Part shown: positions 1 through 64,000 of the stretch, piece by piece
Layout: every line of letters starts with the position of its first letter
Position numbering within the stretch: the stretch's first letter is position 1
NCBI GenBank assembly: GCA_038049695.1
Contig: CP142458.1
Location: forward strand, 46,715,001-46,779,000
From: Cinnamomum chago
Taxonomy: Eukaryota; Streptophyta; Magnoliopsida; Laurales; Lauraceae
Length of the DNA stretch: 64,000 nucleotides
Direction: 5' to 3'
Translations under genes and position numbers: made by a program
The notes under the pieces: model-generated
Seen by the model: the letters and a program-made list of their open reading frames with translations, nothing else
Databases searched by the model: none
Told to the model about the DNA's origin: nothing

Positions 1-2311
1 CTGAACTTTAATTGCTAACACTTCTTTGATGCAATACAGACAAGGTCCAAGAAGTCAACTGGACCAAACCATTGACCCATAGGTCAATCAGTCCATTTGG
101 TTTAGCCCATAGGCCCAATTGCGACTGAGAGCTACTATGGGATTCTAATTTTATCCCTGTTTCTTTTTTTTATATTATTAGTTAACTAGGATTGCGACTT
201 CCTATTTAGATTTCTATCCCTTTCTCCTCTTTCATTGGTCATATTTGAGGCCTTAAAATTTAAACCTGTTGCAATCCGATTAGGTTGATATTTAGGCTAC
301 TTTTTATACATGCACATACCTTCTAACCCTTTCTCTCTCTTGATTTCCTATAACCAAAGTGGACATCACATAGTGATGTTCCAATTGTGCTAAAAAAGAG
401 TTGCCCACAGGAAAGTTTCCTTATATTTTATGATGCTTGAAGCAGGACCGATTCAATCTCAAACTTGATATGCACTGTCAAGTAAAGATCAAGACTGGCT
501 TCATTGGGCTTGATTTCTAATTAAGGTTGAGCTCAAGCTTGAGCTCTATTAAGCACTATCAACTATCAAGCCTATCTTGACTTAGATGGAGTCAAGCTCA
601 AGTTGCATGTAGTTTAGCACTATGAAGCCTATCTCGACTTGGTTCGAGCCTGGCTCAAGTTGGCTCAACATCGCTCAATCCAGCTCGTTCACATCCTCAA
701 CTTAGAGGTGCAACTTGGATGAGTTTGGTTGGGCATGGAGAACTCCAAGTATGAGCTGAATTAATTTGCAGGCGAATCGAAACCCAAATGAAAAATCTAA
801 ATCAATCAAGTTATATGCAGCCCTATCTTACACGACAATAAAGCCACTACCAGAGAATAAATTGTTGGCACATCTGATCCCAATTCTATATAAATTCAAA
901 ATAACTTATTCTCAAATTCAAAACATAATTGAAACTCCAAATCAAGATTTATGATTAAAATATCCAATACCAAACAGAGAATCTCCAAACCCTAATTTCA
1001 GATTTCACAATTCTGAAGTTAGAAATAGAAATTCAAAACTCATAAAATAAAAACTCCCAATTCAAAATCTTCAACCCCGATTCGAAATCCCCAAATTCAA
1101 ACCCAAAATCGATGCCCCCAAATTTAAATCGCAAAAACCCACATCAAAATCGTTTCCTATCATCAAAACCCGTTATCTAAATCACCAAACTAAAACCCCG
1201 AATCAAGAACCTCAATAAAAAAGACCCAAAATTCTTGAACAGATCGAAGAAAGAAACATGTTAAATACTAATTTTTGATGGGCTGATTCAGTTGACTGGC
1301 CCTCAAATGTGGAGAGCTTGTCCAATCTTTATCTTCCCATCAAAGTCATATCTCATTCGATAATCCATTTCCCAAATACTAAGAAACTGAAAAAAAAAAT
1401 CCCATCTTCGTATCCTCGTGTTCAGAATGAAGAAAAAAAGTTCATCCAGATTCATCATCATCTTCAGAACAGAAAGAAATAAAAAGGAAAGTAATAAGAA
1501 AAGCAAACCTCCTTCTTCAATACGTAACAGATGAGACGGGCGTCTAATGTTGTACGTCGTATTGTATGAGAGGAGGAAGTGGAAATGGGTGGTGAGAGGG
1601 AGGGAGTAGGATAAGGGTGGGGAGCAAAGAGGGAAGAGGTTTTCGTTTTCTCCTTTTAAACGAGGGAGTAATTTATTCTCATTTGTTGGTGGTTAACCAA
1701 ACATGTGGTAAATGCAAAGTCAAAAATAAGAACATTTTCCGATTAGCTCCTTGTTTCCACTATCATTGGAAAACGGAAAATTTTAATACAGTGCTTAAGT
1801 TTTGTCCAATTTTCAAATCAGGACAAAAAAGCAAAAGTGGGCTTAAGTTTTCCACTTTCATTTCAACTCAGAACATCCGACAAGATTTAGAGGATGTTTG
1901 GTAACAAGTGAGGAATTCATAAATCTGATGATTCTTCACTTCCATTGAAATAAGGATTCTTCACTGAGGATTTGTATAGTTGATGATTTCACATTGATAT
2001 TGGTGTGTATCAATGCATATAGCTTAGAAAAATAAGGTTCAGTGTGCAAATCCACTTAAGCGAGGATATTCAAATCTTATGGGGTTGGATCTAAAAATCC
2101 TAATAAATGAAGATTTCCATTCGTCCAAATCTTCAGAAATTTACAATTGTCAAACATGGATTTTCTACAACTTTAGGAAACGGAAAATCTTTTCCCTTGA
2201 GATTTGGTTGCCAAAGTGACCGAAAATCTTTTCCACGACATTTGAGGTTTTTCAATGAAAGTTAAGCTTCCTCCTTTCCTCTTTCTTCCTTGGTACATGG
2301 AGTGGCATGGC
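1..2311. other. Low-copy flanking DNA, no gene identified
   Basis: I found no protein family here. Positions 470-720 are rich in repeated 'caagctcaag/gagctcaagctt' words, typical of a decayed plant MITE, but I could not define its ends. Positions 960-1260 are rich in AAACCC and ATCAAA words and 1300-1610 is pyrimidine-rich when read on the minus strand, as in a leader and first intron of a minus-strand gene, but no exon chain could be confirmed. Open frames here are short and show no motif. The stretch ends at the TSD of the first LTR element (GTGGT, 2312-2316). Confidence 0.5.
1692..1905. mobile_element. Possible small MITE
   Basis: The block is bounded by an inverted repeat: TTAACCAAACAT near 1694 and ATGTTTGGTAA near 1893. 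Length (about 210 bp) and AT-rich interior suit a non-autonomous DNA transposon. No convincing TSD was found beyond a possible TTA/TAA, so superfamily is not assigned. It could be a chance inverted repeat. Confidence 0.25.
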
Positions 2312-2712
2312 GTGGTTGTTAGGAATTTTGTAGATTGCAATTTGATGGATGCATTATCATTCTAGCATCATTTGATTCACACACACTTGCATTGGTTTAA
2401 GAAAACTTGAAATCTTGTTTTATTCATGCATTGCTTTTAAGATTTGTAAAAGTATTCATTTATGCATGATTTGTTTTTAAATCTTGGATGCATTGGTTTT
2501 TTAGAAAAGAGTTTTCAAGAAATCAAGCAAGCCTTTGTTTTAAAAGTTTTGAATCTTTTTAGGCTTTTTATGTCATGTTTTAAAAACCATTAGAATCTTT
2601 AAAACATGTTTTCCAAGCTTGATTTAGTGGCCAAAAGGTCCCCCAAAGAAATAACTTTGAAATGGCAAAAGTTGGATTTTTTGTCAAAAGGGGGTTGTCC
2701 CGGCAGTGTCGC

Positions 2713-2841
2713 CGGTCGACCGAGATACAGGTCTCGGTCGACCGAGACAACTGCAGGAAAAATTTGCCTGGGAGCACCAACGGTCAGAAATATGACCGTT
2801 GTGTGTTCTCGGTCGACCGAGACCTGTGTCTAGGTCGACCG
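2713..2841 (+). promoter_or_regulatory. GGTCGACC palindrome array in U3
   Basis: Four copies of GGTCGACC lie at 2714-2721, 2736-2743, 2811-2818 and 2833-2840. The second is the centre of an 18-bp perfect palindrome, GTCTCGGTCGACCGAGAC (2731-2748). Between copies two and three is an inverted repeat CAACGGTCA / TGACCGTTG (2778-2786, 2793-2801). The array ends about 30 bp upstream of the TATA box, the place for an enhancer read by dimeric factors. It is much richer in CpG than the AT-rich surroundings. Repeated U3 palindromes are, as I recall, reported for Sireviruses. Confidence 0.8.
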
Positions 2842-2867
2842 AGGACTAGCCGTTGGCAACTTTTTGC

Positions 2868-2875
2868 TATAAATA
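2868..2875 (+). promoter_or_regulatory. TATA box of the 5' LTR
   Basis: TATAAATA lies just downstream of the palindrome array. Equivalents are at 8231-8238 in the 3' LTR and as TATAAAG near 12849 and 43375 in the solo LTRs, so the array-to-TATA spacing is conserved. Transcription would start roughly 30 bp downstream. Confidence 0.7.
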
Positions 2876-3035
2876 TGAGTTCTTTCCTTTGCCAAAAGTT
2901 GGGATTTTTAAGCCCCTCCTTGAGAGGTATTGAGGCATATCGAAAGGGAAAAGAACCAAGGGATGAAGGGGATGATTAGGAAAGCTAAAGCTTGGATTAA
3001 TGAAGTTAAACCACCAAGTAGGCTCTTCCTTCCTT

Positions 3036-3647
3036 AATCATATGTTTTCATGCTTTGTTTTATTTTTGGTAAATCATTTGTAGCATGTTAAACTATGTTT
3101 GTGTTGTGTCCTTAACATGTTTTATGTTTTGAGTTGATTTATTGTTTTGGATACAACATCATATGATTCAATACAAGTAGTACTTAACTTTGGTAAATCT
3201 AAGTAGATCATGTTAATGGAAAAATCTTTGAAATCATATGTAACATGATCCATATACTTGATTGAATCTTTGGTTGTTGTTTTCCATCATAAGAACATCT
3301 CTTTCAAAACTAACTTATGTTTTGGATTCAACTTCTTTACAAATCATATGTTTTCATGTTTTGTTTTATCTTTGATAAATCTTAGTAGCATGTTAACCTA
3401 TGATGTGTTGTATCCTTAGCATGTCTTATACTTTGAATAGATCTATTGTTTTGGATGCATCACCATTTGATTCAATACAAGTAGTACTTAATCTTTGGTA
3501 AATCTAAGTAGATCATGTTAATGGAAACATCTTTGAAATTAGATGTAACATGATTCATATACTTGATTGAATCTTTGGTTGTTGTTTTTCCATCATAAGA
3601 AAATCTCTTTCAAATGTATCTTATGTTTTGGATTCAACATCTTTACA
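3036..3647 (+). repeat. 306-bp direct duplication inside the LTR
   Basis: Two adjacent diverged copies (3036-3341 and 3342-3647) both start AATCATATG and contain the words AATACAAGTAGTACTTAA and TTGATTGAATCTTTGGTTG; a third copy of the start word is at 3648. The 3' LTR has the same duplication. The minus solo LTR at 9936-11780 has a single copy, which accounts for most of the length difference. Confidence 0.8.
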
Positions 3648-4154
3648 AATCATATGTGTATTATTGTTTTAAAGTTTCACAACTTGCTTTGCTTTGATAG
3701 GTATGTCATATTCAAGTTGTATTTATAATTACATATGATTTGTCCCCTAATTTCAATCAAATCTATTTTTATGTTTTAAGCTTCATTGTTGATTTGATTG
3801 ATATCCCTATGCATCACATGTTTAGAGCTAATCCATTTCATACAACTTGTGTAACTTTGATATCATTAACAAGTTGTTACTTTTAACATGTGATTGCATT
3901 ATATCCTCAATCATAAATGTTTTATGAGCTAAAACTTTCAAAAGCCTTAGGCATACATTTATGAGCTTTCATTTTCAAAATGATTGAGGACCACACACAC
4001 ACACTTGATGTACTTTCATCTTTGCATCCATAGTGTGAGTGTGTATTAGTTTTTCACTTCCATATTCGCCTAATTAAGAGGCATTTGTAATGAGCTTAAT
4101 TGAATCTCCATCAAGTGTATTATAGACACTAACCTAGTGAGATAACCAACCTTG

Positions 4155-4290
4155 TGGTTGAAGAGGTTATTGCTTAGCCTATAAAAGCATAGTGTATAGG
4201 TTGATGTTAAGCCTTGAAAAACATCAATGTAAAGGTTATTGCTTAGCCTTGGAAAGCATATTGTAAAGGTTATTGCTTAGCCTATTGAAA
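4155..4290 (+). repeat. Short tandem units (GGTTATTGCTTAGCC)
   Basis: About four imperfect units of roughly 30-45 bp, each holding GGTTATTGCTTAGCC or a variant followed by AAAGCAT. The number of units differs between LTRs: about six at 13655-13860 and about five at 44180-44350. Confidence 0.75.
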
Positions 4291-4513
4291 ATCATAAATA
4301 GTGGAAATCCGGTGGGGTGTTGGATCACAAGCCGGTAGTGGATGTAGGCATTGAGGCCGAACCACTATAAATACTTGTGTGATGGTGATTGCTTTGTGGT
4401 GATTATTTTGTTATCTTCCGCATCTTGTATGTTTAATCATCACATGTGACTAGTTTGTTTTAAACCTATTCACCCCCCCCCCTCTAGGGTTCGGATCCCC
4501 ATGGACTTTCAAT

Positions 4514-4526
4514 TGGTATCAGAGCC
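4514..4526 (+). promoter_or_regulatory. Primer binding site, initiator Met-tRNA
   Basis: TGGTATCAGAGCC begins two bases after the 5' LTR. This matches the 3' end of plant initiator methionine tRNA, the usual primer of Ty1/copia and Ty3/gypsy elements. Confidence 0.9.
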
Positions 4527-4659
4527 GGTTACTCCATTTTAGGGCTTAACAACCCGGAGTTGATCCTTGCTAGATTAGAACCCTAGTGTTGTGATTTATT
4601 GCATATCTTTTTAAAGATTTCCACTATGTTTGAAAATGAAATTTCCCCTAGCTTCTTTG

Positions 4660-7063
4660 CACCACTCTAAGACTTTTTCAAGTTATATCTTTAAGAGTTG
4701 GTGAGTCCACAAAGTGATCTCTCAAGGACACCCTTTTCAAGACCTTAGGTGAATCTTCATTGGTACACATTTAGACTAACCTTAAGGCCTTGATCCCCCT
4801 AGACCAACCTATTCTTTTTAGTTATATCTATTTGTTGGTCATAGTACATTTGCATTTTGTTTCTTTATAGTCACATCTTTTAAAATGCAATGTTTCTTTG
4901 TGATCATTTGATTTTGTCTTCATGAACTTTTAAAGTTATATCTCATGGTTTTCAAAATCCTTTGATTGCAATACTTTCATGATGGATTTGCATTGTGTTC
5001 ATTTAGTTATATCTCTTGTAGTGCATATCTATTCATGATCAATTGATTGTGATTACAAATGCCTTCATAGCTAGATTTTTCATGATCAATTGATGTTGGA
5101 AAATCATTTGATGTTTGTCATAGTTAGATCCTTTTTGTAAATCAAATGATTTGAAGCAACCTTAGTTTTCCATTGATTTACAAGTTATATCTTTTGATAT
5201 GGAAAATTTGTAGGAGTGTCTATTGTCATATTGAGAATTCAAATTGAAAATCTTATAATAGTACACTTCTTGTTTTTCAAAATCACTTGCTCTTAATTCT
5301 AAATGATTCTTTAATGGAATTTCAAATATTGAAGTGATTTGAGAAACTTTGGAAAATGTTCTAAGCTTTATTGGTGGTATTTATAGAAGCATTTTCCTTG
5401 AATCTATTTCCTAGTGCCTAATTATGATTATATCATTTGGAAGGAAATAGTTTTTACAAACAATTTGCATCTTTGCTCATTTAGTTATATTTCATTTATG
5501 CAAATTGATTTTGATGTCATACATTGCTTGGTTGGATATGGTTTCATTGATTTGCATATTTGTGCCTAACTTGGTATATTCTCATTAATGCATTTTGATG
5601 ATTGTTTATGTGCTTTATAGTAAAATCTTGTAATTGAGCTTTTTAAGTACATATGTGATTTTATGTGCTAAGTTCATTTGATTTAAACCTCATATCCATT
5701 TTTCCATTGCATTGTAAGCTTAGTACATTTGCTAAGAGTGGAGATGTTACATGATAGCTTAATGGATCATTTTAGATGAATTGGAATTAAACCATTGTTC
5801 TTAATAGGTATATCCATTTATGTGGTCCATCTTCATCTTTATGCAATCCATGTTGTCCCTCTAACTTCATACCTTCTTTGGCTTGCTTAGTTATACTCTT
5901 TATTGATGATATGGTATGAGTTAGATCTTGAGTGTTGATTGATCCTCTCTATGCAAATGTCAAATTGTTCTATGTATGGTTGTGATCTTAGTTATATCTG
6001 TAGAAACCATACTAGAACTCAAATCCATCCTCTATGCTTTCTAGTCATATTCTTTTTGGATGGTTATGATGTTGATTCATGTATTTTCTCTAAGTGATAT
6101 CATCTTTATACATGTTTCAACTTCATAGTAGTATTCTTGATCATATGAAACTCTTTGAAATCCATTCCTCATATTTCTATATGTTTGATAGATATCTTAG
6201 ATGTTGAATTCATATGATTTAGTCACTTTGGAAATTGCATGCTTTACCAAGTCATATCTTTTTGCATTGCAATTTCTCTTGTTCATCACTATGCTTTATA
6301 GTTATATCTTTATAAGTGATGAATATGCATTTATGATGCTTGATGAAATTTTGTGTTTGCCACATTCTTGCTCTTTATCATGTTATCAAATTCAATTGGT
6401 TTCATTTGGTATAATGTTTGATTGATTTGATTTCTTGTGAATGTGATAAAACCTTGTGTGAATTGGATTGAACTTGATAAGTAATATGATTGTTCCATGT
6501 CACACACCATTAGCATCATAATGCTCATGTTGCCACCTCTCTTGCTCATATAGGTATATCTCATGACCACCATGTTTATGTGTTCATAATATTGGTTGGT
6601 TATTAGTTGAGGTTGGCTTCATGCTTGAATTTCATTTCACTCATCTTGCACTTTAAAAGTCATATTTATTGATTGAATGAAATGAGTTCAAGATTTTCAT
6701 AGCATATGCTTTCCATAGTTAGATTATTTGATGCTATGATTAATAAACCCCATTGCATCATGGATAGCTCTAATTTGGATTTCTCATATTTGTTATACTT
6801 TTAAATCCATTTTAGAGTGATTGATTTAATAGTCATATCCTTAAATCTCAATTGGTATTCTTTGTTTTTCCAATTGATATCCATGATTGCTTCTCTTTTT
6901 AGACCTAGCTCTCTTTTGGTAATTTGATCATATTGTGCTCAATAGTTAAATGAACCTAATCTTTTCCTTGAAGTTGACCCTCAATTGGTTAAACCATCTT
7001 CTTCTTGCATCTAATAGTTAAATCTTGTCAAAAGTTTGACAAAAGAAGAGAATGGATTGAGGG
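4660..7063 (+). repeat. Array of about 20-25 short hairpins with a shared loop motif
   Basis: The interior is a near-continuous series of inverted repeats, one per 50-60 bp, whose loops carry variants of TAGTTATATCTTT, always in the sense orientation. Clear examples by arms: 4802-4808/4834-4840; 5101-5112/5141-5152 (12 bp perfect); 5166-5173/5199-5206; 5280-5288/5332-5340; 5351-5358/5390-5397; 5404-5412/5442-5450; 5461-5470/5498-5507 (10 bp perfect); 5967-5981/6005-6018; 6071-6083/6109-6121; 6231-6242/6264-6276; 6282-6290/6315-6323 (9 bp perfect); 6624-6639/6678-6692; 6697-6705/6731-6739 (9 bp perfect); 6768-6782/6803-6817; 6848-6855/6870-6877 (loop motif absent); 6994-7006/7043-7055. Arms of different hairpins are unrelated in sequence while loops are similar, which points to conserved structure rather than plain tandem duplication. 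Function unknown; an RNA-binding or packaging signal is one guess. Confidence 0.85.
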
Positions 7064-7679
7064 GGAGTGTAAACCTTCATAGGAAGTATTAGTTTTGATC
7101 AAATTCACCCTTGGATTGCCTTTAGACCCTTAGAGATAACTTCCATACATGATAGCCTGTTATGTATTTCATTTTCGATTTCATTTGTTAACAGGTGCTA
7201 CTAAAGGTATTTTCCTTATTTCATGTGTGTAGGTACCTTTGCAATTTAATGTCAAAGGGGGAGAGAGTATTCAAGTACTCAAAGATCTCCTACTCTTCAA
7301 AAGGGGAAAAGAACATTCAAGTTCTCAAGAGGGGAAGAGAATGTCCAAGCTTCCTAAGGAGAGTTGTGTATGATCTTCTACAAGGGGAGAGAATGCATAA
7401 CATGCCAAAGGGAGAAAGAGAGGCATGGTCAAAGGGGGAGAGCAACTAGAAGAAAGAAAGCTTGGAGCTAAAGAAGATGCTTGGCCATAAAGAAAGAAAG
7501 ACTGAAGAATGATCAAGCACCAAGCATCATGAAGATTGAAGAAAAGAGCCCAAGAGCCCAAGCTAAGAGGAGGAGCATCCAAGAAGATTTCAAGACTTGT
7601 CCAGCTGAGGGGGAGCTGAAGACTAAGTGTGTAATTTCAGTGGTGAGTGTGTTTGCCATCAAATTGCAAAGGGGGAGAT
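7055..7679 (+). repeat. Multiplied polypurine tracts before the 3' LTR
   Basis: Purine-rich tracts resembling the functional PPT recur near 7060, 7255, 7303, 7331, 7382, 7407, 7433, 7609 and finally 7667. Typical forms are AAAGGGGGAGAG, AAAAGGGGAAAAG and AAGGGGAGAG. Only the last borders the LTR. Repeated PPT-like tracts have been reported for Sireviruses (from memory). No start-to-stop reading frame with known similarity is present, though the stretch is open for 84 codons at 7195-7449. Confidence 0.75.
7667..7679 (+). promoter_or_regulatory. Polypurine tract
   Basis: CAAAGGGGGAGAT lies immediately before the TG of the 3' LTR, where the plus-strand primer of reverse transcription is expected. 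Confidence 0.85.
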
Positions 7680-9871
7680 TGTTAGGAATTTTGTAGATTG
7701 CAATTTGATGGATGCATTATCATTCTAGCATCATTTGATTCACACACACTTGCATTGGTTTAAGAAAACTTGAAATCTTGTTTTATTCATGCATTGCTTT
7801 TAAGATTTGTAAAAGTATTCATTTATGCATGATTTGTTTTTAAATCTTGGATGCATTGGTTTTTTAGAAAAGAGTTTTCAAGAAATCAAGCAAGCCTTTG
7901 TTTTAAAAGTTTTGAATCTTTTTAGGCTTTTTATGTCATGTTTTAAAAACCATTAGAATCTTTAAAACATGTTTTCCAAGCTTGATTTAGTGGCCAAAAG
8001 GTCCCCCAAAGAAATAACTTTGAAATGGCAAAAGATGGAGTTTTTGTCAAAAGGGGGTTGTCCCGGCAGTGTCGCCGGTCGACCGAGATACAGGTCTCGG
8101 TCGACCGAGACAACTGCAGGCAAAATTTGCCTGGGAGCACCAACGGTCAGAAATATGACCGTTGTGTGTTCTCGGTCGACCGAGACCTGTGTCTAGGTCG
8201 ACCGAGGACTAGCCGTTGGCAACTTTTTGCTATAAATATGAGTTCTTTCCTTTGCCAAAAGTTGGGATTTTTAAGCCCCTCCTTGAGAGGTATTGAGGCA
8301 TATCAAAAGGGAAAAGAACCAAGGGATGAAGGGGATGATTAGGAAAGCTAAAACTTGGATTAATGAAGTTAAACCACCAAGTAGGCTCTTCCTTCCTTAA
8401 TCATATGTTTTCATGCTTTGTTTTATTTTTGGTAAATCATTTGTAGCATGTTAAACTATGTTTGTATTGTGTCCTTAACATGTTTTATGTTTTGAGTTGA
8501 TTTATTGTTTTGGATACAACATCATATGATTCAATACAAGTAGTACTTAACTTTGGTAAATCTAAGTAGATCATGTTAATGGAAAAATCTTTGAAATCAT
8601 ATGTAACATGATCCATATACTTGATTGAATCTTTGGTTGTTGTTTTCCATCATAAGAACATCTCTTTCAAAACTAACTTATGTTTTGGATTCAACTTCTT
8701 TACAAATCATATGTTTTCATGTTTTGTTTTATCTTTGATAAATCTTAGTAGCATGTTAACCTATGATGTGTTGTATCCTTAGCATGTCTTATACTTTGAA
8801 TAGATCTATTGTTTTGGATGCATCACCATTTGATTCAATACAAGTAGTACTTAATCTTTGGTAAATCTAAGTAGATCATGTTAATGGAAACTTTTTTGAA
8901 ATTAGATGTAACATGATTCATATACTTGATTGAATCTTTGGTTGTTGTTTTTCCATCATAAGAAAATCTCTTTCAAATGTATCTTATGTTTTGGATTCAA
9001 CATCTTTACAAATCATATGTGTATTATTGTTTTAAAGTTTCACAACTTGCTTTGCTTTGATAGGTATGTCATATTCAAGTTGTATTTATAATTACATATG
9101 ATTTGTCCCCTAATTTCAATCAAATCTATTTTTATGTTTTAAGCTTCATTGTTGATTTGATTGACATCCCTATGCATCACATGTTTAGAGCTAATCCATT
9201 TCATACAACTTGTGTAACTTTGATATCATTAACAAGTTGTTACTTTTAACATGTGATTGCATTATATCCTCAATCATAAATGTTTTATGAGCTAAAACTT
9301 TCAAAAGCCTTAGGCATACATTTATGAGCTTTCATTTTCAAAATGATTGAGGACCACACACACACACTTGATGTACTTTCATCTTTGCATCCATAGTGTG
9401 AGTGTGTATTAGTTTTTCACTTCCATATCCGCCTAATTAAGAGGCATTTGTAATGAGCTTAATTGAATCTCCATCAAGTGTATTATAGACACTAACCTAG
9501 TGAGATAACCAACCTTGTGGTTGAAGAGGTTATTGCTTAGCCTATAAAAGCATAGTGTATAGGTTGATGTTAAGCCTTGAAAAACATCAATGTAAAGGTT
9601 ATTGCTTAGCCTTGGAGAGCATATTGTAAAGGTTATTGCTTAGCCTGTTGAAAAGCATAAATAGTGGAAATCCGGTGGGGTGTTGGATCACAAGCCGGTA
9701 GTGGATGTAGGCATTGAGGCCGAACCACTATAAATACTTGTGTGATGGTGATTGCTTTGTGGTGATTATTTTGTTATCTTCCGCATCTTGTATGTTTAAT
9801 CATCACATGTGACTAGTTTGTTTTAAACCTATTCACCCCCCCTCTAGGGTTCGGATCCCCATGGACTTTCA
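7680..9871 (+). repeat. 3' LTR of the family-1 element
   Basis: Nearly identical to the LTR at 2317-4511. Differences seen by eye include changes near 8035, 8108, 8305, 8352, 8465, 8891, 9164, 9429 and 9645, and a shorter C-run near 9836. The palindrome array (8076-8204) and TATA box (8231) are kept. It ends GACTTTCA and is followed by TSD GTGGT (9872-9876). Confidence 0.95.
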
Positions 9872-9935
9872 GTGGTTTGGTAGTGAGTAGTATGCCATGG
9901 CTATCGATCGCATGAGGTAGATGCCAACAACATGC

Positions 9936-11780
9936 TGAAAGTCCGAGGATCCGAACCCTAGAGGGGGGTGAATAGGGTGAGCTTCAATTATGACCAATTT
10001 TAACCAATTTTAACTGCTTTAACTTAAACTAGTCACAAGTGGTGATTACAAATAAAATGCGGAAGCTTAATAAAAACAATCACCACAAAGCAAGCAACAT
10101 CACACAAGGATTTATAGTGGTTCGGCCTCAATGCCTACATCCACTACCGGCTTGTGATTCAACACCCCCACCGGATTTCCACTATTTATGCTTTTCAATA
10201 GGCTAAGCAATAACCTTTACAATGATGTTTTTCAAGGATCAACATCAACCTATACATTATGCTTTTCTTAGGCTAAGCAATAACCTCTTCAACCAAAGGT
10301 TGATTATCTCTCTAAGTAGTGTCTAACATACACTTGATGGAGATACAATTTATAGCTCATTACAATGCCTCTTAATTAGGCGGATATGAAAATGAAAATC
10401 TAATACACACACACACACTATGAATGAAAAGATGAAAGCACATGATGTGTGTGTGATGTCCTCAATCATTTTGAAAATGAAAGCTCATAATGTATGCCTA
10501 AGGCTTTTGAAAGTTTTAGCTCATAAAAATATTTATGATTGAGGAAAGAATGCAAATCACATGTTAAAGATAACTTGTAAAAGATATACATTTGTATCCT
10601 AAACAAGTTGTGAAATTCTAAGCACAAAACATGTGATGCATAGGGATGTCAATCAAATCAACAATGTAGCTCCTAAACCATAAAAATAGATTTGATTGAA
10701 ATTAGGGGACAAATCATATGCAATTATAAAATCAACTTGAAAATGATATTCCTATCAATGCAAAGCAAGTTGTGAAACTTTAAAACAAAACTACATATGA
10801 TTTGTAAAGATGTTGAATCCAAAACATAAGATATATTTGAAAGAGATTTTCTTATGATGGAAAACAACAACCAAAGATTCAACCAAGTATATGAATCATG
10901 TTACATATAATTTCAAAGATTCTTTCATTAACATGATCTACTTAGATTTACCAAATAAGTACTACTTGGATTGAATCAATGGTGATGCATCCAAAACAAT
11001 AAATCAATTCAAAACATAAAACATGTTAAGGACACAACAACTCATAGTTTATCATGCTACAAAATATTTACCAAAAATAAAACAAAGCATGAAAACATAT
11101 GATTAAGAAAAGTAGAGCCTACTTGGTGATTTAACTTCATTAATCCAAGCTTTAGCTTTCCTAATGACCCCTTTCATCCCTTAGTTCATTTCCCTTTTAT
11201 TGGCCTCAAAATCTCTCAAGGAAGGCCTTAAAAATGCTAACTTTTGGGAAAGGAATGATCTAGTATTTATAGCCAAAACAGCCCAACGGCTAGTCCCCCG
11301 GTCGACCTGGCCTTCACAACAGTAAAAAAAATGACCGTTTGAAAAATGGCCAACGGTAGTATACTCGGTCGACCTGGGCCTGGCTCGGTCGACCTGGTAC
11401 ACTGCGTTTCTGGCCTGGGACCAAAATTCCCTAAAATCCATTTTTCAAAGTATTTTTGGTTGGGAATTTTTTGGGCCATTAAATCAAGCTTAAAAACATG
11501 TTTTAAATCATTCTAAGGGTTTTAAAACATGAAACATAAAAAGCCAAAAAAAGATTCAAAACCATAAAACCAATGGCTAGCTTGATTTCTAAAAACTACT
11601 TATTCAAAAAACAAATGCATCCAAGATTAAAAACAAATCATGCATAAATCAATATCTTAAAAACAATGCATGTGTAAAACAAGATTTCAAGTTTATCTAA
11701 ATCAATGCAAATGTGTGTAAATCAAATGATGCTTGAATGATAATGCATCCATCAAATTGCAATCTACAAAATTCCTAACA
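9936..11780 (-). repeat. Solo LTR, family 1
   Basis: Reads TGAAAGTCC to TTCCTAACA on the plus strand, the reverse complement of family-1 ends. Flanks are CATGC (9931-9935) and CATGT (11781-11785), a 5-bp TSD with one mismatch. No interior or second LTR is present, so this is the product of LTR-LTR recombination. It carries only one copy of the 306-bp segment. GGTCGACC occurs at 11300, 11367 and 11387, here followed by TGG instead of GAG, so the longer palindrome is broken. The TATA box (minus) is near 11266-11272. Confidence 0.9.
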
Positions 11781-12103
11781 CATGTCATGGATGCTGGCGG
11801 CACTACTTATATAACACATAAAAAACAATGAAAGAGGGAGGAATAAGAAAGAGGACGCGAGAGCGAAGAAGAAGAAAAGGAAAAAGCAGGGAAAAAGGAA
11901 GAAAGCAGAAGGGATGAAGTTCAAATCTCTTCAGAAAAATCCTTAATCATGTCAGAAAACCTCAAATATCGCCAAATGCCCTGATTTTAAAATTGGGCAA
12001 AATTTAAGCCCTGTTATGAAAATTTTCTTAATTTATTGTTAGGTTTTTACGTATGTCATGGGAAAACAATTCGCAAGTTTAGATGATGCGCATGTGTTTC
12101 ATT
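11781..12103. other. Short unassigned segment between insertions
   Basis: Purine-rich in its first half (11820-11920, GAAGAAG and AAAGG words), then AT-rich. No gene or repeat structure recognised. It ends at the 8-bp TSD of the hAT MITE. Confidence 0.5.
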
Positions 12104-14701
12104 TAGGCATGTAAATCCGGGTCGGGCCGTGCCCATTCCCATGAGGGTCAGCCCAGCACTGCCCTGGTCGTGTTTGTTAGGAATTTTGTATTTGCAATTT
12201 GATGGATGCATTTGCACTTTAGCATCATTTGATTAACACTCACTTGCATCGTTTTAGAAAACCTTGAAATCTGGTTTTATACATGCATAGCTTTTAAGTT
12301 TTGGAAAAGTATTTGTTTTATGCATGTTTTGGTTCTAAACTTGGATGTAATGGTTTTAGAATCCAAACTCTTTTGAAAACCTATCTTTGTGCATTATATT
12401 TGGAAAATCATGTTGAGAATTTAGGTTTGAGCCTTGCATACATTCTTCACAAAATGAATCATTTTTGTATGCATTTTCTTTTGAAAAGAGTTTTATCAAA
12501 TCAAGCTAGCCTTTGGTTTTAAACTTTCAAATCATTTTAGGCTTTGTGTGTTTCATGTTTTTAAACATGTTAGAATGACTTAAAACATGTTATTCAAGCT
12601 TGATTTAATGGCCCAAAGTTCCACCAAGAAAAACTTTGTTATTTGCAAAAGTTGGAAATTTTGGGGCCCTGGCAGTGTCGCCGGTCGACCGAGACCTGCT
12701 TCCCGGTTGACCGGGACCACTGTCGGGCGAGTGGACAGTTTCTGAACTGTTTCAGGCCAACGGTCAGAAATATGACCGTTGTGCTTTCTCGGTCGACCGA
12801 GACCTGTGTCTAGGTTGACCGAGGACTAGCCGTTGGACACTTTTTGGCTATAAAGTCCATTCATTTCCAACCTTTTTCAAGGCTTGACTCATGAACCTTT
12901 GAGAGCATTTTGGAGCCATTGAAAGGGGATGAAGTTGGAAAGGCTAGGAGGTCATTAGGAGAGCTAAAGCTTGGATTATTAAGTTAAACCACCAAGTAAG
13001 CTCTACCTTTGTTAATCATAGTTTTCATGTTTTGTTTAAGCTATTGGTAAATGATTTTGTACATGATAACTATGTTGTGTTGAATCCATTCTTCTCCTAA
13101 TCTTTGATCTATTTAAGATTGGATTCTTCACTTTGGTTTCAATCCAAGTAGTTTCTAAAACCTTCTTAATCATGCTTAGTATAAATCTTTGATTTCCTTT
13201 TTATGGCATGATTCATTTTCTTGGTTGAAACCTAATTTGTTGTTTTCATTCATTTGAACATTAGTAAAATTAATTTGGTTTTGAAAACAACATTGCACAT
13301 GCATCACATGTTCTAAGTTAGTCATTTTCATACAACTTGTGATTCTTTGATTTTCATATCATTAACAAGTTATTAAACATACATGTGATTTGCATTAAAC
13401 TTCAATCAAGTCTTTTATATGTCTTAAACTTTGAAATGCTTTGAGCATACATTTGAATAAGCCTTCTTTTTAAGCTTGATTGAAGTCATCACACACACAC
13501 ATCATGAGCATACACTTTTGCATTCATAGAGTGTTTGTGTGAGTTTGTTTTAAACTTTCATATCCGCCTATTTAAGAGGCAATTTCATTGAGCTTAATTT
13601 GTATCTCTTAGAGTGATCTTTTGTGAAGACACCATCTTTGAGAAATCTTTATTTGTAAAGGTTATTGCTTAGCCTAAGAAAAGCATTGTGTAAGGTTATT
13701 GCTTAGCCTAAGAAAAGCATCTTGTAAGGTTATTGCTTAGCCTAAGAAAAGCATTTTGTAAAGGTTATTGCTTAGCCTATAAAAGCACATTGAGAGGTTG
13801 TTGTTTAGCCTTGAAAAGCAACATTGTAAGGGTTATTGCTTAGCCTAGTAAAAAGCATAAATAGTGGAAATCCGGTGGGGTGTTGGATTCACAAGCCGGT
13901 AGTGGATGTAGGCATTGAGGCCGAACCACTATAAACCTTGGTGTTGTGGTGCTTGCATTTGTGGTGATTGTTTATTTGAGCTTCCGCATATTGTATGGTT
14001 AATCATCACATGTGACTAGTTTATGTTAAGAAATTAAAATTGGTCTAAATTGGTCATACTTGTAGCACACCCTATTCACCCCCCCTCTAGGGTTAGGATC
14101 CTCAAGGACTTTCAGTGTTGTGCTGGGCCATGCCACCCATGGGCGGCCCAATTTTTTTTTTGAAGTTGGACTTCAACCCTAACCCTATGAGATAATGTGC
14201 GCTAAGAAAAAACCGCTGCCCTAATGCAATCAAGTTTAGTTCGAGTCCCTTTTTTTCCTTGTGTAAACAATGCAATCAAGTTTAGTTCGAGTGTCCATTT
14301 TTTTTTATTTCCAATGCTCCACCTGGACTTGGCCTTGGTCTTTACTTTCTTTTTGCCTTTGACTATGGAAAATGGCCCTGGTGCAGTTGAGATGCACATT
14401 GGAAATTACCTGACCCAATGCCCCACCAGGACTTGGACTTGGGTTATTCTTCCTTTTTTTTTTTTGTAGACTAGTCCACGGGCGGGCCGGGCCGTGCTGC
14501 CCGTGGGCTTGGGGCGCTGGCCTAGCATGGCATGGATTTTATCCGTGCCGTGCCACGGGGCACGGGCCTGGCAACCCTAGCCCAGCGGAAGACTGTCGGG
14601 CTGGGCCGTGCCGGCCATTTGACCAAGTCCATAGCCCAGGCACGGTTTTTCCATGCCGGGCCGTGCTAGGCTAGGGCTGCCCGCCCAAGTTTACATGCCT
14701 A
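12104..14701. mobile_element. hAT-type MITE interrupted by a solo LTR
   Basis: Terminal inverted repeats TAGGCATGTAAA (12104-12115) and TTTACATGCCTA (14690-14701) are perfect over 12 bp. An 8-bp TSD, GTTTCATT, flanks them (12096-12103 and 14702-14709), the size made by hAT transposases. Without the LTR at 12175-14114 it is about 650 bp. It is rich in GGGCCGGGCCGTGC-type words in both subterminal regions and has no coding capacity, so it must have been moved by a transposase elsewhere. Confidence 0.9.
12175..14114 (+). repeat. Solo LTR, family 1, inside the MITE
   Basis: TGTTAGGAATTTT to GGACTTTCA with perfect TSD GTGTT (12170-12174 and 14115-14119). The array at 12681-12822 has GGTCGACC at 12683 and 12791 and decayed GGTTGACC copies near 12715 and 12813 (C to T in a CpG, as expected from methylation damage). 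TATA box near 12849. About six GGTTATTGCTTAGCC units occupy 13655-13860. Confidence 0.95.
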
Positions 14702-14709
14702 GTTTCATT

Positions 14710-15374
14710 CCCATGTGCAATTGACTCCCCTGGAAACAATTTATGTTGTTTTCCATTTTCATGTGTGAATCCTGATGGAGCTGATGGTTCACCAATTTTC
14801 TCAATTTTCTCAAATTTGGTGATAAATCAAGACATGACATATGACCCTCAAGTTGTTTTTTGCCTTTGAAAGAAGATGAATGATTCAAATCATGATTTGT
14901 GGGGCCACAAATTTTTTTTTTAAATCAGATTACTAATCTGAAGTTTTTTCACAAATTTCTAAAATCTATAATGAATCAACAACTCAAATTTAACCCTAAC
15001 TTTTTTAGCCTTTTAAAGGTGATGAATGGTTTTGGATCATGAAATAGGGGCCCTCAATAGTAAAAAATTTGAACTGCTCCAAAACAATGCTAAAAAATAG
15101 CCATTTTCATCCAAGGATTCACTGTTTTTTCTTAAATTTCTCAAAATCTATGATGAATCAAGAACTTAAATTTTTATCTCCAAGTAGTCTATGGCCTTTC
15201 AAAGAGGATGAATAATTTGGAACGTGAAAAAGGGCCCACGGAAGTCCAATTTTACAGACCTAACTATCTGTGGTTTTTTTGTAATTTTCTCAAAATATAT
15301 AATAAGTCAACGACTAAAATGTGGTGTCATAGCCGTTCATTGCTGGCATTGTTTCTAGTAAAACGTCTGCCACG
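14710..15374. repeat. Diverged tandem repeats, period about 150-180 bp
   Basis: A block with TTTCTCAAAATCTATGATG, then AATCAA, then CCTTTCAAAG and GATGAAT, returns near 14811, 14961, 15142 and 15292. Copies are diverged and AT-rich. No coding potential was seen. It lies between the MITE and the hAT element, and its origin is unknown. Confidence 0.55.
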
Positions 15375-15728
15375 TTAAGCCTCAGTCATATAAACAATGG
15401 CAGTGTCAAGATCATCTTCTTTAACCACCCATTGTTGAGTGATCTTTCTTTGACTTTGATTTCGGCGACGAGCTAAAGCCTTCTTCTTAGTTTGACTGGC
15501 CAGACTGGTTGCCAATGTTTGATCACTCCTCCTCACCACCATGGGTATGGAGAGATTGATGGTGTGGCTTATTCCTTCCAGCTGGTGAACCGGTAGTGTA
15601 AGGATGTCCACCTTATTCTTCCTATTCTTCTTCTGAAGGTCTTTGAACTGCATGAGTTTGGCAGCATTGTTGATGGAAAGATGTTGTTGTTCCTTCTTCG
15701 GGAGCTTGTATGCACCTTTGGAGGACAT
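15375..15728 (-). CDS. Unrecognised 117-codon open frame
   Basis: Starts with ATG at 15728 and ends near 15375. The predicted protein is polar and basic (KKKALARRR near residue 81) with an acidic end (KEDDLD) and no membrane segment or motif that I know. It lies just outside the presumed left end of the hAT element. It may be a gene fragment or chance; no splice partners were identified. Confidence 0.25.
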   Translation of the reverse strand: MSSKGAYKLPKKEQQHLSINNAAKLMQFKDLQKKNRKNKVDILTLPVHQLEGISHTINLSIPMVVRRSDQTLATSLASQTKKKALARRRNQSQRKITQQWVVKEDDLDTAIVYMTEA

Positions 15729-16251
15729 AGCGTAGGTCCCACCATGGTTTAAAATCTTGATTTCGGTCGTGGTATTGACCGGGCCGAAAAACCAATATGA
15801 TATCAGTATCAGTTGCAGATATCAGTTCGTCACGGTCGTCGTGGTGTGAATTTTTTTTAATCCAAAAAAAAATTGAAATTTTTAAAAAAAAAATCCAGAA
15901 TAATAGAAAATGCTGGAAAACAATATTTTTTTTCCATCAGCAACAACAATAAATCAAAATCTCAGTGACCTTAAGTTATGAATCTTGTATGTGTCGCAGT
16001 TCGCTATCTTCTCCAGTATTTAATATAATGCAACCATTATTGATGCTCATAATCAATTTATTAGTGTAAGATATAAGAAAATAAAGATAACATCTCAATC
16101 ATGATTTAATACTAACTCAATCATCAAATAAGTTATGAAATTCAAGACCCTAAAGATGACATATTAAAATCTGAAATATGATAGTGAGATAGATAAATCA
16201 TAAAGCACTTGGGCATCAAAAGGTTCATGGTTTACTTGAAATTAGAGGGGA

Positions 16252-16880
16252 CTAGAAAGTAGAGACTAGAGAGAGATTGATGAGTATGAGTGTATGATAG
16301 ATTGCCATCCTAATTCCAAGTGGAGTGTTGCCTAGGCTCGATATCATCATCATCGTCGTCATTTCTTCGGTATTGGTTAAAAAGATATGCTCCATACTGT
16401 TGCGTAGCACTAGCATACCCATGACCATATTTAGATTGTTCTTGATAAGATGATGAACTCTCTTGATCCCTTGTAAATCGAGATGGCCGGTTGTACTCAA
16501 ATGGCATGAAATAGGAATGAGGGGCATGAAAAGGTCGTTGGGGAAGTGGTGGTGGGGCAAGCCTCCCTTGCTCAATTAATATATGTTTGATAGAAAGTGT
16601 TGGTGAAGGGGGCAACCAATTAGGGTCATATGAATAACCCCAATGCTGTCCATACATGGCACCTTGTTGGCCAACATAACCCCTATATTGTCCATACATG
16701 GCACGTTATTGGCCAACATAACCCCCATGATGACCACGAGTACCTTCCCTCACTCCTTGCCCAGTGGCGCCACTACTATCCCCTGCCTCGGTTTGTCCAA
16801 CATGTCTAACATAGCCACGTCGAGGATCTAACTCGGTAGCACCAGGAAAATGCTCAACTGTCTCATAAGTGATAGGCTCA
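16252..16880 (-). pseudogene. hAT transposase, C-terminal tail
   Basis: Continues the transposase after the solo LTR at 16886-20022. Reading minus, it contains NEPITYETVEHFPGATE, then a repeated Tyr-Gly-Gln unit (GGYVGQ, AMYGQYRGYVGQQ, AMYGQHWGYSYD) encoded by a 40-bp direct repeat (two to three units, 16650-16735), then a Pro-rich stretch and an acidic run of seven Asp near 16340. One unit has an in-frame stop (near 16707). Acidic or low-complexity tails after the dimerisation domain are common in plant hAT proteins. Confidence 0.65.
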
Positions 16881-16885
16881 TTATC

Positions 16886-19800
16886 TGTTGCGACCCCGGA
16901 CCGGGTCCCCAAAGGACTGATCCGGAGTCGGGACATTATTAGTGAAGGTGGTGGTGAATAGATGATTAACCACAACATCTGTTTAAATGATAACAACATA
17001 CATTTATTTAATTTCCCACAGGTGTCCGCGGTGAGGATATCACAACCATCAAGGAATATTTCTTTTAAGTGCGGAAGCATGTAGCAAATCAAATAGTCAA
17101 ACTATCCTTAGTCATGGAGATAACATCAAGTATAAAATACTGTATCAGAATGAGCAATGATTTATAGCATGTTTCCCAAAAGTAGTTTAAGTTTAACAAA
17201 AAATCATTTAGTTACATTCCCCAAAATTAGAGGCCAACAAAAGCCAATATAAACAAAACAATAACCCAAAAGAATGGTTAAATAGTTCTCCTCAAAATGT
17301 TACGCCTCTCTTAGCAATCCGATGTCTACATGACATCGTCGGCATGCCACTCGACTAGAGGTTGCGGCTCACCTACCGCCTCCTCCGGCTCCCCCTCAAG
17401 GAAACCGGCAACGGGACCTGAGTACCAAAGCAAATGGGTCAGACACGACGGTCTGGCAAGAGAGTGAAAAGATACAGCAACAAATAATGAATGAAATATC
17501 TTGAAAAGCATAGAAATCTGTTTAAGCAAGAACTCTCATAAAATAGATAAATCATTTGCTAGAAAACAAGTAAACAAGATAAAACATATAAGGTAACCAA
17601 GGAATCGGGAACTCACAAGATGGCGATCACATAAAGCTAAGTCCTCTGTCACTAAAGTGACAACAATATAACGGGACGTTGGTCTCAGTCACACAAGGTG
17701 AGGAGAATCAACATAAATCATATCTACAATATAAATATACGGGACGAGACCACGGTAGCGAACCGGGTATCGGGACGGGACCATGGTAATATACCGGGTA
17801 TCGGGACCCAAACTGCAGCTGGCGGGACGGGAGAGGGATCTCCAAGTCGGTGGATCAAACCGACAAGGTATCCAAGCTTAGTGATGCCGACTCATAGGTT
17901 AAATAACAAATCGAGACATATGCAAAATACATCAAGTTCACGTAAATAAATGTACGGGGCAAGAATACTCAAATGTATAACTTTCATTTCATATCGGGCA
18001 ATACTCTTCGGGACAAGTCAATGCTACTAGTGTCACTATCATGCTTTCGGGAAAACAAATCATGTAAAGTAAATCTTGGAAATGAAGAAATATAATGAAT
18101 TATACCTTTCGGGAACACTATTGATTTCAAGATCTATTTAAGTGAATAGGGGTCCCGTATGTCGATTATTGAAATGACTTGGTACTCCTTGAGTTTGAGG
18201 ACATTCCGGGCTCCTTATACACTTTGGATTTTCAAAACTTTAAATGGAATCTTCGTGTGATATGGTTTCTTCCTCCAATGTTCTCGTACAATGCTTAATA
18301 AATGTCCTTGACATAGAGAGGTTCCCAAAGAGTAGTCCCCAAACCATTAAAATAGTTCATCATTGTCCCAACATAGCCCTGCCCAATGGGGCCCATCGCT
18401 CGAGCGGAATGGAAAGTTCGCTCGAGCGAGTCGCTCTCTGGAATGGTTGTCTAGGTGGGTTCGCTCGAGCGAATTTGAGGTTGCTTGAGCGAACTCATTG
18501 GGTCGAGCGAATATTTAAATGCGTTCGAACGGACAACTCTCTAGAATGAGCTCTGGGATGTCCGCTCGAGCGACCAAGGGTGCGCTCGAGCGACCAAGCT
18601 ACTGGAATGCTCCGAACCCTTTTCTGGACAGGTTGTTCGAGCGAAGTGTCATGGTCGCTCGAGCGAACTGTCCAGAAACTTATTCCGGACCAGTTCAGCT
18701 CCCCTCTTTCTCTTCCTTCTTCAATCTCTTTTTAGCCACTTTTATACATCAACTAAGGAGCCTAAAACTCCATTCAAATGACATCAAATCTTTCATCACA
18801 TCCATCCCATTCTCCTCCATCCATATCACAATCAATATAAGAGAAGCAAGAAGGAAACCATTTCACACAAGGTTGCATTTGAGACCAAAACAAAAAGGCA
18901 TTAAATACTATGAACTAACACTCCTCTATGCCCATAAATGCATCATTAATACTCCATCAAGAGCATTTATTTCAACAATAAAAATTCAATAAAAGCATGA
19001 GAAGATCATTAATGTTTTACCAAACCATTTAAAACCCAAAATACTCCAATCATTCACTTGCCTTAGGTCCAAGCTAGCCAAAAATCAAGCCTCTACTCAC
19101 TTCTTAAGCTCACTTCCAAGCTACAATTAAAAATCCCCAAAACAAACCCTAAAATGGGTCAAACAAAGAATGAAAAGGATAGAACTTTCAATAATGCAAA
19201 CGGAGCTTATCAAGAGCTAGAGGAACACTAATCTAGGAGATGGGGAGGGTTACTTACTTGGATGACCTTCAAATGAAGAGAGCTAGCTCGAGGGGAGGTC
19301 TCTAGGTTGATGGATTCCTCTACAAAAGGTATCAAAATGAAGCTTGCTAGAAGAGGAAGAGGATGGTGAGTTCCATTTCTTGGTTGATGCAAATCTTGGT
19401 GTGGGTTGGAGATGGAGAAGCAAGAAGAAGAAGAAGTTGCAAGAAAACCCTAGGTTCAATAGTTGTGCTGGAACAAGAAGAATGAAATGAATAGGATAGT
19501 GGTTTCCCCCCCTTTGTTAACAAATGAATTGGGTCCCACTACTAAAGGAACTTGGATGGCTGAAATCATCTCTTTCGGGACCTCGGATGAATTCGATGAA
19601 GAAGGAAGCAATGATCGTCGAAATATCTAGTTTCCAAAAAGCGCATGTTTCACGGGTTTCGGGAATATCAAGTTTTGGTTACAGATTTAGTATGAAAGGA
19701 CTATTTTGCCCCTCTAGGCTTGTAAATCAGGTTTCGGGGCCTCGAATGAAAACGGGAGCAACATGAAAGTTGTAGGAGTCAACAAGATGAATGCAACGGG

Positions 19801-20022
19801 CCAAGAACACAATTCAAAACAAATTCCGGAAAATCACTTAAGTAAAAGCAAAGCCGAAAAGGGAACCCCCAAAGGGCCCCACTAGCTATCAAGCACTCAA
19901 AATAGCCCAAACTAGAATCAAAGCTATTCCAAACCCAACTTAGCCAAAATCACAAATCAAGCTTAGCATTAACACACAACTTAATTAGCACTAATCGGGT
20001 TCACTCGGGTCGGGGTCTTACA
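16886..20022 (-). repeat. Solo LTR, family 2 (Ty3/gypsy, Tekay-like)
   Basis: Plus-strand ends are TGTTGCGACCCCGG and GGGTCGGGGTCTTACA. The perfect TSD is TTATC (16881-16885 and 20023-20027). It belongs to the TGTAAGACCCCG...GGGTCGCGACA LTR group, also found solo at 23994 and 56419 and attached to gypsy pol at 41238-42207, so it is a chromovirus LTR by association. At 3.1 kb it is long but normal for Tekay/Del elements. It carries the CTCGAG palindrome array at 18396-18668. Two open frames across the array (18244-18549, 18519-18992) look spurious. Confidence 0.92.
18396..18668 (-). promoter_or_regulatory. CGCTCGAGCG palindrome array
   Basis: About ten copies of TTCGCTCGAGCGAA or degenerate forms, for example at 18397, 18418, 18461, 18563 and 18582. 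Several copies have lost one half (GCTTGAGCG, GTCGAGCG). They are separated by 15-40 bp of unrelated sequence. The homologous arrays are at 25230-25502 and 57759-57912. Role unknown; dimeric-factor sites or cruciform-forming DNA are possible. Confidence 0.8.
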
Positions 20023-20027
20023 TTATC

Positions 20028-21392
20028 TCTATAATGACTCTCATCTCCTAGAGAGTCAGGTGGAATTCCTACTGATGATGAAGAAGTAGAATACTTGACT
20101 CACTCTCCTCGTCTACCTCCTTTCCCCTTGGCTCACTTGTATCAGGTGCTTGCCCTTGTTGCATTGTCAAGTTTATTTCTTCTATCCTTTCAACGGCCAA
20201 CTCCTCAAACTATGGGTCTTGGTCTAACACCGGTTTTTTTTGTTCCTTTAGCCATTCACCTAACACAGTATCCTCTTTTGAAAAGATATAGTCCAGATTA
20301 ATTGGACAAAAATAATCCCGTTGATCCTCAAACTGTCTTCTCTTTCTATTTCTACTCCGAAGTTTGAGGTTGTAGTGGATGTAGACCAATTTATTTAGCT
20401 TCTGGATTGTTAATCTATTTCTTCGTCTTGTGTGGATAAATGAGAAGGTGCTCTGGTTTCTTTCAGAATTGGAATATGATGCAGTTTGATTAAGGACTTT
20501 AATAGCAATCGTCCTTAGTACAGGAGCACTATCTCCATAATTCAACCACCATTCTGCTGAAATAAAAATAGAAATGATATTAGAGTCAATAAAATAATAA
20601 TAAGTACTTGAATAATATAAAGATGACATAACAATCAATACTAGGATTGGTCTGTGTGATAGCTCTCCGCGTAGTCGTTGTTCCAAAGCTTTTAGTACAT
20701 ACATTGTATATGTCAATTTGAATACATTAACGTAGAAAAAATAAATTGGAGAAATTACAATGTTATATACTTTTTTCCCTAATTAGCCTACTTGATTAGT
20801 AGCCCAAATGGCTTCATCTGTACTCTCTGCCAGTCTTTCAATTACATTTTTTAGTCCCAAACGGATTTCATCATATATGTGTCCATTCGTAAATTATGGA
20901 TTAAAGAAGTATATCATGTAAAACCAATGAATTTTAGTCAATGATATATTAATATAGTGAGGAGAATTGAATACAACAATTCAAGTATTAAAGGAAATAG
21001 CCTTCACTTACCAGCAGTGTGTAAATCATGTTTCAATTGTCGTCCCCATCGATCGTTGATGATCTTCCAAAACTGTTTGCAATATCGACAATCTGCTTGA
21101 ATAGCCAGCTTTAATCTCTCCATGGCCTCATGTAAGAAGCCTAATGTTGGCTTATCATCGCCATTAACCAATTGAAGAACCTTTATTAGGGGATCAAAAA
21201 CATTCAAAACAACTTTCACTTGAGGCCAAAATTTGTTGGACACAATTATTTTACATACTTCTTTTGTAATGGGACTTGGCCTCTTTCCCCATTTTGAATT
21301 CATGACTGCTGTGATTTTATCAATTGGAGAAGTCATTCTCTATACTTGTAAACACTTTTGATGGCAATGAAATGGGTGGCAAATCTAGTGAT
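20028..21392 (-). pseudogene. hAT transposase, C-terminal catalytic part and dimerisation domain
   Basis: On the minus strand, 21336-21004 encodes a hAT segment with VSNKFWPQVK, then DPLIKVLQLVNGDDKPTLGF and AMERLKLAI, the conserved block before the last catalytic residue. After an AT-rich, probably intronic stretch (20720-21000), 20716-20210 encodes EWWLNYGDSAPVLRTIAIKV, SERNQSTFSFIH and KLNKLVYIHYN, the hAT dimerisation core. SERN followed by Q is where the family usually has SERNW. Frames are broken and joined only through non-coding gaps. The segment is cut by solo LTRs at both ends. Confidence 0.8.
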
Positions 21393-21397
21393 GCCAG

Positions 21398-23110
21398 TGT
21401 TAGTTTGTGTGGTCTCAATCCATCAGATGATGTAATAAATTGATTAATTTCTTTATTTATCAATAAAATCATGCTTTCCTTTCATGAGATGAATGGTGTT
21501 TTATTACTTAATGCACATGACCAATACATATGACATGATGGTTTATGAGATGAACTGGGTTCCATTAGTATATTAGATGTGATATATGTATATGGATGAG
21601 ATCTACATACGGGAGACATGTGTTACAAATCTTATACTTAAATATGTTCACAACCAGTGATGAGATTGGACATCTCATCTGATAAGGTTGTAGCACTTTG
21701 ATCACTATGAGATAGTGTGATTTGTCTTGATCATCAGAATGTAAGATTCTGGATCATGGTGCTGGTACATTGAATGTATTGAAGGACCATAAGAAGCACC
21801 TTATGGAATATTGTCTCGATTTTAAGGTCCGTTCTCATAATTCCCTAGTAATAGGCTCTCAATCCTGAGACATTGATGAACTCAACTTTCTATCTATTCA
21901 TTTGCTTTGAGTCACCAATGGGTGAGGCCAACTGTAAGTTAACACCTCGGTGTCTTGGGTACGTGGTAGTATGACTGTGGGAACATTTAAGGGTCAAGAT
22001 GGAATCTATCTATATTATCCCCTTATGTCAATTAATGGATTTGTCATTGGTAAGTGCGCACCCATCTCGATTAAGAGTTAATTGGATGGTACTAATGATT
22101 ACTGTGATTAATTGGGGCTCAAGATAATAAGATGTGGATCTAAGATTGGGCGGGACAAATTTATTCCAATTGATCCATGGATATTGATGGAGGGGCCTAC
22201 TTGTGGTAATTGGGAAGTTTAGGGTCTTCTTTGTAATATATTCTTAAGACTGGAGTGCAATTGCATTTATATAGTGGTGTTATTTGCAATTAACTATGGG
22301 TCCAGATTGCACATGAGATGTGGGGTCGCGGTGTCCCAGTTGGAGCCAGCTTTCTATGGAATCCCTAGTGGTTCCCACGCTAGTCCAAGTTATTAGAAAG
22401 ATACTAATCCTACTTGAATTCCAAAAGGAAAGAATTAGAAAGCTACTATTTCTATTTGAAGTGGGACTTTTAATAGTGGTAGTAGTAAGTTACTAATTGT
22501 TGTGGAAGTGAGACTTCTATAATAATTAAAAAGGAGAAAGTTACTAATTATTTTGGAAGTAGGACTTCTAATCAATTAGTAAGAAGAGGAGGTTTGAAAA
22601 GCTATAAAAGGAGACATAAGGGGGCTGGACGTCCCACCTTGAAATTCCCGCCCAACCCCCTCTTTTGTGCAACAGTTGCACACATCTCTCTCATCTCTTT
22701 CTCTTCTAGTTCCTTGGAGTTTCTAGTTGAGTTTTCTCTTGAAGTTTTCACCAATCTTCTTGAGAAAAGAGATCTGATAGTGGGTCATAGCGTGGAAGAC
22801 AACGAGGTCTTGGAGATCCTAAGTTTGCTTAAAAGAAAGAGTTTCTTCAACTAGCAAGTCTTCTTCTCCATTAGAGCACTACCGGGCTCCAAAGGTATAA
22901 TCTACATCTTTATTTGTGTTGTGGATTATTTTTGGATGCATGGTGTTGCTGATTCCTACTTTTTGATAGGTTTTTATTGATGTACATGATTGATGAGATG
23001 GAGGGATTGCATCCTGGATGTGGTTTATGACCTTATGGGTACTTGATCTTTGAGTCGAGTGGGTCAAAAAGTTTTGAAAACCTATCCACGAGGCCCACCT
23101 ACTTCCAACA
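21398..23110 (+). repeat. Solo LTR, Ty1/copia-like
   Basis: TGTTAGTTTG to CTTCCAACA with perfect TSD GCCAG (21393-21397 and 23111-23115). A TATA box (CTATAAAAGG) is at 22602-22611, followed by a pyrimidine-rich leader and a splice-donor-like AAAGGTATAAT near 22889. Layout resembles the copia LTR at 50722 (repeated GAGAT/CATCTCAT words in the first third, TATA in the last third), but the sequences are not close. No interior remains; copia assignment is inference. Confidence 0.88.
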
Positions 23111-23115
23111 GCCAG

Positions 23116-23993
23116 GCCGCAGTAGTTTATGGTTGTTTGTATGTGTTTTCATCATGGAAATTAGTATTATGACTGATAAAAAAAAATGGTGATCTTCTTT
23201 ATCTTGCCAATCACTTGCCGCATGACTTTTCCTTTTGCAATATCTTCAAGCATTAAATCTAGGCAATGTGCTGCACATGGAGACCAGAAAATCCTTGGCC
23301 TTTGTTTCATAAGCATCATTCCTGCAGCCTTTATGTTTGCAGTGCTGTTGGTAACAACCTGAACTACACAATTTGCCCTAATTTCTTCAATCACCTCATT
23401 CAATAACCTATTAATATATTTTACATCTTAGATGTAATCAGCTGTATCAACTCATTTGATAAACACCGTGCCCATAGACGAGTAGACTAGAAAAGTCAAG
23501 AGCTGACAATGTGTGATGGTCGTCCACCCATCGCACATTAGTGTGTAACCTCTTTACTTCCATGCCCATTTGAAAGTTTCCACCCAAGCCTGCAAATCCT
23601 CATTCTCTTTCTCAACACAGATATGCACTTTATACCTGGACCATGTTCTGTAACTACATTTAACATGGTGGTGAAATAGGGAGAAGATACCTTGTTGGGT
23701 GGAATGCCTCTATAAAAAAAATAAAAAACTTCTCAGTGGCTCTCACTAGATGTTCTCTTGCTTTTTACCAAACTTGCCTTTTAGTGCTTTCATGATGCTG
23801 GGCTGCTTTGATGTTGGTTTTCTATAAGCAAATGAGTCAGTTGGCCCTACCACATCCGGCCTACGAGGTGCATGTGTAGGAGGTCTTTCAACCTCCTCAA
23901 TGTCTGGATCTTGACGGGGGTGTTTTTGACTAAATGCCCGACGCAAACTCGCTCCCCCCGGTCCGGATTACCCACCCTACTCATATTGGCCAC
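23116..23993 (-). pseudogene. hAT transposase, linker and DUF659 core
   Basis: Reading minus from 23993: a linker with SLRRAFSQKHPRQDPDIEEV and GPTDSFAYRK, then (after stops and frameshifts) SPYFTTMLNVVTEHGPG, a stretch matching the CDGWT catalytic motif, FLVYSSMGTVFIK, and from 23403 the readable block VVQVVTNSTANIKAAGMMLM with FWSPCAAHCLDLMLEDI. These are hallmark DUF659/hAT motifs. At least four stops or frameshifts are visible between 23400 and 23760, so it is inactive. Confidence 0.82.
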
Positions 23994-26900
23994 TGTAAGA
24001 CCCCGACCCGAGAGAACTTGATTAGTACTAATTAAGCTGTGTGTTAGTTCTAAGCTTGATTAGTGATTTTGGCTAAGATGGGTTTGGAATAGCTTTTGAA
24101 ATAGTTTGTGGGGAATTTTGATTGTTTTGTGTTAGTGGGACCCTTTGGGGGGTTCCTTTTTATGACCTTGCATGTGCTTGAAGATTTATCGGAGATTTTG
24201 CATTCATTGTTTTAAAACAGTCATTGTGCACAAAATTTGTACCCAAAACTTGATATTCCCGAAACCCGCGAAACATACACTTTTTGGAAACTAGATATTT
24301 CGACGATCACTTTTCTCTTCTTCGTCGAATTCATTAGAAGCCCCGAAAGCCATGAATCCAACCCAATTAGATTTCTAGTGGTGGAGCCCACTACCCACTT
24401 GTTTATAAGGAGACCCCTTTCCCTTCCATTTCCTTTTTCCAGCACAAGAGAGTGAATTTAGGTTTTTCCATTGCCTTTTTCTTGCTCTTGCTTTCCATCA
24501 CCAAACTCACCACCAACCTTGCACAAATTGAGAGGAGGAGATCATCACCTTCTTCATCATCACCATAGCTCTTTATTGGTACCATTGCTAGAGAAAACTC
24601 TCCATTACAAGACTTTCTTTGAGCTCACCTTGTCCATTAGAGGACCTTACAAGTAAGTAACCCTTCCCTTCTTCTAGAATTGTGTTCTCCTAGCTTAAGG
24701 GAATCTCCATCTTTGTTATTGAAGCTTCTTTCTTCCTATTCTATGTTTTGACTCTTTAGGGTTTTATTTTGGGATTTTTCCTTGTAATTTAGACCTTTGC
24801 TTTAAAGGACTTGTTAGAGCTTGATTTGCTTACTAGAGACCAAGGCAAGTGGATGAATGATTTTTCCTAAGCTTTCATTGACTTTGGATATTTTCCATTA
24901 ATGCATAGTTATTGCTTTGTTTTGAAATGAATGCTCATGATAGGGTATTAATGGTACATTTATGGTCCAAGAGATGTGTTGGTTCATAGCATTTAGTTCC
25001 TCTTGTTTTGTCTTAAATATATATCTTATGTGAAATGGTTTCCTTCTTTATTTCCTTGTGATTGGATGTGATATGGATGGAGGAGAGTGGGATGGATGTG
25101 GTGAAAGATTTGATGTTATTTGAATGGAGTTTTAGACTCCTCATTTGATGTATAAAAGTGGCTAAAAAGGGATTGTAGAAGGAAGAGATAGAGAGGAGCT
25201 GAACTGGTCCGGAATCAGTTTCTGGATAGTTCGCTCGAGCAAACACGACACTTCGATCGAACGACCTGTCCAGAGAAGGGTTCGGAGCATTCCAGTGGCT
25301 TGGTCGCTCGAGCGTACCCTTGGTCGCTCGAGCGGACATCCTAGAACCTGTTCCAGAGAGTTGTTCGTTTGATCGCACTAAAAACTTCGCTCGACCCGAT
25401 GAGTTCGCTGGAGCGACCTCAACTTCGCTCGAGCGAACCCACCCAGACAACCATTCCAGAGAGCTCCTCGCTCGAGCGAACTCTCCGGTTCGCTCGAGCG
25501 ATGAGGTTTGTCTGTCATAGGCTATGTTTGATATAAAGATGAGTTGTTTAAATGTTTTGGGACTATCCATTGAGAACCCCTCTATGTCGAGAAGATTTAT
25601 TAAGTATTGTATGAGGCCATTTGAGAAAGAAACCATATCACGCGGATGTCATTCGAAGTTTTCAAACTTCAAAGTGTATAAGGAGCCCGGAATGTCCCCA
25701 AATTCAAAGAGTACCAAATTGTTATTAGATCGACATACGGGGTCCCTATCCACTTTAAATAAATCTTGAACCCGATACTTTACCTGAAATCCCAATTGTT
25801 GATTGTACCTTATTGATCCCGAGATTTATACTACATGTCTTGTTTTCTCGAAAGCATTGATGTACACTTGAAATGGTTACTTGACCCGAAGTGCATTGCA
25901 CCACATGAAATGACAGTGTGCCCTTGAGCACCCCCGTCTTGCCCGTTTATTTATTGTGCTTGATTTACTTACATATGTCTCGATTGTATTTGACCTATGA
26001 GTCGGCACCACTAAGCTTGGATAACCTTGTTGATCTGATCCACCGACTTGGAGATCCCCCTCTTGTCCCGCCAACTGCAGTTTGGACCCCGCTACCCGGT
26101 TAGTACTATGGTCTTGTCCCGATGCCGCAGATTGCTACTGTGGTCCCCGATGCCGGGCTCGCTACCGTGGTCATGTATAGTATATGTATATGTATTTATA
26201 AGATCCACTATTTTTCCTCACCTCGAGTGACTGAGATCAGTGCCTAGTTATTGCTCTATCACTTTAGTGATAGAGGACTTAGCTTCGTGTGGTTGTCATC
26301 TTGATTGTTTCTCGTTCCCTTGGTTACCTTTACATGTTTTATGATGCATACCCGTATTTGAATAAATGTTTTATCTTGTTTAGAGAAATTTTCATTTAAA
26401 CAGGTTCAAATGTTTTTGGAGGTAAATTCACGTATTTTTCATATTGTTATTGTGTTTTATCCATTTGCCAAACCGTCGTGTTTGACCTACTCTTTGGTAC
26501 TCAGGTCCCGTTGTTGGTTATCCCGAGGAGGAGCACGAGGAGGCGGTCGTAGAACCGCAACAGTTAGTTGAGTGGAGTGTTGATGACGTCATGTAGATGT
26601 TTGGTGGCTATGAGAGACTTTATATTTTGGGAAACTATTTAACCATTCTTTGTATTGGTATTTTGGTTATATTGGCCTTGTGGGCCTCTATTTTTGGGGA
26701 AATGTAATTAAATGATAATTGTATAAACTTTAACTTACTTTGGGTAACATGCTAATGATCATTGCTCATTCTGATACGGTTTACACTCATGCTATTATCT
26801 TAATAATTTGAGATGGATTGAATATTTGATTTGCTACATGCTTCCGCACTTAAAAGAAATATTCATTTATGGTTGTGATATCCTCACCGCGGACACCTGT

Positions 26901-27019
26901 GGGAAATTAAATAAGTATATGAATTCATTAAATGTTGTAGTATCATCCCTATCATCATCATTAAAATATAGTCTCGATCCCGGATCAGTCATGTGGGGGC
27001 CCGGTCCGAGGTCGCGACA
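23994..27019 (+). repeat. Solo LTR, family 2 (Ty3/gypsy, Tekay-like)
   Basis: TGTAAGACCCCGACCCGAG to GGTCGCGACA with perfect TSD GCCAC (23989-23993 and 27020-27024), inserted between the transposase BED region and linker. TATAAG at 24404 is followed by a leader and a strong donor-like site ACAAGTAAGTAA (GT at 24653). A second TATAAAA (25150) lies about 80 bp before the palindrome array. Three tandem units of about 35 bp with GCTACYGTGGTC words occur near 26090-26180. The 207-codon minus frame at 25013-25636 runs through the palindromes and is not a gene. Confidence 0.93.
25230..25502 (+). promoter_or_regulatory. CGCTCGAGCG palindrome array
   Basis: Ten copies of a TTCGCTCGAGCGAA-type site, five of them (near 25303, 25327, 25424, 25470, 25490) with the full CGCTCGAGCG core and others with one changed base (TCGATCGAACG, CGTTTGATCGC, CGCTGGAGCG). 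The sequence around the array keeps words such as CCAGAGA and GGTTCGGAGCATTCCAG that recur, inverted, in the solo LTR at 16886. Confidence 0.8.
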
Positions 27020-27024
27020 GCCAC

Positions 27025-27430
27025 CTCTAGCGGCTGCTTCATATTGCATTGTTTTCCTCTCTTCCTCCTTTTGAAGTGAGCTCACACTTTCTCTCTTAGC
27101 TCTCTCATTTTCGGGTCTTCATCGTCATTATCGGAGGAACCAAATACTTCTTCTCTGCATGCATCAAGTTCCTCAGTTCTTCTTCTTTCTTATACAACTT
27201 TTTTTTAAGGAGCTCCTGCATTTCAGCTCACATTTGGTGGCACTTTATGACATTTTGTCACTTGTCTTGATACATGTGCCAAATGTTGTTTCAATTGGGT
27301 AATCCCCCCATTGAGCACTCATCCACAATAATTACATTTTACTTTACTTTTGCTTCTGACTGCTTCATCGTGGCTCCATGCCGGATCTATGTCACGCACC
27401 ATTGTTCCAATAAAATAAGAAATTCATGTA
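27025..27430 (-). pseudogene. hAT transposase, N-terminal BED zinc finger
   Basis: On the minus strand from about 27385: KVKCNYCG, one stop, then GGITQLKQHLAHVSRQVTKC and HKVPPNV, a BED-type zinc finger with the CX2C pair and the H...C pair of plant hAT transposases. It continues into a charged helix (RRTEEL ... SSLQKEEERKTMQYEAAARG) that stops at the TSD of the solo LTR; the linker resumes at 23993. The in-frame stop inside the finger shows it is dead. Confidence 0.8.
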
Positions 27431-27443
27431 ATAGTAATACTCT

Positions 27444-28340
27444 AACAACAATTATTTTTAGAAAAAGTAGAAGATTTAAAAAAATAATTTTGAAAACCCT
27501 AAATATATAGATCTAGTATAAAAGTACGTAGACCAATCATTTACACACCATACAATGATTATGAATCATTAAAAGAACATATTTATGATGAAATCCCCAA
27601 AAATGATATATTATAATTCAAATATTAGAAAGTTTGAAAATAAAATAATTAAAATAAAAATCTAAAACATGTTTATGACTTTGAGTAGATGTAGATCTAT
27701 CATCTACACACTATTAATAAGCCTTTGGTATCACAAACACTCTTACAAGTAACAACAATTATTTTTAGAAAAAATAAAGATTCAATAAAATCATTTTCAA
27801 AATCCTAAATATATAGATCTAGCATAAAAGTATGTAGATCAATCATTTACACACCATACAATGATCATGAATCATTAAAAGAACATATTTATGTTGAAAT
27901 CCCCAAAAAATGATATGTTATAATTCATATATTAGAAAATTTGAAAATAAAATAATTAAAATAAAAATCTAAATCAGATTTATGACAATGAGTAGATGTA
28001 GATCTACCATCTACACACTATTAATAAGCCTTTGGTATCACAAATACTCTAACAAGTAACAACAAATATTTTCAAAATAAAGAAAGATTAATTAATAAAA
28101 TCATTTTCAAAATCCTAAATATATTGATCTAGCATACAAGTATGTAGATCAATCATTTACACACCATGCAATGATCATGAATAATTAAAAGAACATATTT
28201 ATAATGAAATTCTAAAAAAATGATATATTATAATTCAAATATTAAAAAATCCGAATATAAAAGAATTGAAAAAAAAAATCAAAATCATGTGTATGAGTAG
28301 ATCTAGCATGAAAGCATGTAGATCTAACTTCTAAGTGAAG
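27444..28340. repeat. Tandem repeat, 307-bp unit, about 2.9 copies
   Basis: Copies start at AACAACAATTATTTT near 27444, 27751 and 28058. Each contains AAATATATAGATCTAG, TTTACACACCAT and GATCATGAATCATT, then AT-rich sequence and a GTAGATGTAGATCTA block. Copies differ by scattered substitutions and small indels. It lies upstream of the transposase start, in the position of a 5' intron or subterminal region of the hAT element. Confidence 0.85.
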
Positions 28341-28717
28341 AACAAAACACAAGTGACAAACCCAATGATTTCTATGTTTCATCTAAAAATAAAAAATAAA
28401 AAACACATAATAAAATGCTTTAAGTTGATTTTCTCTTAACTTGAATAATATATTCTTCAAGAAATCGATGTTAGATTTGAAAATATGCAAGAGGGATGTG
28501 TGATGGAGTATGATTGCTGCTCTAAAGAGTAAGGAGATGAGAGGAGAGGAGAAGAAGATGAAGGTGGGGGGAAAAGTTAGAAAAAATAGGGTTTTGGAGC
28601 TTTTTATATGATCTCGGCCGATATTTTCAAAATATCAGCCGAGATATCGGAGAAATCGAGATGAACATCATCTCGGCCGATATGGGTGGTGATATTAGGG
28701 ATATTTTCCCCTGAGAT
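28341..28717. other. hAT subterminal region
   Basis: AT-rich then purine-rich (28525-28580), followed by ATCTCGGCCGATATT-type words at 28612, 28633 and 28672 in both orientations. These are likely transposase-binding subterminal repeats of the hAT element. The terminus itself is not reached before the LTR at 28718. Confidence 0.5.
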
Positions 28718-31411
28718 TGTGAGAACCCGACCCCTAATTTCCTAGATTAGTGTTGTTTTATTTGTGGATTAGTTTCTTTTAGTGGGATTAGTGTTTGTTG
28801 GGTTGAGTTTGTGAGTTAGAATGGTTTTTCACTAGTTTTGGGGAGTTTTGAGTGCCTTTGTGATTAGTGGGACCCTTTGGGGGTTCTTTTAGTGACTTTG
28901 CGCGTGATTGACTTAGTTTGTTAATCTTTACAACTTTCATGTTCAATATTCCGTACTCATTTGAAGCTCCGAAAATCAGTTTTTCCAACCCTGGGGGCAA
29001 AAATCTGTCCTTTCACATTGAATCTGGACCCAAATTTTGAGATCCCAGAACCATGCCAAAATTATACTTTTTGAAAACTAGATTTTATGAGAAACATATT
29101 TCCTTTCTGCGTCAATCGTACCTGAAGCCCAGAAATCGATGTTTTAACCCTTGAAATCCCAAAGTTTCCATTATTTTGACCCCTTTGACCAAAAAGTTGA
29201 CTTTTTCTGTGGACCCTGGAAGTATGTCAATATTGACCTTGTTGGAAACATAATCTTATGCTGGACACTTTTCATGTTTTAAGTTTCTTGATCCGAGGTC
29301 TGAAAAGCCCTCTAATTTCCATTGCAAGTTTTACTTAGTGTGGACCCCACCTCCACTTATTATATAACCCCACCCTCTCTTTCTCCCTCATTTTTCCACT
29401 CTCCATCGACTGCAACTCTCTAACTACAGTACCACCAGCAATCCTTCTTCTTTTTCTTCCATTTCTCTTGCTCTAATGGAGCCTCCAAGCCGCCAATCTG
29501 ACGAGGGAACTCCGGCAACTTCTTCCCCTTCACCTCCTCTCTTGTTTGACATCATTTTCGTGGAAAACCAAGGTGGGCAGCCCCTATTTCAAGCTTCTTC
29601 TTTTTGATTGATGACCCTAGAGGTAAGGACTCCTTCCCATTTTCTTTTTATGTGCAACGACATCCCCTTAAGTTCTATTTCCTAGTTTGGTTTGAGCTCA
29701 TTCCTTGTCTTTCATTGTCTGACCCATTTTAGGGTTTGTTTTGGGGGGTTTTCTTGTAGCTTTGGAGCTTTGATTTGGAAGAGTGTTTAGTTTTGGTTTC
29801 TTGATTAAAAGACCCAAGGCAAGTGGATGAATGAGTTGTTTTGAAAATGTATATGTTTTATTGAGAGATCTTGATTTTTCACTAATGATTCTTAATGTGC
29901 TTTATCTATTCTTTTTGCAATGGTTTCTATTGCTTTTAAAGATGCATATTGATGAGTTTATGTCTCTCTTGTTCATACATGGAAATGTATGCATCATGTT
30001 GTCAAGATTTCAAATGGTTTCACATAAATGAGTTTTCTCTACCTTGAGATTGATTGTGAGTGGAAAGAATGGAAAGGGAGAAATTTGAAATGAGGAGAAT
30101 GGAAGTGTTGAATGATGCATTTGAGGAGCTTTTTAGCTCATTTAATGTCTTGAAAACATTAGTTTATAGTTTTCATTATTTCTTGTTATTAGCTCAATGG
30201 ATCCTTGTGATTAGTGGGTTTCTTCTCTCTTTGGTGATTGAATGTAAAAAGATGGAGGCGTTTGGGATGGATGTTTGTGAAATTTTGATTATGTATGGGA
30301 GGAGCTTTTAGCTCATTTTATTGTATGAAGATGAATGAGAATGAAGGGAAAGGGTTTAAGGGAGAAAAATGGCTCAAATCTGGTTACAGAAGGGCTTTTC
30401 CGCACCTGGCAGTCAGCCAGCGGTCACCTGTCGGCTAGCCTTCTGGTGACTGGCAGCTAGCCTTCTGGTGACTGGCGGCTAACTGCCAGATAACTGCACA
30501 GCCGCGGTCACTTTTCTAGAGAGCTTCATTTCTTCCCCAAAGGCGCTGTCAGCCACACGGTTAGCCAGCGGCTAACCGCCGAACCCATCGGCGGCTAACC
30601 GTTAGCCAACCGAACCATTTCGGTTACTTTTTCAGTAAGTTGCACTTTGTCAGGCCAACCGTGGTCAGCTAGCAGCTCACCGCCGAACCAGCGGTGGCTA
30701 ATCGCCAGCTGACCGGTAGGTGACCGAAATCACCTAGAAACCCTGAAATGAAGAGAAATGGAAGGGGTTTCTATCCCAATCGTTCGTGAACCCTTTTAGA
30801 GAATGATGGGGATTGTTCATCGGGAGATACATATGAAGCCCGTTTAAGAAGAAAACCATGTCACAAAGATTCATTGAAGTTTTGAATTCACAAAAGTGCA
30901 TAAGGAGCCCAGAATGTCTTCAAATTCAAAGAGTACCAAGTCTATATTGAATTCGACATACGGGACCCCTATTCACCTTAAACAAAGCAGGAAATCTCTA
31001 TTTTACCCGAAAGTGTATTAGTTCATTGTATTTCCTTATTCCCGAGACTTACATTACATGACTTGTTTTCCCGAAAGCATTGAAGTTATACTGGTAACAG
31101 TTACTTGTCCCAAAATGTATTGCCTAATGTGAAATGACAGTTGTGCTTTGAGCATTCTTGCCCCGCCCGTTTATTTACTTGCACTTAATTTACTTGTACA
31201 TGTCTCGATTTGTTATTTGACCTATGAGTCGGCACCACTAAGCTTGGATAACCTCGTTGGTTTGATCCACTGACTTGGAGATCCCCTTCTTGTCCCGCCA
31301 GCTGCAGTTTGGATCCCGTTACCATATTATTACCGTGGTCTTGTCCCGATACCGCAGATTGCTACTGTGGTTCCCGATGCCCGGCTCGCTACCATGGTCA
31401 TGTATAGTATA
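28718..31411 (+). repeat. LTR, family 3 (gypsy-like), 3' part missing
   Basis: Begins TGTGAGAACCCGACCCC, matching in reverse the complete solo LTR at 44861-48702. TATATAA at 29361 is followed by a donor-like AGAGGTAAGGAC (GT at 29623). It is interrupted at 31411 by the gypsy element at 31412, the probable TSD being GTATA (31407-31411). The rest of this LTR, about 1.1 kb by comparison with the complete copy, is absent from the window. Whether it was solo or part of a full element cannot be told. Confidence 0.85.
30400..30735 (+). promoter_or_regulatory. GC-rich array of GGCTAGCC / CGGCTAACCG / GGTCACC words
   Basis: In an otherwise AT-rich LTR this 335-bp block holds many short inverted words: GGCTAGCC (30451), CAGCTAGCC (30468), CGGCTAACCGCCG (30570, 30592), CGGTTAGCC (30559), CAGCTGACCGG (30706). 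It occupies the place where the other family-3 copy (47069-47206) has CCGATCGATCGG repeats, so the content of the block differs between copies of one LTR family. Confidence 0.65.
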
Positions 31412-34400
31412 TGTAAGATCCTGATCCCACTCATAATATTTTATTATATTTTAATTAGAGTATACTATTATTTTAATTAAATGTATTTTAGTTATTTAAG
31501 TGGTTAGGATTAAGTGGGGCACACGTTAGATTAGATGCGTGGTTTGGTGAGTTGGGTTAATGGGTAGGTGACTTGACCCGCAGTTTTGACCCAATAACTC
31601 AAGCCCAAAGAATATTCCCTCTCTTAACCTAATCCCCTTTATTACGAACGCACGTCTTTATCCATTCCCACTTATCTCTGCAACTCCTTCCGGTTATTCT
31701 TCGTCTTTTTCCTCTTTCAACTTCTCAAGCCTCTGCAACTTTTGGATCCAGCCATCAGAATCAAGATCTGAAGACACAATCATTCTTGGTTCAATTTTCT
31801 TATCTCAGGTAATCCTCTCCTTAAACCATTAGAAGTAGATCTATATTCTTGGGTTATCTCCTTTTTCTTTCCAATGGTAGATTTGGGTAAGAGAACCATA
31901 GATCTGTTCATCTGAGCATTCCTTTCCCCTATTCTCTGTCAGATTGGTGATAGGATTATTCTTGAGCGCTATGGGAATCTCGGTTTGGGTATTGGTTATG
32001 ATCTGTTGTATTTCCTCAAACTCCGGTAAAAGGCAAGTACCTAAACATAATTTTTGAATTTAATGCATGTGTTTCTCGTTGATTCCAATGTGGATGCACG
32101 TAGAAACCCTTTTATGCCTTTTCTGATGATAATCTTGCAATGCGATTTTGTTTGATCTGAGATTTGGGGATGACCCAATCGATTTCCTCATATTGACGTT
32201 ACCGTTGTAAATGTCTATTACCCGCAACACTTTTGTTTGGATTTCAAAACCCCTTTTTCACCTTCTGTTGTTTGGTTTTAAAACCACTTTTTAATCCTCT
32301 AAGATTCTGTTAATTGTATGTTAGGAATTGAGATTCTGGGAAACCCATTGGGAAACTAGAGGATACCAGCAGGTCTCGGACTTGAATAGTTTGGGACTGT
32401 ACCCGTGTTTTTGACCGTGGGACCCAGGTGGGTCACGTGATGATGAATCTGGTCCGTGGATCCGGAAGAGGACCCACGGGCAACCTTGAAGGGGCTGGTC
32501 CCAAAGGCAGTGGACACCCCTGGCCCACCATCCATTAGGTTGATCAGAGATGGCGTGATTGAGGGAAAATAATTAGTTTTGGACATCAGGCGGTTGTGGG
32601 ACCCACCGGAGATCTGATCATAGATCTGGTTCATTCATCGGGTCGGACGTGGCGGGGCGATCTTAGAGATGTGGACCTATGTGAGGTGGACCCCTCTTGG
32701 TTTACCATCTGAGAGATTACACCGTTGGGGCGTGAGACACTTTTGACATTGTTTCGTTATGAGATATGATAGTGGGGCCAAAGGATGAGACCTGATGACC
32801 AATCCGGGCCATAGATCTTACACTAGGGCCTTGGGCGACCTTACTGATGAAGGCTGATCGTGGGCTTTGGATCAGTGGGCCACTAACCGAAGTGCACAGA
32901 GGCACAAATGTGTTAACGATGAGCTACTGCAGAACTGGTTCTGTAATAAGAAAGAAAGGAATGGAGATGACGATGATGTCATCCCATGTCACTCCCATGT
33001 GATATTAGTACACTACTACAGACTTGATGGGATGAATGGAGGGGAGGAATTTGGTGGTCCAGGGGTGCATGGAAAAATGTATCCATCACCCATTTACTAA
33101 TTTGACTTTTAAGTTATGTTAAATTTTGTACCTTGTCCCTTTTAGTTTGTGAAAATTAGAAAAAAGACCTTGGTTGTTTTATAAACCTAAATTATAACCT
33201 TTTATTATCTTTGATGTGTTAAAATTATATTTTTATTAATTGAATCAATGGACTAAGTAAATACTGTACGGGCAAACAGTATCTTACTAACATGGGGTTT
33301 AGTACTTTGTATGACCTCGAGGAAATCCTAATGGATTCAAGTTCAACCCATCTCTATTGGAAAACCCTTAATTGGGTCTATGCACCGTTGATGGAGAATG
33401 GATGCGTTGATCTTTTATCTATTAGAGATTCCTGTGGTTGTTGGGTACGAGACCTTATGTTTGACCTTAGGATTGATTCGTATCTATGTCTTAACCTTCG
33501 CATGCATATATATGTTGGTTTAGGATATGTATTCCTTTAGATGCATACCCTATTATGTGTTATGGACTATAAAGTGGCTTGGCAATTTTTGTATGACAAT
33601 TTGATTATGATATGGAATGTGGAATGGCCAGCACTTTACTTTGACTTAGGACTCTTGTGTCGGAGCTTTATTATTCTGGTCTATTATGCTTATATGTTTA
33701 TGTTTATGTGGGTCATTTATGGACGACTGCAGATCGATATATGGACGGTTGATCACCGATGTGACCGGATCACTTATAATCTGCTTTGAATGTGAACATG
33801 TTATCCTGATTTATTTTTAATTTGATCGGTTTATGACCACCGATGTTATGGACGGGCTCTCCCGATTTATTTAGGGCTGACCACCCAAAACGGGGACACT
33901 TGTCTTCGTGTGAATCATATTGCTCATTTTGCTTTATTTAGATTATGCTATACGTTCTTTCTTGTCATTATTACTGTCATTACTTCTATGTGATCACTCT
34001 CGTCTATATTCTCCTTGTTGTTGTATTAAATTTTAAATTATGATTATGTACTTGCTTTTACTCTGTAATATTTGGTGCATAGGTACCGAGCCCTACTTTA
34101 CCGAGGAGACGGAGGAGGGTTAAACGTTTCAAATGTTTGAGCCAACTGTTGAACCCGAGTGGGATGCCGGAGATGGCTTTGGAGCCGTCTGAGCCTGTAC
34201 AGAGAGAACGACACCGTATAATTATTTTAAATGAACTTTCCTTTTAGTATTGAGACATCTTTTAGAAATTATTTAATTTATTCAGCAACTTTAACTATTA
34301 TTATTTTATCTGAATTTGTGTTGGTTCTCATTTATGAACATTGGATACCAATTGAATAAAGCTTCCGCTGCATTTAATGAAATTTATTTTGACTCACCAC

Positions 34401-34517
34401 AGGTTGAAATTTTTTGTGGGTACACTTTTGAAAGCTTGTGTTGTATTAAACACAACAAATTTGAATTTGATTTAATTTTTCACGTTTTTCTCAATTCTTA
34501 TTGTGGGGGACGTGACA
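31412..34517 (+). repeat. 5' LTR of the plus gypsy element
   Basis: TGTAAGATCCTGATCCC to GGGGGACGTGACA, 3106 bp. The portion 31696-33272 is repeated at 39662-41237 with a few percent divergence by eye. I saw no palindrome array in it, unlike the other long LTRs here. Short open frames (32356-32634, 33292-33789) have no recognisable product. Confidence 0.9.
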
Positions 34518-34519
34518 GT

Positions 34520-34532
34520 TGGTATCAGAGCC
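34520..34532 (+). promoter_or_regulatory. Primer binding site, initiator Met-tRNA
   Basis: TGGTATCAGAGCC two bases after the LTR end GTGACA, complementary to the 3' end of initiator Met-tRNA. Confidence 0.9.
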
Positions 34533-34690
34533 AGACTGATTTTCGAATATTAAAAATGGATAGAAATAATTGGACGTGGTGAGGATTGCGAATTCCGTTA
34601 GACACGCTTTACATTCTAACTGTAAAGCTTATAGAATTGTTTGTTAGCTTGTTTCATAGAATCTAACCTATTGTCATTTCATTGTAGGTC

Positions 34691-36598
34691 ATGGCACATC
34701 GTACAACTAGATCTCAGGACAAGGAACTTGGGAATGGATCGAATAATCCAGACGATCATTTCACCAAACTCTTGCAAGCTTTTGTGTAAGCCCAGACTAC
34801 CCAAAATGATCAGCAGAGAGCACGCGAGATTGAACAAGCTGTAGAAAAACAACGAGAAAGGGAAGAACGAGCTGCTGAGAGAGCACAAGCAGATAGAGAT
34901 AGAGCAGCATTCCAGGCTCAAATCTTAGCCTTGACAGATCGAGCAGCTTAGCCAGTGCAGGCGGTCATGCCTCCCAGGGAAGTAGATCAAAATGACCTCT
35001 ATGAGAAATTCAGGAAGAGGGTTCCTCCTGAGTTTCACGGGTTTGAAGATCCCATGGTAGTAGATGATTTTATAGAACAGTTTGAGCAAATCTTTGCAGT
35101 CTTTAATTGCACTCAAAAGCAGCGAGTTAATTTGGCAGCTTACATGTTCAGAGGAATAGCTCTCCAATGGTGGAACTCAGTCAAAGCAGTAGTGCAAGCA
35201 GAGGTTGTGGCTGAAGAGAATGCCTGGGAAACATTTACTACGGAGTTTATGGATAAATTTATTCCCAAATATGTCAAGGACCAGTGGAAGAGGGATTTTC
35301 ATAACTTAGTGCAAGGTGACATGTTAGTACAGCAGTATGAACAACAATTCACAAGATTGGCTAAGTATGCACCTACACTAGTTGTTCCAAAGGAAGAGAA
35401 AATTTGGCTTTTTCTTGATGGGTTATCAGCTGACATCTACATGATGATTGGAGACAATCAATGCCCGACATTCCAGGAGACTGTGAAAAGTGCATATTGG
35501 CTTGAAGGTGCACTAAAGAAGAAGGCAGTAGAACGACAGGTTAAATATCAGCAACATTAGTTGAGGCAATCTTCTAGCCAAGGCAATCCGAAGAAACAGA
35601 AGTTTCAAGGTCAACCCTTAGGTGGTCAGAGACAACTGTGTGGACGATGTGGAAAGAACCATCCTACTGAGCAATGCTACAGAGAGACAGGTGCATGTTT
35701 TCACTATGGGTAGATTGGCCATCGAGTTCGCGATTGTCCCAATGACGGTAGTCAGTTGCCAGTGTCCTAGCTAGCAGTTTCTCGTGCTTCTGAACAGCAG
35801 CCTTGGAGGACAGCACCTCCGCATGGACCACAACAGATTCCTCGGGCACCACAACAACAAATGTACCGAGCACCAACCCCTTAGTATCAGCAATATAGGG
35901 GTGCAGCGCCACAGCAGCAGAGGCCAGTCCTAGGACAGCATAGGCCAGTGCATGGTCAGCAGAGGCAATTCCAGCCACAAAGGCAGCAACAACCAGTGGG
36001 TCAACCAAGACCACCTAGGCCAGTGCAAGCGCAGCCGAACCAAGCTCAGCATATGGACAGTGTATATGCAGTTACTCATGAGGATGCAGATGCTTCTGCA
36101 GAGGTTGTGGAAGGTATTGTTCTAATATCAGAGGTAGAAGCTAAGGCCATATTTGACCCTGGCTCTACACATTCCTTTGTTTCCCATGATTTTGCTAGAC
36201 ATATCAATGAGGCTGTAGTGAGATTAGATGTTGCTTTAGTAGTGGGCACCCCAGTGGGCAAGCAGGTTCGTTGCCACCAATATTTTTCGAGTACCCGAGT
36301 TCAAATTGAGGATTTCATCTTACCTGCAGACCTGATTCTTTTAACGATGAAGGATTTCGATGTTATACTTGGTATGGACTAGCTAGCGACATATAGAGCA
36401 GTGATGGACTGTTTTAATAAAACGATCAAGTTGTCATTGCATTCTGACACTATTGAATTTGTTGGTTGGAGGAAACCAATTCGGACATGCAGGATCTCGA
36501 CATTAAAAGCAGAAAGATTGTTGAAATCTGGATGTGAAGGATATTTGGCGCGGAGGATAACAGTCAAAAGGAGTGGAGGATATTCTAGTGGTCTGTGA
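34691..36598 (+). pseudogene. Gypsy gag and aspartic protease, broken
   Basis: One reading frame from ATG 34691 with seven in-frame stops: TAA at 34787 and TAG at 34949, 35558, 35711, 35768, 35882 and 36380. It encodes a charged coil (EKQREREERAAERAQ), the retrotransposon gag core (FHGFEDPMVVDDFIEQF, WWNSVKA, FTTEFMDKFIPKYVKDQWKR), a CX2CX3HX4C knuckle near 35640-35680, a second knuckle with Tyr replacing Cys, a Gln/Pro-rich linker, and the protease motif DPGSTHSFVS near 36156. Stops sit where Gln (six cases plausible) or Trp is expected. Then the frame shifts near 36573-36600. Confidence 0.88.
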
Positions 36599-37972
36599 GT
36601 TCCCGGATGTTTTCCCGGATGAAATTCTAGGCTTACCTCCAGTCAGGGAGATAGACTTTTCAATTGAATTGGTACTAGGGACAGCTGCGATTCCTAAAGC
36701 TCCATATAGAATGGCTCCAGTAGAACTCAGAGAGTTGAAAACTCAATTGCAGGATTTGTTGGACAAGGGATTTGTGAGACCAAGTGTATCACCTTGGGGT
36801 GCACCGGTCCAATTTGTGAAGAAGAAGGATGGTTCTATGAGGATGTGTATAGATTATCGACAACTCAATCAGGTCACAATCAAGAACAAATATCCTCTCC
36901 CAAGGATCGATGAATTGTTTGATCAGCTTCAGGGAGCTGAATATTTCTCAAAGATAGACTTAAGATCAGGATATCCCCAGCTCAGAGTTCGAGATTAGGA
37001 CATTCAGAAGACAGCATTCAGAACAAGATATGGCCACTACGAGTTTCTAGTAATGCCATTTGGGTTAACCAATGCTCTCGGAGTATTTATGGCCTTGATG
37101 AATAAGATATTTGCTCCATTTCTCGACCAGTTTATCGTTGTTTTTATAGACGACGTGTTAGTATATTCTATCAGCTTCAGGGAGCTGAATATTTCTCAAA
37201 GATAGACTTAAGATCAGGATATCCCCAGCTCAGAGTTCGAGATTAGGACATTCAGAAGACAGCATTCAGAACAAGATATGGCCACTACGAGTTTCTAGTA
37301 ATGCCATTTGGGTTAACCAATGCTCTCGGAGTATTTATGGCCTTGATGAATAAGATATTTGCTCCATTTCTCGACCAGTTTATCGTTGTTTTTATAGACG
37401 ACGTGTTAGTATATTCTCGGTCTCGAGAAGATCATCAGCAGCATTTGAGGTCAGCATTGCAGACTTTGAGAGATCATCAACTCTATGCCAAGTTGATTAA
37501 ATGCAAATTTTGGCTTCAGCAAGTAATTTTCTTGGGTCACATCATCAGCAAGGAAGGTTTGGCTGTAGATCCAGGAAAGATTGAGGCAGTGGTCAAGTGG
37601 CAGAGACCCATGTCAGTAACAGAGATTCGTAGTTTCTTGGGTTTAGCAGGTTACTACAGGAGATTTGTGAAAGGATTTTCATCCATTGCTGCTCCATTGA
37701 CCAAACTAATACGAAAATATATACCGTTTATGTGGACTGACGAATGTGAAGCAAGTTTTCAGGAGTTAAAGAATAGGTTGACTATAGATCCAGTGCTCAC
37801 ATTGCCTACAGAAAATGGTAGATTTGTCATTTACACGGATGCCTCGAAGGTTGGATTGGGTTGTGTGCTTATACAGGATGGGAAGGTAGTGGCTTATGGC
37901 TTTAGACATTTGAAAGAGCATGAGAAAATGCCACTCATGATTTGGAACTTACAGCAGTGGTTATGGCATTGA
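36573..37972 (+). pseudogene. Gypsy reverse transcriptase and start of RNase H, broken
   Basis: Contains [62 protein letters not shown] and the active-site motif [11 protein letters not shown], then [37 protein letters not shown] and the RNase H start [10 protein letters not shown]. There is a stop at 36996 (again at 37244 in the duplicate), and a 248-bp duplication (36922-37169 repeated as 37170-37417) shifts the frame, so the FIDD motif is encoded twice. A further frameshift lies near 37930. Usual residues differ in places: GYP for GYH, NAL for NAP. Confidence 0.9.
36922..37417 (+). repeat. Perfect 248-bp tandem duplication in RT
   Basis: Positions 36922-37169 and 37170-37417 look identical base for base, including an in-frame TAG. 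Both copies begin ATCAGCTTCAGGG and end GTATATTCT. The length is not a multiple of three. The duplication is younger than the stop codon it copies. Confidence 0.9.
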
Positions 37973-39661
37973 AGATGTGGTGTCGTTACCTATATGGTGT
38001 GAAGTTTGAAATTCATTCAGACCATCGAAGTCTTCAATATTTGTTCACTCAGCCTGAATTAAACATGAGACAGACCCGGTGGATGGAATACATGAAGGAT
38101 TTTGATTTTCCAATCAAATATCATCCTGGGAAAGCCAATGTAGTGGCTGATGCATTGAGTCGAAGGGCAGTAACTAATGCATGTTTGAGAGCAGAATGGT
38201 CTTGGGCAGAAATTTTCCTCAGTTTGGGACTGTCTTTGCAACCAATTGATGACAAGATTATGTTGGCTCACATGTTTGTTTGGGAACTAGGAATCTTGAA
38301 CAGGATCAAAACCAGACAAGCAGAGGATCCAGAGCTAGCTCGAGTGATCGAACAGATTGACAGCATACCAGATTTCAGAATAGTGGAGGGTGTGTTGTAC
38401 TTTCAAGACAGGTTATGTGTGCCAAATATAGAAGGACTGAAGAATGAGATCATGACAGAAGCACATCATTCCCGCTATACTATTCATCCGGGTAGTACAA
38501 AGATGTACCAGAACCTACGTAATCATTATTGGTGGAATAATATGAAGAGGGATGTAACATAATTTACAGCAAGGTGCTTGGTGTGTCAACAAGTAAAGGC
38601 AGAACGGAAGCAAACCCCAGGACTTTTAAAATAGTTGGAAGTGCCCGACTGGAAATGGGAACACATAACAATGGATTTTATCTATGGGTTGCCATAAATG
38701 CATAACAAAGATAGCATCTGGGTGATAGTTGACAGATTGACTAAAGTGGTACATTTCTTACCAATGAGCATGAAGACACCTCGGGATGAGTTAGAGAGAA
38801 CGTATATGGAGAAGGTTGTCACAATTCATGGTGTTCCCCGATCAATTCTATCAGATAGAGATCCTCGATTTTTGGGCAAATTCTGGACTGAACTTCAGGA
38901 AGCTCTGGGCACAACAATGAATTTTAGTACAGCAAATCATCCTCAGACTGACGGTCAAACTGAAAGGACTAATCAGACACTGGAAGATATGTTGCGAGCT
39001 TGCATCCTTGATTTTGGGAAGGACTGGCAGAAAAGCTTTCCATTGTGTGAGTTTGCATACAATAATAGTTATCATTCCAGTATCGGCATGGCACCATTTG
39101 AGGAGTTGTATGGACGTCGATGCAGGACCCCAATCTGTTGGGAGGAGATAGGTGTCAAGAGTTTTCATGGTCCATCTATTGTTAGTGATACCAGTGTGAA
39201 AGTGAAGCAAATCCATGATCAGTTGAAAATTGCTAGAAGCCGACAAAAGAGTTATGCAGACTTGAAGAGGAGAGATCTTCAATTTGAGATTGATGAACAT
39301 GTGTTTCTAAAGGTTTCGCCAACACGAGGAACATTGAGGTATGGGCAGAAAGGGAAATTATCTCGGAGATATATTGGTCCATTTGAGATCTTGGAAATAA
39401 TTGGAGAAGTTGCTTGCAGATTGGCTTTACCAGCAGCGTTGTCGGAGGTACATAACGTTTTTCATGTCTCGATGTTGAAGAAGTATATCACAGGCCCATC
39501 TCACGTGTTGCAGTATAAGCCATTGGAATTGCAGCCAGATGTTACCTATGTTGAGTGACCTTTTCGGATCATCGACACGAAGGAGCAAATTCTTAGGACT
39601 CGAACAATACATTGGGTGAAAGTTCAGTGGGAGCACCATAGTCCTCGAGAAGCCACTTGGG
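37942..39661 (+). pseudogene. Gypsy RNase H and integrase, broken
   Basis: RNase H continues with [23 protein letters not shown] and VVADALSRR. The integrase has the HHCC finger (HHSRYTIHPG ... CLVCQQ, 38464-38592), the catalytic core with D in TMDF (near 38674), D in SDRDPRF (near 38851) and E in QTDGQTERTNQTLE (near 38950), FAYNNSYHSSIGMAP, and the C-terminal KGKLSRRYIGPFEI and VHNVFHVSMLKKY. Stops lie near 38560, 38630, 38695 and 39556. Homology ends at 39661 after REATW, where it abuts sequence from inside the LTR. Confidence 0.9.
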
Positions 39662-41237
39662 ATTCTTCGTCTTCTTCCCCTTTCAACTTCCCAAGCCTCT
39701 GCAACTTTTGGATCCAGCCATCAGAATCAAGATCTAAAGACACAATCATTCTTGGTTCAACTTTCTTATCTCAGGTAATCATCTCCTAAAACCATTAGAA
39801 GTAGATCTATATTCTTGGGTTATCTCCTTTTTCTTTCCAATGGTAGATTTGGGTAAGAGAACCATAGATCTGTTCATCTGAGCATTCCTTTCCCCTATTC
39901 TCTGTCAGATTGGTGATAGGATTATTCTTGAGCGCTATGGGAATCTCGGTTTGGGTATTGGTTATGATCTGTTGTATTTCCTCAAACTCCGGTAAAAGGC
40001 AAGTACCTAAACATAATTTGTGAATTTAATGCATGTGTTTCTCGTTGATTCCAATGTGGATGCATGTAGAAACCCTTTTATGCCTTTTCTGATGATAATC
40101 TTGCAATGCGATTTTGTTTGATCTGAGAATTGGGGATGACCCAATCAATTTCCTCATATTGACGTTACCGTTGTAAATGTCTATTACTCGCAACACTTTT
40201 GTTTGGATTTCAAAACCCCTTTTTCACCTTCTGTTGTTTGGTTTTAAAACCACTTTTTAATCCTCCAAGATTCTGTTAATTGTATGTTAGGAATTGAGAT
40301 TCTGGGAAACCCATTGAGAAACTAGAGGATACCAGCAGGTCTCGGACTTGAATAGTCTGGGACTGTATTCGTGTTTTTGACTATGGGACCCAGGTGGGCC
40401 ACGTGATGATGAATCTGGTTCGTGGATCTGGAAGAGGACCCATGGGTGACCTTGAAGGGGTTGGTCCCATAGGCAGTGGACACCCCTGGCCCACCATCCA
40501 TTAGGTTGATCAGAGATGGCGTGATTGAGGGAAAATAATTAGTTTTGGACATCAGGCGGTTGTGGGACCCACCGGATGATCTAATCATAGATCTGGTTGT
40601 TCATCGGGCCGGACGTGGCGGGGCGATCTTAGAGATGTGGACCTGTGTGAGGTGGACCTCTCTTGGTTTACCATCTGAGAGATTACACTGTTGGGGCATG
40701 AGACACTTTTGAAATTGTTTCGCTATGAGATATGATAGTGGGGCCAAAGGATGAGACCTGATGACCAATCCGGCCATAGATCTTACACTAGGGCCCTGGG
40801 CGACCTTACTGATGAAGGCTGATCAGGGGCCTTGGATCAGTGGGCCACTAACCGAAGTGCACAGAGGCACAAATGTGTTGACGATGAGCTACTGCAGAAC
40901 TGGTTCTGTAATAATAAAGAAAGGAACGGAGATGACGATGATGTCATCCCGTGTCACTCCTATGTGACATTAGTACACTACTACAGACTTGATGGGATGA
41001 ATGGAGGGGAGGAATTTGGTGGTCCAGGGGTGCATGGAAAAATGTATCCATCACCCATGTACTGATTTGACTTTTAAGTTATATTGAATTTTGTACCTTG
41101 TCCCTTTTAGTTTGTGGAAATTAGGAAAAAGACCTTGGTTGTTTTATAAACCTAAATTATAACCTTTTATTATCTTTGATGTGTTAAAATTATATTTTTA
41201 TTAATTGAATCAATGGACTAAGTAAATACCGTACGGG
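39662..41237 (+). repeat. 3' LTR remnant of the plus gypsy element
   Basis: Matches 31696-33272 of the 5' LTR. It lacks the first 284 bp and the last 1245 bp of the LTR, and there is no PPT before it. The left junction joins pol directly to LTR at ATTCTTCGTC. The right junction joins GTACGGG to a family-2 LTR (GAGTTTATC), with a possible 3-4 base microhomology. Both look like end-joining deletions rather than transposition events. Confidence 0.88.
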
Positions 41238-41536
41238 AGTTTATCTAAGGCTAGAAGGACACATATAAAAGAGATGGGGGGGGGGGGGATTCCTTACTTG
41301 GACAAGGCTAGCTCAAAGAGGGTCTTGGAGTGGGAGGTCTTCTCCGAAAATGGTATCAAGAGAGAGCTTCCAAGATGGTGAAGAAGATGATGACAACCAT
41401 TTAGCTATTGATGCAAGTTGATAGTGATTTATAGATGGGATGAGCAATAAGGAAAAGAGAAGAGAGAAAACCCTAACTTGGGTGGCTTTTGAGCTGGAAA
41501 AAGCATATGCAGGAGGGTTACCCTCACGAAAAAACC

Positions 41537-41678
41537 ACTTGGACCGACTGGGGGGGACCGATTCCTGGCCCGGTCCTCCCTAGAACCGTTGGATCCCAGA
41601 GGCGCTCTGGATCCAACGGTTCTGGGGGGGGGGGGGGGGGACCGAGCCAGGAATCTGTCCCCCCCAGTTGGTCCAAGT
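41537..41678 (-). repeat. 142-bp inverted repeat (foldback) next to the TATA box
   Basis: Arms of about 65-70 bp start ACTTGGACC at 41537 and end GGTCCAAGT at 41678, meeting around AGAGGCGCTCT (41599-41609). Interior words ATTCCTGGCCCGGTCC and AACCGTTGGATCC pair with their complements. The right arm has a 17-G run (41624-41640), so the arms differ in length there. No clear TSD was found. It may be a foldback MITE or a palindrome born in reverse transcription. Confidence 0.85.
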
Positions 41679-41692
41679 AGCACTACTCTTAC

Positions 41693-41704
41693 GCTTATAT
41701 AAGC
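41693..41704 (-). promoter_or_regulatory. Palindromic TATA box of the family-2 LTR
   Basis: GCTTATATAAGC, a 12-bp palindrome 15 bp from the edge of the hairpin. Transcription on the minus strand would start about 30 bp away, inside the first arm of the hairpin, so the RNA 5' end would be able to fold on itself. Confidence 0.55.
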
Positions 41705-42207
41705 AAGTGAGATGGGCTCCACCACTAGAATTCTTTGTGGACTGAAATCATGGTTTTCGGGACTTCGAGCGAATTCGACGAAGAAGAGAAAAGTGATCGT
41801 CGAAATATCTAGTTTCCAAAACGTATATGTTTCGCGGGTTTCGGAAATATCAAATTTTGGGTACAAATTTAGTGTAAAAAGACTATTTTGCCCTCAATGA
41901 TAGGGAAGTCGGGTTTTGGGATCTCGAACGGGTACGGGATCAACATAAAAGTTGTAGGGATTAATGAGATAAGTAAAACGGGATTAAAATAATAAACACA
42001 GGAATCTTAGGTAATCCCCCAAGTAAACGCAAAGTCATAAAAAGGAACCCCCAAAGGGCCCCACTAGTCACAAAGGCACTCAAAATTCCCCAAAGCTATA
42101 TCAAAAGCTATTCTATTCCCCACTTAACCAAAATTCACTAATCATGCTTAGAACTAAAACACAATTTAATCAACACTAATCGAGGTCACTCGGGACGGGG
42201 TCTTACA

Positions 42208-42220
42208 TCCTCCACCCCTT
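42208..42220 (-). promoter_or_regulatory. Polypurine tract of the minus gypsy element
   Basis: AAGGGGTGGAGGA on the minus strand immediately before the LTR start TGTAAGACCCC. It overlaps the end of the pol stop codon. Confidence 0.85.
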
Positions 42221-42691
42221 AAGACATTTGGTCCACCAAATGAAATATACGACTCACCTCTGGTAGTAGATGGGGATACTTCTTCTGCACTTGATCTCGT
42301 AACTCCCATGTAGCTTCTTCAGGTCCATGATTCTCCCAATGCACTTTTACCCACTGAATAATCTGTGTTGTCAACTCTTGTTCCTTTGTATAAATGATTT
42401 GAACGGGTTTCTCAACATATGTTGCATCCTCTCGGATCTTCAAAGGCTCGTGCCGGAGTACATGTGATGGGTCGGGGACGTAATTCTTCAACATAGACAC
42501 ATGGAAGACGTTGTGTACTCCGGATAGCTTTGGTGGTAAGGCTAATCTGTAAGTCACATCACCGATCTTACTCACACTGTCATACGGTCCAATGTATCTT
42601 CTGGATAACTTGCCCTTTTGTCCAAATCTCAATGTTCCCTTCGTAGGTGACACTTTCAAGAAAACCTTGTCTCCTTCTTTGAACTGTAGAT
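42219..42691 (-). pseudogene. Minus gypsy pol: integrase C-terminus and chromodomain-like end
   Basis: Encodes FKEGDKVFLKVSPTKGTLRF, KGKLSRRYIGPYDS, GVHNVFHVSMLKNYVPDPSH and, near the end, VKVHWENHGPEEATWELRDQ before a TAA. The last part is the truncated chromodomain-like module of Tekay/Del chromoviruses, thought to guide integration to heterochromatin. This portion is open; the break is the solo LTR at 42692 and a TGA just upstream of the insertion (near 44611). Confidence 0.9.
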
Positions 42692-44603
42692 TGTTAGGGA
42701 TTTTGTATTTGCAATTTGATGGATGCTTTTTCACTTTAACATCATTTGATATTTCACAGATGCATTGTTTTAAAATATCTTGAAATCTTGATTTATACAT
42801 GCATAGCTTTTAAGTTTTGGAAAAGTATTTGTTTTATGCATGTTTTGGTTCTAATCTTGGATGCATTGGTTTTAGAACCCAAACTCTTTTGAAAACCTAA
42901 TTCTTTGTGCATTATGTTTGGTAAATCATGTTGAGAATTTAGGTTTGAGCCTTGCATACATTCTTCACAAAAAGAATCATTTTTGTATGCATTTTCATTT
43001 GAAAAGAGTTTTATCAAATCAAGCTAGCCTTTGGTTTTAAACTTTCAAATCTTTTTAGGCTTTTTATGTTCATGTTTTAAAAACCATTAGAATCTTTAAA
43101 ACATGTTTTCCAAGCTTGATTTAGTGGCCAAAAGGTCCCCCAAAGAAATACCTTTAAAATGTGAAAAGTTGGAATTTTTGCAAAAAGGGGGTGTCCCGGC
43201 AGTGTCGCCGGTTGACCGAGATACAGGTCTCGGTCGACCGAGACAACTGGAAGTCATTTTTCCAGAACCTGAACTGTAACCCTCCAACGGTCAAAAATAT
43301 GACCGTTGTGCCTTCCCGGTCGACCGAGACCCCTTTGCCGGTCGACCGAGGACTAGCCGTTGGGCACTTTTTGGCTATAAAGTCCATTCATTTCCAACCT
43401 TTTTCAAGGCTTGACACATGAACCTTTGAGACCATTTTGGAGCCTTTGAAAGGGGATGAAGTTGGAAAGGCTAGAAGGTCATTAGGAGAGCTAAAGCTTG
43501 GATCAATGAGTTAAACCACCAAGTAAGCTCTACCTTTGTTAATCATGGTTTTCATGTTTTGTTTAAGCTATTGGTAAATGGTTTTGTACATGATAACTAT
43601 GATGTGTTGAATCCATTCTTCTCCTAATCTTTGATCTAGTTAAGATTGGATTCTTCACCTTGGTTTCAATCCAAGTTGTTTTTAAACCTTACTTAATCAT
43701 GCTTAGCCAAAGTCTTTGATTTCCTTTAATGCATGATTCTTTGTCTTGGTTGAAACCTAATTTGTTGTTTTCTTTCATTTGAACTTTAGTTAAATCTATT
43801 TGTTTTTGAAAACAACATTGCACATGCATCACATGTTCTAAGTTAGTCATTTTCATACAACTTGTGATTCTTTGATTTTCATATCATTAACAAGTTATTA
43901 AACATACATGTGATTTGCATTAAACTTCAATCAAGTCTTTTATATGTCTTAAACTTTGAAATGCTTTGAGCATACATTTGAATAAGCCTTCTTTTTAAAC
44001 TTGATTGAAGTCATCACACACACACATCATGAGCATACACTTTTGCATTCATAGAGTGTTTGTGTGAGTTTGTTTTAAACTTTCATATCCGCCTATTTAA
44101 GAGGCAATTTCATTGAGCTTAATTTGTATCTCTTAGAGTGATCTTTTGTGAAGACGCCATCTTAGAGAAATCTTTATTTGTAAAGGTTATTGCTTAGCCT
44201 AAGAAAAGCATTGTGTAAAGGTTATTGCTTAGCCTTGAAAAGCATCTTGTAAAGGTTATTGCTAAGCCTATAAAAGCACATTGAGAGGTTGTTGTTTAGC
44301 CTAGAAAAATAACATTGTAAGGGTTATTGCTTAGCCTAGTAAAAAACATAAATAGTGGAAATCCGGTGGGGTGATTGGATCACAAGCCGGTAGTGGATGT
44401 AGGCATTGAGGCCGAACCACTATAAACCTTGGTGTTGTGGTGCTTGCATTCGTGGTGATTCATTTATTAGCTTCCGCATATTGTATGGTTAATCATCACT
44501 TGTGACTAGTTTGTTTTAAGAAATTAAAATTGGTCTAAATTGGTCACAATTGTAGCTCACCCTATTCACCCCCCCTCTAGGGTTAGGATCCCAAGGACTT
44601 TCA
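42692..44603 (+). repeat. Solo LTR, family 1, inside gypsy pol
   Basis: TGTTAGGGATTTTG to AAGGACTTTCA with perfect TSD TAGAT (42687-42691 and 44604-44608). Palindromes at 43208-43349 (GGTCGACC at 43232, 43318 and 43340, GGTTGACC near 43209), CCAACGGTC/GACCGTTG between them, TATAAAG near 43375. About five GGTTATTGCTTAGCC units at 44180-44350. Similar to the solo LTR at 12175. Confidence 0.95.
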
Positions 44604-44608
44604 TAGAT

Positions 44609-44860
44609 CCCTTCAGTGAGAGTCTGTATAGCTTTTCTGTCTACTCCGGGCTACTTTCAGAAGTTCTTGAATTACCTTGACTTTATCACTAGTCTCACTC
44701 ACTATGGTTGGTCCATGGAAACTGCGAATTTTGACCTCTTCCCAACATACATATGTCCTAAACTTCTGCCATACAAAGCCTCAAAAGGCACCATTCCAAT
44801 GCTCGAGTGGTGGCTGTTGTTGTAAGCAAACTCACACAACGGTAATGTTTCATCCCATTG
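44609..44860 (-). pseudogene. Minus gypsy pol: integrase core, C-terminal half
   Basis: Encodes [29 protein letters not shown], then a frameshift within the following FHGP region and a QKSYTDS-like stretch with a stop near 44611. It joins, across the two solo LTRs, to 48703 upstream and 42691 downstream. Confidence 0.85.
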
Positions 44861-47800
44861 TGTCACGCCCCCGAACCGAAACCTCGGGGGCGGGAATGGG
44901 ATTAACATAAATTATATTTTTCTCCCGAGATCCGCGTGTGTGAAGACAACACATTCTGAATATTTTGCGGAAGCTTTCGTGGCGTTGCGACCTGGAGTCC
45001 GTGGCCATCGGATTTCGCGTCACACTCAACCTCTAGCATATAGCTATTATATCAAGAATTATATTAGACTGGAGTAAACCATCACAACAAAATACAGAGC
45101 TGACAGTAATAGGATATTACATTCCCATATACGTTCAAGTTACAATTATCAATGTACATTAATTAAGAATCCCAAGAGAAAGGCTAATAGAAGCCATACA
45201 ACAAAAGCTATTAACCACTACCCCATATATGACGTAGCTCCGATGTCAAGCCCAATGTCTACATGACATAGCCGACAAAACAACCTGCAAAACGTGGCTC
45301 CACAGCCAACAAAAGCACTCATCTCGGGACGAAGAAATCTGAACCTGAGTACCAAAAGTAGTGGGTCAGACACGACGGTCTGGCAGGTGGATGAAAAGAT
45401 CATAAATATACTGAAGAATAAAACATATGATAAGTCATGCTATTTGATCAAATGCTGCATATAATTAAACGGGTGCAAAATCGTGGATCTCGGGCAAAAC
45501 ATGTATTCGTTTCAAGCATGGGTAAAACATGTGTTCATTTACATAATCTATAATCATAGATATTTGACAATCGGTGTTCGTCTAAAACATGTATAAATAT
45601 AGTGGTTTGACAAAACAAATGTCCATTTGAAACATATGTGAAAATACGGATATTTAACAAACCGGGTGTTCATTCAAAACAGGTGTAAACATAGGGATCT
45701 GGCAAAACAAGTGTCATTTAAAACATATTTCAAAGAATGGATATTAACAAATCGGGTATTCATTCAAAACAGGTGTAAACATAGGGATCTGGCAAAACAA
45801 GTGTCATTTAAAACTGATGTAATCCTGTAAATCTAACAAAACCATTGATCGTTGGAAACATATGTAAAAGCATGGGTATTCACCCAACCGGCATCCATTT
45901 AAAACATGTATATGTACAAAGAACGAGAAGCAATATAGTAATAACTGAATTTACATTGGAGAATATTAACACTGGTTTAAATAACAACTTTCATAAAGGA
46001 AATGAATCATCTATCGAAAAACAAATAAGCAATATAAAACATGTCGGGTATCCAAGGAATCGGGAACTAGCAAGATGGCAACCACACGAAGCTAAGTCCT
46101 CTATCACTAAAATGATAGAGCAATAACTAGGCCCTGATCTCAGTCACTCGAGGTGAGGAGAAACAGGGGATCTCATATAAATACATATACATATACATAT
46201 ACTATACATGACCACGGTAGCGAGCCGGGCATCGGGGACCACAGTAGCAATCTGCGGCATCTGGACAAGACCACGGTAATGATCGGGTAGCGGGATCCAA
46301 ACTGCAGCTGGCGGGACAAGAGGGGGATCTCCAAGTCGGTGGATCAGACCAGCAGAGTTATCCAAGCTTAGTGGTGCCGACTCATAGGTCAAATACAATC
46401 GAGACATATGCAAGTAAACCAAGTACAAATACATAATCAAACGGGCAAGACGGGAGTGCTCAAGGGCACACTGACATATCATGTGGTGCAATGCACTTCG
46501 GGACAAATAACTGTTACTAGAGTAACTTCAATGCTTTCGGGGAAACAAGTCATGTAATGCAAATCTTGGAAATGAGGTGAAACAATGAACTATTACAATT
46601 CGGGAAAGATAATGATTTTAAGATCTATTTGAGTGAATAGGGGTCCCGTATGTCGATGATGGAAATGACTTGGTACTCCTTGAGTTTGAAGACATTCCGG
46701 GCTCCTTATCCACTATTACGATTTTCAAAACTTAAATTGAGCTTATGGTTATAACTAGATGTTACGATAGAAAAAATCAAGACTATAAACGGTCCATCCT
46801 AAGTATGATGTCAACCCGGAACCATCGAACAACCTACTCAGTCACCGAAAGGAATAGAATTCACGATACCCAAGGAAATAGACTTTGCATTTAGGTATGA
46901 AGAAGATATCGTGTCGTTCCATCCCGTTCAAGATTGAAATAGATTGAACTTCGATGCCTCCGAACCAACCGTGAAGAGCATCGGCTCAAGACGTCCTCAC
47001 ATATGGTCAAATGAGTCCAAGGAGGGTAGCCAAGGTCCACAATTTTTTTTTTATCAAAACCCACTGGTCCGATCGATCGGCCGAAATTTCTGTCCCAGTT
47101 ACGGACATGGTCCGATCGATCGGCCTTACAGTCCGATCGATCGGCTCAAAAAGCCTTACAGTTAAAGACAGTCCGATCGATCGGCCTGCACGTCCGATTG
47201 ATCGGACCTGGGCGTGTAGCAGGTCCGGGAGGCTGATTTCTCTCCTCTTTTTCCTTTCCTTCCAACAAATAACCACTAACATTTTTCTTCCATAATCACT
47301 TAAAATCCTCATCAAAACTCCAATGAAAAATTAAATCTAAACATCTCCTTTCTTCTCATTTCACAATAAACAAAGGGAAGAATCCCCAATATACACAAGG
47401 TCCATTTGAGCCAAAAATCTAGAGATAAATCAAGACTATTGATTCACATTTCCTTAACCATAGATGATTTAGCAAAACTCATTAAATGAGCATCTATTTC
47501 AAATCAATGCAATCTAGTAAACATAAACATGGGTGGAGAAACCAACCCCATTCATTTCAAAACCATATGAATAAACTTTGACCAAATGAAATGCATATAT
47601 TTCCAAGGGATTTAACAAGAGAGAAACAACCATTAATATGCATTTTCGAAATCAATAGAAATATGACAAGAAGCATGTGTAGAAACATATATTACATTAT
47701 CAAGAACAAGTAATAAAACTTAGGTTTTTCTCATAAAACTTGATAACATTCAAACCATCCATTCATCCACTTGCCTTGGGTTCCAAGCTAGCAAACCAAG

Positions 47801-48702
47801 CCTCTAATCACCTCTCAAGCTCAAGATCAACAATCTCTACAAAACCCCCAAAACAAACCCTAAAATGGGTCAAACAATGAAAGACAAGGAATGGGCTCAA
47901 ACCAAGCTAGGAAATAGAACTTAAGGGAAAGCCATTGCACATCCAAGGAAAATGGGAAAGAGTCCTTACCTCTAGAGTCATGAATCAACAAGAAGAAGCT
48001 TGCAATAGGGGCTGCCCACCTTGGTTTCCCACGAAAATGGTGTCAAACAAGAGAGGAGATGAAGGAGAAGAAGTTGCCGGAGCTCCCTCATCGGATTGGT
48101 GGCTTGGAGGCTCCATTAGAGCAAGAGAAATGGAAGAAATGAAGAAGAAGGGCTGCTGGCACTGTAGCTGGGGAGTTGCAGCTGATGGAGTGGAGAAATG
48201 AGGGAGAAGAAGAGAGTGGAGTCATCTTATAATGGGTGGGTATGGGCCCCACCACACTTAAAACTTGCCAAGGGTAAAACATCTATTTGTGGGCCTCGGA
48301 TGCGATCGACGAAGAAGAGAAAAATGCTCCTCATAAAATCTAGTTTCCAAAAAGTATAATTTTGGCATGGTTCTGAGATCTCAAAATTTGGGTCCAAATT
48401 CAATGTGAAAAGACCGATTTTACGGAGTGAACACGAAAGTTGTAGAGAATAACAAAATAAGTCAAATGAGGCTAAAACAAGAGTTATCAAGAATTTCGAA
48501 TAACCTCCCAATCACGCGCCAAGTCACTAAAAGAACCCCCAAAGGGTCCCACTAATCCCAAAGGCACTCGAAACTCTCCAAAACTAAAGAAAAACCATTC
48601 TAACTCATAAACTCAACCCAACAAATACTAATCCCACTAAAAGAAACTAATCCACAAAAAAAAACAACACTAAACCAAGAGATTAGGGGTCGGGTTCTCA
48701 CA
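44861..48702 (-). repeat. Solo LTR, family 3, inside gypsy pol
   Basis: Plus-strand ends TGTCACGCCCCCGAACC and GGGTCGGGTTCTCACA with perfect TSD CATTG (44856-44860 and 48703-48707). At 3842 bp it is the longest LTR here. From 45490 to 45880 it holds tandem units of about 40-70 bp with AAAACANGTGTAAA words. It shares conserved words with family 2, such as GGTCAGACACGACGGTCTGGC (45364) and CCGACTCATAGGT (46378), so families 2 and 3 are related. The CCGATCGATCGG array is at 47069-47206. Confidence 0.93.
47069..47206 (-). promoter_or_regulatory. CCGATCGATCGG palindrome array
   Basis: Perfect 12-bp palindromes CCGATCGATCGG at 47069, 47112, 47133 and 47173, and a one-base variant CCGATTGATCGG at 47194. 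Spacing is 20-43 bp. Each is flanked by GT on the left and CC on the right in most copies. The homologous site in the solo LTR at 56419 has two such sites after its CTCGAG array. Confidence 0.85.
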
Positions 48703-50721
48703 CATTGAGTCTTGAAGTCTAACACACAAGCATAGAGCATATCCTCAAGGGTCTGAATTGTTCTCTCTGATTGGTCATCTGTCTGAGGGTGATAAGCCGT
48801 GCTGAACTGTAATTTCGCACCCATGGACTCATGTAATGTTTTCCAGAACCTCGAGACGAATCTGCTGCCTCTGTCAGACGTGATAGAAATTGGCTGTCCA
48901 TGTCTACTGACAGTCTCATTAACAAACAATTCTGCCAAAGGTAGCATGTGCATCTTCTTCCCTGTCCTCATAGGAATGAAATGAGCTGACTTGGTGAGTT
49001 GGTCCACAATGACCCATATCGCATCATTACCTCTGCTGGTCCTCGGTAGTCCCGAAATAAAATCCATAGTAATGTGCTCCCATTTCCATTCCGGGATCTC
49101 TAACGGTTGTAACAACCCGGGAGGCTTCTGATGCTCTGCCTTAATCAACTGACAAGTCATGCAACGGGAGACAAACGCTAAAATGTCTCTTTTCATATTA
49201 TTCTACCAAAATCTACCCTTCAAGTTTTGATACATCTTCGTACTACCTAGATGTAAGAGTACTTTGTACTGTGAGCCTCGGTCATAATGTCATTCCTCAA
49301 ATCTTCAATGTTAGGTATGCATAGACGGTCATGGTAGTACAAAACTCCTCTGACAATACGAAAATTAGGACAGTCTGCTATATGCTATGAAATCTTGGCC
49401 AACTCTGGATCTTGCAACTGACTATCCTTCATCTTCTGAGTGAAGGAAGGCTCAGACACTGACATGTTATCTAACAATACACCCTTCCTCAGTGGCTGTA
49501 GGTCTATTCTCAACTCTTCGAATTGTTCAAAAATACAAGTGCCGCTTAAATTTGTCAAGCCTATTGATTTTCTGATCAAGGCATTAGCAACTACATTCGC
49601 TTTCCCCGGGTGGTACTTGATTGGAAAATCATAATCTTTGATGTATTTCGTCCATCTTCTCTGCCTCATGTTCAATTCCTTCTGAGAAAACAAATACTGC
49701 AAGCTGCGGTGATCGGAGTCGACTTCGAACTTCTCTCCATAGAGGTAATGTCTCCACATTTTCAATGCAAAGACGACCCCTGCTAACTCAAGATCATGGG
49801 TGGCATAGTTCTTCTCGTGATCTTTCAATTGTCGGGATCCATATGCAACAACTTTTCCATCTTGCATTAATACGCAACTAAGTCCAACATTCGAAGCATC
49901 GGTAAAAATGGTAAAACTGCCGCTTTCGGATGGTAAAGTAAGGATTGGTGTTGTAGTCAATCTCATTTTCAGTTCTTGGAAACTAGCCTCACATTGATCT
50001 GTCCACACATATGGCACATTCTTCCTTGTTAACTTCGTCAATGGTGACGTAATCGACGAAAATCCCTGCACAAACCTCCGGTAGTAGCCTGCCAATCCCA
50101 GAAAACTTTTGATTTTTGTCACATTCTTCGGTCTTTCCCACTTCACTACTGCCTCAATCTTGGACGAATCTACTGACAATCTTTCTTTGGAGATGATGTG
50201 TCCCAAAAATGCTACTTGCTCTAGCTAGAATTCACACTTGTTGAGCTTCGCATACAGCTGATTCTCTCTCAAAAGTTGCAGTGCTATCCTAAGTGTTCTT
50301 CATACTTTTCTTTGGTCCTAGAGTACACCAAAACATCGTCGATAAAAACTACCACAAACTGATCCAGATATTATGCAAATATCTTGTTCGTCAATGCCAT
50401 GAACACTGCCGGTGCATTGGTCAACCCAAATGACATAACTAAGAACTCATAGTGGCCATATCTTATCCGGAAAGCTATCTTCAGTACACCTGATTCTCTG
50501 ACTCTCAACTGATGGTAACCGGATCTCAAATCAATCTTCGAAAAGTATGAAGCACCTTGCAATTGATCAAACAATTCATCTATTCTTGGCAATGTGTATT
50601 TGTTTTTGTTGGTCATTTGATTCAATCTCCTGTAATCAATACACATTCTCATCGAACCATCTTTCTTCTTGACAAACAAGACTGGAGCTCCCTATGGTGA
50701 AATGCTCGATCTCACAAAACT
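48703..50721 (-). pseudogene. Minus gypsy pol: RT, RNase H and N-terminal integrase
   Basis: From the right: [55 protein letters not shown] (50679-50371), a TAA, then [11 protein letters not shown] with the catalytic Asp pair (near 50340), a frameshift near 50290, [37 protein letters not shown], RNase H ([34 protein letters not shown], 50206-49385), a second break near 49200-49385, and integrase HHCC plus core (CMTCQ, TMDFISGLP, SDRGSRFVSRFW, QSERTIQTLEDM). Breaks: TAA near 50372, TAG near 50228, frameshift near 50290, loss near 49270. Confidence 0.9.
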
Positions 50722-52741
50722 TGTTGGGATTGGTGTATGCCCTAAAGCCCACTGACTGCACTCAAATCTCTGTAACTGGATATTTATTGGTTATTTAATG
50801 GAATGACATCTTTCTCTTTATACTTGTGTATATGTATGATTGTGTAAGGCCCATTGTTTTCTAGTAAATGACTCAGGTGTGTAGTGGCTACACACAGTAA
50901 GGTCTAAGTCATGGACACTTGAAACATTATACATGTTCATAACTGAGAGATGGAGTTGGACACTTCATCTTGGTATAAGTTATAATGAGATACTCTCCTG
51001 TATTCAGGGTGACTTACCTTAGTCACGGAGGTCTTTCCGGATTTATCTCATTAGTGCATGTGTCATGCATTGAACAGGACCACTTGAAGGTGTGATCTCT
51101 AAAATAGTACTATCACAGAGAGAGATCAACTCACCTCTTGCTACTGAGTGACCAGTGCTCTTAATCTTGAGCATTTGTGGATGAACTGACGAAGTCAAGT
51201 TCTTGTGCTTTAATTCACTATGGGTGAGATCCTGTTCATGGGTCAACAGCTCTGTGTTTTGGGTGCTTGGGCTTGATTAGTTGGGACGTGCAAATGCAAT
51301 ATGGAATCTATGCCATTGTGTAATGGAATGATCGTCCCCTTAGAATTATCCGATTAATCATCAGAATCTAAGATCTTAGTATATGGATGTTCCATATGGA
51401 TATTAAACTTGTGGGTCGCTCCCTGGATCAAGAGAATGATATCCGGATGATGATTAAGTCAAGGGTACGAAGTTCTAAGGTTGAGATGTAATCAAGAAGG
51501 TAGATAGTACATCGGTTAACCTACTTGATTATGGATGTTACATAGAGGGGCATTATGGTCATTGTACTTGGTAGGTCAAAGACAATCGTCTATTTATGAT
51601 GAGCTTTATTTGCAATTTAATATTTGTCCCTGGAGTGCAACCATAACTCTCTAGTGGAATGAGTTAGGGTTAAAATGATCTTAATGTTGCTATGGGGTTA
51701 GCATGGACATTTTGGTCATTTTGGGAGCCAAGGGCAAATATGTCTTTTGGTCCCTCTTCTAGCCACTTTCCTATATTGGCATGGTTTCCTAATTTAATTA
51801 AATGATATGTGGTTGAATTATTTTGTGGAAGAATAATTTTGAGTTTAAATTCTAATAGGCTCTTGATGGCATACATGAATTTAACTCTAGCTAAATTATT
51901 GACTAGTGGGCCATGGTGTGTTTAGCTATCTTGTGGGCCAGCCATAAGTGGAGCCCCTTGTGTGAGGTTTCCAAGTTTGATTAGGTATCTTTACTTGGAA
52001 GGAAAGACTCCTCTTTGGGTAAGAATTCCATTGATCAAAGGTTACTAATTTTAGTGTCTTTAATTAGTAAGTGTTGCACAACTAAAGGGGAGGTTGCTAT
52101 TCTTTTTAGGGATTGACATTCCTATTGGAAAGAGTATTCCTTAAAGGAATCAAATCTTTATATATATAGGGGAGTCTCCTTTGGGCGTGCAACACACAAC
52201 ACAAGAGATCAAGTGGCTGGAATAAAACCCTAGGGGCGTGAATCACTAGGAGGATACATTGGCCGCCCAAGAGCAAGGAGAAGCTCACTCACGCCCAACC
52301 CTTGCTGCCCTCTTCTTCTTCATTGGAGAGGAGATCAGGTCCTTGTCTTGATTCCACAAAGTGTAGTTCAGAAAACCCTTCTTAGGATTCCATAGTTTGA
52401 TCCCACCATCAACACCAATCAGATTGGGAAGTGGAATAGGAGAGAAGATCAAAGGAAAAATTCTGCAACAAATTTCTGCACCTGTATTGCTGATTGCAGG
52501 CTGAGTTCAGACCTTTGAAGGCTTTCTTTTCAGAGTTTAGAGGCACTCAAATCATCAAGGTATTAGTCCTCTAACATCTCCTTACATTTAGACACATGTT
52601 GATAATGATTTCATGGAGTTATATGCATGTTTTCATGGCTGAAATCAGATCTGAATTCTAGTTTTTTAAAACTTGCAAATCAAAGGCAGCCATGGACGTC
52701 CTCTTGAGTATGAGTTCAGATCAGTAATGCATTATCTTTCA
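50722..52741 (+). repeat. 5' LTR of the copia element
   Basis: TGTTGGGATTGGTGTATGCCC to ATTATCTTTCA, 2020 bp. TATATATA at about 52160 marks the promoter; a pyrimidine-rich leader and a donor-like CAAGGTATTAG (near 52557) follow. Confidence 0.93.
52158..52168 (+). promoter_or_regulatory. TATA box of the copia LTR
   Basis: TTTATATATATAGG about 580 bp before the LTR end; transcription would begin near 52190. Confidence 0.65.
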
Positions 52742-52742
52742 A

Positions 52743-52755
52743 TGGTATCAGAGCC
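52743..52755 (+). promoter_or_regulatory. Primer binding site, initiator Met-tRNA
   Basis: TGGTATCAGAGCC two bases after the LTR end TTTCA. Confidence 0.9.
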
Positions 52756-54656
52756 ACTCCATGATTAATCATGATCCCATGTTGTGTGGTTTTCATTCCT
52801 AGATTAATTAAGGGCATGGTGGCGCCCTTTAGATTGCTGTTTACTGCATTAGTAGTGTGCAGAAATTTTTCTAGGCTGCTGGAAACAATTTCAGATTGCT
52901 GTTTACTGCATTAGTAGTGTGCAGAAATTTTTTCCAGGTTGCTGGAACAATTTCAGAAGTTGTATAGTGCTGTCCAATGCACTATGAATGCACTAAAGAC
53001 TGCTGGAATAATTTCAGAATGATGAATAGTGCTGTACATAGCACTTTGAATGCACTAACCTCTTTGTTTGCAGCCATATAATTGCATCCTTGATGGTTCG
53101 CATGTATGTGTGTGGATTTGGATGTTTTTAATTAGTTGAAAAGTGTACGATTGCGCGGTTAGCAATCATAGGAAGTTGTAATTATTTCCTTGTTTATATT
53201 TCAACTAGTCTTGATGTAAGCTTTCTTGAAAAGCATAGGTATCTCCAATGTAATTTTGGGTTTTTGTTTTTCATGGGTTTGCTTGTATAAATTTAATTTA
53301 TTGTAACAAGCAAGAAAAGGAAAGTTTCAAGCGAGGAAGGTTGCAACAAACCGGGTCCCATGGTGGTGAAGGCAACGAAGGTTTCCTAGTGCGAAAAGGA
53401 CTCTTAATCAAGTATCCTAGTTGGATTAGGATTCCTCGTTGGATAAGGATTCCTAATTGGAAAAGGATTTGAAGTCCAAAATAGCAGGGAGCCATCAAGG
53501 ATTGCATTCTTTAATTTGCTTTTATATATGGAATGCATGGTTGAATGCTTTATATAATTGCTATGTTTATCACCTAGTAACATGGCCACCACTAGGTTCT
53601 TAAAATTGGCATCTTTCTATATTGGATTGTTTTTGTTTGGCAAATTGTTTTAAACGGATCTTAGACCAGCACCTTCTATTTGTCTAAGGTTTAAAATTGG
53701 ATAGGGTTTAGTTTATCTTGGTACCCTGAGTTTCCAAGAGAGGCCAAACTAAAATCTAATATGTTGCTACCCTAGTGGGCCCATAACCCTCAGGTCCCAA
53801 GACCTTTACTCAATATGTTTTAAAGCAAAGGTTATTTATTTTTTGAGATGACTTAAGCAATTGAGTCATGAAAATTGTTAACTAAGTTTGCTAGATTTAA
53901 ACAAGATTTGAGTAACGATGCAAAGGTCAAAAAGAGTTTTTTCGAAACCCTAGTGTTAAATAATCAAGTGGGAGAGGGGTTTGGAAAAACCCCACGGCCT
54001 TCCATTCTAGGTTCATGCTATCTCATTAGAGTGTTAGTGGGAGCAGTCATCCCTTCGATGGAGTTCTTTACTAAAGATCGCTTCGATGGGTTAGTGGGTG
54101 AACTAATGTGAATATTCGTAATGAGGTGTTAGTGGGAGCGGCCATCCTTTCGGTGGAGTTCTTTACTAAAGATCACTTCTATAGGATGTCAATGAAGCGT
54201 TGGTGGGAGCGGCCATCCCTTCGGTGGAGCTCTTTACTAAGGTTCACTTCAAGGGTTGATTGGAGTCACTTCCCTTCGGAGGACTTAAGTCATAGACATT
54301 CTGGGAACGTTCATAAAAGATGGTAATACACTTGACATAAGACGGTAATGACCTCTCCCTAGGAGTTAGAGTTGTTTGTCATATGAGGCCAAACCAATCA
54401 GTGATTGGACTATCACTGGATATGCGTATCCAGACAGTGATGATCCAAATAAGCAGGCCTTAACTCAACGTGACTGTAGGCTCGGCCATCCCTTCGATGG
54501 AGGGTCTATGAGGAGGTTGAGACACTGATACATTATTATTAGGGTTAAATAATGTAAAAAGTCTTGTGCATGTTTTTTCCTTTTACTACAAGCACAATAT
54601 ACATGTTACATATATACTGCCTGTCTAATTATAACCTGTTATATATATCCAGAGAG
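52756..54656 (+). other. Copia untranslated leader with three sets of tandem repeats
   Basis: A 1.9-kb leader separates PBS and gag. It holds (1) 62-bp repeats of AGATTGCTGTTTACTGCATT (52831, 52893) followed by diverged units to 53060; (2) three 17-18-bp units of AGTTGGATTAGGATTCCT type at 53416-53472; (3) three to four units of TTAGTGGGAGCGGCCATCCC with TTCGGTGGAG (54033, 54128, 54199, and a partial one near 54481). No long frame runs through it. Such a leader could hold packaging or translation signals; this is inference. Confidence 0.7.
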
Positions 54657-56418
54657 ATGGGGAAGGATTCCTTTAGCCCGTTGATGAGTATTCTGCGTGA
54701 GAACAAATTGACTGGCCCAAATTACGTAGACTGGAAAAGAAACCTTAACATAGTACTCACCGCTGAGGAGTACAAGTATGTTTTGTCGGAACCCTGTCCT
54801 ACCATTGATGATTATTCTACAGATGACCAGCTAGAGGCTGAAAAGAAATGGAAAAAGGCGAATAGCATGGCCAAATGCTACATGCTTGCTTCCATGTCCA
54901 ACGTGTTGCAAACGCAGCATGAGCAAATGGACACAGCTTCAGATATCATGTTGTCCTTGTCTGAGATGTTCGCAGACAGAAGCAGGCCAGCTATGCAAGC
55001 TGCTTTAAGGACAATCATGAATTCTAGGATGGCTGAGGGAACACCTGTCAGAGAGCACATGCTCAAAATGATGGATTGTTTCAATGAAGCTGAGATCCTA
55101 GGGGCTGAGATTGATACAGGGAGTCAGACTGATATGATTCTCGAAACTCTGCCGGGGTCTTTCAACCAGTTCAAGCTCAACTTAAACATGAGCAAGATGG
55201 ACATGACTCTCTCTGAGTTAATGAAAGAACTCCAGGCGGCAGAGGCCATCATGAAGCCTAAAGGCCAACTTCACTTTTCCCAGTTTTCCTCTAAACTGAA
55301 CCCGAAAGGGAAAAAGTTCAAGAAGAAGCAGGGTAAGGGAAAAGGACAGAAAAAGGGCAATGCTAGGAAGAAGGACAAAGGCACAGGTGAAAAGCCCAAA
55401 GGGAAATGCTTTAAGTGCGACCTCAAAGGTCACTGGAAGAAAGATTGTCCCAAGCTCCTAGGCTCAGATAAGAAAGGTATATCTCTTTCCTACTACATTG
55501 AAACCTATCATATGGTTGATTCTACTGATTCCTGGATAGTAGACTCTGGAGCCACTAATCATATCTGCAATTCATTGCAGGGGTTTCAGATAATGAAAAA
55601 GCTTGAGAAAGGGGAGTTTGACCTTAGAGTTGGAAATGGAGCAAAGATATGGGCTGTTGCAGTGGGAGCAGTTACCTTACATTTTCCGCATGATAGGATA
55701 TTAGTTTTAAACAATGTTATTTATGTTCCGGACATAAGGAAGAATTTAATTTCAGTTTCCAGACTCATTGAATTTAATTATTCAGTTTCTTTCCATTCTG
55801 GTGTTGATATAAGTAGAGATGGAAATATTATATGTTCCGGTAGAATGCATGATAACTTATATTATATATATCCTATTGCTCCCTCACTGCATAATGTACA
55901 ACTAGAAAGCTCATCTTCCCTCAAGAGGAAGGTATCTTCGACCAATGACACTTATCTTTGGCACTTACGTTTGGGTCATATTAACCTAAAACGGATTCAG
56001 AGGTTGGTAGAGGATGGGCTTCTGAGCTCATTAGATCTCGAACCTTTTCCTCAGTGTGAATCTTGTCTCATGGGAAAGATGACCAAAAGGTCATTCTCTG
56101 GAAAGGGACTGAGGTCAAAGGAGTTGTTAGAATTGGTTCACACTGATGTGTGTGGTCCTATGAACAAACTAGCTAGAGGAGGTTATGAGTATTTCATCAC
56201 CTTCACTGATGATTACTCTAGGTATGGATATGTGTACCTAATGCGACGCAAGTCTGAAGCGTTTGATAAGTTCAAACAATTCAAGGCTGAGGCGGAGCTA
56301 CAACTAGGGAAACATATCAAAGCTCTTCGATCTGATCGAGGTGGCGAATACCTCCTGGGTGAGTTCAAGGAGTACCTCACACAACATGGGATTGTGTCTC
56401 AGTTGTCTGCACCGGGTA
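54657..56418 (+). CDS. Copia gag-pol polyprotein, 5' segment (gag, protease, integrase N-part)
   Basis: I chose ATG 54657 (MGKDSFSPLM) because it follows the leader and precedes the conserved LTGPNYVDWKRNL gag start; the frame is open 93 bases further upstream. Domains by residue: gag 1-245 with a Lys/Gly-rich basic stretch near 215-250; zinc knuckle CX2CX4HX4C at 251-264; protease with Asp 296 in WIVDSGATNHIC; GAG-pre-integrase HLRLGHINLKRI and the CESC finger pair near 460; integrase first catalytic Asp at 497 (HTDVCGP), second Asp in SDRGGEY near 560. The frame is intact up to the solo-LTR insertion at codon 588. The element makes its own cDNA and integrates it in the nucleus; here the single break prevents that. 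Confidence 0.93.
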
Positions 56419-59400
56419 TGTAAGACCCCGACCCGAGTGAACACCGATTAGTGCTAATTAAGTGCGTGTTAGTGCTAAGCTTGATTAGTGATTTTGGTTA
56501 AGTTGGGTCTGGAATAGCTTTTGATATAGTTTTGGGGATTTTGATGTGCTTTGTACTAGTAGGGCCCTTTGGGGGTCCCTTTTCATGACATTGCTATTGT
56601 TCGAGGTTTTATCGGAGATGTTTGCATTCATGATTTTAATCCCGTTTTACTCGTTTTGATGATCCCGACAACTTTCATGTTGATCCCGATTCCGTTTGAG
56701 GTCCCGAAATCCGATTTCATAGCCTTGAGGGTAAAACAGTCATTGCACACCAAATCTGTAACCAAAACTCAATATCCTCGAAACCCGCGAAACATACACT
56801 TTTTGGAAACTAGATATTTCGACGAACATTTCTTCCTTCTTCGTCGAATTCATCCGAGGACCCGAGAGAGATGATTTCAGCCCATTTAGCTTCTTTAGTT
56901 GTGGGACCCAATCTCACTTGTTAACAAAAGGGAAGCCATCCCCCTTCTTCTTCATTCTTCTTTTCCAGCACAAAAGAGGAAGCTAGGGCTTTGTGAGGAA
57001 CTCTTCTTCTCCTTGCCTTCCATCACTCAATCCACTCCCAAACTTGCACCAAGAGGAGATTGGAGGCCATCACCTTCTTCATCTCCTTGAGAACTTTCTT
57101 TCCATAGCTTTTGTGGAGCTCACCAACCATTACAAGATTCCCTTAGAGCTTACCATTACCATTAGAGGACCTTACAAGTAAGTATTTTACCTTCACCTTC
57201 TAGATTTGTTATCTCCTAGCTCTTGAGAAGCTTTCCTATCATCCTTGGGAGATTTCCTTGTTATTTCATTGTTTGACCATTTTAGGGTTTTATTTGGGGT
57301 TTTTGCCTTGTAGCTTGGATTCATTGTCTTTGGAGATTGTTAGAGCTTGATTCCATTGTTAGAAGACTTAAGGCAAGTGAATGAATGATTTTCCTAAGCT
57401 TTCATGGATTTTGGACATTTTCCATTAATGTGCATTTATTGCTTTGTTTTGAAATGAATGCTCATGATAAGTATTAATGACACATTTATAATCTTGGAGA
57501 AGTAGTGGTTTATGGCATTGAATGTCTCCTTGTTTTATTGCAAATGTTTATATAGATTGTGAAATGGTTCCCTTCTCCTTTCTCCTTGTGTTGAATGCAT
57601 GGTTGATGGAAGAGATTATGATGGATTTGATTGAGGATTTGTTGTAGTTTGAAGGGAGAAATAGACCCCTCTTATGATGCATATGAAGGGCTAGAGGAAG
57701 GTTGTAAAAAGGAAGAGAAAGAGGACAGCTGAACTAGTCCGGAACCCATTTCTGGACAGTTCGCTCGAGCGACCATGACAGTTCGCTCGAGCGACCTATC
57801 CAGAAAAGGATTCGGGAATTCCAGTAGCCTGGTCGCTCGAACGCATTTAAATATCCGCTCGACCGATGAGTTCGCTCGAGCGAACCCTTAGATTCGCTCG
57901 AGCGATGCGGTCTGCCTGCCATGATGCACGGGTACAGAAATTTCGGCCGATCGATCGGATCTTCGGTCTGATCGATCGGAGGACTCAGTTTGAGTCCAGT
58001 GGATTTTGAGATTTTTATTTTTCTTGGTTCTAGGTGGGACCTTGGCTACCCTCCTCGGACTCACTTGACTATTTGTGAGGACGTCTTGAGCCGATGCTCC
58101 TCACGGTTGGTTTGGTAATATCGATGTTCACTTCATTCAATCTTGAACGGGACGGAATGACGCGATATCTTCTTTATATCTAAATACAAGACTTTTTCCT
58201 TAGTTATCGCGAATTCTATTCCTTTCGATGATTGAGTAGGTTGCTCGATGTCTCCGAATTAACATCATACTTAGGACGGACCGTTTATAGTATTGATTTT
58301 CTATCATAACATCTAGTTATAACCATAAGCTCATTTTAAGTTTTGAAAATTGTAAAAGTGCATAAGGAGCCCGGGATGTCTTCAAACTCAAGGAGTACCA
58401 AGTCATATCTATAAGCGACATACGGGACCCCTATTCACTCAAATAGATCTTAAAACATTTATCTTTCCCGAATTGGTATAGTTCATCTTATTCCTCTATT
58501 TCCAAGATTTATATGTCATGAGTTGTTTTCCCGAAAGCATGATAGTAGCATTGACTTGTCTCGAAATGTATTGCCCGACATGAAATGACAGCGTGCCCTT
58601 GAGCACCCCCCGTTTTACCCGTTTATTTACTGTACTTGATTTACTTGCATATGTCCCGATTGATTTTGACCTATGAGTCGGCATCACTAAGCTTGGATAC
58701 CTTGTCGGTTTGATCCACCGACTTGGAAATCCCTCTCCCGTCCCGCCAGCTGCAGTTTGGATCCCGATACCCGGTCATTGCCGTGGTCCCGTCCCGATAC
58801 CCGGTTCGCTACCGTGGTCCCGTTCCCGTATAATTATATTGTATATATATGTATACGTTGTTTCTCCTCACCTTGTGTGACTGAGATCAACGTCCCGTGA
58901 TAATGTTGTCACTTTAGTGACAGAGGACTTAGCTTTATGTGATTGCCACCTTGTTATTCCCGATTCCTTGGATACCTCGTATACTTTATCTTGTTTACTT
59001 GTTTTATAGCAAATGATTTACCTGTTTTATGAGAGTTCTTGTTTAAACATATTTCTATGCTTTTCAAGAGATTTCATCTATTATATATTGTTGCATCTTT
59101 TCATTCTCTTGCCAGACCGTCGTGTCTGACCCATTTGCTTTGGTACTCAGGTCCCGTTGCCGGTTTCCTTGAGGAGGAGCCGGAGGAGGCGGTAGGTGAG
59201 CTGCAACCTCTAGTTGAGTGGCGTGCTGACGATGTCATGTAGACATCGGGTTGCCAAGAGGCGTAACATTTTGGAGGGAACTTATTAACTATTCTTTTGG
59301 GTTATTCTTTTGTGGTATTGGCCTTTGTTGGCCTCTATTTTTGGGGATGTAACTAAATGATATTTGTATAAACTCTAACTCACTTTGGGAAACTTGCTAT

Positions 59401-59661
59401 TTATATCATTGCTCATTCTGATACAGTATTTACACTTGATGTCATTGCTTTTATGACTAGAGATAGTTTACTATTTGATTTGCTACACGCTTCCGCACTC
59501 AAAAGAAACATTCAAGCAAGATTGTGATATCCTCACCGTGGACACCTGTGGGAAATTAAATAAATTGTATATTGTGGATGTAGATAATCATCATCAATCA
59601 TCATCCACACTACTAATGGTCCCGATCCCGGATTGGGGTTTCCCGGTCCGGGGTCGCGACA
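56419..59661 (+). repeat. Solo LTR, family 2, mosaic, inside copia integrase
   Basis: TGTAAGACCCCGACCCGAG to GGGTCGCGACA with perfect TSD GGGTA (56414-56418 and 59662-59666). The CTCGAG array (57759-57912) is followed by two CGATCGATCGG sites (57947, 57968), and 57930-58345 matches family 3 (inverse of roughly 46740-47090) while both flanks match family 2. A donor-like ACAAGTAAGTATT is at 57176. The TATA position reads TTAACAAAA, so the promoter may be weak. Because it interrupts a young copia copy, this family was active, and then lost its interior, very recently. Confidence 0.93.
57759..57980 (+). promoter_or_regulatory. Mixed CTCGAG and GATCGATC palindrome array
   Basis: Five TTCGCTCGAGCGA-type sites (57760, 57782, 57831 variant, 57871, 57893) and one CGCTCGACCG variant, then CCGATCGATCGG at 57947 and CTGATCGATCGG at 57968. 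Two palindrome vocabularies that otherwise belong to separate LTR families sit side by side. Confidence 0.8.
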
Positions 59662-59666
59662 GGGTA

Positions 59667-61837
59667 CACCCCAGCAAAATGGTGTAGCAGAGAGAAGAAA
59701 CCGGACCCTTCTTGATATGGTAAGGTCCATGATGAGTCATGCAACCCTACCCATATCTTTTTGGGGATATGCCCTAGAAGCAGCAGCATACATTTTGAAT
59801 CTGGTACCTTCTAAATCAGTACCTAGGACACCTCAAGAAATGTGGACAGGAAGAAAACCCAGTTTAAAACATATCCACATTTGGGGTTGTCCAGCTTATG
59901 TATTGAATGATAAAGCTACCAAGCTAGAACCCAGATCGGAAATGTGCTACTTCATTGGGTATCCTAAGGGAACGAGAGGAGGCATCTTTTATCATCCAAA
60001 GGAGCAAAAGGTGCTTATCAGCACTCATGCTAGATACTTGGAGGATGATTGCATGATGCACCAAGAGCTTGGTTGTAAAGAAACACTTGAGGAGATTCTT
60101 TCAGAAACTCCTGCAACATCTGTGCCAGATCCTGAGATTGTAGAAAATGAAGACATTCCTTTTAACACTCCGGAGCCTCGTCGTAGTGGGAGAATTACTA
60201 GACCACCAGATAGATACCTGGGAGTGTCTTTCATGACAGACTCCGAGGATCTGGTTGAGGATCCTACTAGTTACGATGAAGCAGTAACGGACATAGATGC
60301 TGACATGTGGCAGCAAGCGATGAAATCTGAATTGGATTCTCTGTATTCCAATCAAGTTTGGGAACTTGTGGATGCACCTGAAGGGATCAAACCCATAGGG
60401 TGCAAGTGGATCTACAAGAGAAAGAAAGGAGTGGATGGGAAGGTTGAAACCTTCAAAGCAAGACCGGTGGCGAAAGGATATACTCAGAAAGAGGGTATCG
60501 ATTATGAAGAAACCTTCTCGCCAGTAGCCATGCTCAAGTCCATAAGGATTCTCTTAGCCATCGCATGTCATTATGACTACGAGATATGGCAGATGGATGT
60601 CAAGACAGCTTTTCTAAATGGAAGTCTTGACGAATGCATCTATATGATGCAACCAGAAGGATTGATTGCTGGTGGCCAAGAGAACATGGTCTGTAAACTT
60701 AAGAAGTCCATTTATGGACTTAAGCAAGCATCTAGGGCTTGGAACATCAAGTTTAATCAGGCAGTCAAATCCTTTGGCTTTGATCAAAACATTGATGAAC
60801 CATGTGTGTATAAGAAAGGGAGTGAAAACGAGGTTACATTTTTAGTCCTTTATGTGGATGACATATTACTCATTGGAAATGATGTTGGCATGATGTCGTC
60901 TACAAAGGTTTGGTTATCATCTCAATTTCAGATGAAGGATTTGGGTGAGGCGAGCTATGTCTTAGGGATCAAGCTTTTGCGAGATCGCAAGAACAAGATG
61001 TTAGCCTTATCCCAATCTTCGTATATTGAGAAGATATTGGTCAAGTATAACATGCATGACTCCAAGAAGGGCTTGCTACCTTCTAGACATGGAGTACCAC
61101 TATCTCGGAATCAATGTCCGAAGACACCTGAGGAGATAGAAAGCATGAGGAGAGTACCATATGCATCAGCTGATGGAAGCCTCATGTATGCAATGTTGTG
61201 TACTAGACCAGATATTTGCTTTGCCGTTGGCATGGTTAGCAGATATCAATCAAACCCTGGACCTATGCACTGGACAGCTGTTAAGCATATATTCAAGTAT
61301 CTTCGGAGAACGAAAGATTATATGCTAGTCTATCGAGCAGATGATCTAACGCCACTGGCGTATACAGACTCTGATTTCCAGTCATATGTAGATGGCAGAA
61401 AGTCTACCTCGGGATACGTCTTTACTCTATCAGGAGGGGCTATATCATGGAGAAGTGTCAAGCAAGATTGTACTGCTGATTCTACCATGGAAGCAGAGTA
61501 TGTGGCGGCATCGGAAGCTGCGAAGGAAGCAGTATGGCTCAGAAAATTCCTATTGGAATTGGGAGTAGTTCCTGCAGTGCAAAAACCGATTGTCATGTAC
61601 TGCGATAATACTGGTGCAGTAGCTAACTGCAAAGAGCCTAGGAATCACAAAAAAGGCAAGCATATTCAGAGAAAGTACCACTTGATCCGGGAATTCGTAC
61701 AGGATGGAGAAATAGTGGTAGAGCAGATTGCCTCAGCTAATAACTTAGCTGACCCATTTACTAAGACTCTTACTGAGAAAGTCTTTACTTCACATGTTGA
61801 GTCTATGGGAGTTAGGTTAGGTCGTAGTGATCTTTAG
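59667..61837 (+). CDS. Copia gag-pol polyprotein, 3' segment (integrase E, RT, RNase H)
   Basis: Continues the same frame after removal of the LTR and one TSD copy. It begins at the integrase Glu block (PQQNGVAERRNRTLLDMV), then FWGYALEAAAYILN and WGCPAYV. RT: WKWIYKRKKG-like fingers, ARPVAKGYTQKEGIDYEETF (the family usually has Leu for the Pro), MDVKTAFLNG, YGLKQASRAWN and YVDD at about residues 983-986. RNase H: YTDSDFQSYVDGRKS, DSTMEAEYVA and CDNTGAVA supply the acidic residues. It ends with TAG just before the PPT. Both segments add up to about 1310 codons, a normal size for an intact copia polyprotein. The upstream 59633-59661 part of the open frame belongs to the LTR. Confidence 0.93.
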
Positions 61838-61839
61838 TG

Positions 61840-61851
61840 CAAGTGGGAGAT
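61840..61851 (+). promoter_or_regulatory. Polypurine tract of the copia element
   Basis: AAGTGGGAGAT sits between the pol stop codon and the 3' LTR start TGTTGGGATT. Confidence 0.85.
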
Positions 61852-62417
61852 TGTTGGGATTGGTGTATGCCCTAAAGCCCACTGACTGCACTCACATCTC
61901 TGTAACTGGATATTTATTGGTTATTTAATGGAATGACATCTTTCTCTTTATACTTGTGTATATGTATGGTTGTGTAAGGCCCATTGTTTTCTAGTAAATG
62001 ACTCAGGTGTGTAGTGGCTACACACAGTAAGGTCTGAGTCATGGACACTTGAAACATTATACATGTTCATAACTGAGAGATGGAGTTGGACACTTCATCT
62101 TGGTATAAGTTATAATGAGATACTCTCCTGTATTCAGGGTGACTTACCTTAGTCACGGAGGTCTTTCCGGATTTATCTCATTAGTGCATGTGTCATGCAT
62201 TGAACAAGACCACTTGAAGGTGTGATCTCTAAAATAGTACTATCACAGAGAGAGATCAACTCACCTCTTGCTACTGAGTGACCAGTGCTCTTAATCTTGA
62301 GCATTTGTGGATGAACTGACGAAGTCAAGTTCTTGTACTTTAATTCACTATGGGTGAGATCCTGTTCATGGGTCAACAGCTCTGTGTTTTGGGTGCTTGG
62401 GCTTGATTAGTTGGGAC
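61852..62417 (+). repeat. 3' LTR of the copia element, first 566 bp
   Basis: Aligns without gaps to 50722-51287, with substitutions near 61894, 61969, 62037, 62207 and 62336. It stops at GGGAC where a family-1 LTR begins; the remaining 1.45 kb should lie beyond the right edge of the window. Confidence 0.93.
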
Positions 62418-63994
62418 TGAAAGTCCAAGATCGAATCCTAGAGGGGGGGGGGGTGAATAGGGTGAGCTCAAAGTCCTAGACCAATTTTAATTCTTTTCAC
62501 TTTTAAGTCACTTATGCATTGGAGAATAATAATGAAATCAACTAAACAAGCATAATCCATAAAATGAAAACATAGAGGCAATCACCATAACACAAGCACG
62601 TATAGTGGTTCGGCCAAAATTGCCTACATCCACTCCCGGTACACCTACCGGTATCCACTAATTCCACTTAAGGTTTAGGATCACCTCAAACCTTACAACC
62701 AACACTATGCTTTTCAAGGCTTAGCATAAACCTTTACAACATATGCTTTTCAAGGCTTAGCATGAACCTTTACAACATGGAACTTTTCTCTTAAACAATA
62801 TGCCTAATAATGCATGGATAAAGAGAACAATGAAGTGCAAAGAAATGCCTCTTAATAGGCTAGTTTGAAAATGAAGCTCAAGTTCTAGAACAATGCATGA
62901 AAATGACAAAGTCTATGTGAAATGCATTTTCTAGAAGATTACTCTTTCTCTTTTAAAAGATATGAACTTAAATGATGCAAAGATGTTTAACATATATTTG
63001 AGAAAGAGTTGTATGTCTAACACAAGTGATTCATAATGAAAAACAACTTGTTTTCAAAAAGATGATCTAAAGGCTAACAAGTTGATTTTTGAATCAAGAA
63101 ACTAAAATCATGTGTAACTTAGACAATATGTTGCATTCATAAGTCTCATGTGATTTTTAAAGAACTAAGCATGTTATGAAGGTCAACATCTTAATAGGAA
63201 AGCAACTTGTTTATCATGCATTGGAAAATAGATCAAAGATTCAAAACAAAACATGATTTTGAAAAGAGTAGGATTAAAGGAAGCACACCCATTTGAAGAT
63301 CAAAGGTTGAAAAAGAGGAATGGCTTCATAATCCTTGTGAAAGTGCTCCTAAGAAGTTGCTTAGCCTTGGCCTCAAAGGTCTCTCCAATATCAGCAACTT
63401 TTACCAACCAAAAAGCCACTTTTTATAAAGATAAAGTTGCCAACGGCTAGTCCTCGGTCGACCGAGAAACAGGTCTCGGTCGACCTAGAAGGCACAACGG
63501 ATATAAATCTGACCGTTGGAGCTTCAGTTCAGAATTCTGCAGAAATGACCTGCAGTTGTCTCGGTCGACCGAGAGGCAGGTCTCGGTCGACCGAGACCAC
63601 TGCCTGAAACTGCCCAGAAATTTGACAAATGAGAGAAACTTGAGGCTTTAGAGGGCACCTTCCAAAGGACTTTCAAACACATCTACCAAGCATTAAATCA
63701 TGACTAAAAGAAGATGAAAACTGAGATTTTAAAGCCATGAAAACTCCAAAACACAGTAATGAATTTAAAGCTAGAAACTTTGGAAAGCTTGGAAGGAGTT
63801 TTGAAATCAAAAACTCTATGAACTGAAGAGGCAACCTGAACAAGTAAACCATCCATGATATTTGATAAAACAAGGATTCAAGAAGAAGAAATATGCATGA
63901 TGCTCCTATGAATAAAGCCATGAATGAATGAGAGAACAAGCTATATGAAAGTGAATGCATCCTATCAAATTGCAACAAAACTAAAACTCTAACA
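62418..63994 (-). repeat. 3' LTR, family 1 (diverged subfamily)
   Basis: Plus-strand ends TGAAAGTCCAAG and ACTCTAACA. At 1577 bp it is shorter than other family-1 LTRs. The array at 63454-63598 has four GGTCGACC sites, three of them in the TCTCGGTCGACCGAGA context (near 63453, 63560, 63582) and one ending in TAG instead of GAG. CAACGG/CCGTTG words are kept. The TATA box (minus) near 63422 reads TTTATAAAG. Confidence 0.88.
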
Positions 63995-64000
63995 ATCTCC
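63995..64000 (-). promoter_or_regulatory. Edge of a polypurine tract
   Basis: ATCTCC equals GGAGAT on the minus strand, the end of the PPT seen in full at 7667-7679. Confidence 0.6.

Follow-up and report, generated by a model that had tools for sequence, protein, structure and literature searches.

An array of hairpins with a shared loop motif in the non-coding interior of a LARD with Sirevirus hallmarks

The non-coding interior of a young, non-autonomous copia element, a LARD with Sirevirus hallmarks, carries an array of hairpins whose loops are AT-rich and T-rich and share a sense-strand core, AGTTATAT. The hairpins exist and are found again in related types of interior; in copies that are being transmitted, purifying selection acts on their arms. 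The structure is well supported; as to function, which we infer, packaging is the best fit by analogy with known systems. All positions are coordinates of the window, the whole 64,000-nt stretch of DNA that was analysed, and the element is delimited within it by the following features.

2312..2316 and 9872..9876, no strand: left and right target site duplication GTGGT, identical five bases
2317..4511, + strand: 5′ LTR, 2195 bp, 13 mismatches in 2192 against the 3′ LTR
4512..4530, + strand: primer binding site (PBS) region (TTGGTATCAGAGC)
7060..7677, + strand: Sirevirus-type linker with five AGGGGGAG octamers (7060, 7256, 7433, 7608, 7670)
7656..7711, + strand: inverted repeat CCATCAAATTGCAA/TTGCAATTTGATGG around the junction of PPT and 3′ LTR
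7680..9871, + strand: 3′ LTR, 2192 bp

Two LTRs, a target site duplication, a PBS-like site and a PPT make this an LTR retrotransposon; we take TTGGTATCAGAGC to be the PBS from established knowledge. TATAAAT occurs in the 5′ LTR at 2868 and 4366. Several AGGGGGAG octamers lie near the 3′ LTR, the last of them (7670-7681) forming the junction AGGGGGAG-AT-TG, in which the terminal PPT and AT are followed by the TG of the 3′ LTR, and a perfect 14-nt inverted repeat (7656-7669 and 7698-7711) surrounds this junction, as in a Sirevirus derivative. Between 4516 and 7680 there is no gag-pol ORF, the longest stop-to-stop frames being 85 codons (+) and 103 codons (-), which bears out the earlier note's description of the interior as non-coding and excludes a protein-coding array. 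Since the element has no coding capacity, its proteins are needed in trans. The long, conserved non-coding interior and the multicopy family place it among the LARDs; the genome searches covered this plant's genome, with 40 of 1,021 to 9,118 candidates scored.

The interior holds 20 listed hairpins, given here with one further segment.

4660..4703, + strand: hairpin CACCA/TGGTG
4802..4840, + strand: hairpin GACCAAC/GTTGGTC, loop 25
4850..4890, + strand: hairpin TTGCATTTT/AAAATGCAA, loop 23
4910..4959, + strand: hairpin GATTTTG/CAAAATC
4988..5026, + strand: hairpin TTGCATT/AGTGCAT, loop 25
5038..5094, + strand: hairpin ATCAATTGATTGTGA/TCATGATCAATTGAT, loop 27
5101..5152, + strand: hairpin AAATCATTTGAT/ATCAAATGATTT, loop 28
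5164..5208, + strand: hairpin AGTTTTCCAT/ATGGAAAATT, loop 25
5404..5450, + strand: hairpin CTATTTCCT/AGGAAATAG, loop 29
5461..5507, + strand: hairpin CAATTTGCAT/ATGCAAATTG, loop 27
5607..5653, + strand: hairpin TATGTGCTT/AAGTACATA, loop 29
5761..5856, + strand: segment of ~95 bp with one motif site, the alignment being broken there in 18 of the 20 copies selected on their 5′ end
5867..5919, + strand: hairpin TCATACC/GGTATGA, loop 39
5974..6012, + strand: hairpin GTATGGTT/AACCATAC, loop 23
6024..6064, + strand: hairpin TCCATCC/GGATGGT, loop 27
6078..6114, + strand: hairpin CATGTAT/ATACATG, loop 23
6231..6276, + strand: hairpin GAAATTGCA/TGCAATTTC, loop 28
6282..6323, + strand: hairpin TTCATCACT/AGTGATGAA, loop 24, exact TAGTTATATCTTT
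6632..6685, + strand: hairpin TCATTTCA/TGAAATGA
6697..6739, + strand: hairpin TCATAGCAT/ATGCTATGA, loop 25
6768..6817, + strand: hairpin CTCTAATTTGGATTT/AAATCCATTTTAGAG, loop 20

The arms are mostly 7-15 bp long and nearly all Watson-Crick (165 of 176 stem positions in the window, the others being 8 mismatches, 2 A-C and 1 G-U), and the loops measure 23-30 nt in 15 of the 20. The four hairpins that the earlier note had named (5101/5141, 5461/5498, 6282/6315, 6697/6731) are all present. Its spacing of one hairpin per 50-60 bp describes the runs, where the interval is 49-74 bp, and fails across the gaps of 101-358 bp; its unrelated arms hold for most hairpins, not for all, because some arms share vocabulary with others (CATTTGAT, TTTGCAT). 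The loop cores are degenerate, there are partial direct repeats between units, and these are shared by the loops, unlike most arms. Tandem duplication alone is excluded, as a tandem-repeat finder gives only two short 2-copy runs in 4640-7070 and most arms are unalignable. A known RNA family is likewise excluded, Rfam having no match in the window at gathering score.

The hairpins greatly exceed chance. With a motif site defined as at least 10 of 13 matches to TAGTTATATCTTT, non-overlapping, region 4640-7070 contains 23 sites on the + strand and 1 antisense at the same threshold. The mean stem score is 9.46 for flanks at their own partners compared with 6.62 (sd 0.34) when left flanks are joined to right flanks of other motif sites, and none of 20,000 such permutations was as high, so the claim of hairpins with a same-strand loop motif stands. 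Outside the array the window has 57 motif-like sites, counting both strands, and these give a stem score of 7.18 (sd 2.42). Seventeen motif-centred stems pass when G-U and A-C carry an equal penalty. Dinucleotide shuffles, set beforehand as a test, give no such hairpins: perfect inverted repeats with loops of 18-34 nt number 11 against 1.2 in shuffles for arms of at least 8, and 8 against 0.3 for arms of at least 9. Nine of the 11 have the motif in the loop, which is absent from 5135/5183 and 5351/5397. For arms of at least 8, loop length peaks at 23-30 nt (10 inverted repeats against 0.6 in shuffles), with a second excess at 37-50 nt (5 against 0.8), and is near chance at 0-22 nt (2 against 1.6). 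Recurrent stem-loops with a common loop motif are what a packaging-signal array would present.

A diffuse excess of inverted repeats is also seen elsewhere in the window.

The array recurs in other copies. In 10 further copies with related interior types, 0 to 9 of 20,000 permutations reach the observed pairing, and over 62 copies the core occurs at 1186 sense and 34 antisense sites. Four of the eight loci in one set (L069-L072, with 5, 1, 3 and 1 motif sites) lacked the array and were dropped, as were L061 and L063. Between orthologous hairpins, divergence is 0.030 in arms, 0.108 in loops and 0.073 in linkers (26 copies, without the window copy), and arm pi, 0.030 compared with 0.081 elsewhere, lies below every circular shift; these 26 are long copies, hand-picked without a formal rule from 51 fetched family-1 copies. 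The stems were selected on the window copy, so that counting against this copy favours the arms; arm conservation persists when it is left out. Among 37 copies (all 51 minus 14 failing a rule on gaps and local divergence), variants common to at least 3 copies are under-represented in arms when singletons serve as the reference, with Fisher p = 0.0002 against loops and p = 0.003 against other sites; singletons are also somewhat rarer in arms (0.18 per site compared with 0.26-0.30). As far as the proposed selection on structure goes, purifying selection on the arms is upheld by the low divergence and the depletion of shared variants. The accompanying picture of conserved loops with interchangeable arms applies among the hairpins of one array but is reversed between orthologs, where arms are kept and loops vary. 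There the core AGTTATAT is about as variable as the linker, which is less conservation than a strict protein motif would suggest.

Compensatory changes, counted without alignment, are clear at three pairs. In the hairpin at 5101..5152, family 1 has A-T at the pair beside CATTTG/CAAATG where the other type has T-A; at 5405/5449 family 1 has T-A and the other type C-G; and the outer pair of 6697..6739 is A-T in 27, T-A in 18 and T-T in 8 of 53 matched copies. The earlier note had looked to other copies for covariation and had counted arms mutating without compensation as evidence against its reading. The arms change little, yet most of their changes are one-sided, with 151 cells in which a change on one side alone broke the pair or turned it into G-U and 48 Watson-Crick doubles, while slid controls give 3-7 double cells. 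The 48 come mostly from 5404/5450 (26), where the window has a rare C-G (1 of 47 other matched copies) and the other type T-T (7 of 8), and from 6231/6276 (12), a terminal pair that is noisy in the wider set (AA, GA, GC, TA) and was not counted as support. Nor was 6084/6108, for which no second Watson-Crick pair was found. Shared states in the 37 copies comprise 19 one-sided changes and 1 Watson-Crick double, and a three-sequence comparison gave no Watson-Crick double change. The covariation is real but thin.

The predicted RNA fold uses the arms in all 20 hairpins taken in isolation, the arm stem alone contributing -2 to -14 kcal/mol, and in consensus folds of 10 hand-picked copies 66% of 29 windows fall below z -2, with most of 5150-5950 omitted for gaps. 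G-U has no significant advantage over A-C (6 compared with 3 shared changes, p = 0.2; 1 compared with 2 inside the window stems). Neither these counts nor the fold z-scores, which are alike on both strands, separate RNA from DNA as the level of selection.

In MS2, parechovirus and HBV the dispersed packaging signals have short loops and lie within coding RNA, whereas the loops of the array are ~25 nt long and its sites fill a non-coding interior. Dispersed stem-loops with a common recognition motif are described as serving as packaging signals (PMC6281560), and the array resembles those reported for MS2, parechovirus and HBV in having many stem-loops that vary around a common motif (PMC6281560, PMC7612645, PMC5431903). 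LARDs such as Sukkula are described as having LTRs, a PBS, a PPT, a long non-coding interior and many copies (PMC7215508), all of which the present element shares; a loop-sharing hairpin array in LARDs was not found in the open-access literature searched. With Sireviruses (Ty1/copia) it shares multiple AGGGGGAG tracts, the AT/TG junction and the PPT inverted repeat (PMC2829016), but it lacks gag-pol. Of the CGG-CCG palindromes that Sirevirus LTRs carry in high number, at 8-18 copies per element among those tabulated (PMC2829016), the 5′ LTR here has three exact CGGTCGACCG copies. The Sirevirus palindromes are short boxes of recurring sequence; the hairpins of the array are AT-rich and differ in their arms while having a loop in common. 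BARE2, also a non-autonomous copia element, is described as having its RNA packaged in trans in BARE1 particles, a likeness that here extends to a presumed packaging; it lacks the Gag start codon and, unlike the present element, keeps other coding sequence (PMC3735527). The account of BARE2 in that source speaks of conserved dimerization and packaging signals and, in the parts dealing with them, mentions no hairpin array (PMC3735527).

Similar hairpins also occur in the LTR.

3206..3250, + strand: LTR hairpin GATCATGTTA/TAACATGATC; a related LTR has AATCATGC/GCATGATT at 13168-13213
3679..3720, + strand: LTR hairpin ACAACTTG/CAAGTTGT, matching the array model weakly (18.8 bits)
3842..3877, + strand: LTR hairpin ACAACTTGT/ACAAGTTGT

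Conservation of the LTR-hairpin arms is seen in one related LTR; in three more distant LTRs the arms are not more conserved than the rest (0.27-0.31 compared with 0.24-0.27). An autonomous Sirevirus adjoins the element; it has a long gag-pol frame, and a CCHC sequence was read in it by eye. The arms CAACTTGT/ACAAGTTG of the 3842..3877 hairpin recur in the LTR of this Sirevirus with a different loop. The array itself is absent from this neighbour. Searched with the array model it yields weak matches (E 0.06 in 10 kb), and the two best of these are hairpins on the sense strand in non-coding sequence, in its LTR and downstream of its pol stop. Because the LTRs of the two elements are only distant relatives, the true partner may be another element.

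That selection retains the paired arms hints at a docking site for a protein, repeated along the array. Our leading, tentative interpretation, by analogy and held at rather less than even confidence, is that the array serves in RNA form as a platform whose hairpins resemble packaging signals and are recognised by an autonomous Sirevirus's Gag. A Sirevirus-derived LARD would have had its coding region replaced by about 20 hairpins occupying most of the interior, and in the genomic RNA these would form a multivalent binding platform, in which every stem would hold open a single-stranded, U-rich loop of constant size. The loops would be bound by a protein that is provided in trans, the likeliest being an autonomous Sirevirus's Gag with its zinc knuckle, and the element's RNA would be carried into foreign virus-like particles. 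The array would thus do the work of the dispersed packaging signals known from small RNA viruses, gathered in a single gene-free element. In favour of this we count the excess over chance, the sense core, arm conservation, compensated pairs, the folds and the sharp loop length, together with the Sirevirus hallmarks, the lack of coding capacity, the adjoining autonomous Sirevirus and the precedents of BARE2 and packaging signals. Against it we count the one-sided arm changes, the lack of a significant preference for G-U, the strand-equal folds, the variability of the loop core between orthologs, the missing array, weak matches and distant LTR of the neighbour, and the arms of the distant LTRs.

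The same arm constraint could come from a generic RNA scaffold, in which the stems would be selected for local folding or compaction and the loop, a remnant of ancient tandem duplication, would bind nothing specific. Loops that vary more than linkers between orthologs, degenerate cores, and partial direct repeats that point to tandem duplication all agree with this, but compaction needs neither a narrow loop length, since short loops, which show no enrichment, would give better folding, nor a sense core retained over hairpins with mostly unalignable arms, and we consider it unlikely. Constitutive transport elements in animal retroelements illustrate another role, in which an RNA-binding protein of the plant would be drawn to the U-rich loops and help the unspliced RNA to leave the nucleus, stay stable or escape silencing. 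The same structural evidence would serve, as would the weaker, similar hairpins in LTRs of related elements; no Rfam family matched, and we give this reading a still smaller chance.

Selection might instead act on the arms as double- or single-stranded DNA, as a cruciform, a cDNA hairpin or a dimeric binding site, and the nearly all-Watson-Crick stems, G-U not clearly favoured over A-C, and equal fold signal on both strands would suit it. A DNA-binding protein that reads sequence could not tolerate arms that differ between units, however, and the core lies almost only on the transcript strand, which leaves this about as improbable as the host factor. Finally, template switching by reverse transcriptase or during replication might make inverted repeats and keep repairing them without any function, in keeping with their diffuse excess elsewhere in the window. 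Arm-to-arm repair should, we reason, leave the rate of arm change unaltered and yield many double changes, but in family 1 divergence in linkers and loops exceeds that in the arms by a factor of ~2.4 to 3.8, and changes in the arms are mostly one-sided. It is rejected because the arms are conserved, and retains only a very slight probability.

Returning to the Gag-read platform, a bolder and more doubtful version would make the element a gene-free Sirevirus parasite whose interior is a concatemer of ~20 or more degenerate packaging hairpins, expanded from hairpins of a kind that autonomous Sireviruses still have singly, in their LTR and downstream of their pol stop, and which might outcompete its host element by multivalent Gag capture. 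For the question of how LARDs and other protein-free retroelements come to be recognised and moved in trans, the array offers a concrete, testable candidate signal: selection on its paired arms can be measured, its loop size is fixed and its loop motif can be defined. Its many copies provide natural sequence variation for such tests.

The hairpin array lies within an LTR retrotransposon spanning 2312-9876, whose 5′ LTR is directly followed by a PBS-like TTGGTATCAGAGC:

2317-4511, 5′ LTR of the LARD
7680-9871, 3′ LTR of the LARD

The LTRs are nearly identical (13 mismatches in 2192) and a 5 bp target site duplication, GTGGT, surrounds the element, so the insertion is young. Five AGGGGGAG octamers lie towards the 3′ end of the interior, and AT and then the TG of the LTR come after the final one; the LTR junction is spanned by a perfect inverted repeat of 14 nt, and the LTR contains three CGGTCGACCG palindromes. 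Octamers, the AT/TG junction, the junction inverted repeat and LTR palindromes are Sirevirus hallmarks according to a portion of PMC2829016, although that paper's table lists elements with more palindromes. The interior has no coding capacity on either strand, its longest stop-to-stop stretches being 85 (plus) and 103 codons (minus), which bears out the earlier note's description of a non-coding retrotransposon interior. From these hallmarks and an interior coding for nothing, the element is identified by its sequence as a LARD, a non-autonomous Sirevirus derivative. TATAAAT boxes occur in the LTR at 2868 and 4366, and the choice between them sets how long the transcribed leader is; they recall BARE, which has two promoters.

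The hairpins of the array are real. The earlier note had placed a shared loop motif on one strand, and TAGTTATATCTTT (at least 10 of 13 matches) indeed has 23 non-overlapping plus-strand sites in 4640-7070, against one on the minus strand. The cleanest control permutes the left flanks of motif sites against right flanks of other sites, retaining every flank and changing only the choice of partner: true partners score a mean of 9.46, compared with 6.62 (sd 0.34) when re-paired, and none of 20,000 permutations was as high. In dinucleotide shuffles, the check that the note had named for its claim of hairpins beyond chance, such hairpins do not arise: perfect inverted repeats (arms of 8 or longer) with 23-30 nt loops occur 10 times versus 0.6 in shuffles and those with loops of 37-50 occur 5 times versus 0.8, while loops of 0-22 are near chance (2 versus 1.6). 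Excesses are also found elsewhere in the window, including loops of 23-30 in the LARD LTR (6 versus 0.6) and another copia LTR (4 versus 0.3), but other loop lengths are in excess there too (LARD LTR, 5 versus 0.8 at 3-17 and 8 versus 1.6 at 51-80). The predicted RNA fold employs the arms in 20 of 20 hairpins tested, with −2 to −14 kcal/mol predicted for the arm stem alone. A covariance model of 13 window hairpins has 90.4% paired cells versus 57% with shuffled partners, a descriptive figure biased by the picking of these hairpins for their fit to a two-hairpin seed. An 11 bp perfect inverted repeat at 5135-5183 is an alternative pairing of neighbouring hairpins, linking part of the right arm of 5101/5152 (outer left and right positions) with the loop side of 5164/5208. 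At 47069-47184, two perfect CCGATCGATCGG inverted-repeat pairs (loops 31 and 28 nt) are unrelated to the array in sequence.

The whole-genome search covered the genome of the window itself, 1.06 Gb in 14 contigs, and the 40 of 6,809 candidates scored include copies of the element at 88-94% identity. From two related LTRs in the window (12.2-14.1 kb and 42.7-44.6 kb), further interiors of the same element kind were reached. Locus L064 and its relatives have a 4.1 kb interior (identity of L064 to the window is 70% across 4674-5548 and 87% across 5835-7100), L062 is a third interior variant, in antisense, and L085-L088 are four more copies reached via related LTRs. These copies are related to each other, so that their re-pairing tests are non-independent, and the window copy is the sole family-1 copy put through the test.

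Re-pairing test by locus: z, and permutations as high as observed
L064, z 6.7, 0/20,000
L065, z 6.3, 0/20,000
L066, z 6.8, 0/20,000
L067, z 5.7, 1/20,000
L068, z 4.6, 2/20,000
L062, z 7.4, 0/20,000
L085, z 5.6, 0/20,000
L086, z 6.6, 0/20,000
L087, z 3.6, 9/20,000
L088, z 5.7, 0/20,000

Of 20 copies picked by their 5′ end, 18 show a clean alignment break at a segment of ~95 bp, 5761-5856, one aligns through it and one is unresolved; by sequence comparison this reads as a unit gained or lost as a module. Several of these elements stand head to tail in runs of 5 to 16 hits, with a near-constant spacing of 5.3-6.06 kb, a pattern like that of the tandem arrays reported in Cassandra TRIMs:

G000 C8:33288013-33312157
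C6:41998246-42042532
C10:6836172-6885183
C11:12282485-12373887

The earlier note's picture of conserved loops and varying arms holds between units, whose arms differ, but is reversed between orthologs: in six orthologous hairpins placed side by side, arms are almost unchanged between families and loops vary. Mean pairwise divergence within family 1, the window copy's own (26 copies, window excluded), is 0.030 in arms, 0.074 in the loop core AGTTATAT, 0.113 in the rest of the 13-mer, 0.108 in other loop and 0.073 in linker; between family 1 and family 2 the values are 0.095, 0.160, 0.248, 0.245 and 0.165. Arms have 0.37 of the diversity of the remaining sites, a ratio lower than any circular label shift gives (lowest 0.585); in a wider set including poorly aligned copies the ratio is 0.55 (lowest shift 0.675). 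Because immobile copies gather private mutations everywhere, singletons were compared with variants in at least 3 copies among 37: the counts are 64/19 in arms, 166/135 in loops and 350/223 elsewhere, and shared variants are depleted in arms (Fisher p = 0.0002 against loops, 0.003 against other sites), while singletons themselves are somewhat rarer there (0.18 per site versus 0.26-0.30). On this evidence, mutations do arise in the arms but seldom reach transmitting copies, so that the arms are under purifying selection, in line with the note's proposal of selection on structure; this speaks against template switching.

On compensatory change, a check that the note had proposed, the outcome is mixed. 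In a recount by direct string matching, free of alignment, compensation is clear at three pairs. Among 53 matched copies (of 61), 27 have A-T at pair 6697/6739, 18 have T-A and 8 have T-T; at 5405/5449, T-A is carried by 46 and T-T by one of the 47 family-1 copies matched (of 51), and C-G by all 8 that were matched among the 9 copies of the other type; and the pair adjoining CATTTG/CAAATG in 5101/5152 has A on the left (44/44 matched) and T opposite (45/45) in family 1, versus T (8/8) and A (7/7) in the other type. Beyond these and LTR hairpin 3206/3250, where two pairs differ from the counterpart in a related LTR, compensation is scarce. A comparison of the window with L064 and L062 counted no Watson-Crick double substitutions, gaps hiding some pairs; between the window and L064, 136 of 144 compared pairs are identical, with 21 more in gaps. 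Most single-copy arm changes are one-sided (151 cells, 30 G-U and 27 A-C, versus 48 Watson-Crick doubles). Shared one-sided changes comprise 6 G-U and 3 A-C (p = 0.2 versus expected share) and 10 other mismatches, versus one shared Watson-Crick double; across the 58 rows of a broader set with more noise, states in at least two sequences include 22 G-U (one a double change) and 15 A-C. Fold z-scores of single array sequences average −1.42 (plus) and −1.66 (minus), compared with −0.24 and −1.01 in two plus-strand control stretches, and consensus z-scores of 10 copies are −2.47 and −2.75 on the two strands. Structure is thus conserved, with RNA and DNA undistinguished as its carrier by these data. 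RNA is favoured on general grounds, because the element replicates via RNA, the core is nearly all on the sense strand (1186 motif sites versus 34 antisense over 62 copies) and the arms are unlike between units. The last two points also weigh against a DNA-level function, which we consider improbable.

Just beyond the window lies L060, an autonomous Sirevirus with an LTR at 62800-64000 (minus) and gag-pol past the window edge. It has a PBS, a 1609-codon open frame beginning close to it, matches to integrase, SH3-like and RVT_2 families in the 3′ part, a CCHC-type sequence read by eye and the same PPT arrangement as the LARD; its pol end is 98-100% identical in the 40 candidates scored, itself included. 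The array is absent from L060, and its two best array-model matches, each with E 0.06 in 10 kb, lie in non-coding sequence in sense orientation. Weak matches in LARD-type LTRs of the window are all sense, a bias that T-rich composition itself favours, and matches of similar score occur elsewhere in the window on both strands.

L060, sense: LTR hairpin with arms CAACTTGTT/AACAAGTTG, common to the LARD LTR
L060, sense: CACCTG/CAGGTG after the pol stop, AGTTTTATATCT in the loop
3046, 3678, 3754 and their 3′ LTR twins, sense: LARD LTRs
10572, 10650, 11050, minus: within a minus-strand LTR
43022 and 63041 (minus), sense: LARD-type LTRs

Arms of the LTR hairpins diverge by 0.037 from the closest related LTR, versus 0.104-0.134 for the rest; in three more distant LTRs they are not more conserved (0.27-0.31 versus 0.24-0.27). 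All this amounts to a hint of common origin, short of proof. Other elements in the window include a copia element with repeats ~11.1 kb apart, whose LTR region also has inverted repeats (loops 20-27), and Ty3-type frames enclosed by a pair of direct repeats 7.97 kb apart:

50721-62900, copia element
54558-56423 and 59588-61837, its gag-integrase and RVT_2 frames
31696-41071, Ty3-type element region
34952-35560, gag frame
37247-37972, RVT_1/RNase H frame
38698-39558, Tf2-1-like SH3 frame
36922-37417, perfect 248 bp tandem duplication inside the Ty3-type region

Sirevirus LTR palindromes are already known (excerpts of PMC2829016; PMC10760457), and RNA structure in LARDs is described as well conserved (part of PMC7215508); no array of hairpins sharing a loop motif inside a LARD turned up in searches of open-access literature, most subscription papers being outside that scope. 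Generic folding of the RNA is a possible but rather unlikely account of the array; recognition by a host factor is about as improbable as a DNA-level function, and the chance that the array has no function is very small. Capture by Gag ranks ahead of all of these as the most likely reading, held tentatively. The non-autonomous copia element BARE2 is packaged in BARE1 particles (in a section of PMC3735527), and several RNA viruses use scattered stem-loops that share a recognition motif (in a section of PMC6281560). In its predicted anatomy the array is a stem that holds open a U-rich loop of constant size and degenerate core, present ~20 times along an RNA that encodes nothing and would have to be packaged in trans; this LARD RNA may be captured by Gag through the array.
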